DNA of 51,448 nt. It comes from an uncultured Ectothiorhodospiraceae bacterium (lineage in GTDB: Bacteria; Pseudomonadota; Gammaproteobacteria; XJ16; Halofilaceae). The translations under genes and the position numbers were made by a program. The stretch covers positions 1 through 51,448 of the forward strand of contig CAJXKK010000019.1 of assembly GCA_913055615.1 (NCBI GenBank). The letters are read 5' to 3'. Every line of letters starts with the position of its first letter. The first letter of the stretch is position 1. The notes beneath the pieces are model-generated. The model did not search any database. It was given only the letters and a program-made list of their open reading frames with translations, and was not told where the DNA came from. Positions 1 to 51,448 of the stretch are shown one piece after another.

Positions 1-968
<968 letters not shown>

Positions 969-1010
969 GGCCGGTTTCGAGTCGAAGCACTCCCGGTTCA
1001 TCCGGGCGGG

Positions 1011-1032
1011 AAGGGGCGCCGCGGCGCCCCTT
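1011..1032 (+). terminator. perfect palindrome after the binding-protein gene
   Basis: AAGGGGCGCC, two bases, then GGCGCCCCTT form a perfect 10-bp stem 42 bp after the stop codon. There is no clear U-run, so it may be an mRNA 3'-end stabiliser or a weak terminator. Confidence 0.5.
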
Positions 1033-1113
1033 CGTCGTTGCGGTCGCGGGCTCGTTGCGGTCCGGGGCTCGTCGCGGTCCCGGGCGCTTCCGGCACCCGG
1101 TCCCGGAACGAAG

Positions 1114-1138
1114 AAAAGCCGCCCGGGGGCGGCCTTTT
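1114..1138. terminator. bidirectional rho-independent terminator
   Basis: A GCCGCC/GGCGGC stem with a CGGG loop is flanked by AAAA on the left and TTTT on the right. It can stop transcripts from the binding-protein gene (plus strand) and from tRNA-Ala (minus strand), whose 3' end is only 10 bp away. Confidence 0.8.
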
Positions 1139-1147
1139 CGCGGAATC

Positions 1148-1223
1148 TGGTGGAGCCGAGGGGGATCGAACCCCTGACCTTCGCGTTGCGAACGCGACGC
1201 TCTCCCGGCTGAGCTACGGCCCC
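1148..1223 (-). tRNA. tRNA-Ala (anticodon CGC)
   Basis: A 76-nt cloverleaf can be folded by eye on the minus strand. The acceptor stem is GGGGCCG/CGGCTCC, the D-arm GCTC...GAGC, the anticodon stem TCGCG/CGCGA with loop TTCGCAA (anticodon CGC, reading GCG), and the T-arm AGGGG-TTCGATC-CCCCT. CCA is encoded. A -10 TACAAT lies just upstream and a terminator just downstream. Confidence 0.95.
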
Positions 1224-1236
1224 GTCGAAGGCGCGC

Positions 1237-1265
1237 ATTGTAACGCCGTCCTCGCCGCTTGCCCA
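1237..1265 (-). promoter_or_regulatory. sigma70-type promoter of tRNA-Ala(CGC)
   Basis: On the minus strand TGGGCA (1265-1260), 17 bp, then TACAAT (1242-1237) stands 13 bp before the mature tRNA 5' end, with a G/C-rich discriminator as usual for stable RNA genes. Confidence 0.6.
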
Positions 1266-1410
1266 TACCCCCTGGCATGCCGCTCCATATCGATTCGCGT
1301 TGCCAACCCCCTGTTTCCGGCTGTATCCGTTTCAGAGGCTGCACCGGCGCTGATCCGCCGGTGTCCCGAGTCTCCGTGTTCCCCGGGGAAGCGGGCGGCG
1401 TGCGCCGCGA

Positions 1411-2406
1411 TCACGCGAGCGACTGGTCGAATCCGCTGAAATCGCTGTCCTCGCCATGTCGGCTGCGGTAGGGCGGTATGCTGGACTCGCCGCTGCGGGC
1501 GGTGTTCGCGTGTCGGTCGAAATCCGGATCGAGTATGCCGAGGAACGCCTTCGCCTGTGGCGACAGTACGCGGCCGTTGCGGATGACGGCGCCGTAGGTG
1601 CGTTGCGGGAACCACTCGCCGACGGGGATCGCGACCAGATCCTCGTCGCCACGCAGACAGATGCTGGTAACGATCGAAATGCCCAGCCCGAGTTCGACGA
1701 AGCGCTTGATCACCTCCCAGCCGCCAGCCTCCAGTACGACCCGGTAATCGAGTCGATGCTGCTGGAATACCAGATCGACGACGTGCCAGGTCGAGAGGTG
1801 GCGCGGCGGCAGGATCAGGCCATGCGTGGCGATGTCCGCAAGCGACACTTGGTTCTGGCGCGCCAACGGGTGGTCGCGCGCGGTGATCAGCATGGGGTCA
1901 AAGCTGAACATCGGGATCCAGGTGACGTCCGCGGGCACGTCGATCATCGAACCGACGGCGAAATCGATCTCGCCCGCGCGCAGCAGTTCCATGCCGTCGC
2001 GGCCGGTCACGTTGTGCAGGTGCGGGTTGACCTGTGGATAGGCGTCGCTGAAGCGCTTCACGCTCTCCGGCAGCAGGTACAGGATGGTCGACTCGCCCGC
2101 GGCGATGTCCAGCCGTCCGCCGGTCACCGATCCGAGCTGGGCCTGGAAGGTGTTGGGCAGCTGGTCAATGCCTTCCACCAGTGGCAGGGCGCGGTCAAGC
2201 AATGCCCCGCCAGCTGGCGTGAGTTCGATGCGCGGTCCGTGGCGCTCGAAAAGGACGACATCCAGGTCGCGCTCCAGCGATTTCACCAGCTGCGAGACCG
2301 TTGGTTGACTGACATGCAGGCGCTCGGCCGCGCGTGAGATGTTGCCGGTCTGCGCGGTCAGGCAGAAGGCACGCAACTGCCTCAGTCGGTTGGGTGTGGA
2401 TGCCAT
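1411..2406 (-). CDS. LysR-family regulator, CysB/Cbl-like
   Basis: A 331-residue LysR-type transcription factor. The N-terminal winged helix-turn-helix is at residues ~6-65 (NISRAAERLHVSQPTVSQLV, then LELTPAGG-like text), followed by a substrate-binding domain to ~residue 300. The C-terminal ~35 residues are polar and look disordered. The full-length HTH with few preceding residues supports the ATG at 2406; the AGG before it is too close to be a good ribosome site. The text GLGISIVTSICLRGDEDL resembles the CysB/Cbl branch. The upstream gap holds a palindrome fitting a LysR box. The next plus-strand enzyme gene is isocitrate lyase, so it may control aceA or its own gene, but the sequence does not prove a target or an inducer. 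Confidence 0.9.
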   Translation of the reverse strand: MASTPNRLRQLRAFCLTAQTGNISRAAERLHVSQPTVSQLVKSLERDLDVVLFERHGPRIELTPAGGALLDRALPLVEGIDQLPNTFQAQLGSVTGGRLDIAAGESTILYLLPESVKRFSDAYPQVNPHLHNVTGRDGMELLRAGEIDFAVGSMIDVPADVTWIPMFSFDPMLITARDHPLARQNQVSLADIATHGLILPPRHLSTWHVVDLVFQQHRLDYRVVLEAGGWEVIKRFVELGLGISIVTSICLRGDEDLVAIPVGEWFPQRTYGAVIRNGRVLSPQAKAFLGILDPDFDRHANTARSGESSIPPYRSRHGEDSDFSGFDQSLA

Positions 2407-2426
2407 CCTGGGGGTTCCGGCGTCTG

Positions 2427-2445
2427 GTATTGAAAAATTTAATAC
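2427..2445. promoter_or_regulatory. candidate LysR operator
   Basis: GTATT-N9-AATAC is an interrupted palindrome in an A/T-rich island 20 bp before the LysR start codon. It fits the T-N11-A class of LysR boxes, so autoregulation is likely. The island (about 2428-2465) stands out against the GC-rich surroundings. Confidence 0.5.
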
Positions 2446-2535
2446 TCAATATAGCAAAAATCATCTAGTCGAATCCTCTCGGGTGGGCCACCATTATGGA
2501 CCGGAAGTTCCAAAAAACCGTTTGCAGGGGCAGCA

Positions 2536-2952
2536 ATGACAGCGATCCGTTCCTCGGTCCGAGCGTCTGACGCGGGCATTCATGCCGTGCCGACCCGGCG
2601 CCGTGCGGACGCTTCCGCCTCTGCGCGGGCGCCGATCAAACGGCTCGCCGCCGAATCGAATACGACCACCATGCTGCCGCTCCGGCCTCGTGCTGGCGAG
2701 TCCAGCACGGCCGGACCGCGCGACCGCGACGCCATCCATGACCGGATGGCGGTTGCGGGCTCCGCGCGCCGCTGGCTCTGGCACTGGCTCCACCCCGTCA
2801 CCGGGACACCCCTTGCGGGGTGTGCGGTGCATGTCGACCCCGTACCGGGCGCGCTCCATGCAGAGCCGTCAGGGGAGGCGTACGTACACGGCCGCGGGTC
2901 GGCCGTATGCGTACGGGTGGATGAGCTGGTAGCTGCCGGCATAGCCCACTAG
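2536..2952 (+). CDS. hypothetical protein, doubtful
   Basis: An open frame of 138 codons begins with ATG six bases after AGGGG and ends with TAG 48 bp before aceA. Third codon positions are mostly G/C (about three in four by eye), which mildly favours this frame, but codon use is less strict than in neighbours and I recognise no family. The N-terminal half is rich in Arg/Ala/Ser; the C-terminal half holds RRWLWHWLHPVTGTPLAG. Two hairpins, at 2806-2823 (ACACCCC/GGGGTGT) and 2879-2915, sit inside it and could equally belong to an aceA leader. It may be a small real gene or only leader DNA. Confidence 0.3.
   Translation: MTAIRSSVRASDAGIHAVPTRRRADASASARAPIKRLAAESNTTTMLPLRPRAGESSTAGPRDRDAIHDRMAVAGSARRWLWHWLHPVTGTPLAGCAVHVDPVPGALHAEPSGEAYVHGRGSAVCVRVDELVAAGIAH
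2879..2915. repeat. imperfect long hairpin upstream of aceA
   Basis: A 16-base left arm (2879-2894) and right arm (2900-2915), each with CGTACG at the outer end and CGGCCG at the inner end, pair at 13 of 16 positions around a 5-base loop. It lies ~85 bp before the aceA start. Its role (leader structure or operator) is unknown. Confidence 0.4.
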
Positions 2953-3000
2953 CCGCGATCGCGCGGATTACCCGACAACGCAGACCAACAGGATATTGTG

Positions 3001-4326
3001 ATGGATACCCAGCAAGAGATCAGAGAGCTCGAACGCGACTGGAACGAGAACCCCCGCTGGGCCGGCGTGCAGCGCCCGTACAGCGCGGCCGATGTCGTGA
3101 GCCTGCGCGGCAACAAGCGGATCGAGCAGACACTGGCGCGCGACGGGGCCGAGAAGCTCTGGCGGCTGATGGAGGAGACCCCGTATGTCAACGCCCTGGG
3201 TGCCCTGACCGGTAACCAGGCGATGCAGCAGGTCAAGGCGGGACTCAAGGCGATCTATCTGTCCGGCTGGCAGGTCGCCGGCGATGCCAACCTGGCGGGC
3301 GAGATGTACCCCGACCAGTCGCTGTACCCGGCGAATTCGGTGCCGGCGGTGGTCGAGCGCATCAACAACACGCTGCGCCGCGCCGATGAACTGCGCCATG
3401 CCGAGGGCGACGACTCGATCGACTGGTACGCGCCGATCGTCGCCGACGCCGAGGCCGGTTTCGGTGGCCCGCTCAATGCTTTTGAGCTGATGAGGGGCAT
3501 GATCAAGGCCGGTGCCGCCGGTGTGCATTTCGAGGATCAACTGGCCTCGGCCAAGAAGTGCGGCCATATGGGCGGCAAGGTGCTTGTGCCGACCCAGGAG
3601 CAGATCCAGAAACTGACCTCGGCGCGGCTCGCGGCCGATGTCATGGGTGTCCCCACGATTGTGGTGGCGCGTACCGACGCCGAGGACGCGAACCTGTTGA
3701 CGACCGACATCGATCCGGCCGATCAGCCGTTCATCACCGGCGAGCGGACGTTCGAGGGCTACTACCGCGTCACCGGCGGGATCGAGGCCTGCATCACCCG
3801 GGCCCTCGCGTACGCGCCGTACTGCGACGTGATCTGGTGCGAGACCAAGACGCCCGATCTCGAATTCGCGCGCCAGTTCGCCGAGGGCGTGCACGCCAGG
3901 TTCCCCGGCAAGAAGCTCGCCTATAACTGCTCGCCCTCGTTCAACTGGGCGGCGAAGCTGGATGCCGCCACGATCCGCAAGTTCCAGGACGAACTCGGGG
4001 CCATGGGCTTCAGCTTCCAGTTCATCACGCTGGCCGGTTTCCATGCGCTCAACTACAGCATGTTCCGGCTCGCCAGCGGCTATCGCGAGCGGCAGATGGA
4101 GGCCTATGTGGAGCTCCAGCAGGAAGAGTTCGCCGCCGAGTCCGAGGGCTACACCGCGACCCGCCATCAGCGTGAGGTGGGGGCGGGCTACTTCGATACC
4201 ATCAGCAATGTGGTTACCGGCGGGCTGAGTTCGGTCGGCGCCCTGGCCGGCTCGACCGAAGAGGCGCAGTTCTACGAGGGGGATGGCAAGGAAGGGGCTT
4301 CGACCCCGGAATCGTCATCGGTGTAG
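3001..4326 (+). CDS. aceA: isocitrate lyase
   Basis: Cytosolic glyoxylate-shunt enzyme that cleaves isocitrate to glyoxylate and succinate, needed for growth on acetate and fatty acids. The signature [11 protein letters not shown] with catalytic Cys187 is present, as are the metal/substrate-binding [15 protein letters not shown] (residues ~142-156), VHFEDQ and YNCSPSFNW. The 441-residue length fits the bacterial family. A GTG directly precedes the ATG at 3001; AGGA at 2990-2993 is 7 bp from the ATG and 4 bp from the GTG, so the ATG is preferred. gltB starts 11 bp after the stop, so the two genes are probably co-transcribed. A short polar tail (from about [11 protein letters not shown]) follows the catalytic core. 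Malate synthase is not in the window; acs is at ~39-41 kb. Confidence 0.97.
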
Positions 4327-4337
4327 GATTCGGTCGT

Positions 4338-7300
4338 ATGACGACCGATAGAAATAACCCGGGCCCGCCCGCGGGCGGGCTCTGGCAATCCGGATTCGAG
4401 CGCGATGCGTGTGGGTTCGGGCTCATGGCGCGGCTCGATGGCGAGCCGCGGCGTGGGCTTGTAGCCGATGCACTGGTCGCGCTCGCGCGCATGACCCACC
4501 GCGGAGCCATCGCCGCCGACGGACGGACCGGTGATGGCTGTGGTCTGCTGGTTGCGGCGCCCGAGTCGTTCCTGCGGGCGGTGGCGGCGGAGCGGGACAT
4601 CCATACCGCGGCGGTATTCGCCGCCGGTATGGTCTTCCTCGATCCGGACTCCGGCACAGCCGAGGCGGAGCGCGCGGTCCTCGACCGTTCACTGACGGAT
4701 GCAGGGCTGGAGGTCGCCGGCTGGCGGGTCGTGCCGATCGACGCCTCGGTCTGCGGGGCGGAGGCGGATCGGACCCGCCCGCGCATCGAGCAGGTTTTCG
4801 TGAACGCCCCCGCAGGTATGGACACGGCGTTGTTCCGGCGCACGCTCTACGTGGGCCGCCGACAGGCCGAACGGGAATTGTCGGGGAGTGCGGCGTTCCA
4901 TGTCGTCAGCCTGTCGCCGGACGTGCTCGGCTACAAAGGGCTGGTGATGCCGGAGGGGCTGCCGGCGTTCTATACCGACCTGCGCGACGACCGCTTCGCC
5001 AGCGCGATCTGCGTCTTCCATCAGCGCTTTTCGACCAATACCTGGCCGCAGTGGCGACTGGCACAGCCATTCCGCTACCTCGCCCATAACGGCGAGATCA
5101 ACACGATCGCCGGCAACCGGCGCTGGGCGCGCGCCCGCCTGAAGGGCCTGAAGTCCCCGAACGGCCTCGATTTCGACGAACTCGCACCGATTGTCGATTT
5201 CGACGAGTCGGATTCCGCGAGTGTCGATCGCATGCTCGAGGCGATGATGGCCGGTGGCCTCGATCTGTTCCACTCGATGCGCCTGCTCATGCCGCCCGCC
5301 TGGCAGAACGTCGATGCGGTCGACCCGGAGCTGCGGGCGTTCTACGAATTCTGGTCGCTGAACATGGACCCCTGGGACGGCCCCGCGGGGATCGTCCTCA
5401 CGGATGGCCGTTACGCGGCCTGCAGCCTCGACCGCAACGGCCTGCGCCCGGCCCGCTGGGTCCAGACCGACGACGGCGTCATCACGCTCGCCTCCGAGGC
5501 CGGTGTCGTCGATGTGGAGCCGGAGCGGGCGGTGGCGCGCGGCCGGCTGGGCCCCGGCGATATGCTCGCGGTCGACACCGAGGCCGGCGAGATCCTCACG
5601 CCGCACATCATCGGCGAGCGGCTCAAGCGTGGTGCGCCGTACAAGCAGTGGCTGCGCAATGGTGTCCGGCGACTCGGATACCGCCGCCGCGACATGCCCG
5701 CGCCACCCGATTCGGCCCGTCTCGCGACCCGGCAGAAGCTGTTCGGCGTTTCGCTGGAGCAGCGTGAGCAGATCGTTCGGCCACTCGCCGAGGAGGGCGC
5801 GGAGGCGATCGGCTCGATGGGTGATGATACGCCGATGTGGGTGCTCTCCCGGTGGGTACGCCCGCTGTACGACGCCTTCCGTCAGCAGTTCGCCCAGGTC
5901 ACCAACCCACCGATCGACCCGATCCGCGAACGGGTGATGATGTCGCTCGAGAGCTGTCTCGGGCCCGAGGCCAATCCCTTCGATGTCGGGCCGGACGACG
6001 CCCGCCGTATCGTGCTGGATTCACCGGTGCTTTCGCCCAGGCGGTTCGAGGAACTCAAGACCCTCCCGGGCGATGAATGGCCGCACCGCGAGATCCGGCT
6101 GCAGCGGCAGGCGGAGGAGGGCCTGGCCGCCGCGCTCGATCGCCTCTGCGGCGAATGCGAACAGGCGGTGCGCGACGGCACGATCATCCTTGTGCTGACC
6201 GACGGGCACGCCGATGCGCAGCACCCGCCCGTGCATGCGCTGCTCGCCGTGGGCGCGATCCATCACCACCTCGCCGAGGCGGGCCTGCGTGTGCGCACGA
6301 ACCTTGTCATCGATACCGCCACGGTGCTCGATCCGCACCAGATGGCCTGTCTGATCGGTTTCGGCGCGACGGCGGTGCACCCGTGGATGGCCTTCGACCT
6401 CATCCATGACCTGCACGCGACCGGGCGCACCGAAGGCGAGGCCGACCCGGCCACGCTGATGAAGCAGTGGCGACTCGGCGTCAACAAGGGCCTCTACAAG
6501 ATCCTGTCGAAGATGGGTATTTCGACCATCCGCAGCTATCGTGGCGCCAGCCTGTTCGAGATCGTCGGGCTGGACGCGGACGTCTCGGCACGCTGTTTCC
6601 CCGGCGCGGTGAGCCGCATCGGCGGTGCCGGTTTTCGCGATCTGGAGGCCGATCAGGATGCGCTCAGCCAGGCGGCGGCGGACTTCGATCGCCCCCTGGA
6701 ACCCGGCGGCGTGCTGCGCTGGATCCACGGTGCCGAGTACCACGACTGGAACCCGGACGCGGTCAACAGCCTGCAGGACGCCGTCCGCGGCGATCAGGCG
6801 GCCTACCGCCGCTTCGCCGAACTGATCGACGGCCGCCCGGTGGCGATGCTGCGCGATCTGCTCAAGCCGATCGAGGCGGCGCAACCGCTGGCGCCGGAAC
6901 GGGTCGAGTCGATCGAGAACATCACGCCACGCTTCGAATGCGCCGGCATGTCGCTCGGTGCGCTGTCGCCCGAGGCGCATGAGGCGATCGCCATCGCGAT
7001 GAACCGCATCGGCGGGCGTTCGAATTCGGGCGAGGGCGGCGAGGATCCCGGGCGCACCGGTACCGAGCGGGCCTCGAAGATCCGCCAGATCGCCTCCGGG
7101 CGCTTCGGTGTGACCGCGCAGTACCTGGCCGCCGCCGAGGTCATCCAGATCAAGATGGCCCAGGGCGCCAAGCCCGGCGAGGGCGGTCAGCTGCCTGGCC
7201 ACAAGGTCGACGGCATGATCGCGAAGCTGCGCTTCGCCGTGCCCGGCGTCGGCCTGATATCGCCGCCGCCGCACCACGATATCTACTCCATCGAGGATCT

Positions 7301-8807
7301 GGCGCAGCTCATCTATGACCTCAAGGAGGTCAATCCGCGCGCGCTGGTGTCGGTGAAGCTGGTCGCCGCACCCGGCGTTGGCACGATCGCCGCGGGCGTG
7401 GCCAAGGCCTACGCCGACCTCATCACGGTCTCGGGCTACGACGGCGGTACCGGCGCGAGCCCGTTGACTTCCCTGATGTACGCCGGCTCGCCATGGGAAC
7501 TGGGGCTGGCCGAGGCGCATCAGACCCTGCGTGCCAACGGCCTGCGCGAGCGTGTCCGCCTGCAGACCGATGGTGGCCTGAAAACGGGCCGCGACGTCAT
7601 CAAGGCGGCACTGCTGGGCGCCGAGAGCTTCGGCTTCGGCACCGGTCCGCTGGTCGCGCTCGGCTGCAAGTACCTGCGGATCTGTCATCTGAACAACTGC
7701 GCCACAGGCGTCGCCACGCAGAACGTCACGCTGCGCAAGCACTTCTTCCGCGGCGAGCCGGACATGATCCGGTTCTATTTCGAATGCCTCGCTGACGATG
7801 TGCGCGACTGGCTCTCGCGGCTCGGGTTCGAATCGCTGGAAGAGATCGTAGGGCGCAGCGACCTGCTGGAACGCCTGCCGGGTGAGACACCGCGACAGGA
7901 CGCACTCGATCTGTCCGCGATCGTCTCCGACGGCGGTGTCGATGCCTCGGTGCCGCACGTGTGCGGCGTCGACCGCAACCGCCCGCATGACACGGGTGAA
8001 CTGGCCGCGCGCATCGCCGAAGATACCGCGGCCGCCGTGGAGGCGCGTGCGGGCGGTACCTTCGAGTACGAGATCCGCAATCACGACCGCTCGATCGGTG
8101 CCCGCCTGTCGGGCCGGATCGCGGAGTTCCACGGCGATCAGGGCATGGCGGAGTCGCCGTTGCAGTTACGCCTCGAAGGCGCCGCCGGCCAGAGCCTCGG
8201 TGCGTGGAATACCGGCGGCCTGCACATCGAACTCGTCGGCGAGGCCAACGACTACGTGGGCAAGGGTATGACGGGCGGGCGTATCGTCATCCGTCCGCCG
8301 GCCGCGAGCCGCCTCGAGACACCCGATACCCCGGTTATGGGCAATACCTGTCTCTATGGCGCCACCGGTGGCCGCCTGTACGCGGCCGGCACGGCCGGCC
8401 AGCGCTTTGCGGTACGCAATTCGGGTGCGGTCGCGGTGGTTGAGGGCTGTGGCGACCACGGCTGCGAATACATGACCGGCGGCGCGGTGGTCGTGCTCGG
8501 GCGCACGGGCCTGAATTTCGGCGCGGGCATGACCGGCGGCTTCGCCTACGTGCTCGATATGGACCGCGGTTTCGTCGATCGCCACAACCGCGAACTCATC
8601 GAGATCCACCGGATGACGGCCGAACGCTGGGAGGAAAACGTCCACCACCTCGCCGAGCTCATCGGCCAACACGTCGAGGCCACCGGCAGCGAACACGCCG
8701 CCAGGATACTCGAAGACCTGCCGGACTACCTCCCGCGCTTCTGGCTCGTCACCCCGAAATCCGCCGACCTCTCGCGCATGCTCCAGGCCGCGCGGGCCGC
8801 TGCCTGA
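4338..8807 (+). CDS. gltB: glutamate synthase (NADPH) large subunit
   Basis: The 1489-residue alpha subunit of GOGAT makes glutamate from glutamine and 2-oxoglutarate. The N-terminal amidotransferase nucleophile is Cys25 in ERDACGFGL, so a 24-residue propeptide should be removed. The glutaminase domain (RFSTNTWPQWRLAQPFRYLAHNGEINT) spans ~25-430. The central and FMN synthase domains follow (GEGGEDPGRTGTERA, KPGEGGQLPGHKV, SGYDGGTGASPL). Cys1110/Cys1116/Cys1121 in CKYLRICHLNNC bind the 3Fe-4S cluster, and the C-terminal beta-helix is rich in Gly. Full length, no lesion. Eleven bp separate it from aceA, and the partner gltD follows after a palindromic repeat element of ~140 bp. Confidence 0.98.
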   Translation: MTTDRNNPGPPAGGLWQSGFERDACGFGLMARLDGEPRRGLVADALVALARMTHRGAIAADGRTGDGCGLLVAAPESFLRAVAAERDIHTAAVFAAGMVFLDPDSGTAEAERAVLDRSLTDAGLEVAGWRVVPIDASVCGAEADRTRPRIEQVFVNAPAGMDTALFRRTLYVGRRQAERELSGSAAFHVVSLSPDVLGYKGLVMPEGLPAFYTDLRDDRFASAICVFHQRFSTNTWPQWRLAQPFRYLAHNGEINTIAGNRRWARARLKGLKSPNGLDFDELAPIVDFDESDSASVDRMLEAMMAGGLDLFHSMRLLMPPAWQNVDAVDPELRAFYEFWSLNMDPWDGPAGIVLTDGRYAACSLDRNGLRPARWVQTDDGVITLASEAGVVDVEPERAVARGRLGPGDMLAVDTEAGEILTPHIIGERLKRGAPYKQWLRNGVRRLGYRRRDMPAPPDSARLATRQKLFGVSLEQREQIVRPLAEEGAEAIGSMGDDTPMWVLSRWVRPLYDAFRQQFAQVTNPPIDPIRERVMMSLESCLGPEANPFDVGPDDARRIVLDSPVLSPRRFEELKTLPGDEWPHREIRLQRQAEEGLAAALDRLCGECEQAVRDGTIILVLTDGHADAQHPPVHALLAVGAIHHHLAEAGLRVRTNLVIDTATVLDPHQMACLIGFGATAVHPWMAFDLIHDLHATGRTEGEADPATLMKQWRLGVNKGLYKILSKMGISTIRSYRGASLFEIVGLDADVSARCFPGAVSRIGGAGFRDLEADQDALSQAAADFDRPLEPGGVLRWIHGAEYHDWNPDAVNSLQDAVRGDQAAYRRFAELIDGRPVAMLRDLLKPIEAAQPLAPERVESIENITPRFECAGMSLGALSPEAHEAIAIAMNRIGGRSNSGEGGEDPGRTGTERASKIRQIASGRFGVTAQYLAAAEVIQIKMAQGAKPGEGGQLPGHKVDGMIAKLRFAVPGVGLISPPPHHDIYSIEDLAQLIYDLKEVNPRALVSVKLVAAPGVGTIAAGVAKAYADLITVSGYDGGTGASPLTSLMYAGSPWELGLAEAHQTLRANGLRERVRLQTDGGLKTGRDVIKAALLGAESFGFGTGPLVALGCKYLRICHLNNCATGVATQNVTLRKHFFRGEPDMIRFYFECLADDVRDWLSRLGFESLEEIVGRSDLLERLPGETPRQDALDLSAIVSDGGVDASVPHVCGVDRNRPHDTGELAARIAEDTAAAVEARAGGTFEYEIRNHDRSIGARLSGRIAEFHGDQGMAESPLQLRLEGAAGQSLGAWNTGGLHIELVGEANDYVGKGMTGGRIVIRPPAASRLETPDTPVMGNTCLYGATGGRLYAAGTAGQRFAVRNSGAVAVVEGCGDHGCEYMTGGAVVVLGRTGLNFGAGMTGGFAYVLDMDRGFVDRHNRELIEIHRMTAERWEENVHHLAELIGQHVEATGSEHAARILEDLPDYLPRFWLVTPKSADLSRMLQAARAAA

Positions 8808-8816
8808 TACAGCCCG

Positions 8817-8959
8817 GAACCACAGATGGACACAGATAAACACAGATATAAAGATCGGAAAGCAGCGTGGCCCGATCAATATGTGCGGGCCGTTGGACGC
8901 ACAATGTACTTGACTGGTTTTGACTTTTATCTGTGTCCATCTGTGTTCATCTGTGGTTC
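8817..8959. repeat. CACAGAT-family inverted repeat (gltB-gltD gap)
   Basis: The left arm (8817-8847) and right arm (8929-8959) are 31-nt inverted copies. Each arm is GAACCACAGAT followed by two 10-mers of the form RRACACAGAT; the arms differ only at a few purine positions. The 81-bp centre has no gene. The RNA would fold into a long hairpin between two genes that belong to one enzyme. The same arms occur at 12662-12799 and 47255-47405. Confidence 0.9.
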
Positions 8960-8997
8960 TTGCCCTCAAGTGTCTCCCCGGAGCGATCGACTGTTGA

Positions 8998-10452
<1,455 letters not shown>

Positions 10453-10475
10453 TATGCCGGTCGCACCGTGTAATC

Positions 10476-10489
10476 GCGAGCTTGCTCGC
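10476..10489 (+). terminator. short hairpin after gltD
   Basis: GCGAGC-TT-GCTCGC, flanked by AAT on the left and AATT on the right, lies 23 bp after the gltD stop. No U-run is present, so it is a candidate 3' end or an orphan REP-type hairpin. Confidence 0.35.
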
Positions 10490-10522
10490 AATTGTCGAGG
10501 CCGGGTCTCGGTGCCGCTACTC

Positions 10523-10626
10523 GCCGGCTGTTGCCTGTCGGCAAAAGCCGGCTACGTCATGTCCAGCCCTCCAAAACATCGGACGTAGGCCGGCTTGCGA
10601 GCGAGGGGAGCCAGCCGGCAGACGAG
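10523..10626. repeat. REP-like hairpin pair (order B-A)
   Basis: Module B (10523-10556) is a hairpin with GCCGGCT/AGCCGGC outer stem and an inner TTGCC/GGCA-type stem. Module A (10585-10626) has GTAGGCCGGCTTGCGA, a G/A-rich loop and AGCCAGCCGGC. Both modules recur at 15545-15642 in the opposite order. The rest of 10453-10771 shows no gene. Confidence 0.75.
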
Positions 10627-10771
10627 TGATCCGTCAGCCCGACGATTACGCTTAATCGAACGTGGCCGCCTTGAGATGTTGGGTATCGCGGCGCTCAACC
10701 GAACTTACGGTTCACCGGCCGGGTATCGATGCAGGCGGCATGACCGCGCGCGTCTGCGTCGATTCCCCTGA

Positions 10772-11047
10772 TTACGAACCGACTGAAAACATCGCTTCGA
10801 GATCATGGCGCGAATGCGCGCGGAAGGCGAGCATGGTCTCGGTGTGTTCGATGCCGTCGACGGTTGCCAGCTCTTCGGTGACGAGGCGCGCCATTTCGTC
10901 GTTGTCCGCCACGCGCAGGAGCGCGACAAGGTCGTAATTGCCGCTGACCGAGTACACCTCGGAGACGCCTTTGCGTGCGGCCAGGTCCTCGGCGATCGCG
11001 TTGATCCGGTGGCGTTCGACGTTCATGAGCAGGATGGCGGTAACCAT
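10772..11047 (-). CDS. stand-alone Lrp/AsnC ligand-binding (RAM) domain protein
   Basis: A 91-residue protein starting MVTAILLMNVERHRINAIAE, with the alpha-beta ferredoxin-like pattern of the AsnC_trans_reg effector domain (GVSEVYSVSGNYDLVALLRV, then VDGIEHTETMLAF). The helix-turn-helix half of a normal Lrp/AsnC protein is absent. The start at 11047 is supported by AGAGGAA 8 bp upstream; a longer frame to 11116 has no such site. Such small proteins form dimers or larger rings and may bind amino acids or modulate a full-length Lrp. It lies 65 bp downstream of the EamA gene on the same strand, so the two may be co-transcribed. A link to the ectoine operon (whose DoeX regulator is an AsnC protein in Halomonas) is only a thought, since this one lacks the DNA-binding part. 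Confidence 0.8.
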   Translation of the reverse strand: MVTAILLMNVERHRINAIAEDLAARKGVSEVYSVSGNYDLVALLRVADNDEMARLVTEELATVDGIEHTETMLAFRAHSRHDLEAMFSVGS

Positions 11048-11112
11048 GGTTGCGGTTCCTCTGTTCCGTGTGTGCTGATGCCCGTATGCGTTGTCGGCGC
11101 CCATGCTGTCAA

Positions 11113-12033
11113 TCAATCGCGCACGGGTTTATGCCCTGGCGCGGGCTCGGACGTGGTCGAGCGTTGCCGTCGTCGGTGCGCCCGAATGCCCAGAGTCGAG
11201 TGGACGGTAAGCGTCACCAGCACGATCGCGCCGCCGATGAAGGTCGCCACGGGCGGGACCTCGCCCACACCGAGCCAGACCCAGATGGGCCCGAGGATCG
11301 CCTCGAGCTGCATGATCAGACTGACCTCCGGCGAAGGGATATAACGCGGGGCGAGCGTCAACAGGCCAAAGGCGACGGGCACGACGAATACACCCAGCAG
11401 CGCGAGCCAGACGATATCGTCACCGCGAACGGCCATCGGGCTCGCGAATGTGCTGCCCACGATAATACCCGCCAGCAACACACCCCCCGCCAGCGCCGGC
11501 ACCAGGCTGGTGGCGCGGGCATGGCGGACGATCGTGAGCTGAGTCGCGAGCGACAGCGCGGCGGCCAAACCGATCAGATCACCGATCAGCGTACCGTCAC
11601 CGATGCCGCCGCTGAAGATGATGACGATACCGACGAGGGCGCTGAAAATCGCCAGCCAGGTCCGCAGGGCGACCCGCTCACCCAGAAACAGCCAACTGAT
11701 CAGTGCCGCCCACAGCGGCGAGGTGGCCATCATGAACAGCGTGTTGGCCGCGTTGGTCAGCGTGATCGAGAGCACGAACAGGATCGCGGTGAGGCCGAAA
11801 ACGAATGCCGCCGGGATCCCGATCCAGCCCATCGCGCGTACGACACCCGGGAGCGCCGACCGGTAATACAGTGCCAAAAAGGCCCACAGGGTCAGTCCCT
11901 GAAGCGATGAGCGCCAGAAGAGCAGGGTGGCCCGGTCGGTGTCGATCAACCGGATCAGCAACGCATCCGGGCTGAGCACAAGCACGCCCATCAACGCGAT
12001 CACGACCCCGGTCAGTTGCTGCTCCGCCTTCAT
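11113..12033 (-). CDS. EamA/DMT-family transporter
   Basis: A 306-residue inner-membrane protein with about ten hydrophobic helices in two homologous EamA halves (first half ~10-145, second ~155-290), typical of drug/metabolite transporters of the RhaT/YdcZ superfamily. Examples of its segments are GVVIALMGVLVLSPDALLIR, the loop FLGERVALRTWLA and the second-half QLEAILGPIWVWLGVGE. The tail is Arg-rich and cytoplasmic. Substrates of this family are usually small metabolites or amino acids and cannot be told from sequence. The GGAGAAGGG before the ATG at 12033 supports the start. Two other EamA genes (14438 and 35873) are present in the window and are clearly different proteins. Confidence 0.9.
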   Translation of the reverse strand: MKAEQQLTGVVIALMGVLVLSPDALLIRLIDTDRATLLFWRSSLQGLTLWAFLALYYRSALPGVVRAMGWIGIPAAFVFGLTAILFVLSITLTNAANTLFMMATSPLWAALISWLFLGERVALRTWLAIFSALVGIVIIFSGGIGDGTLIGDLIGLAAALSLATQLTIVRHARATSLVPALAGGVLLAGIIVGSTFASPMAVRGDDIVWLALLGVFVVPVAFGLLTLAPRYIPSPEVSLIMQLEAILGPIWVWLGVGEVPPVATFIGGAIVLVTLTVHSTLGIRAHRRRQRSTTSEPAPGHKPVRD

Positions 12034-12108
12034 CCCTTCTCCCGTGGTGCTGTCGTTCCGGCCGCGACCCGGATACGCTGACGGCCAATATCATGGCCGG
12101 AGTGGACG

Positions 12109-12564
12109 ATGAGCGCGATCACCGTAACCGATGTGAACCAGGGCGATTTCGATGCCTGGCGCCCGCTGTTCGAGGGCTATGCCGATTTTTACGGCACCGT
12201 CATGACCGACGCCGCTGCCGACCAGGTCTGGTCCTGGCTGCACGACCCGAACCATCTACTGGAAGGCCTGCTGGCCCGCGATGCGCACGGCCGCGCCGTA
12301 GGCCTCGCCCACGTACGCGCCTGCCCGCGGCCACTCACCGGTACGACCATGGGCTTCCTCGATGACCTCTACGTCACCCCGGATGCCCGCGGCTCCGGCG
12401 CCGCCGACGCCCTGTTCGACGCCCTGGCCGAACGCGCCCATGAACGCGGCTGGCCAGTGATTCGCTGGCTCACCCAGGAATTCAACTACCGCGGCCGCGC
12501 CTTCTACGACCGCTATACCGGCGCCAAGAGCGACTTCATCATGTATCAGTGGAAGATGCAGTAG
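12109..12564 (+). CDS. GNAT-family N-acetyltransferase
   Basis: A 151-residue single-domain acetyltransferase. The acetyl-CoA pyrophosphate loop is visible as LYVTPDARGSGAADALF (motif R-x-x-G-x-G/A) at ~86-102, after the strand GFLDDLYV, and the C-terminal beta-alpha ends in FYDRYTGAKSDFIMYQWK, as in small-molecule GNATs. The acceptor is unknown. It is divergent from the EamA gene and shares a ~75-bp gap with it. A composite inverted repeat begins 8 bp after its stop codon. Confidence 0.9.
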   Translation: MSAITVTDVNQGDFDAWRPLFEGYADFYGTVMTDAAADQVWSWLHDPNHLLEGLLARDAHGRAVGLAHVRACPRPLTGTTMGFLDDLYVTPDARGSGAADALFDALAERAHERGWPVIRWLTQEFNYRGRAFYDRYTGAKSDFIMYQWKMQ

Positions 12565-12571
12565 CTGTGTA

Positions 12572-12965
12572 GAACCACGAATGAACACGAATGCTGCCGC
12601 GCGCGGTTCATGGCTCCCGGGAGCTTCGCTGAAACGTGGTCGGGGTATGGATGATCTTTTTGAACCACAGATGAACACAGATGGACACAGATGAAAGTCA
12701 AAGTCGTTTGGGGATGACCGCGAGCGTGTGATCTCAGCCCATCACTGATCTTGACCTTATGTGTGTTTATCTGTGTTTATCTGTGTCCATCTGTGGTTCT
12801 TTCCCAACGGTTCCATTGAGACCGCCTTTCAGCATAGCTCCCGGGAGCCATGAACCGCGCGCGGCAGCATTCGTGTCCATTGCTCGGCGCGTCTTTGCGC
12901 CTCGCCCCTTCGGGGCTTGCGCGATGATTTGCTCCAGGCAAATCATTCGTGTTCATTCGTGGTTC
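12572..12965. repeat. nested composite inverted repeat, copy 1
   Basis: Fills the gap between convergent GNAT and doeA. The outermost arms are 12572-12593 and 12944-12965: GAACCACGAAT, GAACACGAAT, G and its inverse, a perfect 22-bp pair apart from the nested DNA. Inside are perfect 32-nt inverted arms at 12593-12624 and 12837-12868 (containing GGCTCCCGGGAGC), and inside those a complete CACAGAT element (12662-12799). The right 98 bp (12868-12965) match 47474-47571 closely and contain a hairpin ATGATTTGC/GCAAATCAT (12924-12946). No coding frame is evident. Confidence 0.9.
12662..12799. repeat. CACAGAT-family inverted repeat inside copy 1
   Basis: 31-nt arms at 12662-12692 and 12769-12799 made of GAACCACAGAT plus two RRACACAGAT units, with a 76-bp centre unlike that of the copies at 8817 and 47255. 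A further degenerate unit extends the right arm to about 12758. Confidence 0.9.
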
Positions 12966-12996
12966 CTGCCTTCCCTGGCAGGCTCCACTGCGTTGA

Positions 12997-14169
12997 TCAC
13001 TTGACGATCAGGTTCCGTTCGAAGTCGGCGAATGCGCGTCCACCTGACGGTGTGATCTGGATGCATTCGCTGATTTCCATGCCCCAGTCGTCCATCCAGA
13101 TGCCCGGGATGATGTGCAGGCACATATTCTCCTGCAATTCGGTCTTGTCGCCCGGGCGTACACTGACGCTGCCTTCACCCCAGTCCGGCGGGTAGTTGAG
13201 GCCGGTCGAGTAGCCGATGCGGGATTCTTTCTTGATACCGTGGCGCTCGATGGTCTGGCGCCAGGCCTGCTCGACTTCCTCCGCGGTGGTGCCGGGTTTC
13301 GCCGCCTCCATCGCGTTGTTGAGGCCCTCGACGACGATCTTTGCCGTGTCATCGAGCTTCTTCGGCGCCTTGCCGATCTGCACGGTGCGCGCCATCGGGC
13401 AGTGATAGCGGCGGTAGCAGCCGGCCAGTTCGATGATCGTCGCTTCGCCGTTATTGAAGTGTTTATCGTTCCAGGTCAGGTGAGGCGTGTTCGTGCCTTC
13501 GCCGGAGGGCAGCATCGGGACGATGGCGGTGTAGTCGCCACCGAACTCTTCGGTGCCGGCGATCTGGGTGCGGAAAATCTCGGCCGCGGCGTCGCACTGG
13601 CGGTTGCCGGTGTGGATGTTGTCGACCGCCGTGCGCATGGCGCGTTCGCAGATGCGAGCGGCGCGCTCCATGTACTCGATCTCGGCCGGTGATTTGACCA
13701 CCTTCACCCACGGCACGAGCGTGCTCGCATCGATGATCTCCGCGTTCGGCAGCGTGCGCTGCAGGGACAACAGGCTGCGCGCGGGGAAATAGAAGGTGTC
13801 CATCTCGGCGCCGATCTTCGCCTTGTCGAGACCGCGCTCCTTGAGCAGGCCGCCTACGAACTCGAGCGGGTGCTTGACCTTCGAGTGCACGTAGTCGTCG
13901 CTGTAGGAGATGACGTTCTCGTCGGGCAGGAAGGTGGTTACCTTCGCGGCGTTTGCATCCATGCCGCGGCCGACCCAGACGGGGTCCTCGTTGTCGTTGG
14001 CCGTGAGGATCACGAGCTGGTGCACGTAGAACGACCAGCCGTCATAGCCGGTCAGATAACACATATTGGCGGGATTGCTGCAGAGCATCACGTCGATGCC
14101 ATCGGCCGCCATGCGCTTGCGTGCGTTGGCGATGCGGTCGCGGTATTCGCGTTCTTCGAATGCGAGCAT
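12997..14169 (-). CDS. doeA: ectoine hydrolase (M24/creatinase fold)
   Basis: A 390-residue cytosolic protein that should open the ectoine ring to N-acetyl-2,4-diaminobutyrate, the first step of ectoine breakdown (DoeA, also called EutD). It has the creatinase/aminopeptidase P build: an N-terminal domain (MCYLTGYDGWSFYVHQLVIL, ~40-60) and a C-terminal pita-bread domain (GGDYTAIVPMLPSGEGTNTPH; NENMCLHIIPGIW-like text near the end). The classical M24 metal ligands are not all obvious, as is typical of the DoeA/creatinase branch. The start at 14169 follows GAGGAGG, which overlaps the stop of an upstream EamA relic. The neighbours eutB, eutC, doeC and doeD support the role. Its stop is 31 bp from a composite repeat. 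Confidence 0.88.
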   Translation of the reverse strand: MLAFEEREYRDRIANARKRMAADGIDVMLCSNPANMCYLTGYDGWSFYVHQLVILTANDNEDPVWVGRGMDANAAKVTTFLPDENVISYSDDYVHSKVKHPLEFVGGLLKERGLDKAKIGAEMDTFYFPARSLLSLQRTLPNAEIIDASTLVPWVKVVKSPAEIEYMERAARICERAMRTAVDNIHTGNRQCDAAAEIFRTQIAGTEEFGGDYTAIVPMLPSGEGTNTPHLTWNDKHFNNGEATIIELAGCYRRYHCPMARTVQIGKAPKKLDDTAKIVVEGLNNAMEAAKPGTTAEEVEQAWRQTIERHGIKKESRIGYSTGLNYPPDWGEGSVSVRPGDKTELQENMCLHIIPGIWMDDWGMEISECIQITPSGGRAFADFERNLIVK

Positions 14170-14178
14170 GGATCCTCC

Positions 14179-14441
14179 TCAGTCGCTCAGTGGGGCGCGC
14201 GTTCGCCCCTCTCGTACGGAAATATAGATGCCAGTCGCCACAATGACGGCGATACTCGTCCAGGTCCAGTGGTCGGGGAAATCGCCGAAAGCGATCCAGC
14301 CGATCGCGACGGCCATGATGATCTCCACATAGCTCACTGGACCGAGCACACGCCGGCCGCGATCAGGCCGATGCCGACGAGCGGCCGCTCTCCGCGCAAT
14401 ATCGTGCGGACGGTCGCGGCGCTGGACGATGCGGAGTTCAT
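14179..14441 (-). pseudogene. relic of a second EamA transporter (internal deletion)
   Basis: An ATG at 14441 overlaps the stop of the EamA gene at 14438 as ATGA. It opens a 35-codon reading frame whose text RGERPLVGIGLIAAGV matches the N-terminus of that EamA protein (GDRPVLGIAFMALGV), then stops with TGA at 14339-14337. In another frame, from about 14343 to the TGA at 14181-14179, 54 codons match the EamA C-terminus (GPVSYVEIIMAVAIGWIAFG against APVAYAEIVAATAVGYFAFG). The middle ~200 residues are missing. So a tandem EamA paralogue lost its centre and its frame. Its old stop still overlaps the doeA ribosome site, so co-transcription with doeA remains possible. Confidence 0.8.
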
Positions 14442-15349
14442 CGATGGCGTGTCCGGTGCTCACGGATCGAGATGACCAGGCCACTGGTGACGATCACGAC
14501 GATCCCCACCCAGGTCCACGCGGCGGGAAAATCACCGAAGGCGAAATACCCGACCGCCGTCGCCGCGACGATCTCGGCATAGGCGACCGGAGCGACGACC
14601 GGGGCGGGTGCCCGGTCGAAGCCCTTGATGATAAGGAAATGCCCGCCGGCGGCGAACGCGCCCATGACGGCCATCCAGCCCCAGTCGACGGCGGTGGGCG
14701 CGACCCAGAGTGCCGGCATGGCGAGCGAGATCGCCAGCAGCCCGATCGCCCCCGTGTAGAACAGCGTGATCATGGGATTGGTGCTGCCCGCGAGGCGGCG
14801 CGTCGTGAGCAGGTAACAGGCGTGCATCACGCCGGCGCCGAGGGCCAGTACCGAGGCCCACTGGAATACGCCGAATCCTGGTCGGACCACGATCAAGGCG
14901 CCGATGAACCCGGCCACGACCGCGCTCCAGCGCCAGATGCCGACGCGCTCGCCAAGCACGATCGGTGCCAGCAGCGTGACGACCATCGGCGAGATGAACA
15001 GCAGGGCGAGGGCATCCGCGATCGGCATCAGCGCGATCGCGCTGAAGTAGCAGAGCGTCGCCGCCAGCAGGAAGAACCCCCGTAGCAGTTGCAGGCCCGG
15101 ATGTCGCGGGAACAGCACCGAGCGGCCATGGCCATGCCAGAGCAGGAAGGGCAGCAACCACAGCAGGTGGAAGGCGAATCGCGCCCAGACGATCTGGAAC
15201 ACGGGGTAGCTGTCCGCAAGGCCCTTGGCGACACCATCCATCATCGGCACGACACTGACGCCGAGTGCCATGAAGGCGATACCGAGCACGGGCCGGTCGC
15301 CCGCGGAATGCGCGGACCTCGCGAAGCTTGCCTTTTGCCCTTCGCTCAT
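14438..15349 (-). CDS. EamA/DMT-family transporter of the ectoine block
   Basis: A 303-residue inner-membrane protein with ten predicted helices in two EamA repeats (~20-150 and ~165-290). Recognisable parts are PMMDGVAKGLADSYPVFQIV, RGFFLLAATLCYFSAIALMP, the LGERVGIWRW loop and FGDFPAAWTWVGIVVIV. It sits between eutC and doeA on the same strand and is followed by a deleted paralogue, so export or uptake of ectoine-pathway metabolites or amino acids is a reasonable guess only. The ATG at 15349 is the first good start. A 320-bp gap with a REP pair separates it from eutC, so it may have its own promoter. Confidence 0.88.
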   Translation of the reverse strand: MSEGQKASFARSAHSAGDRPVLGIAFMALGVSVVPMMDGVAKGLADSYPVFQIVWARFAFHLLWLLPFLLWHGHGRSVLFPRHPGLQLLRGFFLLAATLCYFSAIALMPIADALALLFISPMVVTLLAPIVLGERVGIWRWSAVVAGFIGALIVVRPGFGVFQWASVLALGAGVMHACYLLTTRRLAGSTNPMITLFYTGAIGLLAISLAMPALWVAPTAVDWGWMAVMGAFAAGGHFLIIKGFDRAPAPVVAPVAYAEIVAATAVGYFAFGDFPAAWTWVGIVVIVTSGLVISIREHRTRHR

Positions 15350-15544
15350 AATGTTCCTTTGTGCAGTCGCCCGGACGCTTTGCGCGTGCTGCGCGCATTC
15401 GGCTCGCGCGTACGCGCGTTTTCGCCGAAGACGAACGCGCGCATCCGTGGCACGGCGGTTGGCTATCCCGGTCAGCGAATGGTCTCGCCGGGGCGCGCCT
15501 GTGCGTTGGTCGTATCCCGCGTAGGCGGGCCTTACCGCATTGCG

Positions 15545-15642
15545 GTAGGCCGGCTTGCGACCGAAGGGAGCCAGCCGGCGGACGAGCGACCGCCTCGCGC
15601 AGGTGCATGCCGGCTGTTGCCTTCGGCAAAAGCCGGCCTACG
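15545..15642. repeat. REP-like hairpin pair (order A-B)
   Basis: Module A (15545-15586) and module B (15609-15642) are near-identical to those at 10585-10626 and 10523-10556 but in reversed order and the same orientation. Each folds on GCCGGCT/AGCCGGC. They lie 27 bp after the eutC stop on the opposite side of a 320-bp gap (15350-15669) that otherwise shows no gene; 15380-15460 is rich in GCGCGC/CGCGCGT tracts. Confidence 0.75.
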
Positions 15643-15669
15643 ATCTGCCGCCTGCCGACTGAAGAATCT

Positions 15670-16659
15670 TCACGCTTCGATCCGCGTCCCGAAACCGTTG
15701 TTTACGCCTTCCTCGAGCGCCAACACCGCAATAGCCGTGTCCTGGACACCGGTGCCGGTCAGGTCGGCGATGGTGATCTGCTCGTCGTTCTCGCGTCCGG
15801 GGTGGTCGCCGGCACATAAGGCGCCGAGCTCGGGCACAACGGTATCGGCGCCGATGGTGCCCGCGGCGATCGCGCTGCGCAGCTCGCCGCGCTCGGCGCA
15901 TTGCGCCTGGCGGTCGCAGACCAGCAGATCGGCGGCGGCGAGGGCGGTCGGGTCGATCTCGTTCTTGCCCTCGGCGTCGGAGCCCATGGCCGTGATATGC
16001 AGGCCGGGATGCAGCGCGTCGGTGTCCAGGATCGGCGCCTGCGCTGGCGTGGTGGTGATCGCGATATCGGCGGCGCGTACCGATTCGGTTGCCGTGTCCG
16101 CGACCTCGGTCTTGATCCCGAGCCGCGTGGCGCAGTCGTTGGCGCATTCGCGGGCACGATCGACATTGCGGCCCCAGAAGATGACCCGTTCAATCGGGCG
16201 CACGAGCTTCAATGCTTCGAGTTGCAGCCGCGCCTGCAGGCCGGTCCCCAGCACCGCGGCGACGCGGGCGTTCTCGCGCGCGAGGTAACGCGCCGCGACG
16301 GCACCGGCAGCGGCGGTACGCATATCGGTCAGCCAGCCGTTGTCCAGCAGTGCGGCCTGGACGCGACCGGTCTCGGCCGAGAACAGCGCCATCATGCCCG
16401 ACAGGCTGGGCAGTCCCAGCGACGGGTTATTGAAAAATCCAGGGCTGATCTTGACGGCGAAGCCGTCAAAACCGCGGATCCAGGCCATCTTCACGTCAAC
16501 CTCGGCGTTCTGCTCGGGCAGGTCCATCGACAGCACCGGCGGCATCACGACCTCGCCCCGATGCAGCGCCGCGAAGGCCCCGGCGATCGTGTCCACGGCC
16601 CGCGCATCGAGCGTGGCGCATTCGCGCAGTTCCGATTCACTCAGTACCGTGATCGTCAT
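15670..16659 (-). CDS. eutC: ornithine cyclodeaminase-family protein EutC
   Basis: A 329-residue NAD(P)-binding protein of the ornithine cyclodeaminase/mu-crystallin family. The N-terminal part carries KMAWIRGFDGFAVKISPGFF and GMMALFSAETGRVQAALLDNG; the Rossmann motif is VLGTGLQARLQLEALKLV (~135-152). These texts match the EutC branch, which acts with EutA and EutB to turn hydroxyectoine into ectoine, as known for Ruegeria/Rhizobium clusters. GGAG lies 8 bp before the ATG. It is downstream of eutB but separated from it by a 165-bp inverted repeat. Alternative: a related ketimine reductase or alanine dehydrogenase of the same fold; the neighbours favour EutC. Confidence 0.87.
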   Translation of the reverse strand: MTITVLSESELRECATLDARAVDTIAGAFAALHRGEVVMPPVLSMDLPEQNAEVDVKMAWIRGFDGFAVKISPGFFNNPSLGLPSLSGMMALFSAETGRVQAALLDNGWLTDMRTAAAGAVAARYLARENARVAAVLGTGLQARLQLEALKLVRPIERVIFWGRNVDRARECANDCATRLGIKTEVADTATESVRAADIAITTTPAQAPILDTDALHPGLHITAMGSDAEGKNEIDPTALAAADLLVCDRQAQCAERGELRSAIAAGTIGADTVVPELGALCAGDHPGRENDEQITIADLTGTGVQDTAIAVLALEEGVNNGFGTRIEA

Positions 16660-16700
16660 GGCATCGTCTCCGGAGAACTTTCTGGAGCATCAAAAACCGA

Positions 16701-16865
16701 TCTCTCGCCAAGACGCCAAGCACGCCAAGGAAGGCAAAAAATGGAGTGGCCCGAACTGCAGTTCCAACGCTGTTCGAGATTCTCGCCGTGATTGTGGTGG
16801 TCTCCATTGCCTCAAGAAACAATTCTCAATGGTTTTCTTGGCGCGCTTGGCGTCTTGGCGAGAGA
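16701..16865. repeat. CGCCAAG-family inverted repeat (eutB-eutC gap)
   Basis: The left arm (16701-16735) reads TCTCTCGCCAAGACGCCAAG and continues with CACGCCAAGG; the right arm (16833-16865) is its near-exact inverse. The arms hold three CGCCAAG units each. The ~97-bp centre has no gene. A second copy is at 49452-49562. The element lies inside the eut operon. Confidence 0.9.
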
Positions 16866-16893
16866 CAATAACCCGTTTGCATGGCCCGGAGCG

Positions 16894-17907
16894 CTACGGC
16901 AAACCATTCGCACCGTTAATGATGGCCGTAAATACGTCCATGTCGACGACGTTGCCGCTGATGATGCAGGCGACCGGGCCGGGCAGGGCGGCGGTGCGAC
17001 CGGCGACGAGGGCGGCCGGGCCGACGGCGGCGGAGCCTTCGGCGATCATGCGCTGGTTGCGATAGACCGCGCGCATGCCCTCGGCGATCTCGGCCTCGGA
17101 CAGCAGGATCACGTCGTCGATCAGGTCGCGGCAGAGTCCGAATGTGCAGCGGTTTTCCAGACCGATGCCGCCGCCCAGGCTGTCGGCGAGGCTGGGTGGT
17201 TCCGGTACCGGGACGGGACGACCCGCGTGGATGCTTTCGTACATCGCGGCGCCGCCGTTATCGGTCGACAGACCGATGATGCGGACATCCGGGTTGATCG
17301 ATTTGAGCGCCAGCGCGATGCCACCGGCGAGACCGCCGCCCGAGAGGCCGACGAGCACCGTGGCGATGTCCGGCAGCGCTTCCGCGAGTTCGAGGCCGAT
17401 CGTGGCCTGACCGGCGACGATCAATGGATCGTCGAACGGCGGAACGAGGGTCAGACTCTCGTTGTCGGCGAGCCGTTGCGCCTCTTCCTCGGCCTCGTCC
17501 TGGTTGCGTCCGACCACGCGGACATCGCCGCCGAGGCGGCGAATGGCCTCGCGGCGATATTCGGGGACCAGTTCGGACAGACAGACGATGGCGCGCACCC
17601 CGGCCGCCGCGGCCGCGTAGGCCACGGCGCGGCCGTGGTTACCGGTAGACACCGTAATGACGCCCTTCGAGCGCGCGTCCGCGTCCAGTGCCGCGATGGC
17701 ATTGGTCGCACCGCGGATCTTGAAAGCGCTCGTCGGGCTGACGGTTTCATCCTTGAACCAGACCGCGGTACCGGCGGCTTCGTCGAGCCAGTCTGCACGG
17801 ACGATCGGGGAGTGCCCGATGCCGTGCGGCAGGCGCGACCGCGCGCGGAAGACGTCCCTGAGCGTCACGCCATGCGCGGCGCCGAGCGGGCGTGCGTCTC
17901 CCGCCAT
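16894..17907 (-). CDS. eutB: PLP-dependent dehydratase EutB (threonine dehydratase-like)
   Basis: A 337-residue fold-type II PLP enzyme. The Schiff-base lysine is in PTSAFKIRGATNA (~residue 63), the substrate loop is VSTGNHGRAVAY (~86-97), and the phosphate-binding Gly loop is VGLSGGGLAGG (~186-196). No C-terminal ACT domain is present, so it is of catabolic size. Next to eutC and doe genes it fits EutB, which removes the hydroxyl of hydroxyectoine during its conversion to ectoine. The ATG lies 3 bp after the doeD stop, so the two are translationally coupled. Alternative: a general threonine/serine ammonia-lyase. Confidence 0.88.
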   Translation of the reverse strand: MAGDARPLGAAHGVTLRDVFRARSRLPHGIGHSPIVRADWLDEAAGTAVWFKDETVSPTSAFKIRGATNAIAALDADARSKGVITVSTGNHGRAVAYAAAAAGVRAIVCLSELVPEYRREAIRRLGGDVRVVGRNQDEAEEEAQRLADNESLTLVPPFDDPLIVAGQATIGLELAEALPDIATVLVGLSGGGLAGGIALALKSINPDVRIIGLSTDNGGAAMYESIHAGRPVPVPEPPSLADSLGGGIGLENRCTFGLCRDLIDDVILLSEAEIAEGMRAVYRNQRMIAEGSAAVGPAALVAGRTAALPGPVACIISGNVVDMDVFTAIINGANGLP

Positions 17908-17910
17908 GGC

Positions 17911-19329
17911 TCAGGCGGCCTTCATGTTGCCTTCGCGCACGAGCTCGTCGGTGACCGCGTCGACGGCCTCGCGCGAGATGGCGACGATCTGATCGACCTG
18001 CTCGCGGTTCACGATCAGCGGTGGCGCGTAGCCGAGTATGTCGCCGTGCGGCATGGCACGGGCGATCAGGCCGCGCTCGTTGCAGGCGGCCGAGATGCGC
18101 GCACCGACCTTGAGTGACGGATCGAAGGCCTTGCGCTTCTCGCCGTCGGCAGCGAACTCGAGCGCGCTCAGCAGGCCCACGCCGCGGGCTTCCGCGACGA
18201 TCGGGTGGTCACTGAAGGCCGCCTGCATCTGCTCCTGCATGTAGGCGCCGGTATCGCGGGCGTTCGCGGTCAAACCCTCGCGCTCGATGATGTCGAGGTT
18301 GGCATTGGCCGCGGCCACGCACAGTGGGTGCGCCGAGTAGGTGTAGCCATGGCCGATCGGGCCCATCTGCTCGGCACCCTGTTCGAGCACCTCCCACACC
18401 TTTTCACCGACGATCACACCCGACAGCGGCAGGTAGCCGCTGGTGATGCCCTTGGCGACGGTCATCAGGTCCGGTTCCATGCCGTAGTAATCGGAACCGA
18501 AATCGGATCCGATACGGCCGAAGCCGGTGACGACCTCGTCGGCGATCAGCAGCACGTCGTACTTCTTCAGGACCTTCTGGATCTCGGCCCAGTAGCCCTT
18601 CGGCGGCGGGATGATGCCGCCGGTGCCCAGCACGGGTTCGGCGATGAAAGCGGCCACCGTCTCCGGGCCCTCGTCGACGATCATCTTCTCGAGATCGTCG
18701 GCGCAGCGCCTGGAGAACTGCTCCTCGGTCTCGCCTTCCTCGTGGTTCCAGTACCAGTGCGGGGTGCTGGTGTGTTTGATCTGCGGCAGCGGCAGATCGA
18801 ACGCGTTGTGGAACACCGGCAGCCCGGTCATCGAGCCCGACGTCACCGACGAGCCGTGATAGCCGCGCTGGCGGGAGATGATCTTCTTCTTCTCCGGGCG
18901 CTCGAGGATGTTGTTGTAGTACCAGACCAGCTTGGCCTGGGTCTCGTTCGCGTCCGAACCGGACTGCCCGTAATAGACCTTGCTCATGCCCCTGGGCGCC
19001 ATGCGGATCAAGCGTTCCGAGAGCTGGATCAGCGGCTCGTGGGAATGGCCGACATACGAGTGATAGAACGCGAGCTTCTCGGCCTGCTTCGAGATCGCCT
19101 CCGTGATCTCCTGGCGGTTATAGCCGACGTTGGTGCAGTACAGACCGGCGAATCCATCGATCAGCTGCTTGCCCTGCTTGTCGGTGATGGTGATGCCATC
19201 ACCGCGTTCGATGATCCGGGGTGTACCGGCGGTCCCGTGCGCATGGTTCTTCAGATGCGTGGACGGGTGAAAGACCGTGCGCTGATCGATCTCTTCCGGC
19301 GTCATGTTCTTCGGCAATTCGTTGGTCAT
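17911..19329 (-). CDS. doeD: class III aminotransferase, probable diaminobutyrate transaminase
   Basis: A 472-residue PLP enzyme of the omega-amino acid:pyruvate/4-aminobutyrate class. Visible motifs are YYGQSGSDANETQAKLVWYY (~109-128), RGYHGSSVTSGSMTG, LLIADEVVTGFGR (the Asp that contacts PLP) and the Schiff-base lysine in VAKGITSGYLPLSG (~290). In the ectoine pathway DoeD turns L-2,4-diaminobutyrate into aspartate semialdehyde. The ATG at 19329 follows AGGGAG by ~7 bp; a longer frame to 19368 would run into doeC and lacks support. It sits 23 bp after doeC and 3 bp before eutB. Adjacent ald hints that pyruvate is the amino acceptor. Alternative: taurine- or beta-alanine-pyruvate transaminase. 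Confidence 0.87.
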   Translation of the reverse strand: MTNELPKNMTPEEIDQRTVFHPSTHLKNHAHGTAGTPRIIERGDGITITDKQGKQLIDGFAGLYCTNVGYNRQEITEAISKQAEKLAFYHSYVGHSHEPLIQLSERLIRMAPRGMSKVYYGQSGSDANETQAKLVWYYNNILERPEKKKIISRQRGYHGSSVTSGSMTGLPVFHNAFDLPLPQIKHTSTPHWYWNHEEGETEEQFSRRCADDLEKMIVDEGPETVAAFIAEPVLGTGGIIPPPKGYWAEIQKVLKKYDVLLIADEVVTGFGRIGSDFGSDYYGMEPDLMTVAKGITSGYLPLSGVIVGEKVWEVLEQGAEQMGPIGHGYTYSAHPLCVAAANANLDIIEREGLTANARDTGAYMQEQMQAAFSDHPIVAEARGVGLLSALEFAADGEKRKAFDPSLKVGARISAACNERGLIARAMPHGDILGYAPPLIVNREQVDQIVAISREAVDAVTDELVREGNMKAA

Positions 19330-19352
19330 GTCATTCTCCCTCTGGTGCGGCG

Positions 19353-20819
19353 TCAAAACGCCATGCACACGTACTTGACTTCGGTGAATTCGGTAATGCC
19401 CTCGTGGCCACCCTCGCGACCCAGACCGGACTGCTTGAAACCGCCGAACGGGATCGGCGCGCCGGTGATCTTCACGCAGTTGACCGCGACCATGCCGTAC
19501 TCGAGATATTCCGACAGGCGCAGTATGCGCGAATTGTCGTGGGTGAACAGATACGCCACCAGGCCATACTCGGTATCGTTGGCGAGCCTGAGGGCCTCGT
19601 CCTCCTCGTCGAACGCGGCGACCGACGCGACCGGGCCGAACGTCTCCTCGCAGGAGATTTTCATCTGCGGCGTGACGTCGGCCAGCACGGTCGGCTGGTA
19701 GAACAGGCCGCCGCGCTCGTGCCGGTCACCGCCGGTGAGCACCCGTGCACCCTGGGCCACCGCGTCATCCACGTGGTCCTGGCATTTGTCGACCGCGCCC
19801 TGGTTCATCAACGGGCCAAGCTCGACGCCTTCCTCGAAGCCGGTGCCGACCTTGAGCCTGTCGGTCGCGGCCTGGAAGTGCTTGAGGAACGTTTCATAGA
19901 TCCCGCGCTGCACGTAGATGCGGTTGGCCGCCAGGCAGTCCTGACCCGTGGTCTGGAATTTCGCCGCCACGGCCATCTCCGCGGCCTCCTTCGGGTCCAT
20001 GTCGTCAAAGGCCAAAAACGGTGCATGGCCGCCGAGCTCCATCGACATCTTCTTTACGGTCTGCGCGCCCTGCTCGATGAGCAGGCGGCCTACCTCGGTG
20101 GAGCCGGTGAACGACATCGCCCGCACCCGGGAGTCGCGGAAGAACTCGCCGCAGATCGGGCGCGCATCGCCGGTGACGACCGAGAACACCCCCTCCGGCA
20201 GACCGGCACGATCGGCCAGTTCGGCCAGCGCCAGCGCCGAGTAGGGCGTCTCGGAGGCCGGGCGTACGATCACCGGGCAGCCGGCCGCGATCGCCGCGGC
20301 CGCCTTGCGCGTGATCATCGCCGCGGGGAAATTCCAGGGCGTGATGCAGGCGACGACGCCCACGGGGTCATGCTGGCTGAACAGCGTGCGCCCATGCAGG
20401 TGCGTCGGGATCGTGCAGCCGTACAGGCGCCGCGCCTCCTCGGCGTACCAGCGGATGAACGAGGCGGCGTAATCGATCTCGCCGCGCGATTCGCCGATCG
20501 GCTTGCCCTGTTCGAGCGTCATCAGCCGCGCCAGGTCTTCCTTGTGGGCGAGCATCTCCGCGTGCCAGGCCATGAGGTGATCGGCGCGCTCATGGGCCAG
20601 CTGGCGCCGCCAGGTCGCCAGCGCCGTGTGCGCCGTATCGATGGCGCGTGCCGTTTCGGGCGCTCCCATGTGCGGGATCGTGCCGAGCGCGCTCTCATCG
20701 GCCGGGTTGGTGACCTCGATCACCCCCTTGTCGTCGGCGGCGTACCATTTGCCGTTGATGTACGCCTGCTCGCGGAACAGGCGCATGTCGTCGAGCTGTA
20801 CCGCGTTACGGGCGCCCAT
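19353..20819 (-). CDS. doeC: NAD(P)-dependent semialdehyde dehydrogenase
   Basis: A 488-residue aldehyde dehydrogenase of the succinate-semialdehyde dehydrogenase branch. It has the coenzyme region VACITPWNFPAAMITRK, FTGSTEVGRLL, the catalytic Glu in SMELGGHAPFLAF (~260) and the nucleophile Cys in FQTTGQDCLAANR (~294). In this context it should oxidise aspartate semialdehyde to aspartate, the last step of ectoine breakdown (DoeC). Its ATG overlaps the ald stop by one base (TGATG), a sign of coupling; a GTG one codon upstream (20822) is the other possible start. Alternative: a true SSADH (GabD). Confidence 0.88.
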   Translation of the reverse strand: MGARNAVQLDDMRLFREQAYINGKWYAADDKGVIEVTNPADESALGTIPHMGAPETARAIDTAHTALATWRRQLAHERADHLMAWHAEMLAHKEDLARLMTLEQGKPIGESRGEIDYAASFIRWYAEEARRLYGCTIPTHLHGRTLFSQHDPVGVVACITPWNFPAAMITRKAAAAIAAGCPVIVRPASETPYSALALAELADRAGLPEGVFSVVTGDARPICGEFFRDSRVRAMSFTGSTEVGRLLIEQGAQTVKKMSMELGGHAPFLAFDDMDPKEAAEMAVAAKFQTTGQDCLAANRIYVQRGIYETFLKHFQAATDRLKVGTGFEEGVELGPLMNQGAVDKCQDHVDDAVAQGARVLTGGDRHERGGLFYQPTVLADVTPQMKISCEETFGPVASVAAFDEEDEALRLANDTEYGLVAYLFTHDNSRILRLSEYLEYGMVAVNCVKITGAPIPFGGFKQSGLGREGGHEGITEFTEVKYVCMAF

Positions 20820-21964
20820 CACGCTGCCTCCGCGTCGGGGCCCTTGCCGTTGTTGATGAAACGCTGCGGGTCCGTGTACTCGCGGCCGAGGTCACGCGCG
20901 GCCGCCTCGTAGGTCACCTGACCACGGCAGACGTTGAGCCCGTTCGCCAGATGCCGGTCCTCGGCGAGTGCTGGCCACACGCCCTTGTTCGCGAGCTTTA
21001 CCACGAACGGCAGCGTCGCGTTGTTGAGCGCGATGGTCGAGGTGCGGGCAACCGCGCCCGGCATGTTGGCCACGCAGTAGTGCACGACGTCATCAATGAT
21101 GTAGGTGGGATCGCTGTGCGTGGTGGCCTTCGTGGTCTCGCAGCAGCCGCCCTGGTCGACCGAAACGTCGACGATCACGGCGCCCGACTTCATGTGCCTG
21201 AGCATGTCGCGCTTGACCAGTTTCGGGGCTGCGGCGCCCGGCAGCAGGACCGTGCCGATGACGAGATCGGCCTCGATCACGCACTGCTCGACGGACTCGA
21301 CCGTCGAGTAGAGCGTGCGGATCCGGCCCATGTACTGGTCGTCGAGCTGGGCCAGGCGGGGCAGGGATTTGTCGAGCACCGTCACGTCGGCGCCCATGCC
21401 GGTGGCCATGCGCGTGGCGTTGTTGCCTGCCACGCCGCCGCCAAGCACCGTCACCTTTGCCGGGCCGACACCGGGCACGCCGCCGAGCAGGAGGCCGCGG
21501 CCGCCCATGATCTTCTCGAGGCAACGCGCGCCCGCCTGGGCGGCCATGCGGCCGGCGACCTCGGACATCGGTGCCAGCAGCGGCAGGCCGCCGCGGTCGC
21601 TGGTGACGGTTTCGTAGGCGATCGCCGTGCAGCCGGACTCCTGCAGGCCGGTCGTCTGTTCCGGGTCCGGCGCCAGATGCAGGAAGGTGAACAGCACCTG
21701 GTCGGGGCGCAACTGGCGCGTCTCGCTCGGCTGTGGTTCTTTGACCTTGACGACCATGTCCGCGCGGGCGAAGACGGTGGCGGCGTCGTCGACGATCTCG
21801 GCGCCGGCGCTGCGGTAATCGTCGTCATAGAAGTCGATGTTGGAACCGGCCTGCGTCTCGACGATGACCTGGTGGCCGTGTTCGACCACTTCGCGCACCG
21901 ATGTGGGTGTCAGTCCGACGCGGTTCTCGTTCGTCTTGATCTCTTTCGGTACACCCAGAAGCAT
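20819..21964 (-). CDS. ald: alanine dehydrogenase
   Basis: A 381-residue NAD-dependent L-alanine dehydrogenase that interconverts alanine and pyruvate plus ammonia. The N-terminal [17 protein letters not shown] signature, the catalytic Lys/His region KVKEPQP and FTFLHLAPD, and the Rossmann loop [17 protein letters not shown] (~168-184) are all clear. The C-terminal tail is slightly longer than usual. The start at 21964 follows GGGAGA by 7 bp. It is the first gene of the minus-strand ectoine block and overlaps doeC. A sensible role is to recycle alanine made by the transaminase back to pyruvate. Confidence 0.93.
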
Positions 21965-22145
21965 GGTGTTTCTCCCACTGGTTTGGCGGATTCGCAGGGA
22001 CGGGCCTCGGTGGGCCCGCCGAATACGCACAAGGTAGCAAAAGGCCCGGAGATTTGGTCTTGGAACCGCCGGTCGGGCGGAGAAGGAGTTACCGATTTCC
22101 CGGTACAGGCAGAAAAAGATATCGCGCCGTGTCGTGCGAATGCCA

Positions 22146-22174
22146 TTCAGCGACCGCGGGGCTTTTGCTAGAAT
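22146..22174 (+). promoter_or_regulatory. promoter of gltX (extended -10)
   Basis: TGC directly before TAGAAT (22169-22174) makes an extended -10; the -35 position, 17 bp upstream (22146-22151, TTCAGC), is a poor match, as is common with extended -10 promoters. The start codon is 28 bp further on. Confidence 0.5.
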
Positions 22175-22201
22175 GCGCGACCGTTTTCAAGAGCTCTGCC
22201 C

Positions 22202-23617
22202 ATGAGTGTCGTTACCCGCTTCGCCCCGAGCCCGACCGGTTTTTTGCATATCGGGGGTGCCCGCACCGCGCTGTTTTCCTGGCTGCACGCACGCCGTCAC
22301 GGCGGCCGCTTCATCCTGCGCGTGGAGGATACCGATCGTGATCGCTCCACCGAGGAGGCCACGCGTGCGATCCTGGAGGGTATGCACTGGCTCGGCCTTG
22401 ACCATGACGAGGGTCCGTACTTCCAGAGCGAGCGGGGCGAGCGCTATCGCGAAGTGCTCGACGACTGGCTGGCGACGGGCAAGGCGTATTACTGCTTCCG
22501 CACGAAGGAGGAACTCGACGAACTGCGCGAGGCGCAGCGTGCACGCGGCGAGAAACCGCGTTATGACGGCTACTGGCGCGACAATGACGAAACGCCGCCG
22601 GAAGGCGTGACGCCCTGCATCCGGTTCAAAAACCCCCTCGAGGGCGAGGTGGTGTTCGATGACCGGATCCGCGGCCGAGTAGCGGTTGCCAACGCCGAAC
22701 TGGACGATCTGGTCATCTGCCGCTCCGATGGCTCGCCGACCTACAATTTCTGCGTGGTCGTCGATGATTACGACATGGGGGTGACCGACGTCGTCCGCGG
22801 CGATGATCACGTGAGCAACACGCCGCGCCAGATCAACATGCTGCGTGCGCTGGATGTCGAACCGCCGAATTACGCCCACGTGCCCATGATCCTCGGGCCC
22901 GACGGCAAGCGCCTGTCGAAGCGCCACGGTGCCGTGAGCGTGATGCAGTACGCTGAAGAGGGGTATCTGGCGGAGGCGCTGATGAACTACCTTGTCCGTC
23001 TCGGCTGGGCGCACGGCGATCAGGAGATCTTCTCGCGCGGGGAGATGATCGAGCACTTCGACCTGGGCGACGTGAACCACTCGGCGTCGACCTTCAATCC
23101 GGAGAAACTGCGCTGGCTCAATCAGCAGTACCTGAAATCGCTGCACCCGGACGACGTCGCGTGGCGCCTGCGCTATTACCTCGAACAGGCCGAGATCGAT
23201 CCCGCCAGCGGGCCGCATCTTGCAGACCTGGTCAAGGCGCAGCGCGAGCGCAGCACCACCCTCGTGGAACTCGTCGAGAGCAGCCGCTTCCTGTTCCAGG
23301 ATTTCCTCGAGTGGGACGAAAAGGCCGTGCGCAAGCATCTCGGTGGCGCCGCGACGGAACCCCTTGAGCGGGTGCGCGCCGAACTCGCCGGGCTCGAATT
23401 CCCCGAGGGCTGGAACGCCGCCGCGATCCATGAGGCGATCAGCGGTGTCGCGCAGGAACTCGAACTGGGGATGGGCAAGGTGGCACAGCCGGTACGGGTC
23501 GCCGTCTCCGGCACGCCGGTGTCGCCGCCCATCGATACTACGCTCGAACTGCTCGGGCGCGAGCGCACGCTTTATCGCCTGGACCGGGCGATCGGGCGCA
23601 CGCGCGAGGCGGCCTGA
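22202..23617 (+). CDS. gltX: glutamyl-tRNA synthetase
   Basis: A 471-residue class I synthetase that charges tRNA-Glu. The HIGH motif is at residues 16-19 in FAPSPTGFLHIGGARTAL, and the KMSKS-type loop is DGKRLSKRHGA (~240). The glutamate-pocket text ILRVEDTDRDR, the VRGDDHVSNTPRQ helix and an anticodon-binding C-terminal half (~320-471) are complete. The zinc-knuckle region near ~100-125 keeps only one Cys (AYYCFRTKEELDEL), so zinc binding is probably lost, as in many relatives. A truncated relative, gluQ, lies at 41193-42122. Confidence 0.97.
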   Translation: MSVVTRFAPSPTGFLHIGGARTALFSWLHARRHGGRFILRVEDTDRDRSTEEATRAILEGMHWLGLDHDEGPYFQSERGERYREVLDDWLATGKAYYCFRTKEELDELREAQRARGEKPRYDGYWRDNDETPPEGVTPCIRFKNPLEGEVVFDDRIRGRVAVANAELDDLVICRSDGSPTYNFCVVVDDYDMGVTDVVRGDDHVSNTPRQINMLRALDVEPPNYAHVPMILGPDGKRLSKRHGAVSVMQYAEEGYLAEALMNYLVRLGWAHGDQEIFSRGEMIEHFDLGDVNHSASTFNPEKLRWLNQQYLKSLHPDDVAWRLRYYLEQAEIDPASGPHLADLVKAQRERSTTLVELVESSRFLFQDFLEWDEKAVRKHLGGAATEPLERVRAELAGLEFPEGWNAAAIHEAISGVAQELELGMGKVAQPVRVAVSGTPVSPPIDTTLELLGRERTLYRLDRAIGRTREAA

Positions 23618-23717
23618 GCCCAGTACCGCCCCGGCACCGCGCCACGGGCAGCATCCTTCACACGCCGGGGCCTCCGGGCCGTCCGCGCGGTGACGGCATC
23701 CAACGGGGATAGCGCGA

Positions 23718-25997
23718 ATGCAGCAACCTGATCAGCCCGTACTCCGGGATATCGTCCTCGTGGGCGGTGGTCACAGCCACGTAGGCGTCCTGCGGCGCTT
23801 TGCCATGAACCCCGTTCCGGGCGTGCGCCTCACCCTGATCTGCCGGGACAGCCACACGCCGTACTCCGGCATGCTGCCAGGCTACATCGCCGGCCATTAC
23901 GGCTATGACGATGTCCACATCGATCTCGCCCGGCTGGCGGTGTTCGCCGGCGCGCGCTTCTACCACGCCGAGGCGGTCGGCATCGATCGCGGGGCGCGCA
24001 CGGTGCATTGCGCCGACCGCCCCCCGGTCCCGTACGACCAGCTCTCGATCAATATCGGTTCCACGCCCCAGGTCCAGCGCGTGACCGGTGCGGCGGACAA
24101 CGTCGTCCCGGTCAAGCCGATCCATCGCTTCGACGCCCGCTGGCAGGCGCTGCTGGAACGCGTCCGTGCCCACCCCGGGCGCACCCGGATCGCGGTCGTC
24201 GGCGCCGGTGCCGGGGGCGTCGAGCTGACCCTGGCGATGCAGTACCGCCTCCGCGGCGAGCTGCGCGAGCGTGGCCGTGATCCGGACGAGCTGGAGTTGC
24301 ATCTGTTCGATGCCAGCGACGAGATCCTGCCCACACACAACGCCCTTGTGCGCAACCTGTTCGAGCGCACGCTGGTCGACCGGGGGGTCGTCCTGCACCG
24401 GGGCGTCGCCGTCGACGAGGTTACGCCGGGGCTGCTCCATGGCAGCGGCGGCGTTCAGTTGGAAGCCGACGAGATCGTCTGGGTGACCCAGGCCGGCGGT
24501 GCGCCGTGGCTGGAGAACACCGGGCTGGAGCTGGACAAGGGCGGTTTCATCCGCGTGCGCGAGACCCTGCAGACGGTCACCGATGACCGCATCTTCGCCG
24601 CGGGCGATATCGCCAGCATGGATGCCCATCCCCGGGCCAAGTCGGGCGTCTTCGCCGTGCGCATGGGGCCGCCGCTGGCCGAGAACCTGCGCCGCGCGGT
24701 CAAGGGGCGGAGGCTGCGCCCGTACCGCCCGCAGCGTTCGTGGCTCGCCCTGATCAGCACGGGAGACCGCTATGCGGTGGCTTCACGCGGCGCGCTCGCC
24801 CTGCATGGCCGCTGGACCTGGCGCTGGAAGGACTGGATCGACCGGCGCTTCATGGCCAAGTTCAACGATCTGCCGCGCATGGAGGAGGAGGCGAGCGGTT
24901 CCGGCCAGTCCGGCGTGCAGCTCGAGCGCGAGGAGGCCGCCCAGGCCATTTCCGCGGTCGCGATGCGCTGTGGCGGCTGCGGCGCGAAGGTCGGGGCCGG
25001 GACGCTGTCGAATGCGCTCGGCAACCTGCGGCCGATCGCGCGCGACGATATCCTGGTCGGTCTGCATGCCCCCGACGACGCGGCGGTTGTCCGGGTGCCG
25101 CCAGGCATGGCGATGGTCCATACCGTGGATTTCTTCCGCGCCTTCATCGAAGACCCGTATGTGTTCGGTCAGGTGGCGGCCAACCATGCCCTGGGTGACA
25201 TCTTCGCGATGGGCGCGGATCCGCAGAGTGCGATGGCGATCGCGACCGTGCCCCCGGGGCTGGAGAGCAAGGTCGAGGACACGCTGTTTCAGATGATGTC
25301 CGGCGCCCTGGAGATACTGAACGATGCCGAGTGCGCGCTCGTGGGCGGGCACAGCGGCGAGGGGCGTGAACTGGCGCTCGGTTTCGCCATTAACGGGCTG
25401 GTGGCGGATGACGGCAGCAAAACCCTGCAAAAGGGCGGTATGCAGGCCGGCGACTGCCTGATCCTGACCAAGCCGCTGGGCACCGGCACGCTGTTCGCCG
25501 CCCATCCAACGCTCGATGCCCGTGGCCGCTGGATCGATGGCGCCCTCGCGGCGATGTGCCAGTCCAACCGCCGCGGTGCCGCCTGCCTGCTGGAGCATGG
25601 TGCGACCGCCTGCACCGACGTTACCGGCTTCGGCCTGCTCGGGCACCTGGTGGAGATGACCCGGCCCTCGGAGGTGGACGCGGAGGTCGATCTGTCCGCG
25701 TTGCCGGTGCTCGACGGGGCGGAGGAAACCATTGCGGCCGGCGTGCTCAGTTCGCTGCAGCCGGCCAACGTGCGGCTGCGGCGGGCGCTGCGCAACCAGG
25801 CGGAGATGGCGGACCACCCGCGCTATCCGCTGGTCTTCGATCCGCAGACCGCCGGGGGCCTGCTGGCGTCCGTGCCTGCGGAGCGGGCGGAAGATTGCAT
25901 CGCGGCGCTGCACGCCAGCGGCTATGCGGAGGCGACCATCATTGGCCGCGTGCATGCGCAGGGCGAGGCGCTGGAGCCCATCGTCCTCAGGGCCTGA
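23718..25997 (+). CDS. selD: bifunctional NADH dehydrogenase-like/selenide water dikinase (SelD fusion, SenC role)
   Basis: A 759-residue two-domain protein. Residues ~10-380 are a flavin pyridine-nucleotide oxidoreductase of the NDH-2 type (IVLVGGGHSH at 12-21; VVGAGAGGVEL at 160-170; FAAGDIAS at 293-300). Residues ~412-759 are selenophosphate synthetase, which makes selenophosphate from selenide and ATP. The active site is CGGCGAK with Cys421 (equal to E. coli Cys17) and Lys424 (Lys20); the second Cys of E. coli is Ala here. DDAAV, VDFFRAF, NHALGDIFAMGA and DVTGFGLLGH are intact. There is no in-frame UGA, so it is not a selenoprotein. GGGGA lies ~8 bp before the ATG. It ends 11 bp inside senB on the other strand. 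The flavin domain may reduce the selenium source. Confidence is high for the fusion, good for the SenC role. Confidence 0.93.
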   Translation: MQQPDQPVLRDIVLVGGGHSHVGVLRRFAMNPVPGVRLTLICRDSHTPYSGMLPGYIAGHYGYDDVHIDLARLAVFAGARFYHAEAVGIDRGARTVHCADRPPVPYDQLSINIGSTPQVQRVTGAADNVVPVKPIHRFDARWQALLERVRAHPGRTRIAVVGAGAGGVELTLAMQYRLRGELRERGRDPDELELHLFDASDEILPTHNALVRNLFERTLVDRGVVLHRGVAVDEVTPGLLHGSGGVQLEADEIVWVTQAGGAPWLENTGLELDKGGFIRVRETLQTVTDDRIFAAGDIASMDAHPRAKSGVFAVRMGPPLAENLRRAVKGRRLRPYRPQRSWLALISTGDRYAVASRGALALHGRWTWRWKDWIDRRFMAKFNDLPRMEEEASGSGQSGVQLEREEAAQAISAVAMRCGGCGAKVGAGTLSNALGNLRPIARDDILVGLHAPDDAAVVRVPPGMAMVHTVDFFRAFIEDPYVFGQVAANHALGDIFAMGADPQSAMAIATVPPGLESKVEDTLFQMMSGALEILNDAECALVGGHSGEGRELALGFAINGLVADDGSKTLQKGGMQAGDCLILTKPLGTGTLFAAHPTLDARGRWIDGALAAMCQSNRRGAACLLEHGATACTDVTGFGLLGHLVEMTRPSEVDAEVDLSALPVLDGAEETIAAGVLSSLQPANVRLRRALRNQAEMADHPRYPLVFDPQTAGGLLASVPAERAEDCIAALHASGYAEATIIGRVHAQGEALEPIVLRA

Positions 25998-26991
25998 CGG
26001 CCTCCACGGCCCGCACCAGGGCGGCGCGCTCCGCCGCCGGCGTGAACCAGGACGCGCGCTCGCTGCAGCGCGCTCTGAGGGTATCGAGGAAGTCGGGCTC
26101 GCGTTCGGCGCGCAGGAGCAGTGCCCGCAGGGCCTGGCTGTCGCGCGCGGGAAAATAAGCGGGGTAGTCCGCGCCCAGCAGGCCGCGGTTGCCCGGGATG
26201 TCGGAGGCGATCACGGGCAGGCCCGCGACACAGGCCTCGGAGACGACATTGGCGCCGCCTTCCATGACCGAACTCATGACCATGGCACGGGAGCGGGCCA
26301 TGAGTCGCCGGATCTGCCAGTGGGGGCGCTCCCCCTGCCAGACAAAACGCGGATTGCGCGCCTGTTCGGCCCGCGCGGCCTCGGCCTGGTCGTCGCTGTG
26401 CGCGCGCCCGGCGTGGACGACGCGGATCGATGAATCCGTCGGCAGACCGCGCGCGGCAAGGGCCGCGCGCAGCGGATCCTTCTCCGCCCGCAGGTGCCCG
26501 ATGACGCAGACGGTGAAATGCCGCCGGGACGGCCCGGGGCGCCCCGCGGGCAGCGGCGCGGCGGACTGGTGCACGATATGCAGGCGCGCATGAAACCGTG
26601 AGGGTATGTCGAAGCGAACGTCGTCGTGTAAACCGATCAGCGCATGCGCCCGGTCCATTGCCGCGTGCGTGGTCTGCCGGTGGCTCGACTGAAAGCGATA
26701 GATGTCGGTACCGGTGAGGGCGACGATCAAGGGCCGTTCGGGCCAGCGATCGCTGAATGCCTCGATGGCCTCGGCGCTGCGCCACGCGTGCAGTGCTACC
26801 ATAAGATCGCCGGCCCGCGCGGTGTGCTCTGCCGCGTCGGCGGGCTCACGGATCGACACCCGATAGCCCGATTCCCGCAGGAAACGGGCCCAGCGACCCG
26901 CGGTGGCGCGGTTGCCGGCCCGCGAGCGCGGGGGTGCAGGCGTCACGAGCGTGACCGCTGGACCCGAGCGAACAGGCAAGGAGTTCTCCAT
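25987..26991 (-). CDS. senB: selenosugar synthase-like GT-B glycosyltransferase
   Basis: A 334-residue glycosyltransferase of the GT-B fold. The N-terminal VTLVTPAPPRSRAGNR and RWARFLRESGYRV match the start of the TIGR04348/SenB type, which joins selenophosphate and UDP-sugar to a selenosugar. LTGTDIYRF (~96), VIGHLRAEKDPLRAALAA (~170) and the donor-site MEGGANVVSEA with its Glu (~255) are visible. The gene lies antisense between senC and senA. Its ATG at 26991 shares two bases with the senA ATG, and its stop region overlaps senC by 11 bp. An in-frame TTG at 26979 with GGAG before it is another possible start. Name given from family memory and context. Confidence 0.85.
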   Translation of the reverse strand: MENSLPVRSGPAVTLVTPAPPRSRAGNRATAGRWARFLRESGYRVSIREPADAAEHTARAGDLMVALHAWRSAEAIEAFSDRWPERPLIVALTGTDIYRFQSSHRQTTHAAMDRAHALIGLHDDVRFDIPSRFHARLHIVHQSAAPLPAGRPGPSRRHFTVCVIGHLRAEKDPLRAALAARGLPTDSSIRVVHAGRAHSDDQAEAARAEQARNPRFVWQGERPHWQIRRLMARSRAMVMSSVMEGGANVVSEACVAGLPVIASDIPGNRGLLGADYPAYFPARDSQALRALLLRAEREPDFLDTLRARCSERASWFTPAAERAALVRAVEAVRP

Positions 26992-28327
26992 GATCGAGGT
27001 TCCCGATAGTCGGCGGCTGCCCGCCGAAGAACTGGCCGCCATGCTGACGGATGCCCGCCGGCGCACGTACGAGTTGACCGACGATCTGACGGGCGATCGG
27101 CAACTCGGGCCCAAGCTTAGCATCGTCAACCCACCGCTCTGGGAACTGGGCCACGTCGGTTTCTTCCACGACTATTTCGCGCTGCGCAAACTGTACGGTC
27201 TGGACGCGTACCAGATCCCGGAGGCGGAGCAGCTCTACGACTCGAGTGCCATCGCGCACGATCCGCGCTGGGAATTGCCGCTGCCCGACCGCGCCCGCAC
27301 GCATGAATACCTCGACCGCATCCAGGCGGCCATGCTGGCGCGTCTGCCCGATGGCGGCGAGGCGAGCGCCGAGCAGACCCACATCTACCAGCTGACGCTG
27401 CTGCACGAGGACATGCACGGCGAGGCGTTCTTCTGGAGCCGCCAGACCCTCGGCGATCCGCAACCGGCGATCACGGTGCCCGACCGACTGCCTTCGGCGG
27501 AGCCGAGCGGACCGTGGCCCGGCGATGTCCAGGTGCCGGGCGGAGAGCACGTACTCGGCTCGGAGGCGGATGCGGAGGCGCCGTTCCGTTTCGACAACGA
27601 GAAACCCGCGCAGCGGCTTGTCGTCGAGCCGTTCTCGATCGCCCGGGCGCCGGTCACCAATGCCGAATTCGAGGCCTTCATCGATGCCGGCGGCTACAAC
27701 GACCCCAGGTGGTGGAGCGAGGAAGGCTGGCAGTACATCCAGGAGCAGGGAGTAACGGCGCCACGCAATTGGCGCGACGGGCCCAATGGGCGTGAGCAGC
27801 GCCTGTTCGACCAGTGGTGGCCGCTGGCGCCGCATCAGCCGGTCTCCTTCGTCAGCTACTGGGAGGCCGAAGCCTGGTGCAACTGGGCCGGGCGGCGGCT
27901 GCCGACCGAGCTCGAGTGGGAGGTCGCCGCGAGTCGCGTGCCCGACGCCTCGGGCCGGGAACTGACGCCCGGTAAACGGATCTATCCGTGGGGCGATGAA
28001 CGCCCCGAAGCGCGCCACGCCAACCTCGACGGCTATCGGCTCGGCCGGGTGGATGTCGCCGCGCTGCCGGATGGGGACAGCGGCTGCGGCTGCCGGCAGA
28101 TGCTGGGCAATGTCTGGGAGTGGACCAGCAGCCTGTTCCGACCCTATCCGGGCTTCGAGGCCGGGCTGTACCGAGACTATTCGCAGCCGTGGTTCAAGGA
28201 GGATCGACGCGTGCTGCGCGGCGGCGCCTGGCCGACCCGGCCGCGCCTCGTGCACAACATGCACCGCAACTTCTTCCTGCCGGGGCGCAACGACCTGTTC
28301 ACCGGCTTCCGGACCTGTGCACGCTGA
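26990..28327 (+). CDS. senA: selenoneine synthase-like EgtB homologue (non-heme iron C-Se/C-S bond enzyme)
   Basis: A 445-residue protein with an N-terminal DinB-like four-helix domain (~10-155) and a C-terminal formylglycine-generating-enzyme/SUMF1 lectin fold (~180-445). The iron triad is visible as His55 (WELGHVGFF), His139 and His143 (LLHEDMHGEAFFW). Typical FGE text follows: PVTNAEFEAFIDAGGY, QPVSFVSYWEAEAWCNWAG, RLPTELEWEVAAS, MLGNVWEWTSS and the end FLPGRNDLFTGFRTCAR. The family joins hercynine to a thiol or selenosugar. Because senB, SelD and egtD are beside it, selenoneine synthase (SenA) is preferred over ergothioneine EgtB. AAGGAG (26978-26983) supports the ATG at 26990. Confidence 0.88.
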   Translation: MIEVPDSRRLPAEELAAMLTDARRRTYELTDDLTGDRQLGPKLSIVNPPLWELGHVGFFHDYFALRKLYGLDAYQIPEAEQLYDSSAIAHDPRWELPLPDRARTHEYLDRIQAAMLARLPDGGEASAEQTHIYQLTLLHEDMHGEAFFWSRQTLGDPQPAITVPDRLPSAEPSGPWPGDVQVPGGEHVLGSEADAEAPFRFDNEKPAQRLVVEPFSIARAPVTNAEFEAFIDAGGYNDPRWWSEEGWQYIQEQGVTAPRNWRDGPNGREQRLFDQWWPLAPHQPVSFVSYWEAEAWCNWAGRRLPTELEWEVAASRVPDASGRELTPGKRIYPWGDERPEARHANLDGYRLGRVDVAALPDGDSGCGCRQMLGNVWEWTSSLFRPYPGFEAGLYRDYSQPWFKEDRRVLRGGAWPTRPRLVHNMHRNFFLPGRNDLFTGFRTCAR

Positions 28328-28367
28328 ACGGACCAATTCCACGAAAACGAACGAGAAGGGGTTTGCA

Positions 28368-29264
28368 ATGAATCTTCGTCGAGAGATTATCGATGGGCCT
28401 GGCCTTATGGTCGCAGTACTGGCCGCTGCTTTACTGGCGGTGTTCGCGTCGCCGGTGGCGGCGCAGGAAACGCTGGTGTTCACCGCGATCCCGGACCAGG
28501 ACGAGACGAAGCTGCGCGAGCGCTTCGATCGGGTCGCCGAGTACCTTGAGGCCGAACTCGACCGCGACGTACGCTATGTCCCGGTCAAGTCGTACTCGGC
28601 CGCCGTCAGCGCTTTCCGCAACAACCAGGTACAGCTCGCATGGTTCGGGGGACTCTCGGGCGTGCGCGCCCGTGAGGCGGTGCCCGGGTCGCGGGCACTC
28701 GCCCAGGGCGAGGAAGACGCGCGTTTCCGGACGTACTTCATCGCCCACCATAGTACCGGCCTCGAACCCGCCGACGAGCTGCCGGCCGGTATCGAGGGGC
28801 TGACGTTCACTTTCGGCTCCAAGGGTTCCACCTCGGGTCGCCTGATGCCGGAATTCCATATCCGACAGCGCTTCGACGCGCCCCCGAACGAGGTCTTCCG
28901 CCGCGTGGGCTTTTCCGGCAACCACACGCGCACGATCGCGCTGGTGGAATCCGGCACGTACCAGGTGGGCGCCCTAAACTACAAGGTCTGGGAGGCGCAG
29001 AAGGAGGCCGGCAAAATCGATACCGACGCGGTCAAGGTGATCTACCGCACACCGCCGTACGCGGATTATCAGTGGACGGTCCGTGGGGATGTCGACGAGC
29101 GCTTCGGCGACGGCTTCACGGAGCGCGTGCAGCAGGCGCTGCTCGATATGGATGATCCGGAACTGCTGGCGAGCTTCCCGCGCAAGGGATTCATCCCGGC
29201 GGACAACGATGACTACGAAACAATCCGCGAGACGGCGCGCCAGCTCGATCTGATCGGTAGATGA
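28368..29264 (+). CDS. phosphonate-type ABC transporter binding protein, putative selenium oxyanion binder
   Basis: A 298-residue periplasmic protein of the PhnD/phosphate-phosphite-phosphonate family. A signal peptide (hydrophobic 14-29, cleavage near VAA-QET) is clear; there is no lipobox. The core reads LVFTAIPDQDETKLRERFD, YVPVKSYSAAVSAFRNNQVQ, LAWFGGLSGVRAREAVPG, FGSKGSTSGRLMPEF and LVESGTYQVGALNYKVWEA, typical of the clade described (TIGR04553, from memory) as beside selD and called a putative selenate binder. AAGGGG lies 7 bp before the ATG at 28368. It starts 40 bp after senA and overlaps the ATPase by 4 bp (ATGA). The true ligand is unproven: selenite, selenate or an organic selenium compound are all possible. 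Confidence 0.88.
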   Translation: MNLRREIIDGPGLMVAVLAAALLAVFASPVAAQETLVFTAIPDQDETKLRERFDRVAEYLEAELDRDVRYVPVKSYSAAVSAFRNNQVQLAWFGGLSGVRAREAVPGSRALAQGEEDARFRTYFIAHHSTGLEPADELPAGIEGLTFTFGSKGSTSGRLMPEFHIRQRFDAPPNEVFRRVGFSGNHTRTIALVESGTYQVGALNYKVWEAQKEAGKIDTDAVKVIYRTPPYADYQWTVRGDVDERFGDGFTERVQQALLDMDDPELLASFPRKGFIPADNDDYETIRETARQLDLIGR

Positions 29265-29944
29265 CGGTGCTGTCGCTGGCCGGGGCCCGCGCCAGCTACG
29301 GCGGCGAGCGGGCACTGGGACCGATCGACCTGTCCGTGGCCGCGGGCGAGCGGGTCGCGCTGGTCGGCCGCAGCGGGGCCGGCAAGTCGACCCTGCTCAA
29401 GCTGCTGCACGATCCCGCGCGACGCGACATCGCGATCATGCCGCAGGAGCTCGGGCTGGTCGACTCGCTGTCCGTGTTCCACAACGTCTACATGGGTCGG
29501 CTGAATCGCCACACCGTCTGGTACAACCTCGCGAACCTCGTCCGGCCGATGAAAACGGAGCAGGCCGCGGTGCGCGCGGTACTCGAACCGCTGGGCATGG
29601 CCGAGCGGATCCGCTCGCGCGCGGGTGAGCTCTCCGGTGGCCAGCGCCAGCGCGTGGCCGTGGGCCGTTGCCTCTACCAGGACGCGGACATCCTGCTGGC
29701 GGACGAACCGGTCTCGGCGCTCGATGGCCCGCGCGCCAACGGCGTCATGCAGGCCCTGACCGCGGCCTACGGCACGGCCGTGCTGGCACTGCACGATATC
29801 GAACTCGCGTTGCGCTACAGTGATCGGGTGGTCGGTCTCAACGACGGTCACATCGTGCTCGATGAGCCGAGCGACCGGCTGACCGAAGGGGATCTGGCTC
29901 CGCTGTACGCCGAGCCGATGGAGCCCGGCCGGGCGACCGGCTAG
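29261..29944 (+). CDS. ABC transporter ATP-binding protein (PhnC type) of the selenium locus
   Basis: A 227-residue ATPase: Walker A GRSGAGKST (~37-45), Q-loop in IMPQELGLVDSLSVF, signature LSGGQRQRVAVGR (~125-137), Walker B ILLADEPVSALD and H-loop LALHDIE. It is shorter than many PhnC proteins. Its ATG overlaps the binding-protein stop, and the permease gene starts 11 bp after its stop. It powers the uptake system on the cytoplasmic face. Confidence 0.93.
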   Translation: MTVLSLAGARASYGGERALGPIDLSVAAGERVALVGRSGAGKSTLLKLLHDPARRDIAIMPQELGLVDSLSVFHNVYMGRLNRHTVWYNLANLVRPMKTEQAAVRAVLEPLGMAERIRSRAGELSGGQRQRVAVGRCLYQDADILLADEPVSALDGPRANGVMQALTAAYGTAVLALHDIELALRYSDRVVGLNDGHIVLDEPSDRLTEGDLAPLYAEPMEPGRATG

Positions 29945-29955
29945 CCGGCGCGATC

Positions 29956-31428
29956 ATGATCCGCGCCCCCGCCGTCCGCACGAGCCTCGGCTTCGTCGCC
30001 GTCGCGCTGTTCTTCCTGCCTTTCGCCGACCTCGAGATCAGCGCGGTCGAGCCGTGGACCGAACTCGGGCGACTGCTGCTCGGACTGCTGACGCCGGACC
30101 CGACCGTCCTCGATTCGGTCGCGATGGCGCTGGTGCGGACGGTCGCGTTCGCCTTCGTCGGCGTGGCGCTCGGCGCCGCCGGCGGTTTCGTGCTCGCACT
30201 CGGCTTCCGCCACTGGCCGGTGCGCACCGGCTGTGCCTTCGTGCGCGCGATCCACGAACTGTTCTGGGCGCTGATCTTCCTGCAGTGTTTCGGCCTGCAT
30301 CCGCTGACCGGCGTGCTGGCCATCGCCATCCCGTATGCCGGCGTGTTTGCCAAGGTCTACTCGGAGATCCTCGACGAGGCCGATCCGCAGCCGGAACGCA
30401 CGCTGCCCGCCGGTACCGGCGTACTGGCGAGGTTCCTGTTCGCGCGCGTGCCGGACGCCTGGCCGCATATCGCCAGCTACACCGCGTACCGCCTGGAATG
30501 CGGGCTGCGTTCCAGCGCCGTGCTCGGTTTCGTCGGCATGCCGACGCTGGGCTTCCATCTGGAGTCGGCGTTCTCGCAGGGGCTGTATTCCGAGGTCGGC
30601 ATGCTGCTTCTGACCTTCTACGTGCTGGTGGCCACGCTGCGGCTCTGGGCGCGGCCGCGGCTCCTGCCGTTCTACCTGCTGGCGGCCCCGTTCCTGCTTG
30701 GCAGCGGTCTGCCGATCGTGTGGGGCAACGTCAGCCGCTTCTTCACCCAGGATATCGTCCCGGCACCGCTGCAGGACGGCGAGGGCTGGGCCGCGTTCGC
30801 AATGTGGCTCGGGGATATCCTGGCCAGCGAGGCGCTGCCGGGCGTGATCGCGACCGTCATCCTCACCCAGATCGCCCTGGTGGTGACCGGCGCGCTGGCC
30901 CTTGCGGCCTTCCCGCTGGTCTCACGCCACTTCACCGGGCGGATCAGCCGCACGGTCGGTCACGGCATCCTGGTGGTGGCTCGGACCACGCCCGAGTATC
31001 TGCTGGCCTACATCCTGCTGCAGCTCTGGGGGCCGTCCATGCTGCCGGCGGTGATTGCGCTGGCGATCCATAACGCCGGAATCATCGGCCACCTGATCGG
31101 GCGGCGCAGCAACGAGATCCAGTTGCGCAGTGATGCGCCCGCCGGTGTCGAGCGTTACGGCTACGAGATCCTGCCCAGGGTGTACGGGCCGTTCCTCGCG
31201 CTGCTGTTCTACCGCTGGGAGATCATCATGCGGGAGACGGCGATCCTCGGCATCCTCGGTATAACCACGCTCGGCTTCTACGTCGACAGTGCGATGGAGG
31301 CCATCCGGTTCGACGTCGCGTTCATCCTCATCCTCGTTACCGCGGTGCTGAACATCGGCGTCGATGCACTGGCCCGCTGGCTGCGCAGGCGCTTGCAGCT
31401 CCGCACAACGCCCGGCGCACAGTCCTGA
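29956..31428 (+). CDS. double-domain ABC permease (fused PhnE pair) of the selenium locus
   Basis: A 490-residue inner-membrane protein holding two permease domains in one chain. The first (~1-235) has VRTVAFAFVGVALGAAGGFV and an EAA-like loop around EILDEADPQPERTLPAG; the second (~275-475) has IATVILTQIALVVTGALALA, a loop with APAGVERYGYEILPRV and LGITTLGFYVDSAMEA. Both end in the PhnE-like G(M/I)xTLGF text. One chain could form the whole pore, whereas PhnE normally works as a dimer. It completes the importer with the two preceding genes and ends 12 bp from convergent egtD. Confidence 0.92.
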   Translation: MIRAPAVRTSLGFVAVALFFLPFADLEISAVEPWTELGRLLLGLLTPDPTVLDSVAMALVRTVAFAFVGVALGAAGGFVLALGFRHWPVRTGCAFVRAIHELFWALIFLQCFGLHPLTGVLAIAIPYAGVFAKVYSEILDEADPQPERTLPAGTGVLARFLFARVPDAWPHIASYTAYRLECGLRSSAVLGFVGMPTLGFHLESAFSQGLYSEVGMLLLTFYVLVATLRLWARPRLLPFYLLAAPFLLGSGLPIVWGNVSRFFTQDIVPAPLQDGEGWAAFAMWLGDILASEALPGVIATVILTQIALVVTGALALAAFPLVSRHFTGRISRTVGHGILVVARTTPEYLLAYILLQLWGPSMLPAVIALAIHNAGIIGHLIGRRSNEIQLRSDAPAGVERYGYEILPRVYGPFLALLFYRWEIIMRETAILGILGITTLGFYVDSAMEAIRFDVAFILILVTAVLNIGVDALARWLRRRLQLRTTPGAQS

Positions 31429-31440
31429 GCGCGGCCCGGC

Positions 31441-32460
31441 TCAGTCGCGGGTGCCGGCCGCCGGCCGCGCCAGCAGCAGCGAGAAGTAGCCGTTGTCCGG
31501 CTCGAAGGCCGTGTCCAGCGACAGGCCCGCGCGGGACAGTTCCTCCTCGATATCCGCCGGCGTGAACTTGCGGCTGATCTCGGTCAGGATCGACTCGCCC
31601 GCGGCGAACTCCCAGCTGCGCTCCAGCGCGGGTACCTGCACGCTGAACGCCCGCTGGGCATCGAGGTACATCTCGATGCGCTGCTGTTCGCGGTCGTAGC
31701 GCGCGCGGTGGCGGAATGCGTCGAGCGGAAAGTCAGCGCCCAGCTCGCGGTTCAGCACGTTCAGCAGATTCAGGTTGAAGGCCGCCGTAACGCCCGCGGC
31801 GTCGTCGTAGGCCGCCTCCAGGACCTGCGGGTCCTTGACGCGGTCGACGCCCAGCAGCAGGGCGTCCCCGGGCTGCATGCAGCGGGCGAGGTCGGCGAGG
31901 AAGGCGACCGACTCGTCGGCCGTGAAATTGCCAAGCGTACCGCCCAGGAATACGTACAGGCGTCGCCCGGGCGGTGCCGGCAGCGTGTCGAGGCCACCGA
32001 GATAGTCGCCGGCGAGTCCGGTTACCCCCAGCCATGGGTACTCCGACCGCAGGGTCGCACCGGCTTCACGGACGACTTCAGGGCAGACATCGAGCGGCCA
32101 GTAGCGGGGTGCCAGCCCGGTGCGCTCGCAGGCATCGAGCAGACGACGGGTCTTGCGGCTGGTGCCGCTGCCGAGTTCGATGATGTGCTCCGCGGGGTGG
32201 CGCGCCAGGACCTCCGGCGCGCATTCGTGCAGCACCGCATCCTCGGTGCGCGTCGGATAGTACTCCGGCGTGTCGCAGATCCGATCGAACAGGGCGGAGC
32301 CGTGTTCGTCATAGAAATATTTCGGCGGCAGCGATTTCGGAGTGCGCTCGAAGCCGGCGACCAGATCGTCCGCCAGCGTGGGTCCGGGTGCGTCCGTGCC
32401 GATGGTAATGACCTCGACATCGATGCCGCTGTCGGCCGACCGGGTCAGGCTGTCCGTCAT
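31441..32460 (-). CDS. egtD: L-histidine N-alpha-methyltransferase (hercynine synthase)
   Basis: A 339-residue SAM-dependent methyltransferase that trimethylates histidine to hercynine, the precursor of ergothioneine and selenoneine. Family marks are PPKYFYDEHGSALFDRICDT, PEYYPTRTE, the SAM loop ELGSGTSRKTRRLLDA, YVFLGGTLGNF, LLLGVDRVKD and YDDAAGVTAAFNLNLL; the tail carries RKFTPADIEEELSRAGL. The start at 32460 follows GGAGG by ~9 bp; longer frames run through the tRNA region. It faces the importer genes tail to tail, so it needs its own promoter in 32461-32694. It supplies the SenA substrate. Confidence 0.95.
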   Translation of the reverse strand: MTDSLTRSADSGIDVEVITIGTDAPGPTLADDLVAGFERTPKSLPPKYFYDEHGSALFDRICDTPEYYPTRTEDAVLHECAPEVLARHPAEHIIELGSGTSRKTRRLLDACERTGLAPRYWPLDVCPEVVREAGATLRSEYPWLGVTGLAGDYLGGLDTLPAPPGRRLYVFLGGTLGNFTADESVAFLADLARCMQPGDALLLGVDRVKDPQVLEAAYDDAAGVTAAFNLNLLNVLNRELGADFPLDAFRHRARYDREQQRIEMYLDAQRAFSVQVPALERSWEFAAGESILTEISRKFTPADIEEELSRAGLSLDTAFEPDNGYFSLLLARPAAGTRD

Positions 32461-32649
32461 ACCGGATATCCTCCGCTGCTGGGGGGCTTGTTGCTCATGG
32501 CCCGCGAACCCCGGCCGATCCATGGTATCGGCTCCGATGCTGGCCAGCCCGGGAGGATAGCACCCCGTCACCGTGGATTGACCCCCGATCGGCCCTCCCG
32601 GATGCCGTAGCGGGGTGCGGGTGAAATGCCCGTCGTGGTGAACAGAGAC

Positions 32650-32679
32650 TTGACGGACTCCGGCCGCGATCAGTATTCT
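32650..32679 (+). promoter_or_regulatory. sigma70 promoter of tRNA-Ala(GGC)
   Basis: TTGACG (32650-32655), 18 bp, TATTCT (32674-32679); the tRNA begins 15 bp further on after a GCGCTCC discriminator. Confidence 0.7.
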
Positions 32680-32694
32680 TCGCGCTCCTGACGT

Positions 32695-32770
32695 GGGGCC
32701 ATAGCTCAGCCGGGAGAGCGCCTGCATGGCATGCAGGAGGTCGGCGGTTCGATCCCGCCTGGCTCCACCA
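32695..32770 (+). tRNA. tRNA-Ala (anticodon GGC)
   Basis: 76 nt with encoded CCA. The acceptor is GGGGCCA/TGGCTCC, the D-arm GCTC...GAGC, the anticodon stem CCTGC/GCAGG with loop ATGGCAT (anticodon GGC, reading GCC/GCT), and the T-loop TTCGATC. It differs from the CGC isoacceptor at 1148-1223 mainly in the anticodon arm. Confidence 0.95.
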
Positions 32771-32901
32771 CTTCCTCCCTTCCGTATCTGCCATTCTGCA
32801 ATGGTCGGCCTAGGAGCCGGTCACGTCCGATAGCTCATCTGGTATCTGCGACATATCGTTCGGCGTTGAAACCCAATCCGTAGTTTGCTAACTAGGCCGA
32901 C

Positions 32902-33738
32902 GTGAATAAGGACGAGGAAAAATCGGTCTGGTACGTGCGGCGAAGCACGGCCGTCCAGGGACCCTATTCAGCGACCAATGTTCAGCGTTATCTGCTGCTG
33001 GGGCGTCTACGGCTCAGTGATCGGGTCAGTGCGGATGGTCGCTGCTGGGAGCCCCTGACCCAGCGTGCCGAACTGATCCCCGACGAGATGCGCGATCTCG
33101 GTACCGATGAGGGCCGCGCGCGTTTCGAGGCGGCCCGCCGCGCGATCGATGAGCGCAGCGCCGATCGCGAGGGTGCGGCACACCCTCGCCCGCGAGAGGG
33201 CAACGCGCGCGGGCGGCGCGGGTCGGTCGTGGTCCTCGCCGGGCTCATCACAGTCGTGATCCTGCTGGTTGGTATCGGCTGGTACCGCGATTTCGGCAAC
33301 GGCCTCATGGGAGATCCCGACTGCAGCGCGTCGCCGGGTGAGGGTGTTGTCTGGAGCGGCTGCATCAAGGACGGCATCATCCTCGCCGAGGGAGCCACGC
33401 TGAAGGGGCTGCATGCGCTCAACGCATCCCTGCGTGATGCCCGTTTGCCGGCGGTGGATCTGTCCGGAGCCCGCCTCGATTACGCGGACCTGATCCGCGC
33501 CAACCTCATGGATGCCGATCTGGGGGAGGCGGTACTGAGGGGCGCGACATTGAGCCGGGCCGACCTGCGCGAGGCGGACCTGAGCAACGCGGATCTGCGC
33601 AACGCCGATCTGCGCAACGTGGATCTGCGCGATGCCCGGATCGAGGGCGCCGTATTCGAAGGCGCGATGCTCGGCAACGCGCTGTGGATCGACGGCCGCG
33701 CCTGCGCGGCCGATGCGGTCGGCACGTGCAATCCCTGA
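32902..33738 (+). CDS. GYF_2 domain, single-helix, pentapeptide-repeat protein
   Basis: A 278-residue protein of unknown role. The N-terminal ~9-60 looks like a GYF_2 domain (WYVRR...GPYS, then LLLGRLRLSDRVS). Residues ~60-105 form a charged, Arg-rich linker. One transmembrane helix follows (~108-127, VVLAGLITVVILLVGIGWY). The C-terminal part (~140-255) contains a right-handed pentapeptide-repeat helix, with at least fifteen A(D/N)Lxx-type units such as ADLREADLSNADLRNADLR. A final Cys pair (RACAADAVGTC) could form a disulfide. GYF_2 would be cytosolic and the repeats periplasmic. It stands alone after the tRNA; 33739-34011 shows no gene. Confidence 0.85.
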   Translation: MNKDEEKSVWYVRRSTAVQGPYSATNVQRYLLLGRLRLSDRVSADGRCWEPLTQRAELIPDEMRDLGTDEGRARFEAARRAIDERSADREGAAHPRPREGNARGRRGSVVVLAGLITVVILLVGIGWYRDFGNGLMGDPDCSASPGEGVVWSGCIKDGIILAEGATLKGLHALNASLRDARLPAVDLSGARLDYADLIRANLMDADLGEAVLRGATLSRADLREADLSNADLRNADLRNVDLRDARIEGAVFEGAMLGNALWIDGRACAADAVGTCNP

Positions 33739-34011
33739 GTCCGGCGACCAGTGATCCCGTAGCCCCCATCCCGTTTCGAAAGTGCTCCGTAATCCGGTAT
33801 GTCGAACCTGAGCGGAGTGGAAGCGATTACTTCGCGATGGGTGTACTGATATCTACGGGGGGTCCGGTAAGAACATCGAGTCCTCTGGTCGGCGAGTCGA
33901 CGAGGGGTCGGCGACTCGGGACGGTCGTTCGACGGGAGAATCGCACTCGTTGGCGCCGCGCTGGCATGCCTTGCCGGGCGCTACACCACGCCATGATCCA
34001 TCGGTGTTGTT

Positions 34012-34902
34012 TCAGTCTCTGGTCCGCGGTGCGCGCGGGTCCGCGACCACTCGCTCCAGGGCTTCCGCGATCGCATTGACCGGTGTCGAGAAATGGCCTT
34101 CGTCCGCCAGGAATCGTGCGTCGCATCGGGGCAGGGCGGCGGCGAGGTGTTCGCCGTGGCGGCTGGGTACCACCGTGTCATCGAGCCCGTGCCAGAGTTC
34201 GACCGGCACGTGGACATCGTCCAGCGCGAACGGGCGGTCCGCCACGTACAGGCGCAATTCCGTGATCGCGCCGACCGCGCCCTGCATGACGCTGTCGTGC
34301 AACGCCCGTGTCCAGCGGGATCGGACATGGGCTTCATGGAATACGGCCCGATCCGCCGGGCAGTGGCCGGCCGACAGCAGCGAGAAGAGGGTCTGTGGGG
34401 CGACCCGAATGAGGATGGCCAGCAGGCGGAAAATGGCCGCCTGGCCGGGCGGGAACCGGCGTGCCAGCCGGATCGAGACCTGGCTGAGCGCCGCCATGTC
34501 CGCCTCGCTTCCGGGACGGGCAAGCCACTCCATGGCGCCGAAGGTCGCCACACGCGGGAAGCGCTCCGGCCGTCGCCAGGCGCAGGCGAGCGCGTATGGG
34601 CCGCCGCCGGAGAAACCGATTACCGGTGCCGTGTCGATCCGCTGGTGGTCGAGCAATGCCAGGGCGTCATCGGCCCAGCCGGTGAGTGTCCGCCCGGGCG
34701 CGTGATCGGAGCGGCCATACCCGGGGCGGTCGGGTGCCAGCACGCGGGCACCGGTCGCATACGCGGCCTGTTCCGCGAACGCGGCCTCGGCGCCGGTGGA
34801 CGGGAATCCGTGGCAATAGAGGACCGGGCGGCCGTCGGCCGGTCCGAATTCCATCCAGGCGAGCGCGCGGCCGTCGGGCAGGGTGATCGTCCGAGGGTTC
34901 AC
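34012..34902 (-). CDS. alpha/beta hydrolase
   Basis: A 296-residue alpha/beta-hydrolase fold enzyme. The oxyanion region is VLYCHGFPSTG (~27), the nucleophile is in VIGFSGGGPYALACAW (~99), the acid is in HGLDDTVVPSRHG and the histidine in DEGHFSTP near the end. The GTG start at 34902 overlaps the stop of yheT (GTGA), a classic coupled start; a longer ATG frame to 34965 would overlap yheT by 67 bp and adds an unrelated N-terminus. Substrate unknown; the ordering hints at ester or lipid-like compounds, without proof. Confidence 0.88.
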   Translation of the reverse strand: MNPRTITLPDGRALAWMEFGPADGRPVLYCHGFPSTGAEAAFAEQAAYATGARVLAPDRPGYGRSDHAPGRTLTGWADDALALLDHQRIDTAPVIGFSGGGPYALACAWRRPERFPRVATFGAMEWLARPGSEADMAALSQVSIRLARRFPPGQAAIFRLLAILIRVAPQTLFSLLSAGHCPADRAVFHEAHVRSRWTRALHDSVMQGAVGAITELRLYVADRPFALDDVHVPVELWHGLDDTVVPSRHGEHLAAALPRCDARFLADEGHFSTPVNAIAEALERVVADPRAPRTRD

Positions 34903-35876
34903 GGGTGCGCCTTGGGATCCGTTAAACGGGCATCGACCCAGTCGGGTATCACCCGGGGCAGCCACCGGCCGGGTCGCACCGCAGTCCCTGAGAGGAAGCC
35001 GACATGCCCCCCATGCGGGCTTATCGCCCGCTCGGTACGAGGCCCCACCTCGGCCGCTTCAGGCACCGGTTCAGGGCCGACGAAGGGGTCGTCGAGCGCC
35101 TGGATCAGCAGCGTCGGAGTCGTTATTCGCCCCAGCCAGGGCGCGGAACTGGCACGGGCGTAGTAGTCGTCGACGCCGTCGAAACCGTGTAGCGGTGCCG
35201 TCACGCAGTCGTCGAACTCGCGGAAGGTGCGCGCCTGGTCCACTGCCGTCAGGTCGACCGGGAGGCCGCCGAGTCGCCGCGCCCGGGCGTGCGTGGATCG
35301 CTTCATCCGGTCGATGAGCCAGCGCTGGTAGACGCGCGAGAACCCGCGGTTGATGCGCTCCGCGCAGGCCGCCAGGTCGAACGGTACGGACACCGCCACC
35401 GCGGCCGCCAGCGGCAGCGCGTCGCCGCGTTCGCCCAGGTATTTCAGCAGCGCGTTACCGCCGAGCGAGAAGCCAACCGCCGCCATAGGTACCGCCGGTT
35501 CGCGCGCGCACAGCGTCGACAGCAGGGCGTCGATATCGCCCGTATCGCCGGAGTGATAGGCCCGCGGCAGACGATTCGGTTCGCCGCCGCAGCCGCGGAA
35601 GTGCATGAACGTGACGGCGTGGCCGTGGCGGTTCAGCGCGGCGGCCAGCGCCCCCACGTAATGCGAGTCGATACAGCCCTCGAGTCCGTGGAAGATACAT
35701 ACGCGTGTCGTGCCGGTCCCGGGCAGATGGGCGAGATCGACGAAGTCGCCGTCGTCGAGTTCAAGCCTTTCCGGGCGCCACGCGGGGCGCGGCCCCCCAC
35801 CGATCAGCCATGCCGCCAGCGTCTGGCGGTGCGGCCCGCGCAGGCCCGTGGCCGGTTCGAAGGCGGGGATACTCAT
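34899..35876 (-). CDS. yheT: YheT-family alpha/beta hydrolase
   Basis: A 325-residue hydrolase of the YheT/ABHD1-ABHD3 type. The start of the family, [14 protein letters not shown], is at ~11-24. [20 protein letters not shown] precedes the nucleophile Ser in [16 protein letters not shown] (~138-152). The Asp is in [11 protein letters not shown] and the His in [12 protein letters not shown]. Close relatives are thought to act on lipid or carboxylic esters in the cytosol. It is the middle gene of a three-gene minus operon, overlapping both neighbours by 4 bp. Confidence 0.92.
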
Positions 35877-36778
35877 TCGTGTGCCGCGATCGCCCGGCTG
35901 CGCCGCGCCGGCCATTGCTGAATGACGTTGCCGGCGACGATGAAGATCAATCCGATGAAAGTCGCCGGGTGAATCGCCTCGCCGACCAGGAAGTGGATGA
36001 ACACCAGCGACAGGAACGGCGACAGGAAAATCAGGTTGCCCACCTTCGCCGTCGTGCTCGAGCGCTTGAGTGCCTGCAGCCAGCAAACGAACGCGAGCCC
36101 CATCTCGAACATGCCGACATACGCCGCGCCCAGCGCGCCCTGCCATGGCGGGATCTCGAGTTCCGAGAACAGGGCCGTGGCGACGACGATCAACGGCAGA
36201 CTGAAACAGAACCCGGTGAAAAGGCCGGCTACGGGGTCGCCCGAATCACGCGTGTTGTAGATCCAGTACAGCGCCCAGAAAACGGTGCTGCCGAGCGCGA
36301 GCAGGGCACCGGTCAGGCTGGTGAACTCCAGCGCCAGCACCCGCCCCTCCGTCGCGATGACCACGACCCCGGCGTAGCTGACGAACAGCGCGAGGAACGC
36401 CTTCGCGCCGATGCGCTGGCCGAGCAGCGGCACCGAGAGCAGCGCGAGCGTGATCGCCCAGGTGTAGTTCAGCGGCTGCGCCTGCTGGGCCGGCAGCAGG
36501 TCGTAGGCCTCGAAGACCGTGATGTAGTAGAGGAATGGATTCAGCAGCCCGAGCAGGGCGAGGCGCCCGAGGTCGCGCGGCGCATAATGGCGCAACTGGT
36601 GCAGGCGCCGCTGGCCGGCCAGCACCGTGAACAGCACCACGATCGAGACGATATTCGCGAACAGCAACAGCTGCAGCGGATCCAGCCAGCGCAGGGACAG
36701 TTTGAACGCGGAGGCGACCGTGGACCAGAGGAAGATCGCGGCGCCCGCGAACAGATAGGCCTGCGCCTGACGGTTCAC
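35873..36778 (-). CDS. EamA/DMT-family transporter (first gene of yheT operon)
   Basis: A 301-residue membrane protein with ten helices in two EamA halves ([60 protein letters not shown]). The GTG at 36778 has GGAG 6 bp upstream and gives the expected N-terminus ([11 protein letters not shown]); longer ATG frames would run into msrB. It divides the ~105-bp gap with msrB, so a divergent promoter pair is likely there. Substrate unknown. Its stop overlaps the yheT ATG (ATGA). Confidence 0.88.
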
Positions 36779-36883
36779 ATTCGGCTCCAGTGCAGCGCAG
36801 CGGATTGGCGCGGTGCGGGTGTAGCGGTAGCATGGCCGACTGGTCACACCCATGAGAGCCGGCAGTCTAACGGAGGACGGAGC

Positions 36884-37306
36884 ATGAGCGAACCGAAAGA
36901 GGCCACCGCGGGGCCGGTAGACGACGCGGAACTGCGCGAGCGCCTGACCCGCGAGCAGTACGAGGTGACGCGCCGCGGCGCGACGGAGCGCCCGTTCTCC
37001 GGTGCCCTTATGGACGAGAAACGCCCGGGGACGTATCGCTGCATCTGCTGCGGCCAGCGGTTGTTTGATGGCGCCACCAAATACGAGTCCGGCACCGGCT
37101 GGCCGAGCTTCTGGCAGCCTCTGTCGGCCGAGGCCGTCGGCGAGCACACCGATACATCGCTCGGCATGACGCGCACCGAGGTCCACTGCAGCGCCTGCGA
37201 GGCCCATCTGGGCCACGTATTCCCGGACGGCCCGCAGCCGACCGGTCTGCGTTACTGTCTCAATTCCGCCGCGCTGGACTTCGAGCCCCAGGACGGCGGC
37301 GCATGA
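36884..37306 (+). CDS. msrB: peptide methionine-R-sulfoxide reductase
   Basis: A 140-residue MsrB that reduces methionine-R-sulfoxide in proteins. It has [13 protein letters not shown] and [14 protein letters not shown], two CxxC pairs that bind zinc, the [10 protein letters not shown] text and the catalytic Cys in [11 protein letters not shown] near the end (Cys form, not Sec). CGGAGG lies upstream of the ATG at 36884. Its stop overlaps the next gene by 4 bp (ATGA). Confidence 0.96.
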
Positions 37307-37797
37307 GCGGGCAGGGCGAACTGCTGTATTTCGCGTACGGCTCCAATCTGCACGCCCCGCGCATGGTCGCCCGGGTACCATCGGCGCGTACCGTGGCCGT
37401 CGCCCGCCTGCCGGGCTTCCGCCTCGCGTTCCGCAAGCGCGCCGCCGACGGCTCCATGAAATGCGACATCGAGTCGTCGCGGGAGGGCACGTTATGGGGG
37501 GTCGTCTACCGCCTGGATGCGGCGCACCTGCCCCATCTCGACGCCGCCGAGGGCGAGGGCTACACGCGGGCCACCCAGACCGTCACGCATGCGGATGGCG
37601 CGACCGGGTATGAGGTCTTCACCTATCGGGCGCGCGAGGGCTGGCTCGGCGAGGGCCATCCGCATGACTGGTACCGCGATCTGGTCGTCGTCGGCGCCCG
37701 CGACCACCGCCTGCCCGAGACCTGGGTCGCCGCCATCGCGGAACAGGAGGCCGTCGCCGATCCCGACCCCGAGCGCGCGCGGGCCAATCGCCCGTAG
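37303..37797 (+). CDS. gamma-glutamylcyclotransferase-like protein
   Basis: A 164-residue GGCT-fold protein. The family mark [10 protein letters not shown] (~7-16) and the acid-bearing [11 protein letters not shown] (catalytic Glu ~85) are present, as is the usual [10 protein letters not shown] helix. Members split gamma-glutamyl amines or peptides to 5-oxoproline, often in glutathione turnover. Overlap with msrB suggests a link to redox repair. Which gamma-glutamyl substrate it uses is unknown. Confidence 0.9.
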
Positions 37798-37826
37798 AGA
37801 CCGCTCCACGGGCGCGCCCACCCGGT

Positions 37827-38888
37827 GTGATCACCCGCATGGAACCTGGACTGATCGAGGGCTTTTACGGGCCGCTCTGGGCCTTCGCCGAGCGCGACGC
37901 CCTGGCCGAACGCCTGGCGGCCGCCGGTTACGGCTTCTGGCACTATGCCCCCAAGGCCGATCCCGGCATTCGGGCCCGTTGGCGTGAGCCCTGGCCGCGG
38001 GCGCACGCCGAGGCGCTGCAGGCATTCGCGGCCCACTGCGGCGCGCTTGGTCTGCGCTTCGGTATCGGCCTGAGCCCCGCCGGACTCGCCGCCGACGCGC
38101 CGGACACGGATTGGCGGGCACTGGCCGCAAGGCTCGCCGAATTCGACGCGATCGGCATCGACGACCTCGTGATCGGATTCGATGACCTCCACGTCGACAC
38201 GCCCGATCCCGCGACCGATCAGACGCGCATCGTCGAGTGGATGGCGGCAAGAACGAGCGCCGCACGCGTCATCGTCTGCCCGACCTGGTACAGCGACGAT
38301 CCCGTGCTGGACCGGCTTTTCGGCCAACGCCCGCGCGGCTATCTGGAGACCCTCGGCCGGGCGCTCGACCAGCGGATCGGGGTGTACTGGGCGGGCGAGG
38401 AGATCTGCCCGCGCGAGATCGCCCCCCGGCCGATCGAGCGCATCGCAGAGCGCCTGCGGCGTCCGCCCTGGCTGTGGGACAACTATCCGGTCAACGACGG
38501 GGCACGCGCGTGCGATCACCTCCATCTCCGGCCCTTCACGGGCCGCCCAGCCGCCCTTGCGGAGCGGATCGCCGCACACGCCATCAACCCCGCGCTACAG
38601 CCTACGCTGTCGGCGATCCCGGCACTGACGCTGCCGCTGCGTTATCGATTCGGTGATGATTTCGCCTACATGCAGGCCTTTCATGAAGCGGCGCAGACGG
38701 TACTCGGCCCCGAACTGGCGGTCTGCCTCGCCGAGGACATCGCGCTGCTCGAGGATGCCGGTCGCGATCGTCTCGGTGATCGCCTCACCGGGCTGCGCGC
38801 GCGTTACGCCGCGTTCGGGCATCCCGGTGCGCGGGAGATCGTGCAGTGGCTCGATGGTGGTTACCGCCCCGAGGAGGCCGCCCCCTGA
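37827..38888 (+). CDS. GH84-type beta-N-acetylglucosaminidase
   Basis: A 353-residue single-domain TIM-barrel of the glycoside hydrolase 84 (hyaluronidase-like/O-GlcNAcase) type. The start LIEGFYGPLWAFAERDAL and HYAPKADPGIRARWREPW are typical, and the catalytic Asp pair is in LVIGFDDLHVDTP (~112-124). Other substrate-pocket text includes VCPTWYSDD, RIGVYWAGEEICP and LWDNYPVND. No signal peptide or carbohydrate-binding module is seen, so it seems to work in the cytosol on GlcNAc-linked substrates such as cell-wall sugars or O-GlcNAc-like groups. The GTG at 37827 or the ATG at 37839 could be the start; neither has a strong ribosome site. It follows GGCT by 29 bp. Confidence 0.88.
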   Translation: MITRMEPGLIEGFYGPLWAFAERDALAERLAAAGYGFWHYAPKADPGIRARWREPWPRAHAEALQAFAAHCGALGLRFGIGLSPAGLAADAPDTDWRALAARLAEFDAIGIDDLVIGFDDLHVDTPDPATDQTRIVEWMAARTSAARVIVCPTWYSDDPVLDRLFGQRPRGYLETLGRALDQRIGVYWAGEEICPREIAPRPIERIAERLRRPPWLWDNYPVNDGARACDHLHLRPFTGRPAALAERIAAHAINPALQPTLSAIPALTLPLRYRFGDDFAYMQAFHEAAQTVLGPELAVCLAEDIALLEDAGRDRLGDRLTGLRARYAAFGHPGAREIVQWLDGGYRPEEAAP

Positions 38889-38916
38889 AACCGGGGGGAT
38901 CGGGTGCGTAAGGGCG

Positions 38917-38940
38917 GGCCGGGCGGCGTGCCGCCCGGCC
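38917..38940. terminator. strong hairpin between convergent GH84 and acs genes
   Basis: GGCCGGGCGGC, GT, GCCGCCCGGCC: a perfect 11-bp inverted pair, 28 bp after the GH84 stop and 9 bp before the acs stop. It has no U-run but lies at the meeting point of two transcripts. Confidence 0.6.
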
Positions 38941-38949
38941 GTTCCTGCT

Positions 38950-40911
38950 TCAGCTGCGGCCCTGCAGCTGCTCGATGATCGCCGGGTTCTCCAGCGTGGA
39001 GGTGTCGCCCTCGACCTCCTTGCCCTGTGCCACGTTGCGCAGCAGCCGGCGCATGATCTTGCCGGAACGGGTCTTTGGCAGGTTGTCGGCGAAGCGGATG
39101 TCTTCGGGTTTGGCGATGGGACCGATCTGCTTGGCGACCCACTGGATCAGTTCCTTCGCCAGTTCCTCATCGTAACCGCCTTCGGGGCGTTCGCCCTTGA
39201 GGACCACGAAGGCGAAGATGCCCTCGCCCTTCAAGTCGTGCGGGATACCGACGACGGCGGCCTCGGCGACCTTCTCATGGGCGACGAGGGCGGATTCGAC
39301 CTCCATGGTGCCGAGGCGGTGGCCGGAGACGTTCACGACGTCGTCGATGCGGCCCATGATCCAGAAGTAGCCGTCGGCGTCCTTCCTGGCGCTGTCACCG
39401 GCGAGGTAGTACTTGCCGTCGAACTTCGGCCAGTAGGTGTCCTTGTAGCGCTGCGGATCGCCCCAGATGGTGCGCAGCATGGAGGGCCACGGCTTCTTGA
39501 CCACCAGGTAACCGCCCTCGTCGGGCTCGGTGATCGAGTTGCCGTCCTCGTCGACGACATCCGCGGCGATGCCCGGCAGCGGACGCGTGCAGGAGCCTGG
39601 TTTGAGCGGCGTCACGCCGGGCAGCGGAGCGATCATGTGCGCACCGGTTTCGGTCTGCCACCAGGTATCCACGATCGGGCAGCGCTCGCCGCCGATGACC
39701 TGGTAGTACCACATCCAGGCCTCGGGATTGATGGGCTCGCCCACGGTCCCGAGGATGCGCAGCTTCGACAGGTCGCAGCTGTTCGGGAAGTCGTCGCCCA
39801 GCTTCATGAGCGCGCGGATGGCGGTCGGCGCCGTGTAGAAGACCGTGACGCCGTGGTCCTGGGTCAGGCGCCAGATGCGGCCGCCGTCGGGGATCGTCGG
39901 TGCGCCCTCATACATCACCTGGGTGACGCCGCATGCCATCGGGCCGAAGGCGACGTAGGTGTGCCCGGTGACCCAGCCGACATCGGCCGTGCACCAGAAG
40001 ACGTCGTCGTCGCGCAGGTCGAAGACCCATTTGCAGGTGACCACGGCGTTCAGGAGGTAACCGGCGGTGGAGTGCTGGATACCCTTGGGTTTGCCTGTCG
40101 AGCCGGAGGTATAGAGCAGGTAGAGCGGGTGCTCCGCGGGGATCCGCGCCGGTTCGCACTCGGCCGGCTGGTCGGCGACCGCCTCGTGCCACCAGACGTC
40201 GCGCCCGCCGGTCATGCCGACCTCGTTGCCGGCGCGCTGGTAGACGAACACGGTACTGACCGTGGGGCAGCCGCCGGCGATGGCGTCATCGACGCCCTTT
40301 TTGGTCGGCTGCACCTTGCCGCCGCGGGTGCCGCCGTCGGCCGTGATGACCGCCTTGGCCTCGCAGTCGTTGATGCGGTCGCGCAGCGCATCCGCGGAGA
40401 ATCCGCCGAAGACCACGGAGTGGATCGCGCCGATGCGCGCGCAGGCCTGCATGGCGAACACGGCCTGCGGGATCATGGGCATGTAGATCACGACCCGGTC
40501 GCCCATCTCGACGCCTTTCGCCCTGAGGGCGTTGGCGAACAGGCAGACCTCGCGATGGACGTCGCTGAAAGTGTACGTGGCGGTGTCGCCTTCCTCGCCC
40601 TCGAAGACGATCGCGGGCTTGTCGCCGCGGTCCGCGAGGTGGCGATCAATGCAGTTCTCGGAGACGTTGAGTTGGCCGTCGGCGAACCAGCGGAAAAAGG
40701 GTGCCTCGCTGTCATCGAGGACCTCGTTGAACGGCTTCTGCCAGTGGAGTTCGTTGCGGGCCAGCTCGGCCCAGAAACGGGCATGATCGGACTCGGCCTT
40801 GCTGTACATCGCGTCGAGGTCGGCCTGCTTGATGCGCGCCGACCGGGCGGTGTCCTCGCTCGGCTCGAATACGCGTTTCTCCGTGAGAATCGATTCGATG
40901 TTTTCACTCAT
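38950..40911 (-). CDS. acs: acetyl-CoA synthetase
   Basis: A 653-residue AMP-forming enzyme that makes acetyl-CoA from acetate, ATP and CoA. Core motifs: [16 protein letters not shown] (P-loop, ~262-277), [34 protein letters not shown] and the C-terminal [15 protein letters not shown], with the lysine that is acetylated in relatives. Length fits the family. GGGAGA lies 6 bp before the ATG. With aceA in the same window it feeds acetate to the glyoxylate shunt. The upstream gap 40912-41192 shows no gene. Confidence 0.97.
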
Positions 40912-41192
40912 GGCAGTCTCCCGTCATTCGCGGATGCATGGCCGTCGCGGGTGCATCCGATTTTCTGGATTCGACACGACTATGCTGCCCGAATTCGCGT
41001 CCAACGACGAGTGATTCGGGCGGTGGCGGGAAATTCGTTGCGATTCCCCGCCGCTTGCGGTGCGTTTTGTGCCCGGTACAGGGGGGCGGAGGCGAATTTT
41101 CGGTGCGCCGCCGAGGTGGCCATTCACTGTACCCGATCCGTATTGGCTATTGCCTGAAGTAACGTTCCCAGGGTCGATGTCCACCGATGGTG

Positions 41193-42122
41193 TCAGGCGC
41201 CTTCCCGGCGAAGCCCGCCACCCGGGCCCGCGGCCACGAGGCGTTCGCCCGGGGGGATCGCGCCCTCATCCCAGCGCGACAGAGCCCAGGCCAGGAATTC
41301 GGCCGGCGTAGCCGGTGTTTCGAATGGAGGCTCCTGCCCGAGGAAAGTCCATGCCTGGATGAGCGGGGTGACCGGATCGTGGGCCGGGTTCACGGGGGGC
41401 GCGCCCGTCTGCTTGCTGAGCTTGTCGGTGCCGTCCGCCGTCATCATTACCGGCAGGTGGGCCCAGGCGGGCGCGTGCAGGCCGAGCCCGCGCTGGAGTT
41501 CGTTCTGGATGACCGCGGCCGGCAGGAGGTCGCTGCCGCGGACGACGTCGGTCACTCCGAGGAAGGCGTCGTCGACGGTCGTGGCGAGGTGGTAGCCGGT
41601 CACCCCATTGCGCCGGCGCACGATCACGTCACCGATCCGGTCGGCGTCGATGGACCAGGCGCCCTGGATGCGGTCCGCGACCTCATGTCGGCCTGCCGAT
41701 AACCGCAGCCGTAGTGCGGCATCGCGTTCCGGATGCGTCGGGCCATTGCGGCAGGTCCCGGGGTAGATGGCGCCCAGCGGCCCGTAGCGTGCGCCGGCGC
41801 CGATCTCGCGCCGGGTACAGGTACAGCGGTACAGCCGGCCGGCCGCCTCGAGTTGTTCCAGCGCGGCGACATAGGCCTCCGTGCGCCCGCTCTGGTAGAG
41901 CACCGGACCATCCCAGGTCAGGCCGAAGGCCTCCAGCTGCACCTGGATGGTGTTGGTCATGGCCGCGATACTGCGGTCCGGATCGAGGTCGTCGATGCGC
42001 AGGTACCAGTGGCCGCCGGCGGCACGGGCGCTCAGCCAGCTGCCGAGTGCGGCGATCAGCGAGCCGAAATGCAGCGGCCCGGTGGGCGACGGCGCGAAGC
42101 GCCCGATCGTTCGCATGGTCAT
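41193..42122 (-). CDS. gluQ: glutamyl-Q tRNA(Asp) synthetase
   Basis: A 309-residue GluRS paralogue lacking the anticodon-binding half; it attaches glutamate to queuosine at position 34 of tRNA-Asp. The HIGH-type motif is in APSPTGPLHFGSL (~10-22), the KMSKS-type loop is DKLSKQTGA, and the zinc ligands are in RCTCTRREIG and YPGTC. The ATG at 42122 overlaps the RND stop as ATGA, fixing the start; longer frames are in the pump gene's shadow. Confidence 0.94.
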   Translation of the reverse strand: MTMRTIGRFAPSPTGPLHFGSLIAALGSWLSARAAGGHWYLRIDDLDPDRSIAAMTNTIQVQLEAFGLTWDGPVLYQSGRTEAYVAALEQLEAAGRLYRCTCTRREIGAGARYGPLGAIYPGTCRNGPTHPERDAALRLRLSAGRHEVADRIQGAWSIDADRIGDVIVRRRNGVTGYHLATTVDDAFLGVTDVVRGSDLLPAAVIQNELQRGLGLHAPAWAHLPVMMTADGTDKLSKQTGAPPVNPAHDPVTPLIQAWTFLGQEPPFETPATPAEFLAWALSRWDEGAIPPGERLVAAGPGGGLRREGA

Positions 42123-45100
42123 GATCGCCGCAGCCGCCAGGATCGTTTCATGGTCATGCCGTACACGGTGGGCACGACGAACAGCGTCAGTAACGTAGAC
42201 ACGACCAGGCCCCATACGATCGCCGTGGCGACCGGTCCCCAGAGCAGCGATTCGCCGCCCAGGCCGGCCGCGAGCGAGAACAGGCCGGCGACCGTGGTGG
42301 TCGAGGTGATGAGTATCGGGATCACCCGCCTGCGGGCCGCGAACAGAGTGGCATGCGCGAGCGACATGCCGCGGTCGAGGCGCTCGTTGGCGGCGGAGAC
42401 CAGCACGATCGCCGCGTTCACCGCGATACCGGCAAGCGCGATGATGCCGTACATGGTGAACAGCGACAGCGGGTTGCCGGTCGCGATCAGCCCGGCAGTG
42501 ACGCCGGTGAAGGCCATGGGAACCGTGGTGAGGATCATCAGGGGCTGGAAATAGCTCCGGAACTGGGTGCCGAGGATCAGATACATCAGCCCCAGACCGA
42601 ACAGGAAGAGGATGGCCATCGAGTCGAGGCTGTCCTGGATATCGTCCAGCAGGCCGGAGAAATCCAGCGATACATCGGGGTGGCGGCTGCGGACGTCCTC
42701 CCATTGCGTTTTGATCCAGTCGTTCGCCTCGATGGTGTCCATCCGCGTCTTGTCGAGATTGGCCTCCACGGTAATCGTGCGCCGAAAGTCGTAATGGTTG
42801 ATCGAAGCGAGGCCGGGGGTGCGTTCGAGGTTGACCAGTTCGTGCAGCGGTACCCGGCCGCCGTCCGCGCTCGGCAGTGAGATGTCCAGCACCTCGTCGA
42901 TCGCCCCGAGGGTAGCGTCGCGACCGGCGAAGACGCGGATCTCGCGTTCTTCGCCGGCGTCCTGGAAGGCGGTTGCGATCTCGCCATCCACCATGAGCTT
43001 GACCGTGCGCGAGACACGCGCGGCCGACACGCCGGCCCGCCGCGCCGCGCGGGCATCGACGTCGACGTCGAGCGTCATCTGCCCGCTCGTGTCGTCATCC
43101 GATATGTCCCGGATCGCGTCGTTGCGCTCCATCAGGGCCTTGAGGTCATCGACCGCGGCACGCAGGTCATCGAAGTCGTCGCCGCGGACCTTCACGCTGA
43201 TCGGATTGGTCGCCGGCGGTCCGCCCGCGATCTCGAGGAACGTGACGGACTCCGGTCCCGGCAGCGATTCGACCCGCGGCCGCAGGTCGGCGATCATCGT
43301 CTCGACGTCGCGCAAGTCCCCGTTGTCCGGATTGAGCGCGACCAGCACCTGGCCGTAATGCTCCCCGCTGCGGGGAGAGGTATCGGTGTACTGGCGCCCG
43401 GCGTAGCTGACCATGGAGCGGACTTCGCCCGCGCGCACGCCCGCACGCAGGCGCTCTTCGACCTCCCGGGTTTCCTCGAGCGTGTTCGCGAGCGGTGTAC
43501 CGACCGGCATCTCGATGTTCACGTAGAAAAGCCGGATCGGGTCCGTGGCGAAGAAGTCGCGGCGGATACCGGTTTCGGTCGCGACCGCCGCGCCCGCGAG
43601 CCCGACCAGTACCACGGCGATCACCAGCATGCGCCCCGGCGCCCGCATGACCCGCGCCAGCAGGCCGGTATAGAGGCTGCGGATCCGCCGCAGGGTGCGG
43701 CGCCGCAGGCGCTGGACGCGGGATGGGCGGTTGAGGTCGATGCGTGCCGCGGCCACATGCGCCGGCAGCATCCAGAAGGCCTCGATCAGACTGATCAGCA
43801 GCGCCGTAGTGACCACCAGCGGCACGATGTACATGAACTTGCCGAGGATCCCCGGCAGCAGCATCAGCGGCAGGAACGCCGCGATCGTCGTCATCACCGC
43901 CGTGACGACCGGGGTGCCGACTTCGCGCACACCATCGATGGCCGCATCCAGCGCCGCGGCGCCGCGTTCCATGCGGTAATAGATCGATTCGACGACGACC
44001 ACCGCGTCGTCCACCAGCATGCCGAGCGCGATCACGATACCGAGCAGGACCGTGACGTTGAGCGTCTGGTCGAGGCCCCAGAGTACCCAGAAGGTGCCCG
44101 CCAGAATGAAGGGGATCGCGATCGCGGTCAGCAGCGAGATGCCGGTGCCGAGGAACAGCCAGGCCACCACCAGCACCAGGCCGAGGCCGATCAACAGGTT
44201 GGTCTGCATGATCGACAGCGCCTCGCGCGTGATCTCGGTGCGATCATCGGCGACGATCAGCCGGGCGCCGGTGCTGTCGCTGAGCGCATTGCGTTCGTCG
44301 ACGTACTCGTTGATCCGATCGACCAGCGTCAGCGTATTCGCCTCGCCCTCCTTGTTGACCCCGAGCATCACGGCGGGGCGGTCACGGTAGCGGGTCAGTT
44401 CGGCGTTCTCGCTGCGCCCGCGACCGACCTTCGCCAGCCGATCGAGCGCGACCTCGCCCTTGATCGTCTCCACGGGTAGCGAGCCGAGATCGGCCGGGTC
44501 GCTCGAGGTCCCGGTGATACTCACCAGCCAGCCCTGATCGCCCACCTCGATGCCGCCGGCCGCGAGATCGCGTGCGTAGCCCCGGACCGTGTCGACGAGA
44601 TCGCCCGGGGCGATGCCGTGCGCCTCGACGGCGGCCGGATCGAAGCGGACATGGATCTCGGGGTCGTTGAGCCCGGTGGCGAGCACCTGATCGACCCCGG
44701 ATATCCGCTCCAGATCTTCCATTACGCCCTGGGCCTGGCGGCGCAGCTGTTCGCCGTCACCGGGTGTCGTGACGATCACTGTTGCGGCGGGGAATGCGTT
44801 GGCGGTGGTGATCTCCGTGATATCCGGCTCTTCGGCGTCGTCCGGTATCTCATCCTCGGCGGACCGCACCTCGCGCCGCAGATCGGCCACGCGCTCCGCG
44901 AACTCGGCGTCGCTGATGTCCTCGAATCGCACCAGGATCGAGGAGATGCTCTCACGGCTGGTGCTGGAGACGAACTTGACGTCGGACAGGCTCTCGAGCG
45001 CCCGCTCGATGGGATCCGTTACGCGTTTCTCGATATCGCGTGCCGTCGCGCCGGGCAGGACCGTGTTGATCTCGATCCAGTTGAAGTTGACGGTCGGGTC

Positions 45101-45205
45101 CTGTTGGCGCGGCAGCATGAGGTAGCTGGCGATGCCCAGCGCCAGTACCAGCGCGAACGTCACGTTCGCCAGGACGTGGTTGTTGAGCAGGCGCCGGTAT
45201 AGCAC
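42119..45205 (-). CDS. RND-family efflux transporter (AcrB-like)
   Basis: A 1028-residue inner-membrane proton antiporter of the HAE class. The N-terminal helix LANVTFALVLALGIASYLML and the PTVNFNWIEINTVLPGATARD porter text begin it. TM4 carries the Asp pair in ALGMLVDDAVVVVES (~408-422). The TM10 lysine of AcrB is replaced (GIAVNAAIVLV), common in RND proteins outside AcrB. Two periplasmic loops of usual size are present. The GTG start at 45205 is 6 bp after the adaptor stop. No outer-membrane channel gene is in the window, so a shared TolC is needed. Drugs or lipids are likely, not proven, substrates. Confidence 0.93.
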   Translation of the reverse strand: MLYRRLLNNHVLANVTFALVLALGIASYLMLPRQQDPTVNFNWIEINTVLPGATARDIEKRVTDPIERALESLSDVKFVSSTSRESISSILVRFEDISDAEFAERVADLRREVRSAEDEIPDDAEEPDITEITTANAFPAATVIVTTPGDGEQLRRQAQGVMEDLERISGVDQVLATGLNDPEIHVRFDPAAVEAHGIAPGDLVDTVRGYARDLAAGGIEVGDQGWLVSITGTSSDPADLGSLPVETIKGEVALDRLAKVGRGRSENAELTRYRDRPAVMLGVNKEGEANTLTLVDRINEYVDERNALSDSTGARLIVADDRTEITREALSIMQTNLLIGLGLVLVVAWLFLGTGISLLTAIAIPFILAGTFWVLWGLDQTLNVTVLLGIVIALGMLVDDAVVVVESIYYRMERGAAALDAAIDGVREVGTPVVTAVMTTIAAFLPLMLLPGILGKFMYIVPLVVTTALLISLIEAFWMLPAHVAAARIDLNRPSRVQRLRRRTLRRIRSLYTGLLARVMRAPGRMLVIAVVLVGLAGAAVATETGIRRDFFATDPIRLFYVNIEMPVGTPLANTLEETREVEERLRAGVRAGEVRSMVSYAGRQYTDTSPRSGEHYGQVLVALNPDNGDLRDVETMIADLRPRVESLPGPESVTFLEIAGGPPATNPISVKVRGDDFDDLRAAVDDLKALMERNDAIRDISDDDTSGQMTLDVDVDARAARRAGVSAARVSRTVKLMVDGEIATAFQDAGEEREIRVFAGRDATLGAIDEVLDISLPSADGGRVPLHELVNLERTPGLASINHYDFRRTITVEANLDKTRMDTIEANDWIKTQWEDVRSRHPDVSLDFSGLLDDIQDSLDSMAILFLFGLGLMYLILGTQFRSYFQPLMILTTVPMAFTGVTAGLIATGNPLSLFTMYGIIALAGIAVNAAIVLVSAANERLDRGMSLAHATLFAARRRVIPILITSTTTVAGLFSLAAGLGGESLLWGPVATAIVWGLVVSTLLTLFVVPTVYGMTMKRSWRLRRS

Positions 45206-45211
45206 CGCGGA

Positions 45212-46231
45212 CTACTCGACGATCCGCACGCGATCGCCGTCGGTGAGACCGTAGCGGCCCTCCACGGCCAGGCGGGTGTCGGCAGGCAGATCGGTCGCTG
45301 CCGGGCGTCCCTCGATCGCGTCCGGCAGCTTGTGGAAACGGGCCTCGCCGTCGTCGATGACAAAGACGCCAAGGGCGCCATCGCGGCGGACCAGCAGGTC
45401 CGCGGGGATGGACCGCGCATGTTCGGTCCAGTGCAGTCGGCCGGCGCTCCCGGGGACGGCCTTTTGATCCTCGAATGCCAGGCGGGCCTCGCGGGTCCGG
45501 CTGGCACCGTCCGCGTCATCGACGATGGTCAACAGACTGACCGGGTAACGCTCGCTATCCGCCCGGAACGATGCCTCGCCGGTTGTCCGCAGCGACGCGG
45601 CATCGCGATCGGTGACGCGGGCGCGCAGTTCGAGCTCTTCAGCCGCGACGAGTTCCACCAGCGCGGTGCCCGGCTGCACATACGCACCGCGTTCGCCGGA
45701 GCGGTCCGTGATCAGTCCGGCGAAGGGCGCGGTGACCGTGCAGCGGTCGACGTCGCGCCGGGCCATGGCTACGCGCGTACGCTGCGCCCGCAGATTCGCG
45801 TCCAGCGCGCTGCGCTCGGCCTCCGCCTCGTCAAGCTCGTCCGCGGAGGCGGCGTTCTCCCGGCGCAGCCGTTCGGTGCGATCCAGACGGATGCCGGCCA
45901 GGCGTAGCCGCGCCTCGAGTTCCTCCTCTGTGGCCTCGGCCTGTTCGAGCGCGTCCTCGAAGTCCGTACAGTCGAGGCGCGCGAGTACCTCCCCGGCGGC
46001 GACCCGGTCACCCGTCTCCACGGCGATCGATTCGACCTCGGCCGCAAGGCGGGCCGCGATCGCGGTCCGCGTCAGGGCCTCGACCTCGGCGGGCGCCGAG
46101 CGCTCCAGTTGGATGGCGGCATCCGCCAGGCGGGTCGCGGAGATCGGTCTGCCTTCCTCCTCGTCCGCGGCCGGCAATGGACCACTGGCGACCAGTGTCA
46201 GGGCAAGCAGGCCGTACCGGACTTGGCGCAT
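45212..46231 (-). CDS. RND efflux periplasmic adaptor (membrane fusion protein)
   Basis: A 339-residue adaptor with a signal peptide (~1-22, cut near PLPA-ADEE; no lipobox Cys). The lipoyl half-motif AAEVESIAVETGDRVAAGEVLARLD (in parts ~63-88) is followed by a coiled-coil hairpin (~90-160, rich in Glu/Ala/Leu/Arg), then the second lipoyl half TVTAPFAGLITDRSGERGAY and a beta-barrel. The start at 46231 has GGAG 7 bp upstream. It is upstream of and co-transcribed with the RND gene. Confidence 0.92.
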   Translation of the reverse strand: MRQVRYGLLALTLVASGPLPAADEEEGRPISATRLADAAIQLERSAPAEVEALTRTAIAARLAAEVESIAVETGDRVAAGEVLARLDCTDFEDALEQAEATEEELEARLRLAGIRLDRTERLRRENAASADELDEAEAERSALDANLRAQRTRVAMARRDVDRCTVTAPFAGLITDRSGERGAYVQPGTALVELVAAEELELRARVTDRDAASLRTTGEASFRADSERYPVSLLTIVDDADGASRTREARLAFEDQKAVPGSAGRLHWTEHARSIPADLLVRRDGALGVFVIDDGEARFHKLPDAIEGRPAATDLPADTRLAVEGRYGLTDGDRVRIVE

Positions 46232-46434
46232 CCGTATGCTCCGTGGGGCCCCTTCGGGCGGGGGCGGGGAAGTGAGTGCTGGATCACCCGGATCGGGCCT
46301 GCGCAAGCGTATAACGACAGGGCTTTTGAAAAAACCATGTCTTTCAGTGGGGCTGGCGGTCCGCTCCCCGCGCATGATGTGCGTCTGGTTGGCGGATTGC
46401 TCACGAGCATAGCCGGGCGATGTCGGATTGCACG

Positions 46435-46440
46435 TATAAT
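46435..46440 (+). promoter_or_regulatory. -10 box upstream of the lytic transglycosylase
   Basis: A perfect TATAAT lies 43 bp before the ATG in the divergent gap with the adaptor gene, but the -35 position is not convincing. Confidence 0.4.
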
Positions 46441-46483
46441 GCGTTGACGTGATAGCCCACGGTGGCGCTACGGGGAGCAGGCG

Positions 46484-47134
46484 ATGGGGGCGCGGTGGAT
46501 GCCTTTTACGGCCAGGCTGCACATGCTGTGTGCGGCCCTTGTGGTGGCCGTGCTGGTGCTGTCTGCGCCCGCACGGGCGAACGATCTCGATTTCGACGGT
46601 ACCGCCTGGGCGCGTGCGGCGGGTCCGCACGGCCTGGATCCGGCGTTGCTGTACGCGCTAACGCTGGTGGAGAGCCGGCGCACGGTCGCGCCTGACCGGA
46701 TCGGTCCGTGGCCATGGGCGATCCGTACGCCGACCGGTGGTTACTGGTTCAATTCACGCGAGCGGGCCGAGCAGGGACTCGAGGCGGTCCTGGCCAAATG
46801 GCCGGCAAAGCGGGTCGATGTCGGCATCGCCCAGGTGAACGTCGGCTGGCACGCCGAGCGTTTTGACGACCCGATGAAACTGCTCGGCCTCGAATACAAC
46901 CTCAAGGTCGCGGCCGCGATTCTCGCCGACGCCATCGATTCGACGCGCGACACGGTCCTCGGCGTGGGCCGCTACCACCACTGGGCCAGCGAACCCCGCT
47001 CCCGCGCGTACGGCCAACGCGTCTGGTGGACCTACCGCGACGTCACCTTCGGCGACCCGGACCCGGCCCAAAGCTTCCTCCTCGCCACCGAGGCCGACCT
47101 CGCCCCGGTCGCCGCTGAACTCGCGGGTGACTGA
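46484..47134 (+). CDS. lytic transglycosylase-like SLT domain protein
   Basis: A 216-residue exported protein. The signal peptide spans ~1-32 (hydrophobic LCAALVVAVLVLSAPARA-ND). The SLT-type muramidase domain has the catalytic Glu in LLYALTLVESRR (~60-68), the IGPWPWAIRT strand, DVGIAQVNVGWH in place of the usual G-x-x-Q-x-x-P-x-T-A and a final YHHW...Y pattern. It should cut peptidoglycan in the periplasm. GGGGAG is 6 bp before the ATG. The family branch resembles those of conjugation/pilus islands, but no such genes are close. A composite repeat begins 31 bp after the stop. Confidence 0.88.
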   Translation: MGARWMPFTARLHMLCAALVVAVLVLSAPARANDLDFDGTAWARAAGPHGLDPALLYALTLVESRRTVAPDRIGPWPWAIRTPTGGYWFNSRERAEQGLEAVLAKWPAKRVDVGIAQVNVGWHAERFDDPMKLLGLEYNLKVAAAILADAIDSTRDTVLGVGRYHHWASEPRSRAYGQRVWWTYRDVTFGDPDPAQSFLLATEADLAPVAAELAGD

Positions 47135-47164
47135 GGAAGCGTGTGTTCTGGAACTGAAAACCTG

Positions 47165-47571
47165 GAACCACGAATGAACACGAATGAGTTCAGAGAAGTG
47201 GCGCGCGCTCGGGAGCTTCGCTGGAACCTTCTCGTCTCCGATACGGAAAAATCTGAACCACAGATAGACACGGATGAACACAGATCAAATGCGTGCATGC
47301 TGAGCTCCGTGCGGAGATGAGAGCTTTCGCCTGCACCGATGTAGCCGGTAGGGATTTGGAACGACAGGTTTCAAATCTGTGGTCATCCGTGTCTATCTGT
47401 GGTTCTTCACATCCGGTTCGGCGCCCGACCACCGAACAGCGAAGCTCCATAGGCAGCTGGCTGCCCCGGTAACCATTCGTGTTCATTGCTCGGCGCGTCC
47501 CTGCGCCTCGCCCCTTCGGGGCTCGGGCGATGATTTGCTCCCGGCAAATCATTCGTTTTCATTCGTGGTTC
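47165..47571. repeat. nested composite inverted repeat, copy 2
   Basis: Outer arms 47165-47186 and 47550-47571 (GAACCACGAAT, GAACACGAAT, G and its near-inverse) enclose a GAGCTTCGCTG/CAGCGAAGCTC pair (47213-47223, 47437-47447), then a CACAGAT element (47255-47405). The right 98 bp (47474-47571) closely match 12868-12965, including the hairpin ATGATTTGC/GCAAATCAT with a different 5-base loop. It fills the gap between convergent genes. Its right edge codes for the last residues of XseA. Confidence 0.9.
47255..47405. repeat. CACAGAT-family inverted repeat inside copy 2
   Basis: 31-nt arms (47255-47285 and 47375-47405), again GAACCACAGAT plus 10-mers, here with some CACGGAT variants. The ~89-bp centre is unlike the other copies. 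Confidence 0.88.
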
Positions 47572-48955
47572 TACCGCCTTCCCCATCGCCCGGTTCCGCC
47601 CGCGTGACGTCGGCTTCGAGGCGGCCGTGGGCGAGGTGGATGTCGAGGTGGTGGCCGGGCTGGACCTGGTTGGCGTCGGTGATGGCGCGCCCGTCCTCGG
47701 CGGCACGGACCAGGGCGTAGCCGCGGCCGAGGGTGGCGAGGGGGCTGACGGCCTCCAGGGCGCGGGACAGGGCCGCCACGCGGGCGTCGCGGCGATTGAA
47801 CTCCGCGCGGATCGCGCCGTCGAGGCGGCGGCGGGTGGTGTTCAGGCGCTCGCGCAGGCGTTCAACCCGCGTCATTGGCGATGCCCGGCGCAGGCGGGCG
47901 TCGATGCGTTCCAGGCGTTCGTGGCGCGTGGTGAGCGCGTGCGTGCCGATGCGCCGCAGCCGCAGTTCGAGTTCGTCGCGCCGCTGCTGCAGCTGCTGCA
48001 GGCGCCGCTCCGGGTGCTGACGGCGCAGGCGTGATTCGACGTTGCGGCGGCGCTCTTCGCGGCGGCGCAGGGAGCCATTTGCCGCGGCGTGCAGGCGGCG
48101 GCGCAGGCGGTCGAGCGTCTGCAGCAGCTCGCCCGCATCGGGGACCACCAGTTCGGCCGCGGCGGACGGCGTCGGCGCGCGTACGTCTGCGGCGAAATCG
48201 GCGATCGTGACGTCCACCTCGTGGCCGACACCGCTGACGATCGGGATGGTACTGGTGACGACCGCGCGTGCGACCGCCTCCTCGTTGAACGGCCACAGGT
48301 CCTCCAGCGAGCCGCCGCCGCGTACCAGCAGCAGCACATCGCAGTCGCCACGCCGGCCGGCGGTCGCGATCATCCGCGCGATTGCCGGTGCCGCGGCGTT
48401 GCCCTGCACCGGGACCGGATAGATCACCACCGGGATCGCAGGAAAACGGCGGGCGAGGACCTTGAGGACATCGCGCACGGCGGCGCCGGACGGGGAGGTG
48501 ATGATGCCGATCCGGTATGGCATCTGCGGTAGCGCGCGTTTGCGTTCCTGCGCGAAGAGCCCCTCGGCATCCAGGCGTTTCTTCAGGTCCTCGAAGGCGC
48601 GGGCGAGGGCGCCGGCACCGGCCGGCTCCATCTGCTCGACGATCAGCTGATAATCGCCGCGGGCCTCGTAAAGGCTGACCCGAGCGCGGGCCCGGACCTG
48701 CATGCCGGCGTCCGGGCGGAAGTCCATCAGGCGGTTGCGCCCGCGGAACATGGCGCAGCGCACCTGGGCGTCGCCGTCCTTGAGCGAGAAATACAGATGG
48801 CCGGACGCGGGGCGGGCGATGTTCGACAGCTCGCCCTCGATCCATATGGCCCCCAGGCCGCCCTCGAGCAGATCGCGCACGGTGCGGTTGAGTTCGCTGA
48901 CCGTGAATACGTGCGGGCCGGAATCCGCCGGGGCCGTGCTGGTACGATGGGCCAT
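47549..48955 (-). CDS. xseA: exodeoxyribonuclease VII large subunit
   Basis: A 468-residue subunit of ExoVII, which degrades single-stranded DNA. An N-terminal OB fold (VSELNRTVRDLLEGGLGAIW, GELSNIARPASGHLYFSLKD) is followed by the catalytic domain (RIGIITSPSGAAVRDVLKVL, VQGNAAAPAIARMI, LLVRGGGSLEDLWPFNEE, SGVGHEVDVTIADFAADVRA) and a long Arg-rich coiled coil (~285-400). The normal core ends near GRLEADV; the final residues RTTNENE and the TGA are encoded by the inner edge of the composite repeat, so the C-terminus has been rewritten or extended. The partner xseB is not in the window. Confidence 0.95.
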   Translation of the reverse strand: MAHRTSTAPADSGPHVFTVSELNRTVRDLLEGGLGAIWIEGELSNIARPASGHLYFSLKDGDAQVRCAMFRGRNRLMDFRPDAGMQVRARARVSLYEARGDYQLIVEQMEPAGAGALARAFEDLKKRLDAEGLFAQERKRALPQMPYRIGIITSPSGAAVRDVLKVLARRFPAIPVVIYPVPVQGNAAAPAIARMIATAGRRGDCDVLLLVRGGGSLEDLWPFNEEAVARAVVTSTIPIVSGVGHEVDVTIADFAADVRAPTPSAAAELVVPDAGELLQTLDRLRRRLHAAANGSLRRREERRRNVESRLRRQHPERRLQQLQQRRDELELRLRRIGTHALTTRHERLERIDARLRRASPMTRVERLRERLNTTRRRLDGAIRAEFNRRDARVAALSRALEAVSPLATLGRGYALVRAAEDGRAITDANQVQPGHHLDIHLAHGRLEADVTRAEPGDGEGGRTTNENE

Positions 48956-49159
48956 TCAGTGTTTCCCCGGGTTGATCTGGACCGGCGGCGCCGCTGCGCC
49001 GGTGGCGGGCGTGCTCGCGTTCCTGGCGCCGGTGCGCCGCGTCCGGAAACTGGTACGCCCGCATCCGGCTGCGTACAATCCGGGCCGCCTCCGCGCCCGA
49101 TCCTTTACGTCAGGAACCGCTCATAGTAACGCCGATACCGCCATCGATGAGAGGGATCC

Positions 49160-49417
49160 ATCTACGAAACCCTGACCGGCCACAGCCTCGGCCCGGCCGG
49201 CGCCATCGAAGTCGCCCTGTGCTGGCTGCTGCTCAGCGAACGCAACGCGGACAACGTCCTGCCGGCGCTCCTATTCAACGGCCCACGCGACGAGTCCCTC
49301 GCCCGGATCGGCCTCCTCGAAGCCCCTGGTCGCCTGCCGACCGACGGCCCCCGCTACTGCCTCAGCAACTCCTTCGCCTTCGGCGGCAACAACTGCTCCG
49401 TGTTGATTGCGGGGTAG
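49160..49417 (+). pseudogene. relic of a beta-ketoacyl-ACP synthase C-terminus
   Basis: 85 codons without a start, preceded in frame by TGA (49148-49150), then TAG (49415-49417). The text TGHSLGPAGAIEVALCWLLL and LSNSFAFGGNNCSVLIAG is the C-terminal end of a ketoacyl synthase (the GHxLGxAG histidine and the SFAFGGNN loop). The CWLLL variant recalls synthases of aryl-polyene-type clusters, by memory only. The first ~300 residues, with the active-site Cys, are gone. The intact phosphopantetheinyl transferase next door suggests both came from one fatty-acid/polyene gene set. 48956-49159 shows no gene. Confidence 0.75.
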
Positions 49418-49451
49418 GCGTTTTCGTTGATTCAGGTGAAGTCAAAGGCGA

Positions 49452-49562
49452 TCTCTCGCCAAGACGCCAAGCGCGCCAAGGAAAGTCAAAATCTGAAAAG
49501 AGTTGCAGAACGGGATTTTCATTTTTATCGCCTTTCTTGGCGCGCTCTGCGTCTTGGCGAGA
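49452..49562. repeat. CGCCAAG-family inverted repeat, copy 2
   Basis: The left arm (49452-49482) and right arm (49532-49562) hold TCTCGCCAAGACGC and CGCGCCAAG units as at 16701-16865, with a 49-bp A/T-rich centre. It lies between the ketoacyl-synthase relic and the PPTase stop. Confidence 0.88.
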
Positions 49563-49586
49563 AACCGCCTTTGACCTTCGGGCCTT

Positions 49587-50339
49587 TCACTCACCATCCA
49601 CGATCCGCCGCACGCCCGCCAGATCGGCGGTGACGGTCATCGGTTCCGGGGTTTCGCCGGGGCGGATCCAGTGGACGTCGGGTGGGGTGCCGTCGCCGGC
49701 GAGGTGGGAGAGGGCGAGGCTGTAGCCGTCGCCGGCGTCGAAATGCCACCACGCGACCGGGGCGCAGCAGTCCGCCTGGCCCGTGAGGCGCAGATCCGGG
49801 TCGCTGGTGTCGAGACCGGTGAGGCGGATGCCCGAGAGCGTGGTCCAGATGCCCCGGCCCATCGCCTTCGTGACCGCTTCCTTGACGGTCCATATCTGAA
49901 AGAAGCGGTAGCGGCGCGGCGCGTCGTCCAGGTTCCACAGTTCCTCCTGTTCCGCGGTGCCGTAGCAGTGGCGCGCGAGATCCTCGATCCGCGTGCGGCG
50001 CGCGCGCGACTCGATGTCGACGCCCACCGGCGCGCCCGGGGCCAGCGCGAGCACCACCCGGTCGTGGCTGTGCGACAGGTTGAAGTGCCACGCATCGCCA
50101 CCGGCCAGGGCTGGTTTGCCTTCAGGGCCGAAGCTGAACTCGATCATTTCCGGGCGGCATTCGAGGCGCCGCGCGAGTTCCAGCCGGAGCAGGGCGCGGG
50201 CGATCAGCGCACGATTGCGTGCGGCGGCCTGGCGCAGTTCGTCGACGCGTCGGCGCTCACTGGCCGTGAGCAGTGCACGCCACTCCCCGGGCCGGAGGGA
50301 AGGGTCGTCGAGGCGGCAGACGAGCACGGTCGGCGTCAT
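49587..50339 (-). CDS. Sfp-type 4'-phosphopantetheinyl transferase
   Basis: A 250-residue two-lobed enzyme that moves the phosphopantetheine arm of CoA onto carrier-protein serines. Magnesium/CoA motifs are GVDIES (~107) and WTVKEAVTKAMGRG (~150-163); FNLSHSHDRV is the family's SHS text. The ATG at 50339 is chosen over one at 50378; AGGGA lies ~11 bp upstream, a wide gap, and neither start is compelling. Its natural partners (acyl carrier proteins) are absent from the window, while a ketoacyl-synthase relic lies just downstream, so it may now serve other pathways or be left over. Confidence 0.92.
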   Translation of the reverse strand: MTPTVLVCRLDDPSLRPGEWRALLTASERRRVDELRQAAARNRALIARALLRLELARRLECRPEMIEFSFGPEGKPALAGGDAWHFNLSHSHDRVVLALAPGAPVGVDIESRARRTRIEDLARHCYGTAEQEELWNLDDAPRRYRFFQIWTVKEAVTKAMGRGIWTTLSGIRLTGLDTSDPDLRLTGQADCCAPVAWWHFDAGDGYSLALSHLAGDGTPPDVHWIRPGETPEPMTVTADLAGVRRIVDGE

Positions 50340-50494
50340 GCGACGGGATCCCTGCGTTGGGTGGCGCTCGGTGGTCATGGGTCGCGTCCACTGTGTGTTC
50401 CGGCGCGGTCCAGTGTCCCCGGTGCCCCATTATCGCCGAGTTGCCTGGACCGACGCACGCTAATGACTCCGCCTCCGGCACGCCTTGTGGGACA

Positions 50495-50523
50495 TTTACG
50501 CGAAACGCTGAGCGGCTTATAAT
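50495..50523 (+). promoter_or_regulatory. sigma70 promoter of guaB
   Basis: TTTACG (50495-50500), 17 bp, TATAAT (50518-50523), 42 bp before the guaB ATG. A short hairpin GGTGG/CCACC (50524-50541) begins right at the expected transcript start. Confidence 0.75.
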
Positions 50524-50565
50524 GGTGGGCTAGTTTCCACCGCCGTATTACCCGAGTCACCGCCC

Positions 50566-51448
50566 ATGAGGATTATCGAGGAAGCCCTCACCTTCGACGA
50601 CGTTCTGCTCCTCCCGGCGCACTCGAATGTCCTGCCCCGAGAAGTCAGTCTACGGACCCGGTTGACCCGCGACATCGCCCTGAATATCCCCATGCTCTCG
50701 GCCGCGATGGATACCGTCACCGAAGGAAGGCTCGCGATCGGGCTCGCCCAGGAGGGCGGCATCGGGATCATCCACAAGAACATGACCGTGGAGCGCCAGG
50801 CCGCGGAGGTCCGCCAAGTCAAGAAATTCGAATCCGGCGTGGTCCAGGACCCGATGACCATCAGCCCGGATACGAGCATCCACGAGGCGATGGAGCTGAC
50901 CCATAAGCACGGCTTCTCCGGCCTGCCGGTGGTCGACGGCAAGGATCTCGTGGGGATCGTCACCCGGCGCGATCTGCGCTTCGAGACGCGTCTGGATGAG
51001 CCGGTCGCGTCGATCATGACGCCGAAAGACAAGCTCGTGACCGTGTGCGAGGGCGCGGGCAAGGACGAGGCGATCGAACTGTTGCATCAGTACCGCATCG
51101 AGAAGGTGCTGGTGGTCAACGACCGCTTCGAGATGCGCGGCATGATCACCCTCAAGGATATCCAGAAGTCGACCGACAATCCGAACGCCGCCAAGGACAG
51201 TGCCGAGCGGCTGCTGGTTGGCGCGGCGGTGAGTACCTCGGCCGGCTCGGAAGAGCGGATCGATGCGCTGGTCGAGGCCGGTGTGGATGCGCTGGTGGTG
51301 GATACCGCCCACGGCCATTCCGAGGGCGTGCTGCGCACCGTGCGCTGGATCAAGGACCACCATCCCAAGGTGCAGGTCATCGGCGGCAATATCGCCACCG
51401 CCGCCGCCGCGAAGGACCTGGTCGCCGCCGGCGCCGATGCCGTCAAGG
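50566..51448 (+). CDS. guaB: IMP dehydrogenase (5' part)
   Basis: The first 294 residues of the GMP-pathway enzyme that oxidises IMP to [21 protein letters not shown] opens the TIM barrel. Two CBS domains (~95-205) follow, with [20 protein letters not shown] and [20 protein letters not shown]. The barrel resumes with [33 protein letters not shown] and VIGGNIATA. The window ends before the catalytic Cys loop. The promoter is clear, and guaA would be expected downstream. Confidence 0.97.

Follow-up and report, generated by a model that had tools for sequence, protein, structure and literature searches.

OvsA is an enzyme that converts histidine to ovoselenol. The sen cluster of V. paradoxus consists of senA, senB, and senC, as the work of Kayrouz (2022) is relayed in PMC9814287 and PMC10891094. 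A 2026 review states that prokaryotes have no selenium transport system identified so far that is both specific and of high affinity (PMC13188914). The selenoneine pathway itself is already known, and the part of the locus described here that could be new is a selenium-linked importer. We predict, with a probability of about 0.77, that a 9-kb islet encodes selenoneine synthesis together with its own selenium supply.

The window, which is the whole 51,448-nucleotide stretch of DNA analyzed, is contig C19 of a 3.0-Mb genome in 87 contigs. The initial annotation placed a SelD fusion, a SenB-type GT-B enzyme, an EgtB/SenA-type enzyme, an importer, and EgtD back to back in it. All are present, with intact reading frames for all seven genes (23718-32460), and the profile matches of SenA, SenB (TIGR04348), SelD, EgtD, and the binding protein (TIGR04553) pass the curated NCBIfam cut-offs. 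The genes are contiguous, yet they are not one operon; SenB and EgtD are on the minus strand, and the remaining five genes are on the plus strand. SenB and SenA diverge from a CATG (26989-26992) in which their likely ATG start codons overlap head to head; among 61 related loci with SenB, 54 have this divergent pair. No promoters or terminators above chance were found inside the locus; a sigma-70-like site at 32650 fits the promoter of a neighboring tRNA-Ala. An Rfam search found no riboswitch or other RNA in the window apart from two tRNAs.

A block of ~9.0 kb (23618-32649), bounded by the stop codon of gltX and the tRNA-Ala promoter, is missing from a genome of the same genus (G002). Both flanks lie outside the system: gltX to the left (22202-23617, plus strand; TIGR00464; 84% identity in G002) and tRNA-Ala(GGC) to the right (32695-32770, plus strand; ARAGORN and Rfam). 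At the empty site (L129, C8:5437-7186), the tRNA-Ala promoter (TTGACG) and the tRNA come right after gltX, and the genes on both sides are the same as those flanking the block in the window. The block is an islet that was gained or lost. SenA, SenB, SelD, EgtD, and the TIGR04553 binding protein were found in neither G002 nor a further genome of the genus, G001. The G+C content is not unusual. The closest SenA proteins are from a soda-lake MAG (68% identity), Halomonas jincaotanensis (63-64%), and a second MAG of the same soda-lake series (60%), with the soda-lake origin taken by us from the names of the MAGs. That relatives come from soda lakes and from Halomonas hints that the host may be halophilic.

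The SelD fusion (23718-25997, plus strand, 759 amino acids) is predicted to have the role of SenC. It matches TIGR03169 with 509 bits (cut-off 310) and TIGR00476 with 291 bits (cut-off 125), and contains an N-terminal FAD/NAD(P) oxidoreductase domain. In the alignment with E. coli SelD (3u0o), its CGGCGAK motif has the residues that correspond to Cys17 and Lys20. The predicted selenosugar synthase SenB (25987-26991, minus strand; family match 26002-26955) scores 398 bits against TIGR04348, above the cut-off of 300. The V. paradoxus SenB residues N20, T23, H58, R61, T83, T85, D86, R155, K158, E231, and E239 are all present, so that the catalytic residues Asn20, Thr23, Lys158, and Glu231 and those of the selenophosphate pocket are conserved, in agreement with the assignment of the GT-B protein to SenB by the initial annotation. 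The window protein has EGGANV where V. paradoxus has EGGAHV, and it differs at V157, L209, and T214, three positions at which changes are tolerated in the V. paradoxus enzyme (PMC10891094).

EgtD, the predicted histidine N-alpha-methyltransferase (hercynine synthase; 31441-32460, minus strand), has a TIGR03438 score of 357 bits (cut-off 291) and is close to the solved EgtD structures 4uy5 and 4pim (294 bits to 4uy5). The only EgtD and the only SelD above cut-off in the genome are both in the islet, and EgtD is present in all 12 checked genomes with a SenA above cut-off. SelA and SelU were searched for in the genome and neither was found, which, with a single SelD, leaves selenophosphate without a known use other than selenoneine. 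The locus would be a compact example of an organism that uses selenium only by way of a small molecule. A second site in the genome (L117, contig C29) holds an EgtB-like gene, under both the EgtB and the SenA cut-offs, with an EgtC-like gene that is just under its cut-off. This pair suggests that the cell may produce ergothioneine as well, drawing on the same hercynine. The pair would have to rely on the EgtD of the islet, which may therefore not be dedicated to selenoneine.

The gene at 26990-28327 (plus strand, 445 amino acids) is annotated as SenA, selenoneine synthase, based on NF041186, the tree, the residues, and the model. Its score against NF041186 is 473 bits (cut-off 420), compared with 128 bits for the OvoA model TIGR04344, under the cut-off of 400. 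His55, His139, and His143, which the initial annotation had listed, correspond in the alignment to the iron ligands of EgtB. The protein falls outside EgtB: in a tree of 53 proteins, window SenA, V. paradoxus SenA, and OvsA form one selenium clade (100/100), and the EgtB proteins of M. thermoresistibile and C. thermophilum and the genome's own L117 paralogue lie outside of it. By this membership test SenA is outside both EgtB and OvoA. The predicted structure has a pLDDT of 92.7, and its structural comparison is non-discriminating (Z of 49 for EgtB, 47-49 for OvsA, and 42 for SenA).

An EgtB at this position, with ergothioneine as the product of the locus, would be consistent with the shared superfamily, the EgtD alongside, and a score of 314 bits against the EgtB model TIGR03440. 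That score is under the cut-off of 360, and the RxxR motif of EgtB is replaced by HxxRW (H90xxR93W94 in window SenA), as in all sequences of the SenA group and OvsA. The AU test rejects a tree that joins window SenA to the EgtB of M. thermoresistibile (p=0.003). An EgtB would leave SenB and SelD purposeless, and the genome has its separate EgtB-like and EgtC-like pair at L117. We rejected an EgtB identity on the model scores, tree, AU test, and motif, and give ergothioneine as the product of the locus next to no chance. The second candidate came from the ranking of solved structures by phmmer, in which OvsA is the top match with 305 bits and V. paradoxus SenA has 238 bits; the enzyme would then be an OvsA and the product ovoselenol or another 5-seleno-histidine, an alternative absent from the initial annotation. 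Within the selenium clade, the AU test does not reject window SenA with OvsA (p=0.08), nor window SenA with V. paradoxus SenA (p=0.19), and the tree leaves the deep forks open. However, the best-matching OvsA entry, 8ux5, is itself a mutant (M401Y/Q430N/A431F), titled as a hercynine-binding variant with selenoneine-biosynthetic activity, and the window protein carries the same three residues (Y397, N427, and F428). Tyr is found in 69, Asn in 64, and Phe or Tyr in 70 of the 71 SenA-group sequences at these switch columns, whereas Met, Gln, and Ala are the residues in all nine wild-type OvsA homologues (the tenth row being the 8ux5 mutant). The window protein is of the SenA type in 13 of 15 columns that separate SenA from OvsA; this comparison was done before the nature of the mutant was known and so is a fair test. 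In addition, the OvsA homologues form a separate 100/100 clade that excludes window SenA, neither SenB nor EgtD occurs within 10 kb of any of nine OvsA-clade loci, and the islet contains EgtD. We set the OvsA identity aside as very unlikely. The Tyr-Asn-Phe switch residues point to selenoneine as the likely product of window SenA.

Downstream of SenA are three genes for an ABC importer. The first encodes a periplasmic substrate-binding protein with an N-terminal signal-like stretch (28368-29264, plus strand), which matches TIGR04553 (‘putative selenate’) with 398 bits (cut-off 250). The PhnC-like ATPase (29261-29944, plus strand) has 174 bits against TIGR02315, under the cut-off of 266, and the permease (29956-31428, plus strand) is a single protein of 490 residues carrying two PhnE-like stretches (TIGR01097; 211 bits, slightly below the required 217). 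With PhnD1 of Synechococcus MITS9220 as the template, the pocket of the binding protein maps to Y76, S154-T155-S156, H186, D233, and Y234. These residues are nearly invariant over selenium-linked and unlinked homologues and do not separate selenium-linked proteins from near-miss homologues, and binding proteins for phosphite, phosphate, or methylphosphonate have the same pocket (PMC10284923).

A different distribution of roles would be that the four enzymes make selenoneine and the importer is a mere neighbor that carries phosphate, phosphite, or phosphonate. PhnD1 binds phosphite at about 1 µM and phosphate at 7-88 µM (PMC10284923), its phosphate-binding residues are conserved in the window protein, and the PhnD1 proteins of Synechococcus and Prochlorococcus, with 337 and 301 bits, are themselves members of TIGR04553 by its cut-off. 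The name of the TIGR04553 family was for this reason rejected as proof of selenate transport. The genome context argues against a mere neighbor. Of 369 genomes from the same class, 14 (in 12 families) have a TIGR04553 protein above cut-off, and SelD is present in all 14 of these versus 72 of the remaining 355 (p=6e-10 by Fisher's test, or 3e-9 when the window's genome is left out, both uncorrected for family relatedness). Genomes with near-miss homologues of the binding protein (208-240 bits) have SelD in zero of seven cases. SenB is found in nine of the 14 and in 13 of the 355 (p=3e-9, also uncorrected for family relatedness). Linkage to sen or selD genes recurs in several gene orders: the importer is next to sen genes in varied arrangements in Halomonas, Methylobacterium, a Burkholderiales MAG, and the genomes G128, G156, and G333. 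It is downstream of SenA in the window, Halomonas, G128, and G333, upstream of SelD in locus L063, divergent from SenB in G156, after SelD in Methylobacterium, beside SelD with no SenB in G210, and beside SelD and SenB with no SenA in G219. Most SenA-clade loci have no importer nearby (it is within 10 kb in 12 of 69), so the importer is an optional part of such loci. A tree of the binding proteins unites the SelD-linked ones in a group of 24 rows (94/90) with the near-miss proteins outside, and PhnD1 falls within this group, as the 100/99 sister of the window's importer clade. The paper that screened PhnD1 ligands does not mention selenium (PMC10284923). We find an importer unrelated to selenium unlikely.

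Our preferred reading, a selenium-supplying importer, is supported by co-occurrence and not by the sequence alone, and its substrate is probably some selenium oxyanion. Among these we favor selenite, a trigonal oxyanion like phosphite. A broader and more doubtful idea is that the family consists of dedicated selenite importers, found only in selenium-using bacteria and including the picocyanobacterial PhnD1CE. If so, the puzzling preference of PhnD1 for phosphite, which the picocyanobacteria cannot use, would be a by-product of recognizing the similarly shaped selenite. Prochlorococcus and marine Synechococcus reportedly encode a SelD homologue with an NADH-dehydrogenase-like extension, which the same paper leaves out of its true SelD orthologues (PMC1273633), and the NCBIfam model ‘fusion_not_SelD’ may cover this extended homologue. 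The importer is a concrete, testable candidate for a prokaryotic selenium transporter, and at stake is whether selenium metabolism draws on a family that is commonly annotated as ‘phosphonate/selenate’.

We predict the following pathway, with enzyme steps assigned from membership in families with shown reactions. The importer would take up a selenium oxyanion, most likely selenite, which general cell thiols may reduce to selenide. The SelD fusion would convert selenide to selenophosphate, and SenB would combine selenophosphate with a UDP-sugar and, with removal of phosphate, form a selenosugar. EgtD would produce hercynine from histidine and SAM, and SenA, an iron enzyme, would place selenium onto C2 of the hercynine imidazole to yield selenoneine. 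The initial annotation had selenoneine made from histidine and imported selenium, with every step in one block. Its enzymatic part holds by families and switch residues, and selenium as the cargo of the importer is suggested by co-occurrence. The specific steps are indeed all in the block; the reduction of selenite to selenide and the supply of UDP-sugar fall outside of it, as housekeeping functions.

The locus shares with the V. paradoxus sen cluster a SelD-type enzyme, SenB with the same catalytic residues, and a hercynine-type SenA. It differs in the addition of a linked EgtD and a three-gene importer and in the fusion of SelD to an oxidoreductase, and its SenA is of another lineage (about 41% identity). 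The Halomonas jincaotanensis locus (L038) has all seven genes, with proteins 41-74% identical to those of the window. The SelD fusion, SenB, SenA, and the importer are in the same order and on the same strands, but EgtD is placed next to the SelD fusion, at the opposite end of the locus. The OvsA enzyme of the ovoselenol pathway (8u41, 8u42, and 8ux5; Halomonas utahensis) has the fold, the selenium clade, and the HxxRW motif in common with window SenA; in contrast, it has the histidine-type Met, Gln, and Ala, and the OvsA-clade loci found here are without SenB or EgtD nearby. The binding protein of the picocyanobacterial PhnDCE system (PhnD1; 7s6g and 5lq5) is 46% identical to that of the window, with the same pocket and in the same NCBIfam family, but that system is read as a phosphate transporter and is linked to tesA rather than to sen genes (PMC10284923).

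The importer family of the window occurs directly beside a fragment of a SelD-fusion gene in another genome (locus L171, contig C235 of G210). The G210 genome lacks SenB, yet importer and SelD-fusion fragment lie side by side, a further hint that this importer family is associated with SelD rather than with SenB. Another genome, G219, encodes a cluster of SelD fusion, SenB and importer (L175, positions 5979-12900, contig C4). No homologue of SenA turned up among these genes or next to them, which suggests that the cluster serves another selenosugar-derived product or that SenA is encoded elsewhere in the genome.

The window's own genome also contains, on contig C29, an EgtC-like gene with an EgtB-like one after it (L117, positions 8378-10391). 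The EgtB-like protein belongs to an unusual group of 380-400 residues and falls under the cut-offs for both EgtB and SenA. EgtD is absent at this locus, and the pair would rely on the EgtD encoded in the islet with SenA and SenB.

The islet's SenB (window 25987-26991) has a calculated pI of 10.9; for nine further window proteins the calculation gave 4.6-6.0. Elsewhere in the window, ARAGORN called a tRNA of unknown type at 42075-42162; we judged this call false because Rfam has no tRNA match there and the call sits at the start of a GluQRS-like gene.

In two gammaproteobacterial MAGs, a homologue of the ovoselenol synthase OvsA adjoins a SenA-like protein (L056, positions 4846-7573; L058, positions 90-2819). 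This SenA-like protein belongs to a clade of its own, of which about 12 loci turned up, with no SenB found within 10 kb. Despite these SenB-free surroundings, the SenA-like protein has the HxxRW motif, along with residues of the hercynine type.
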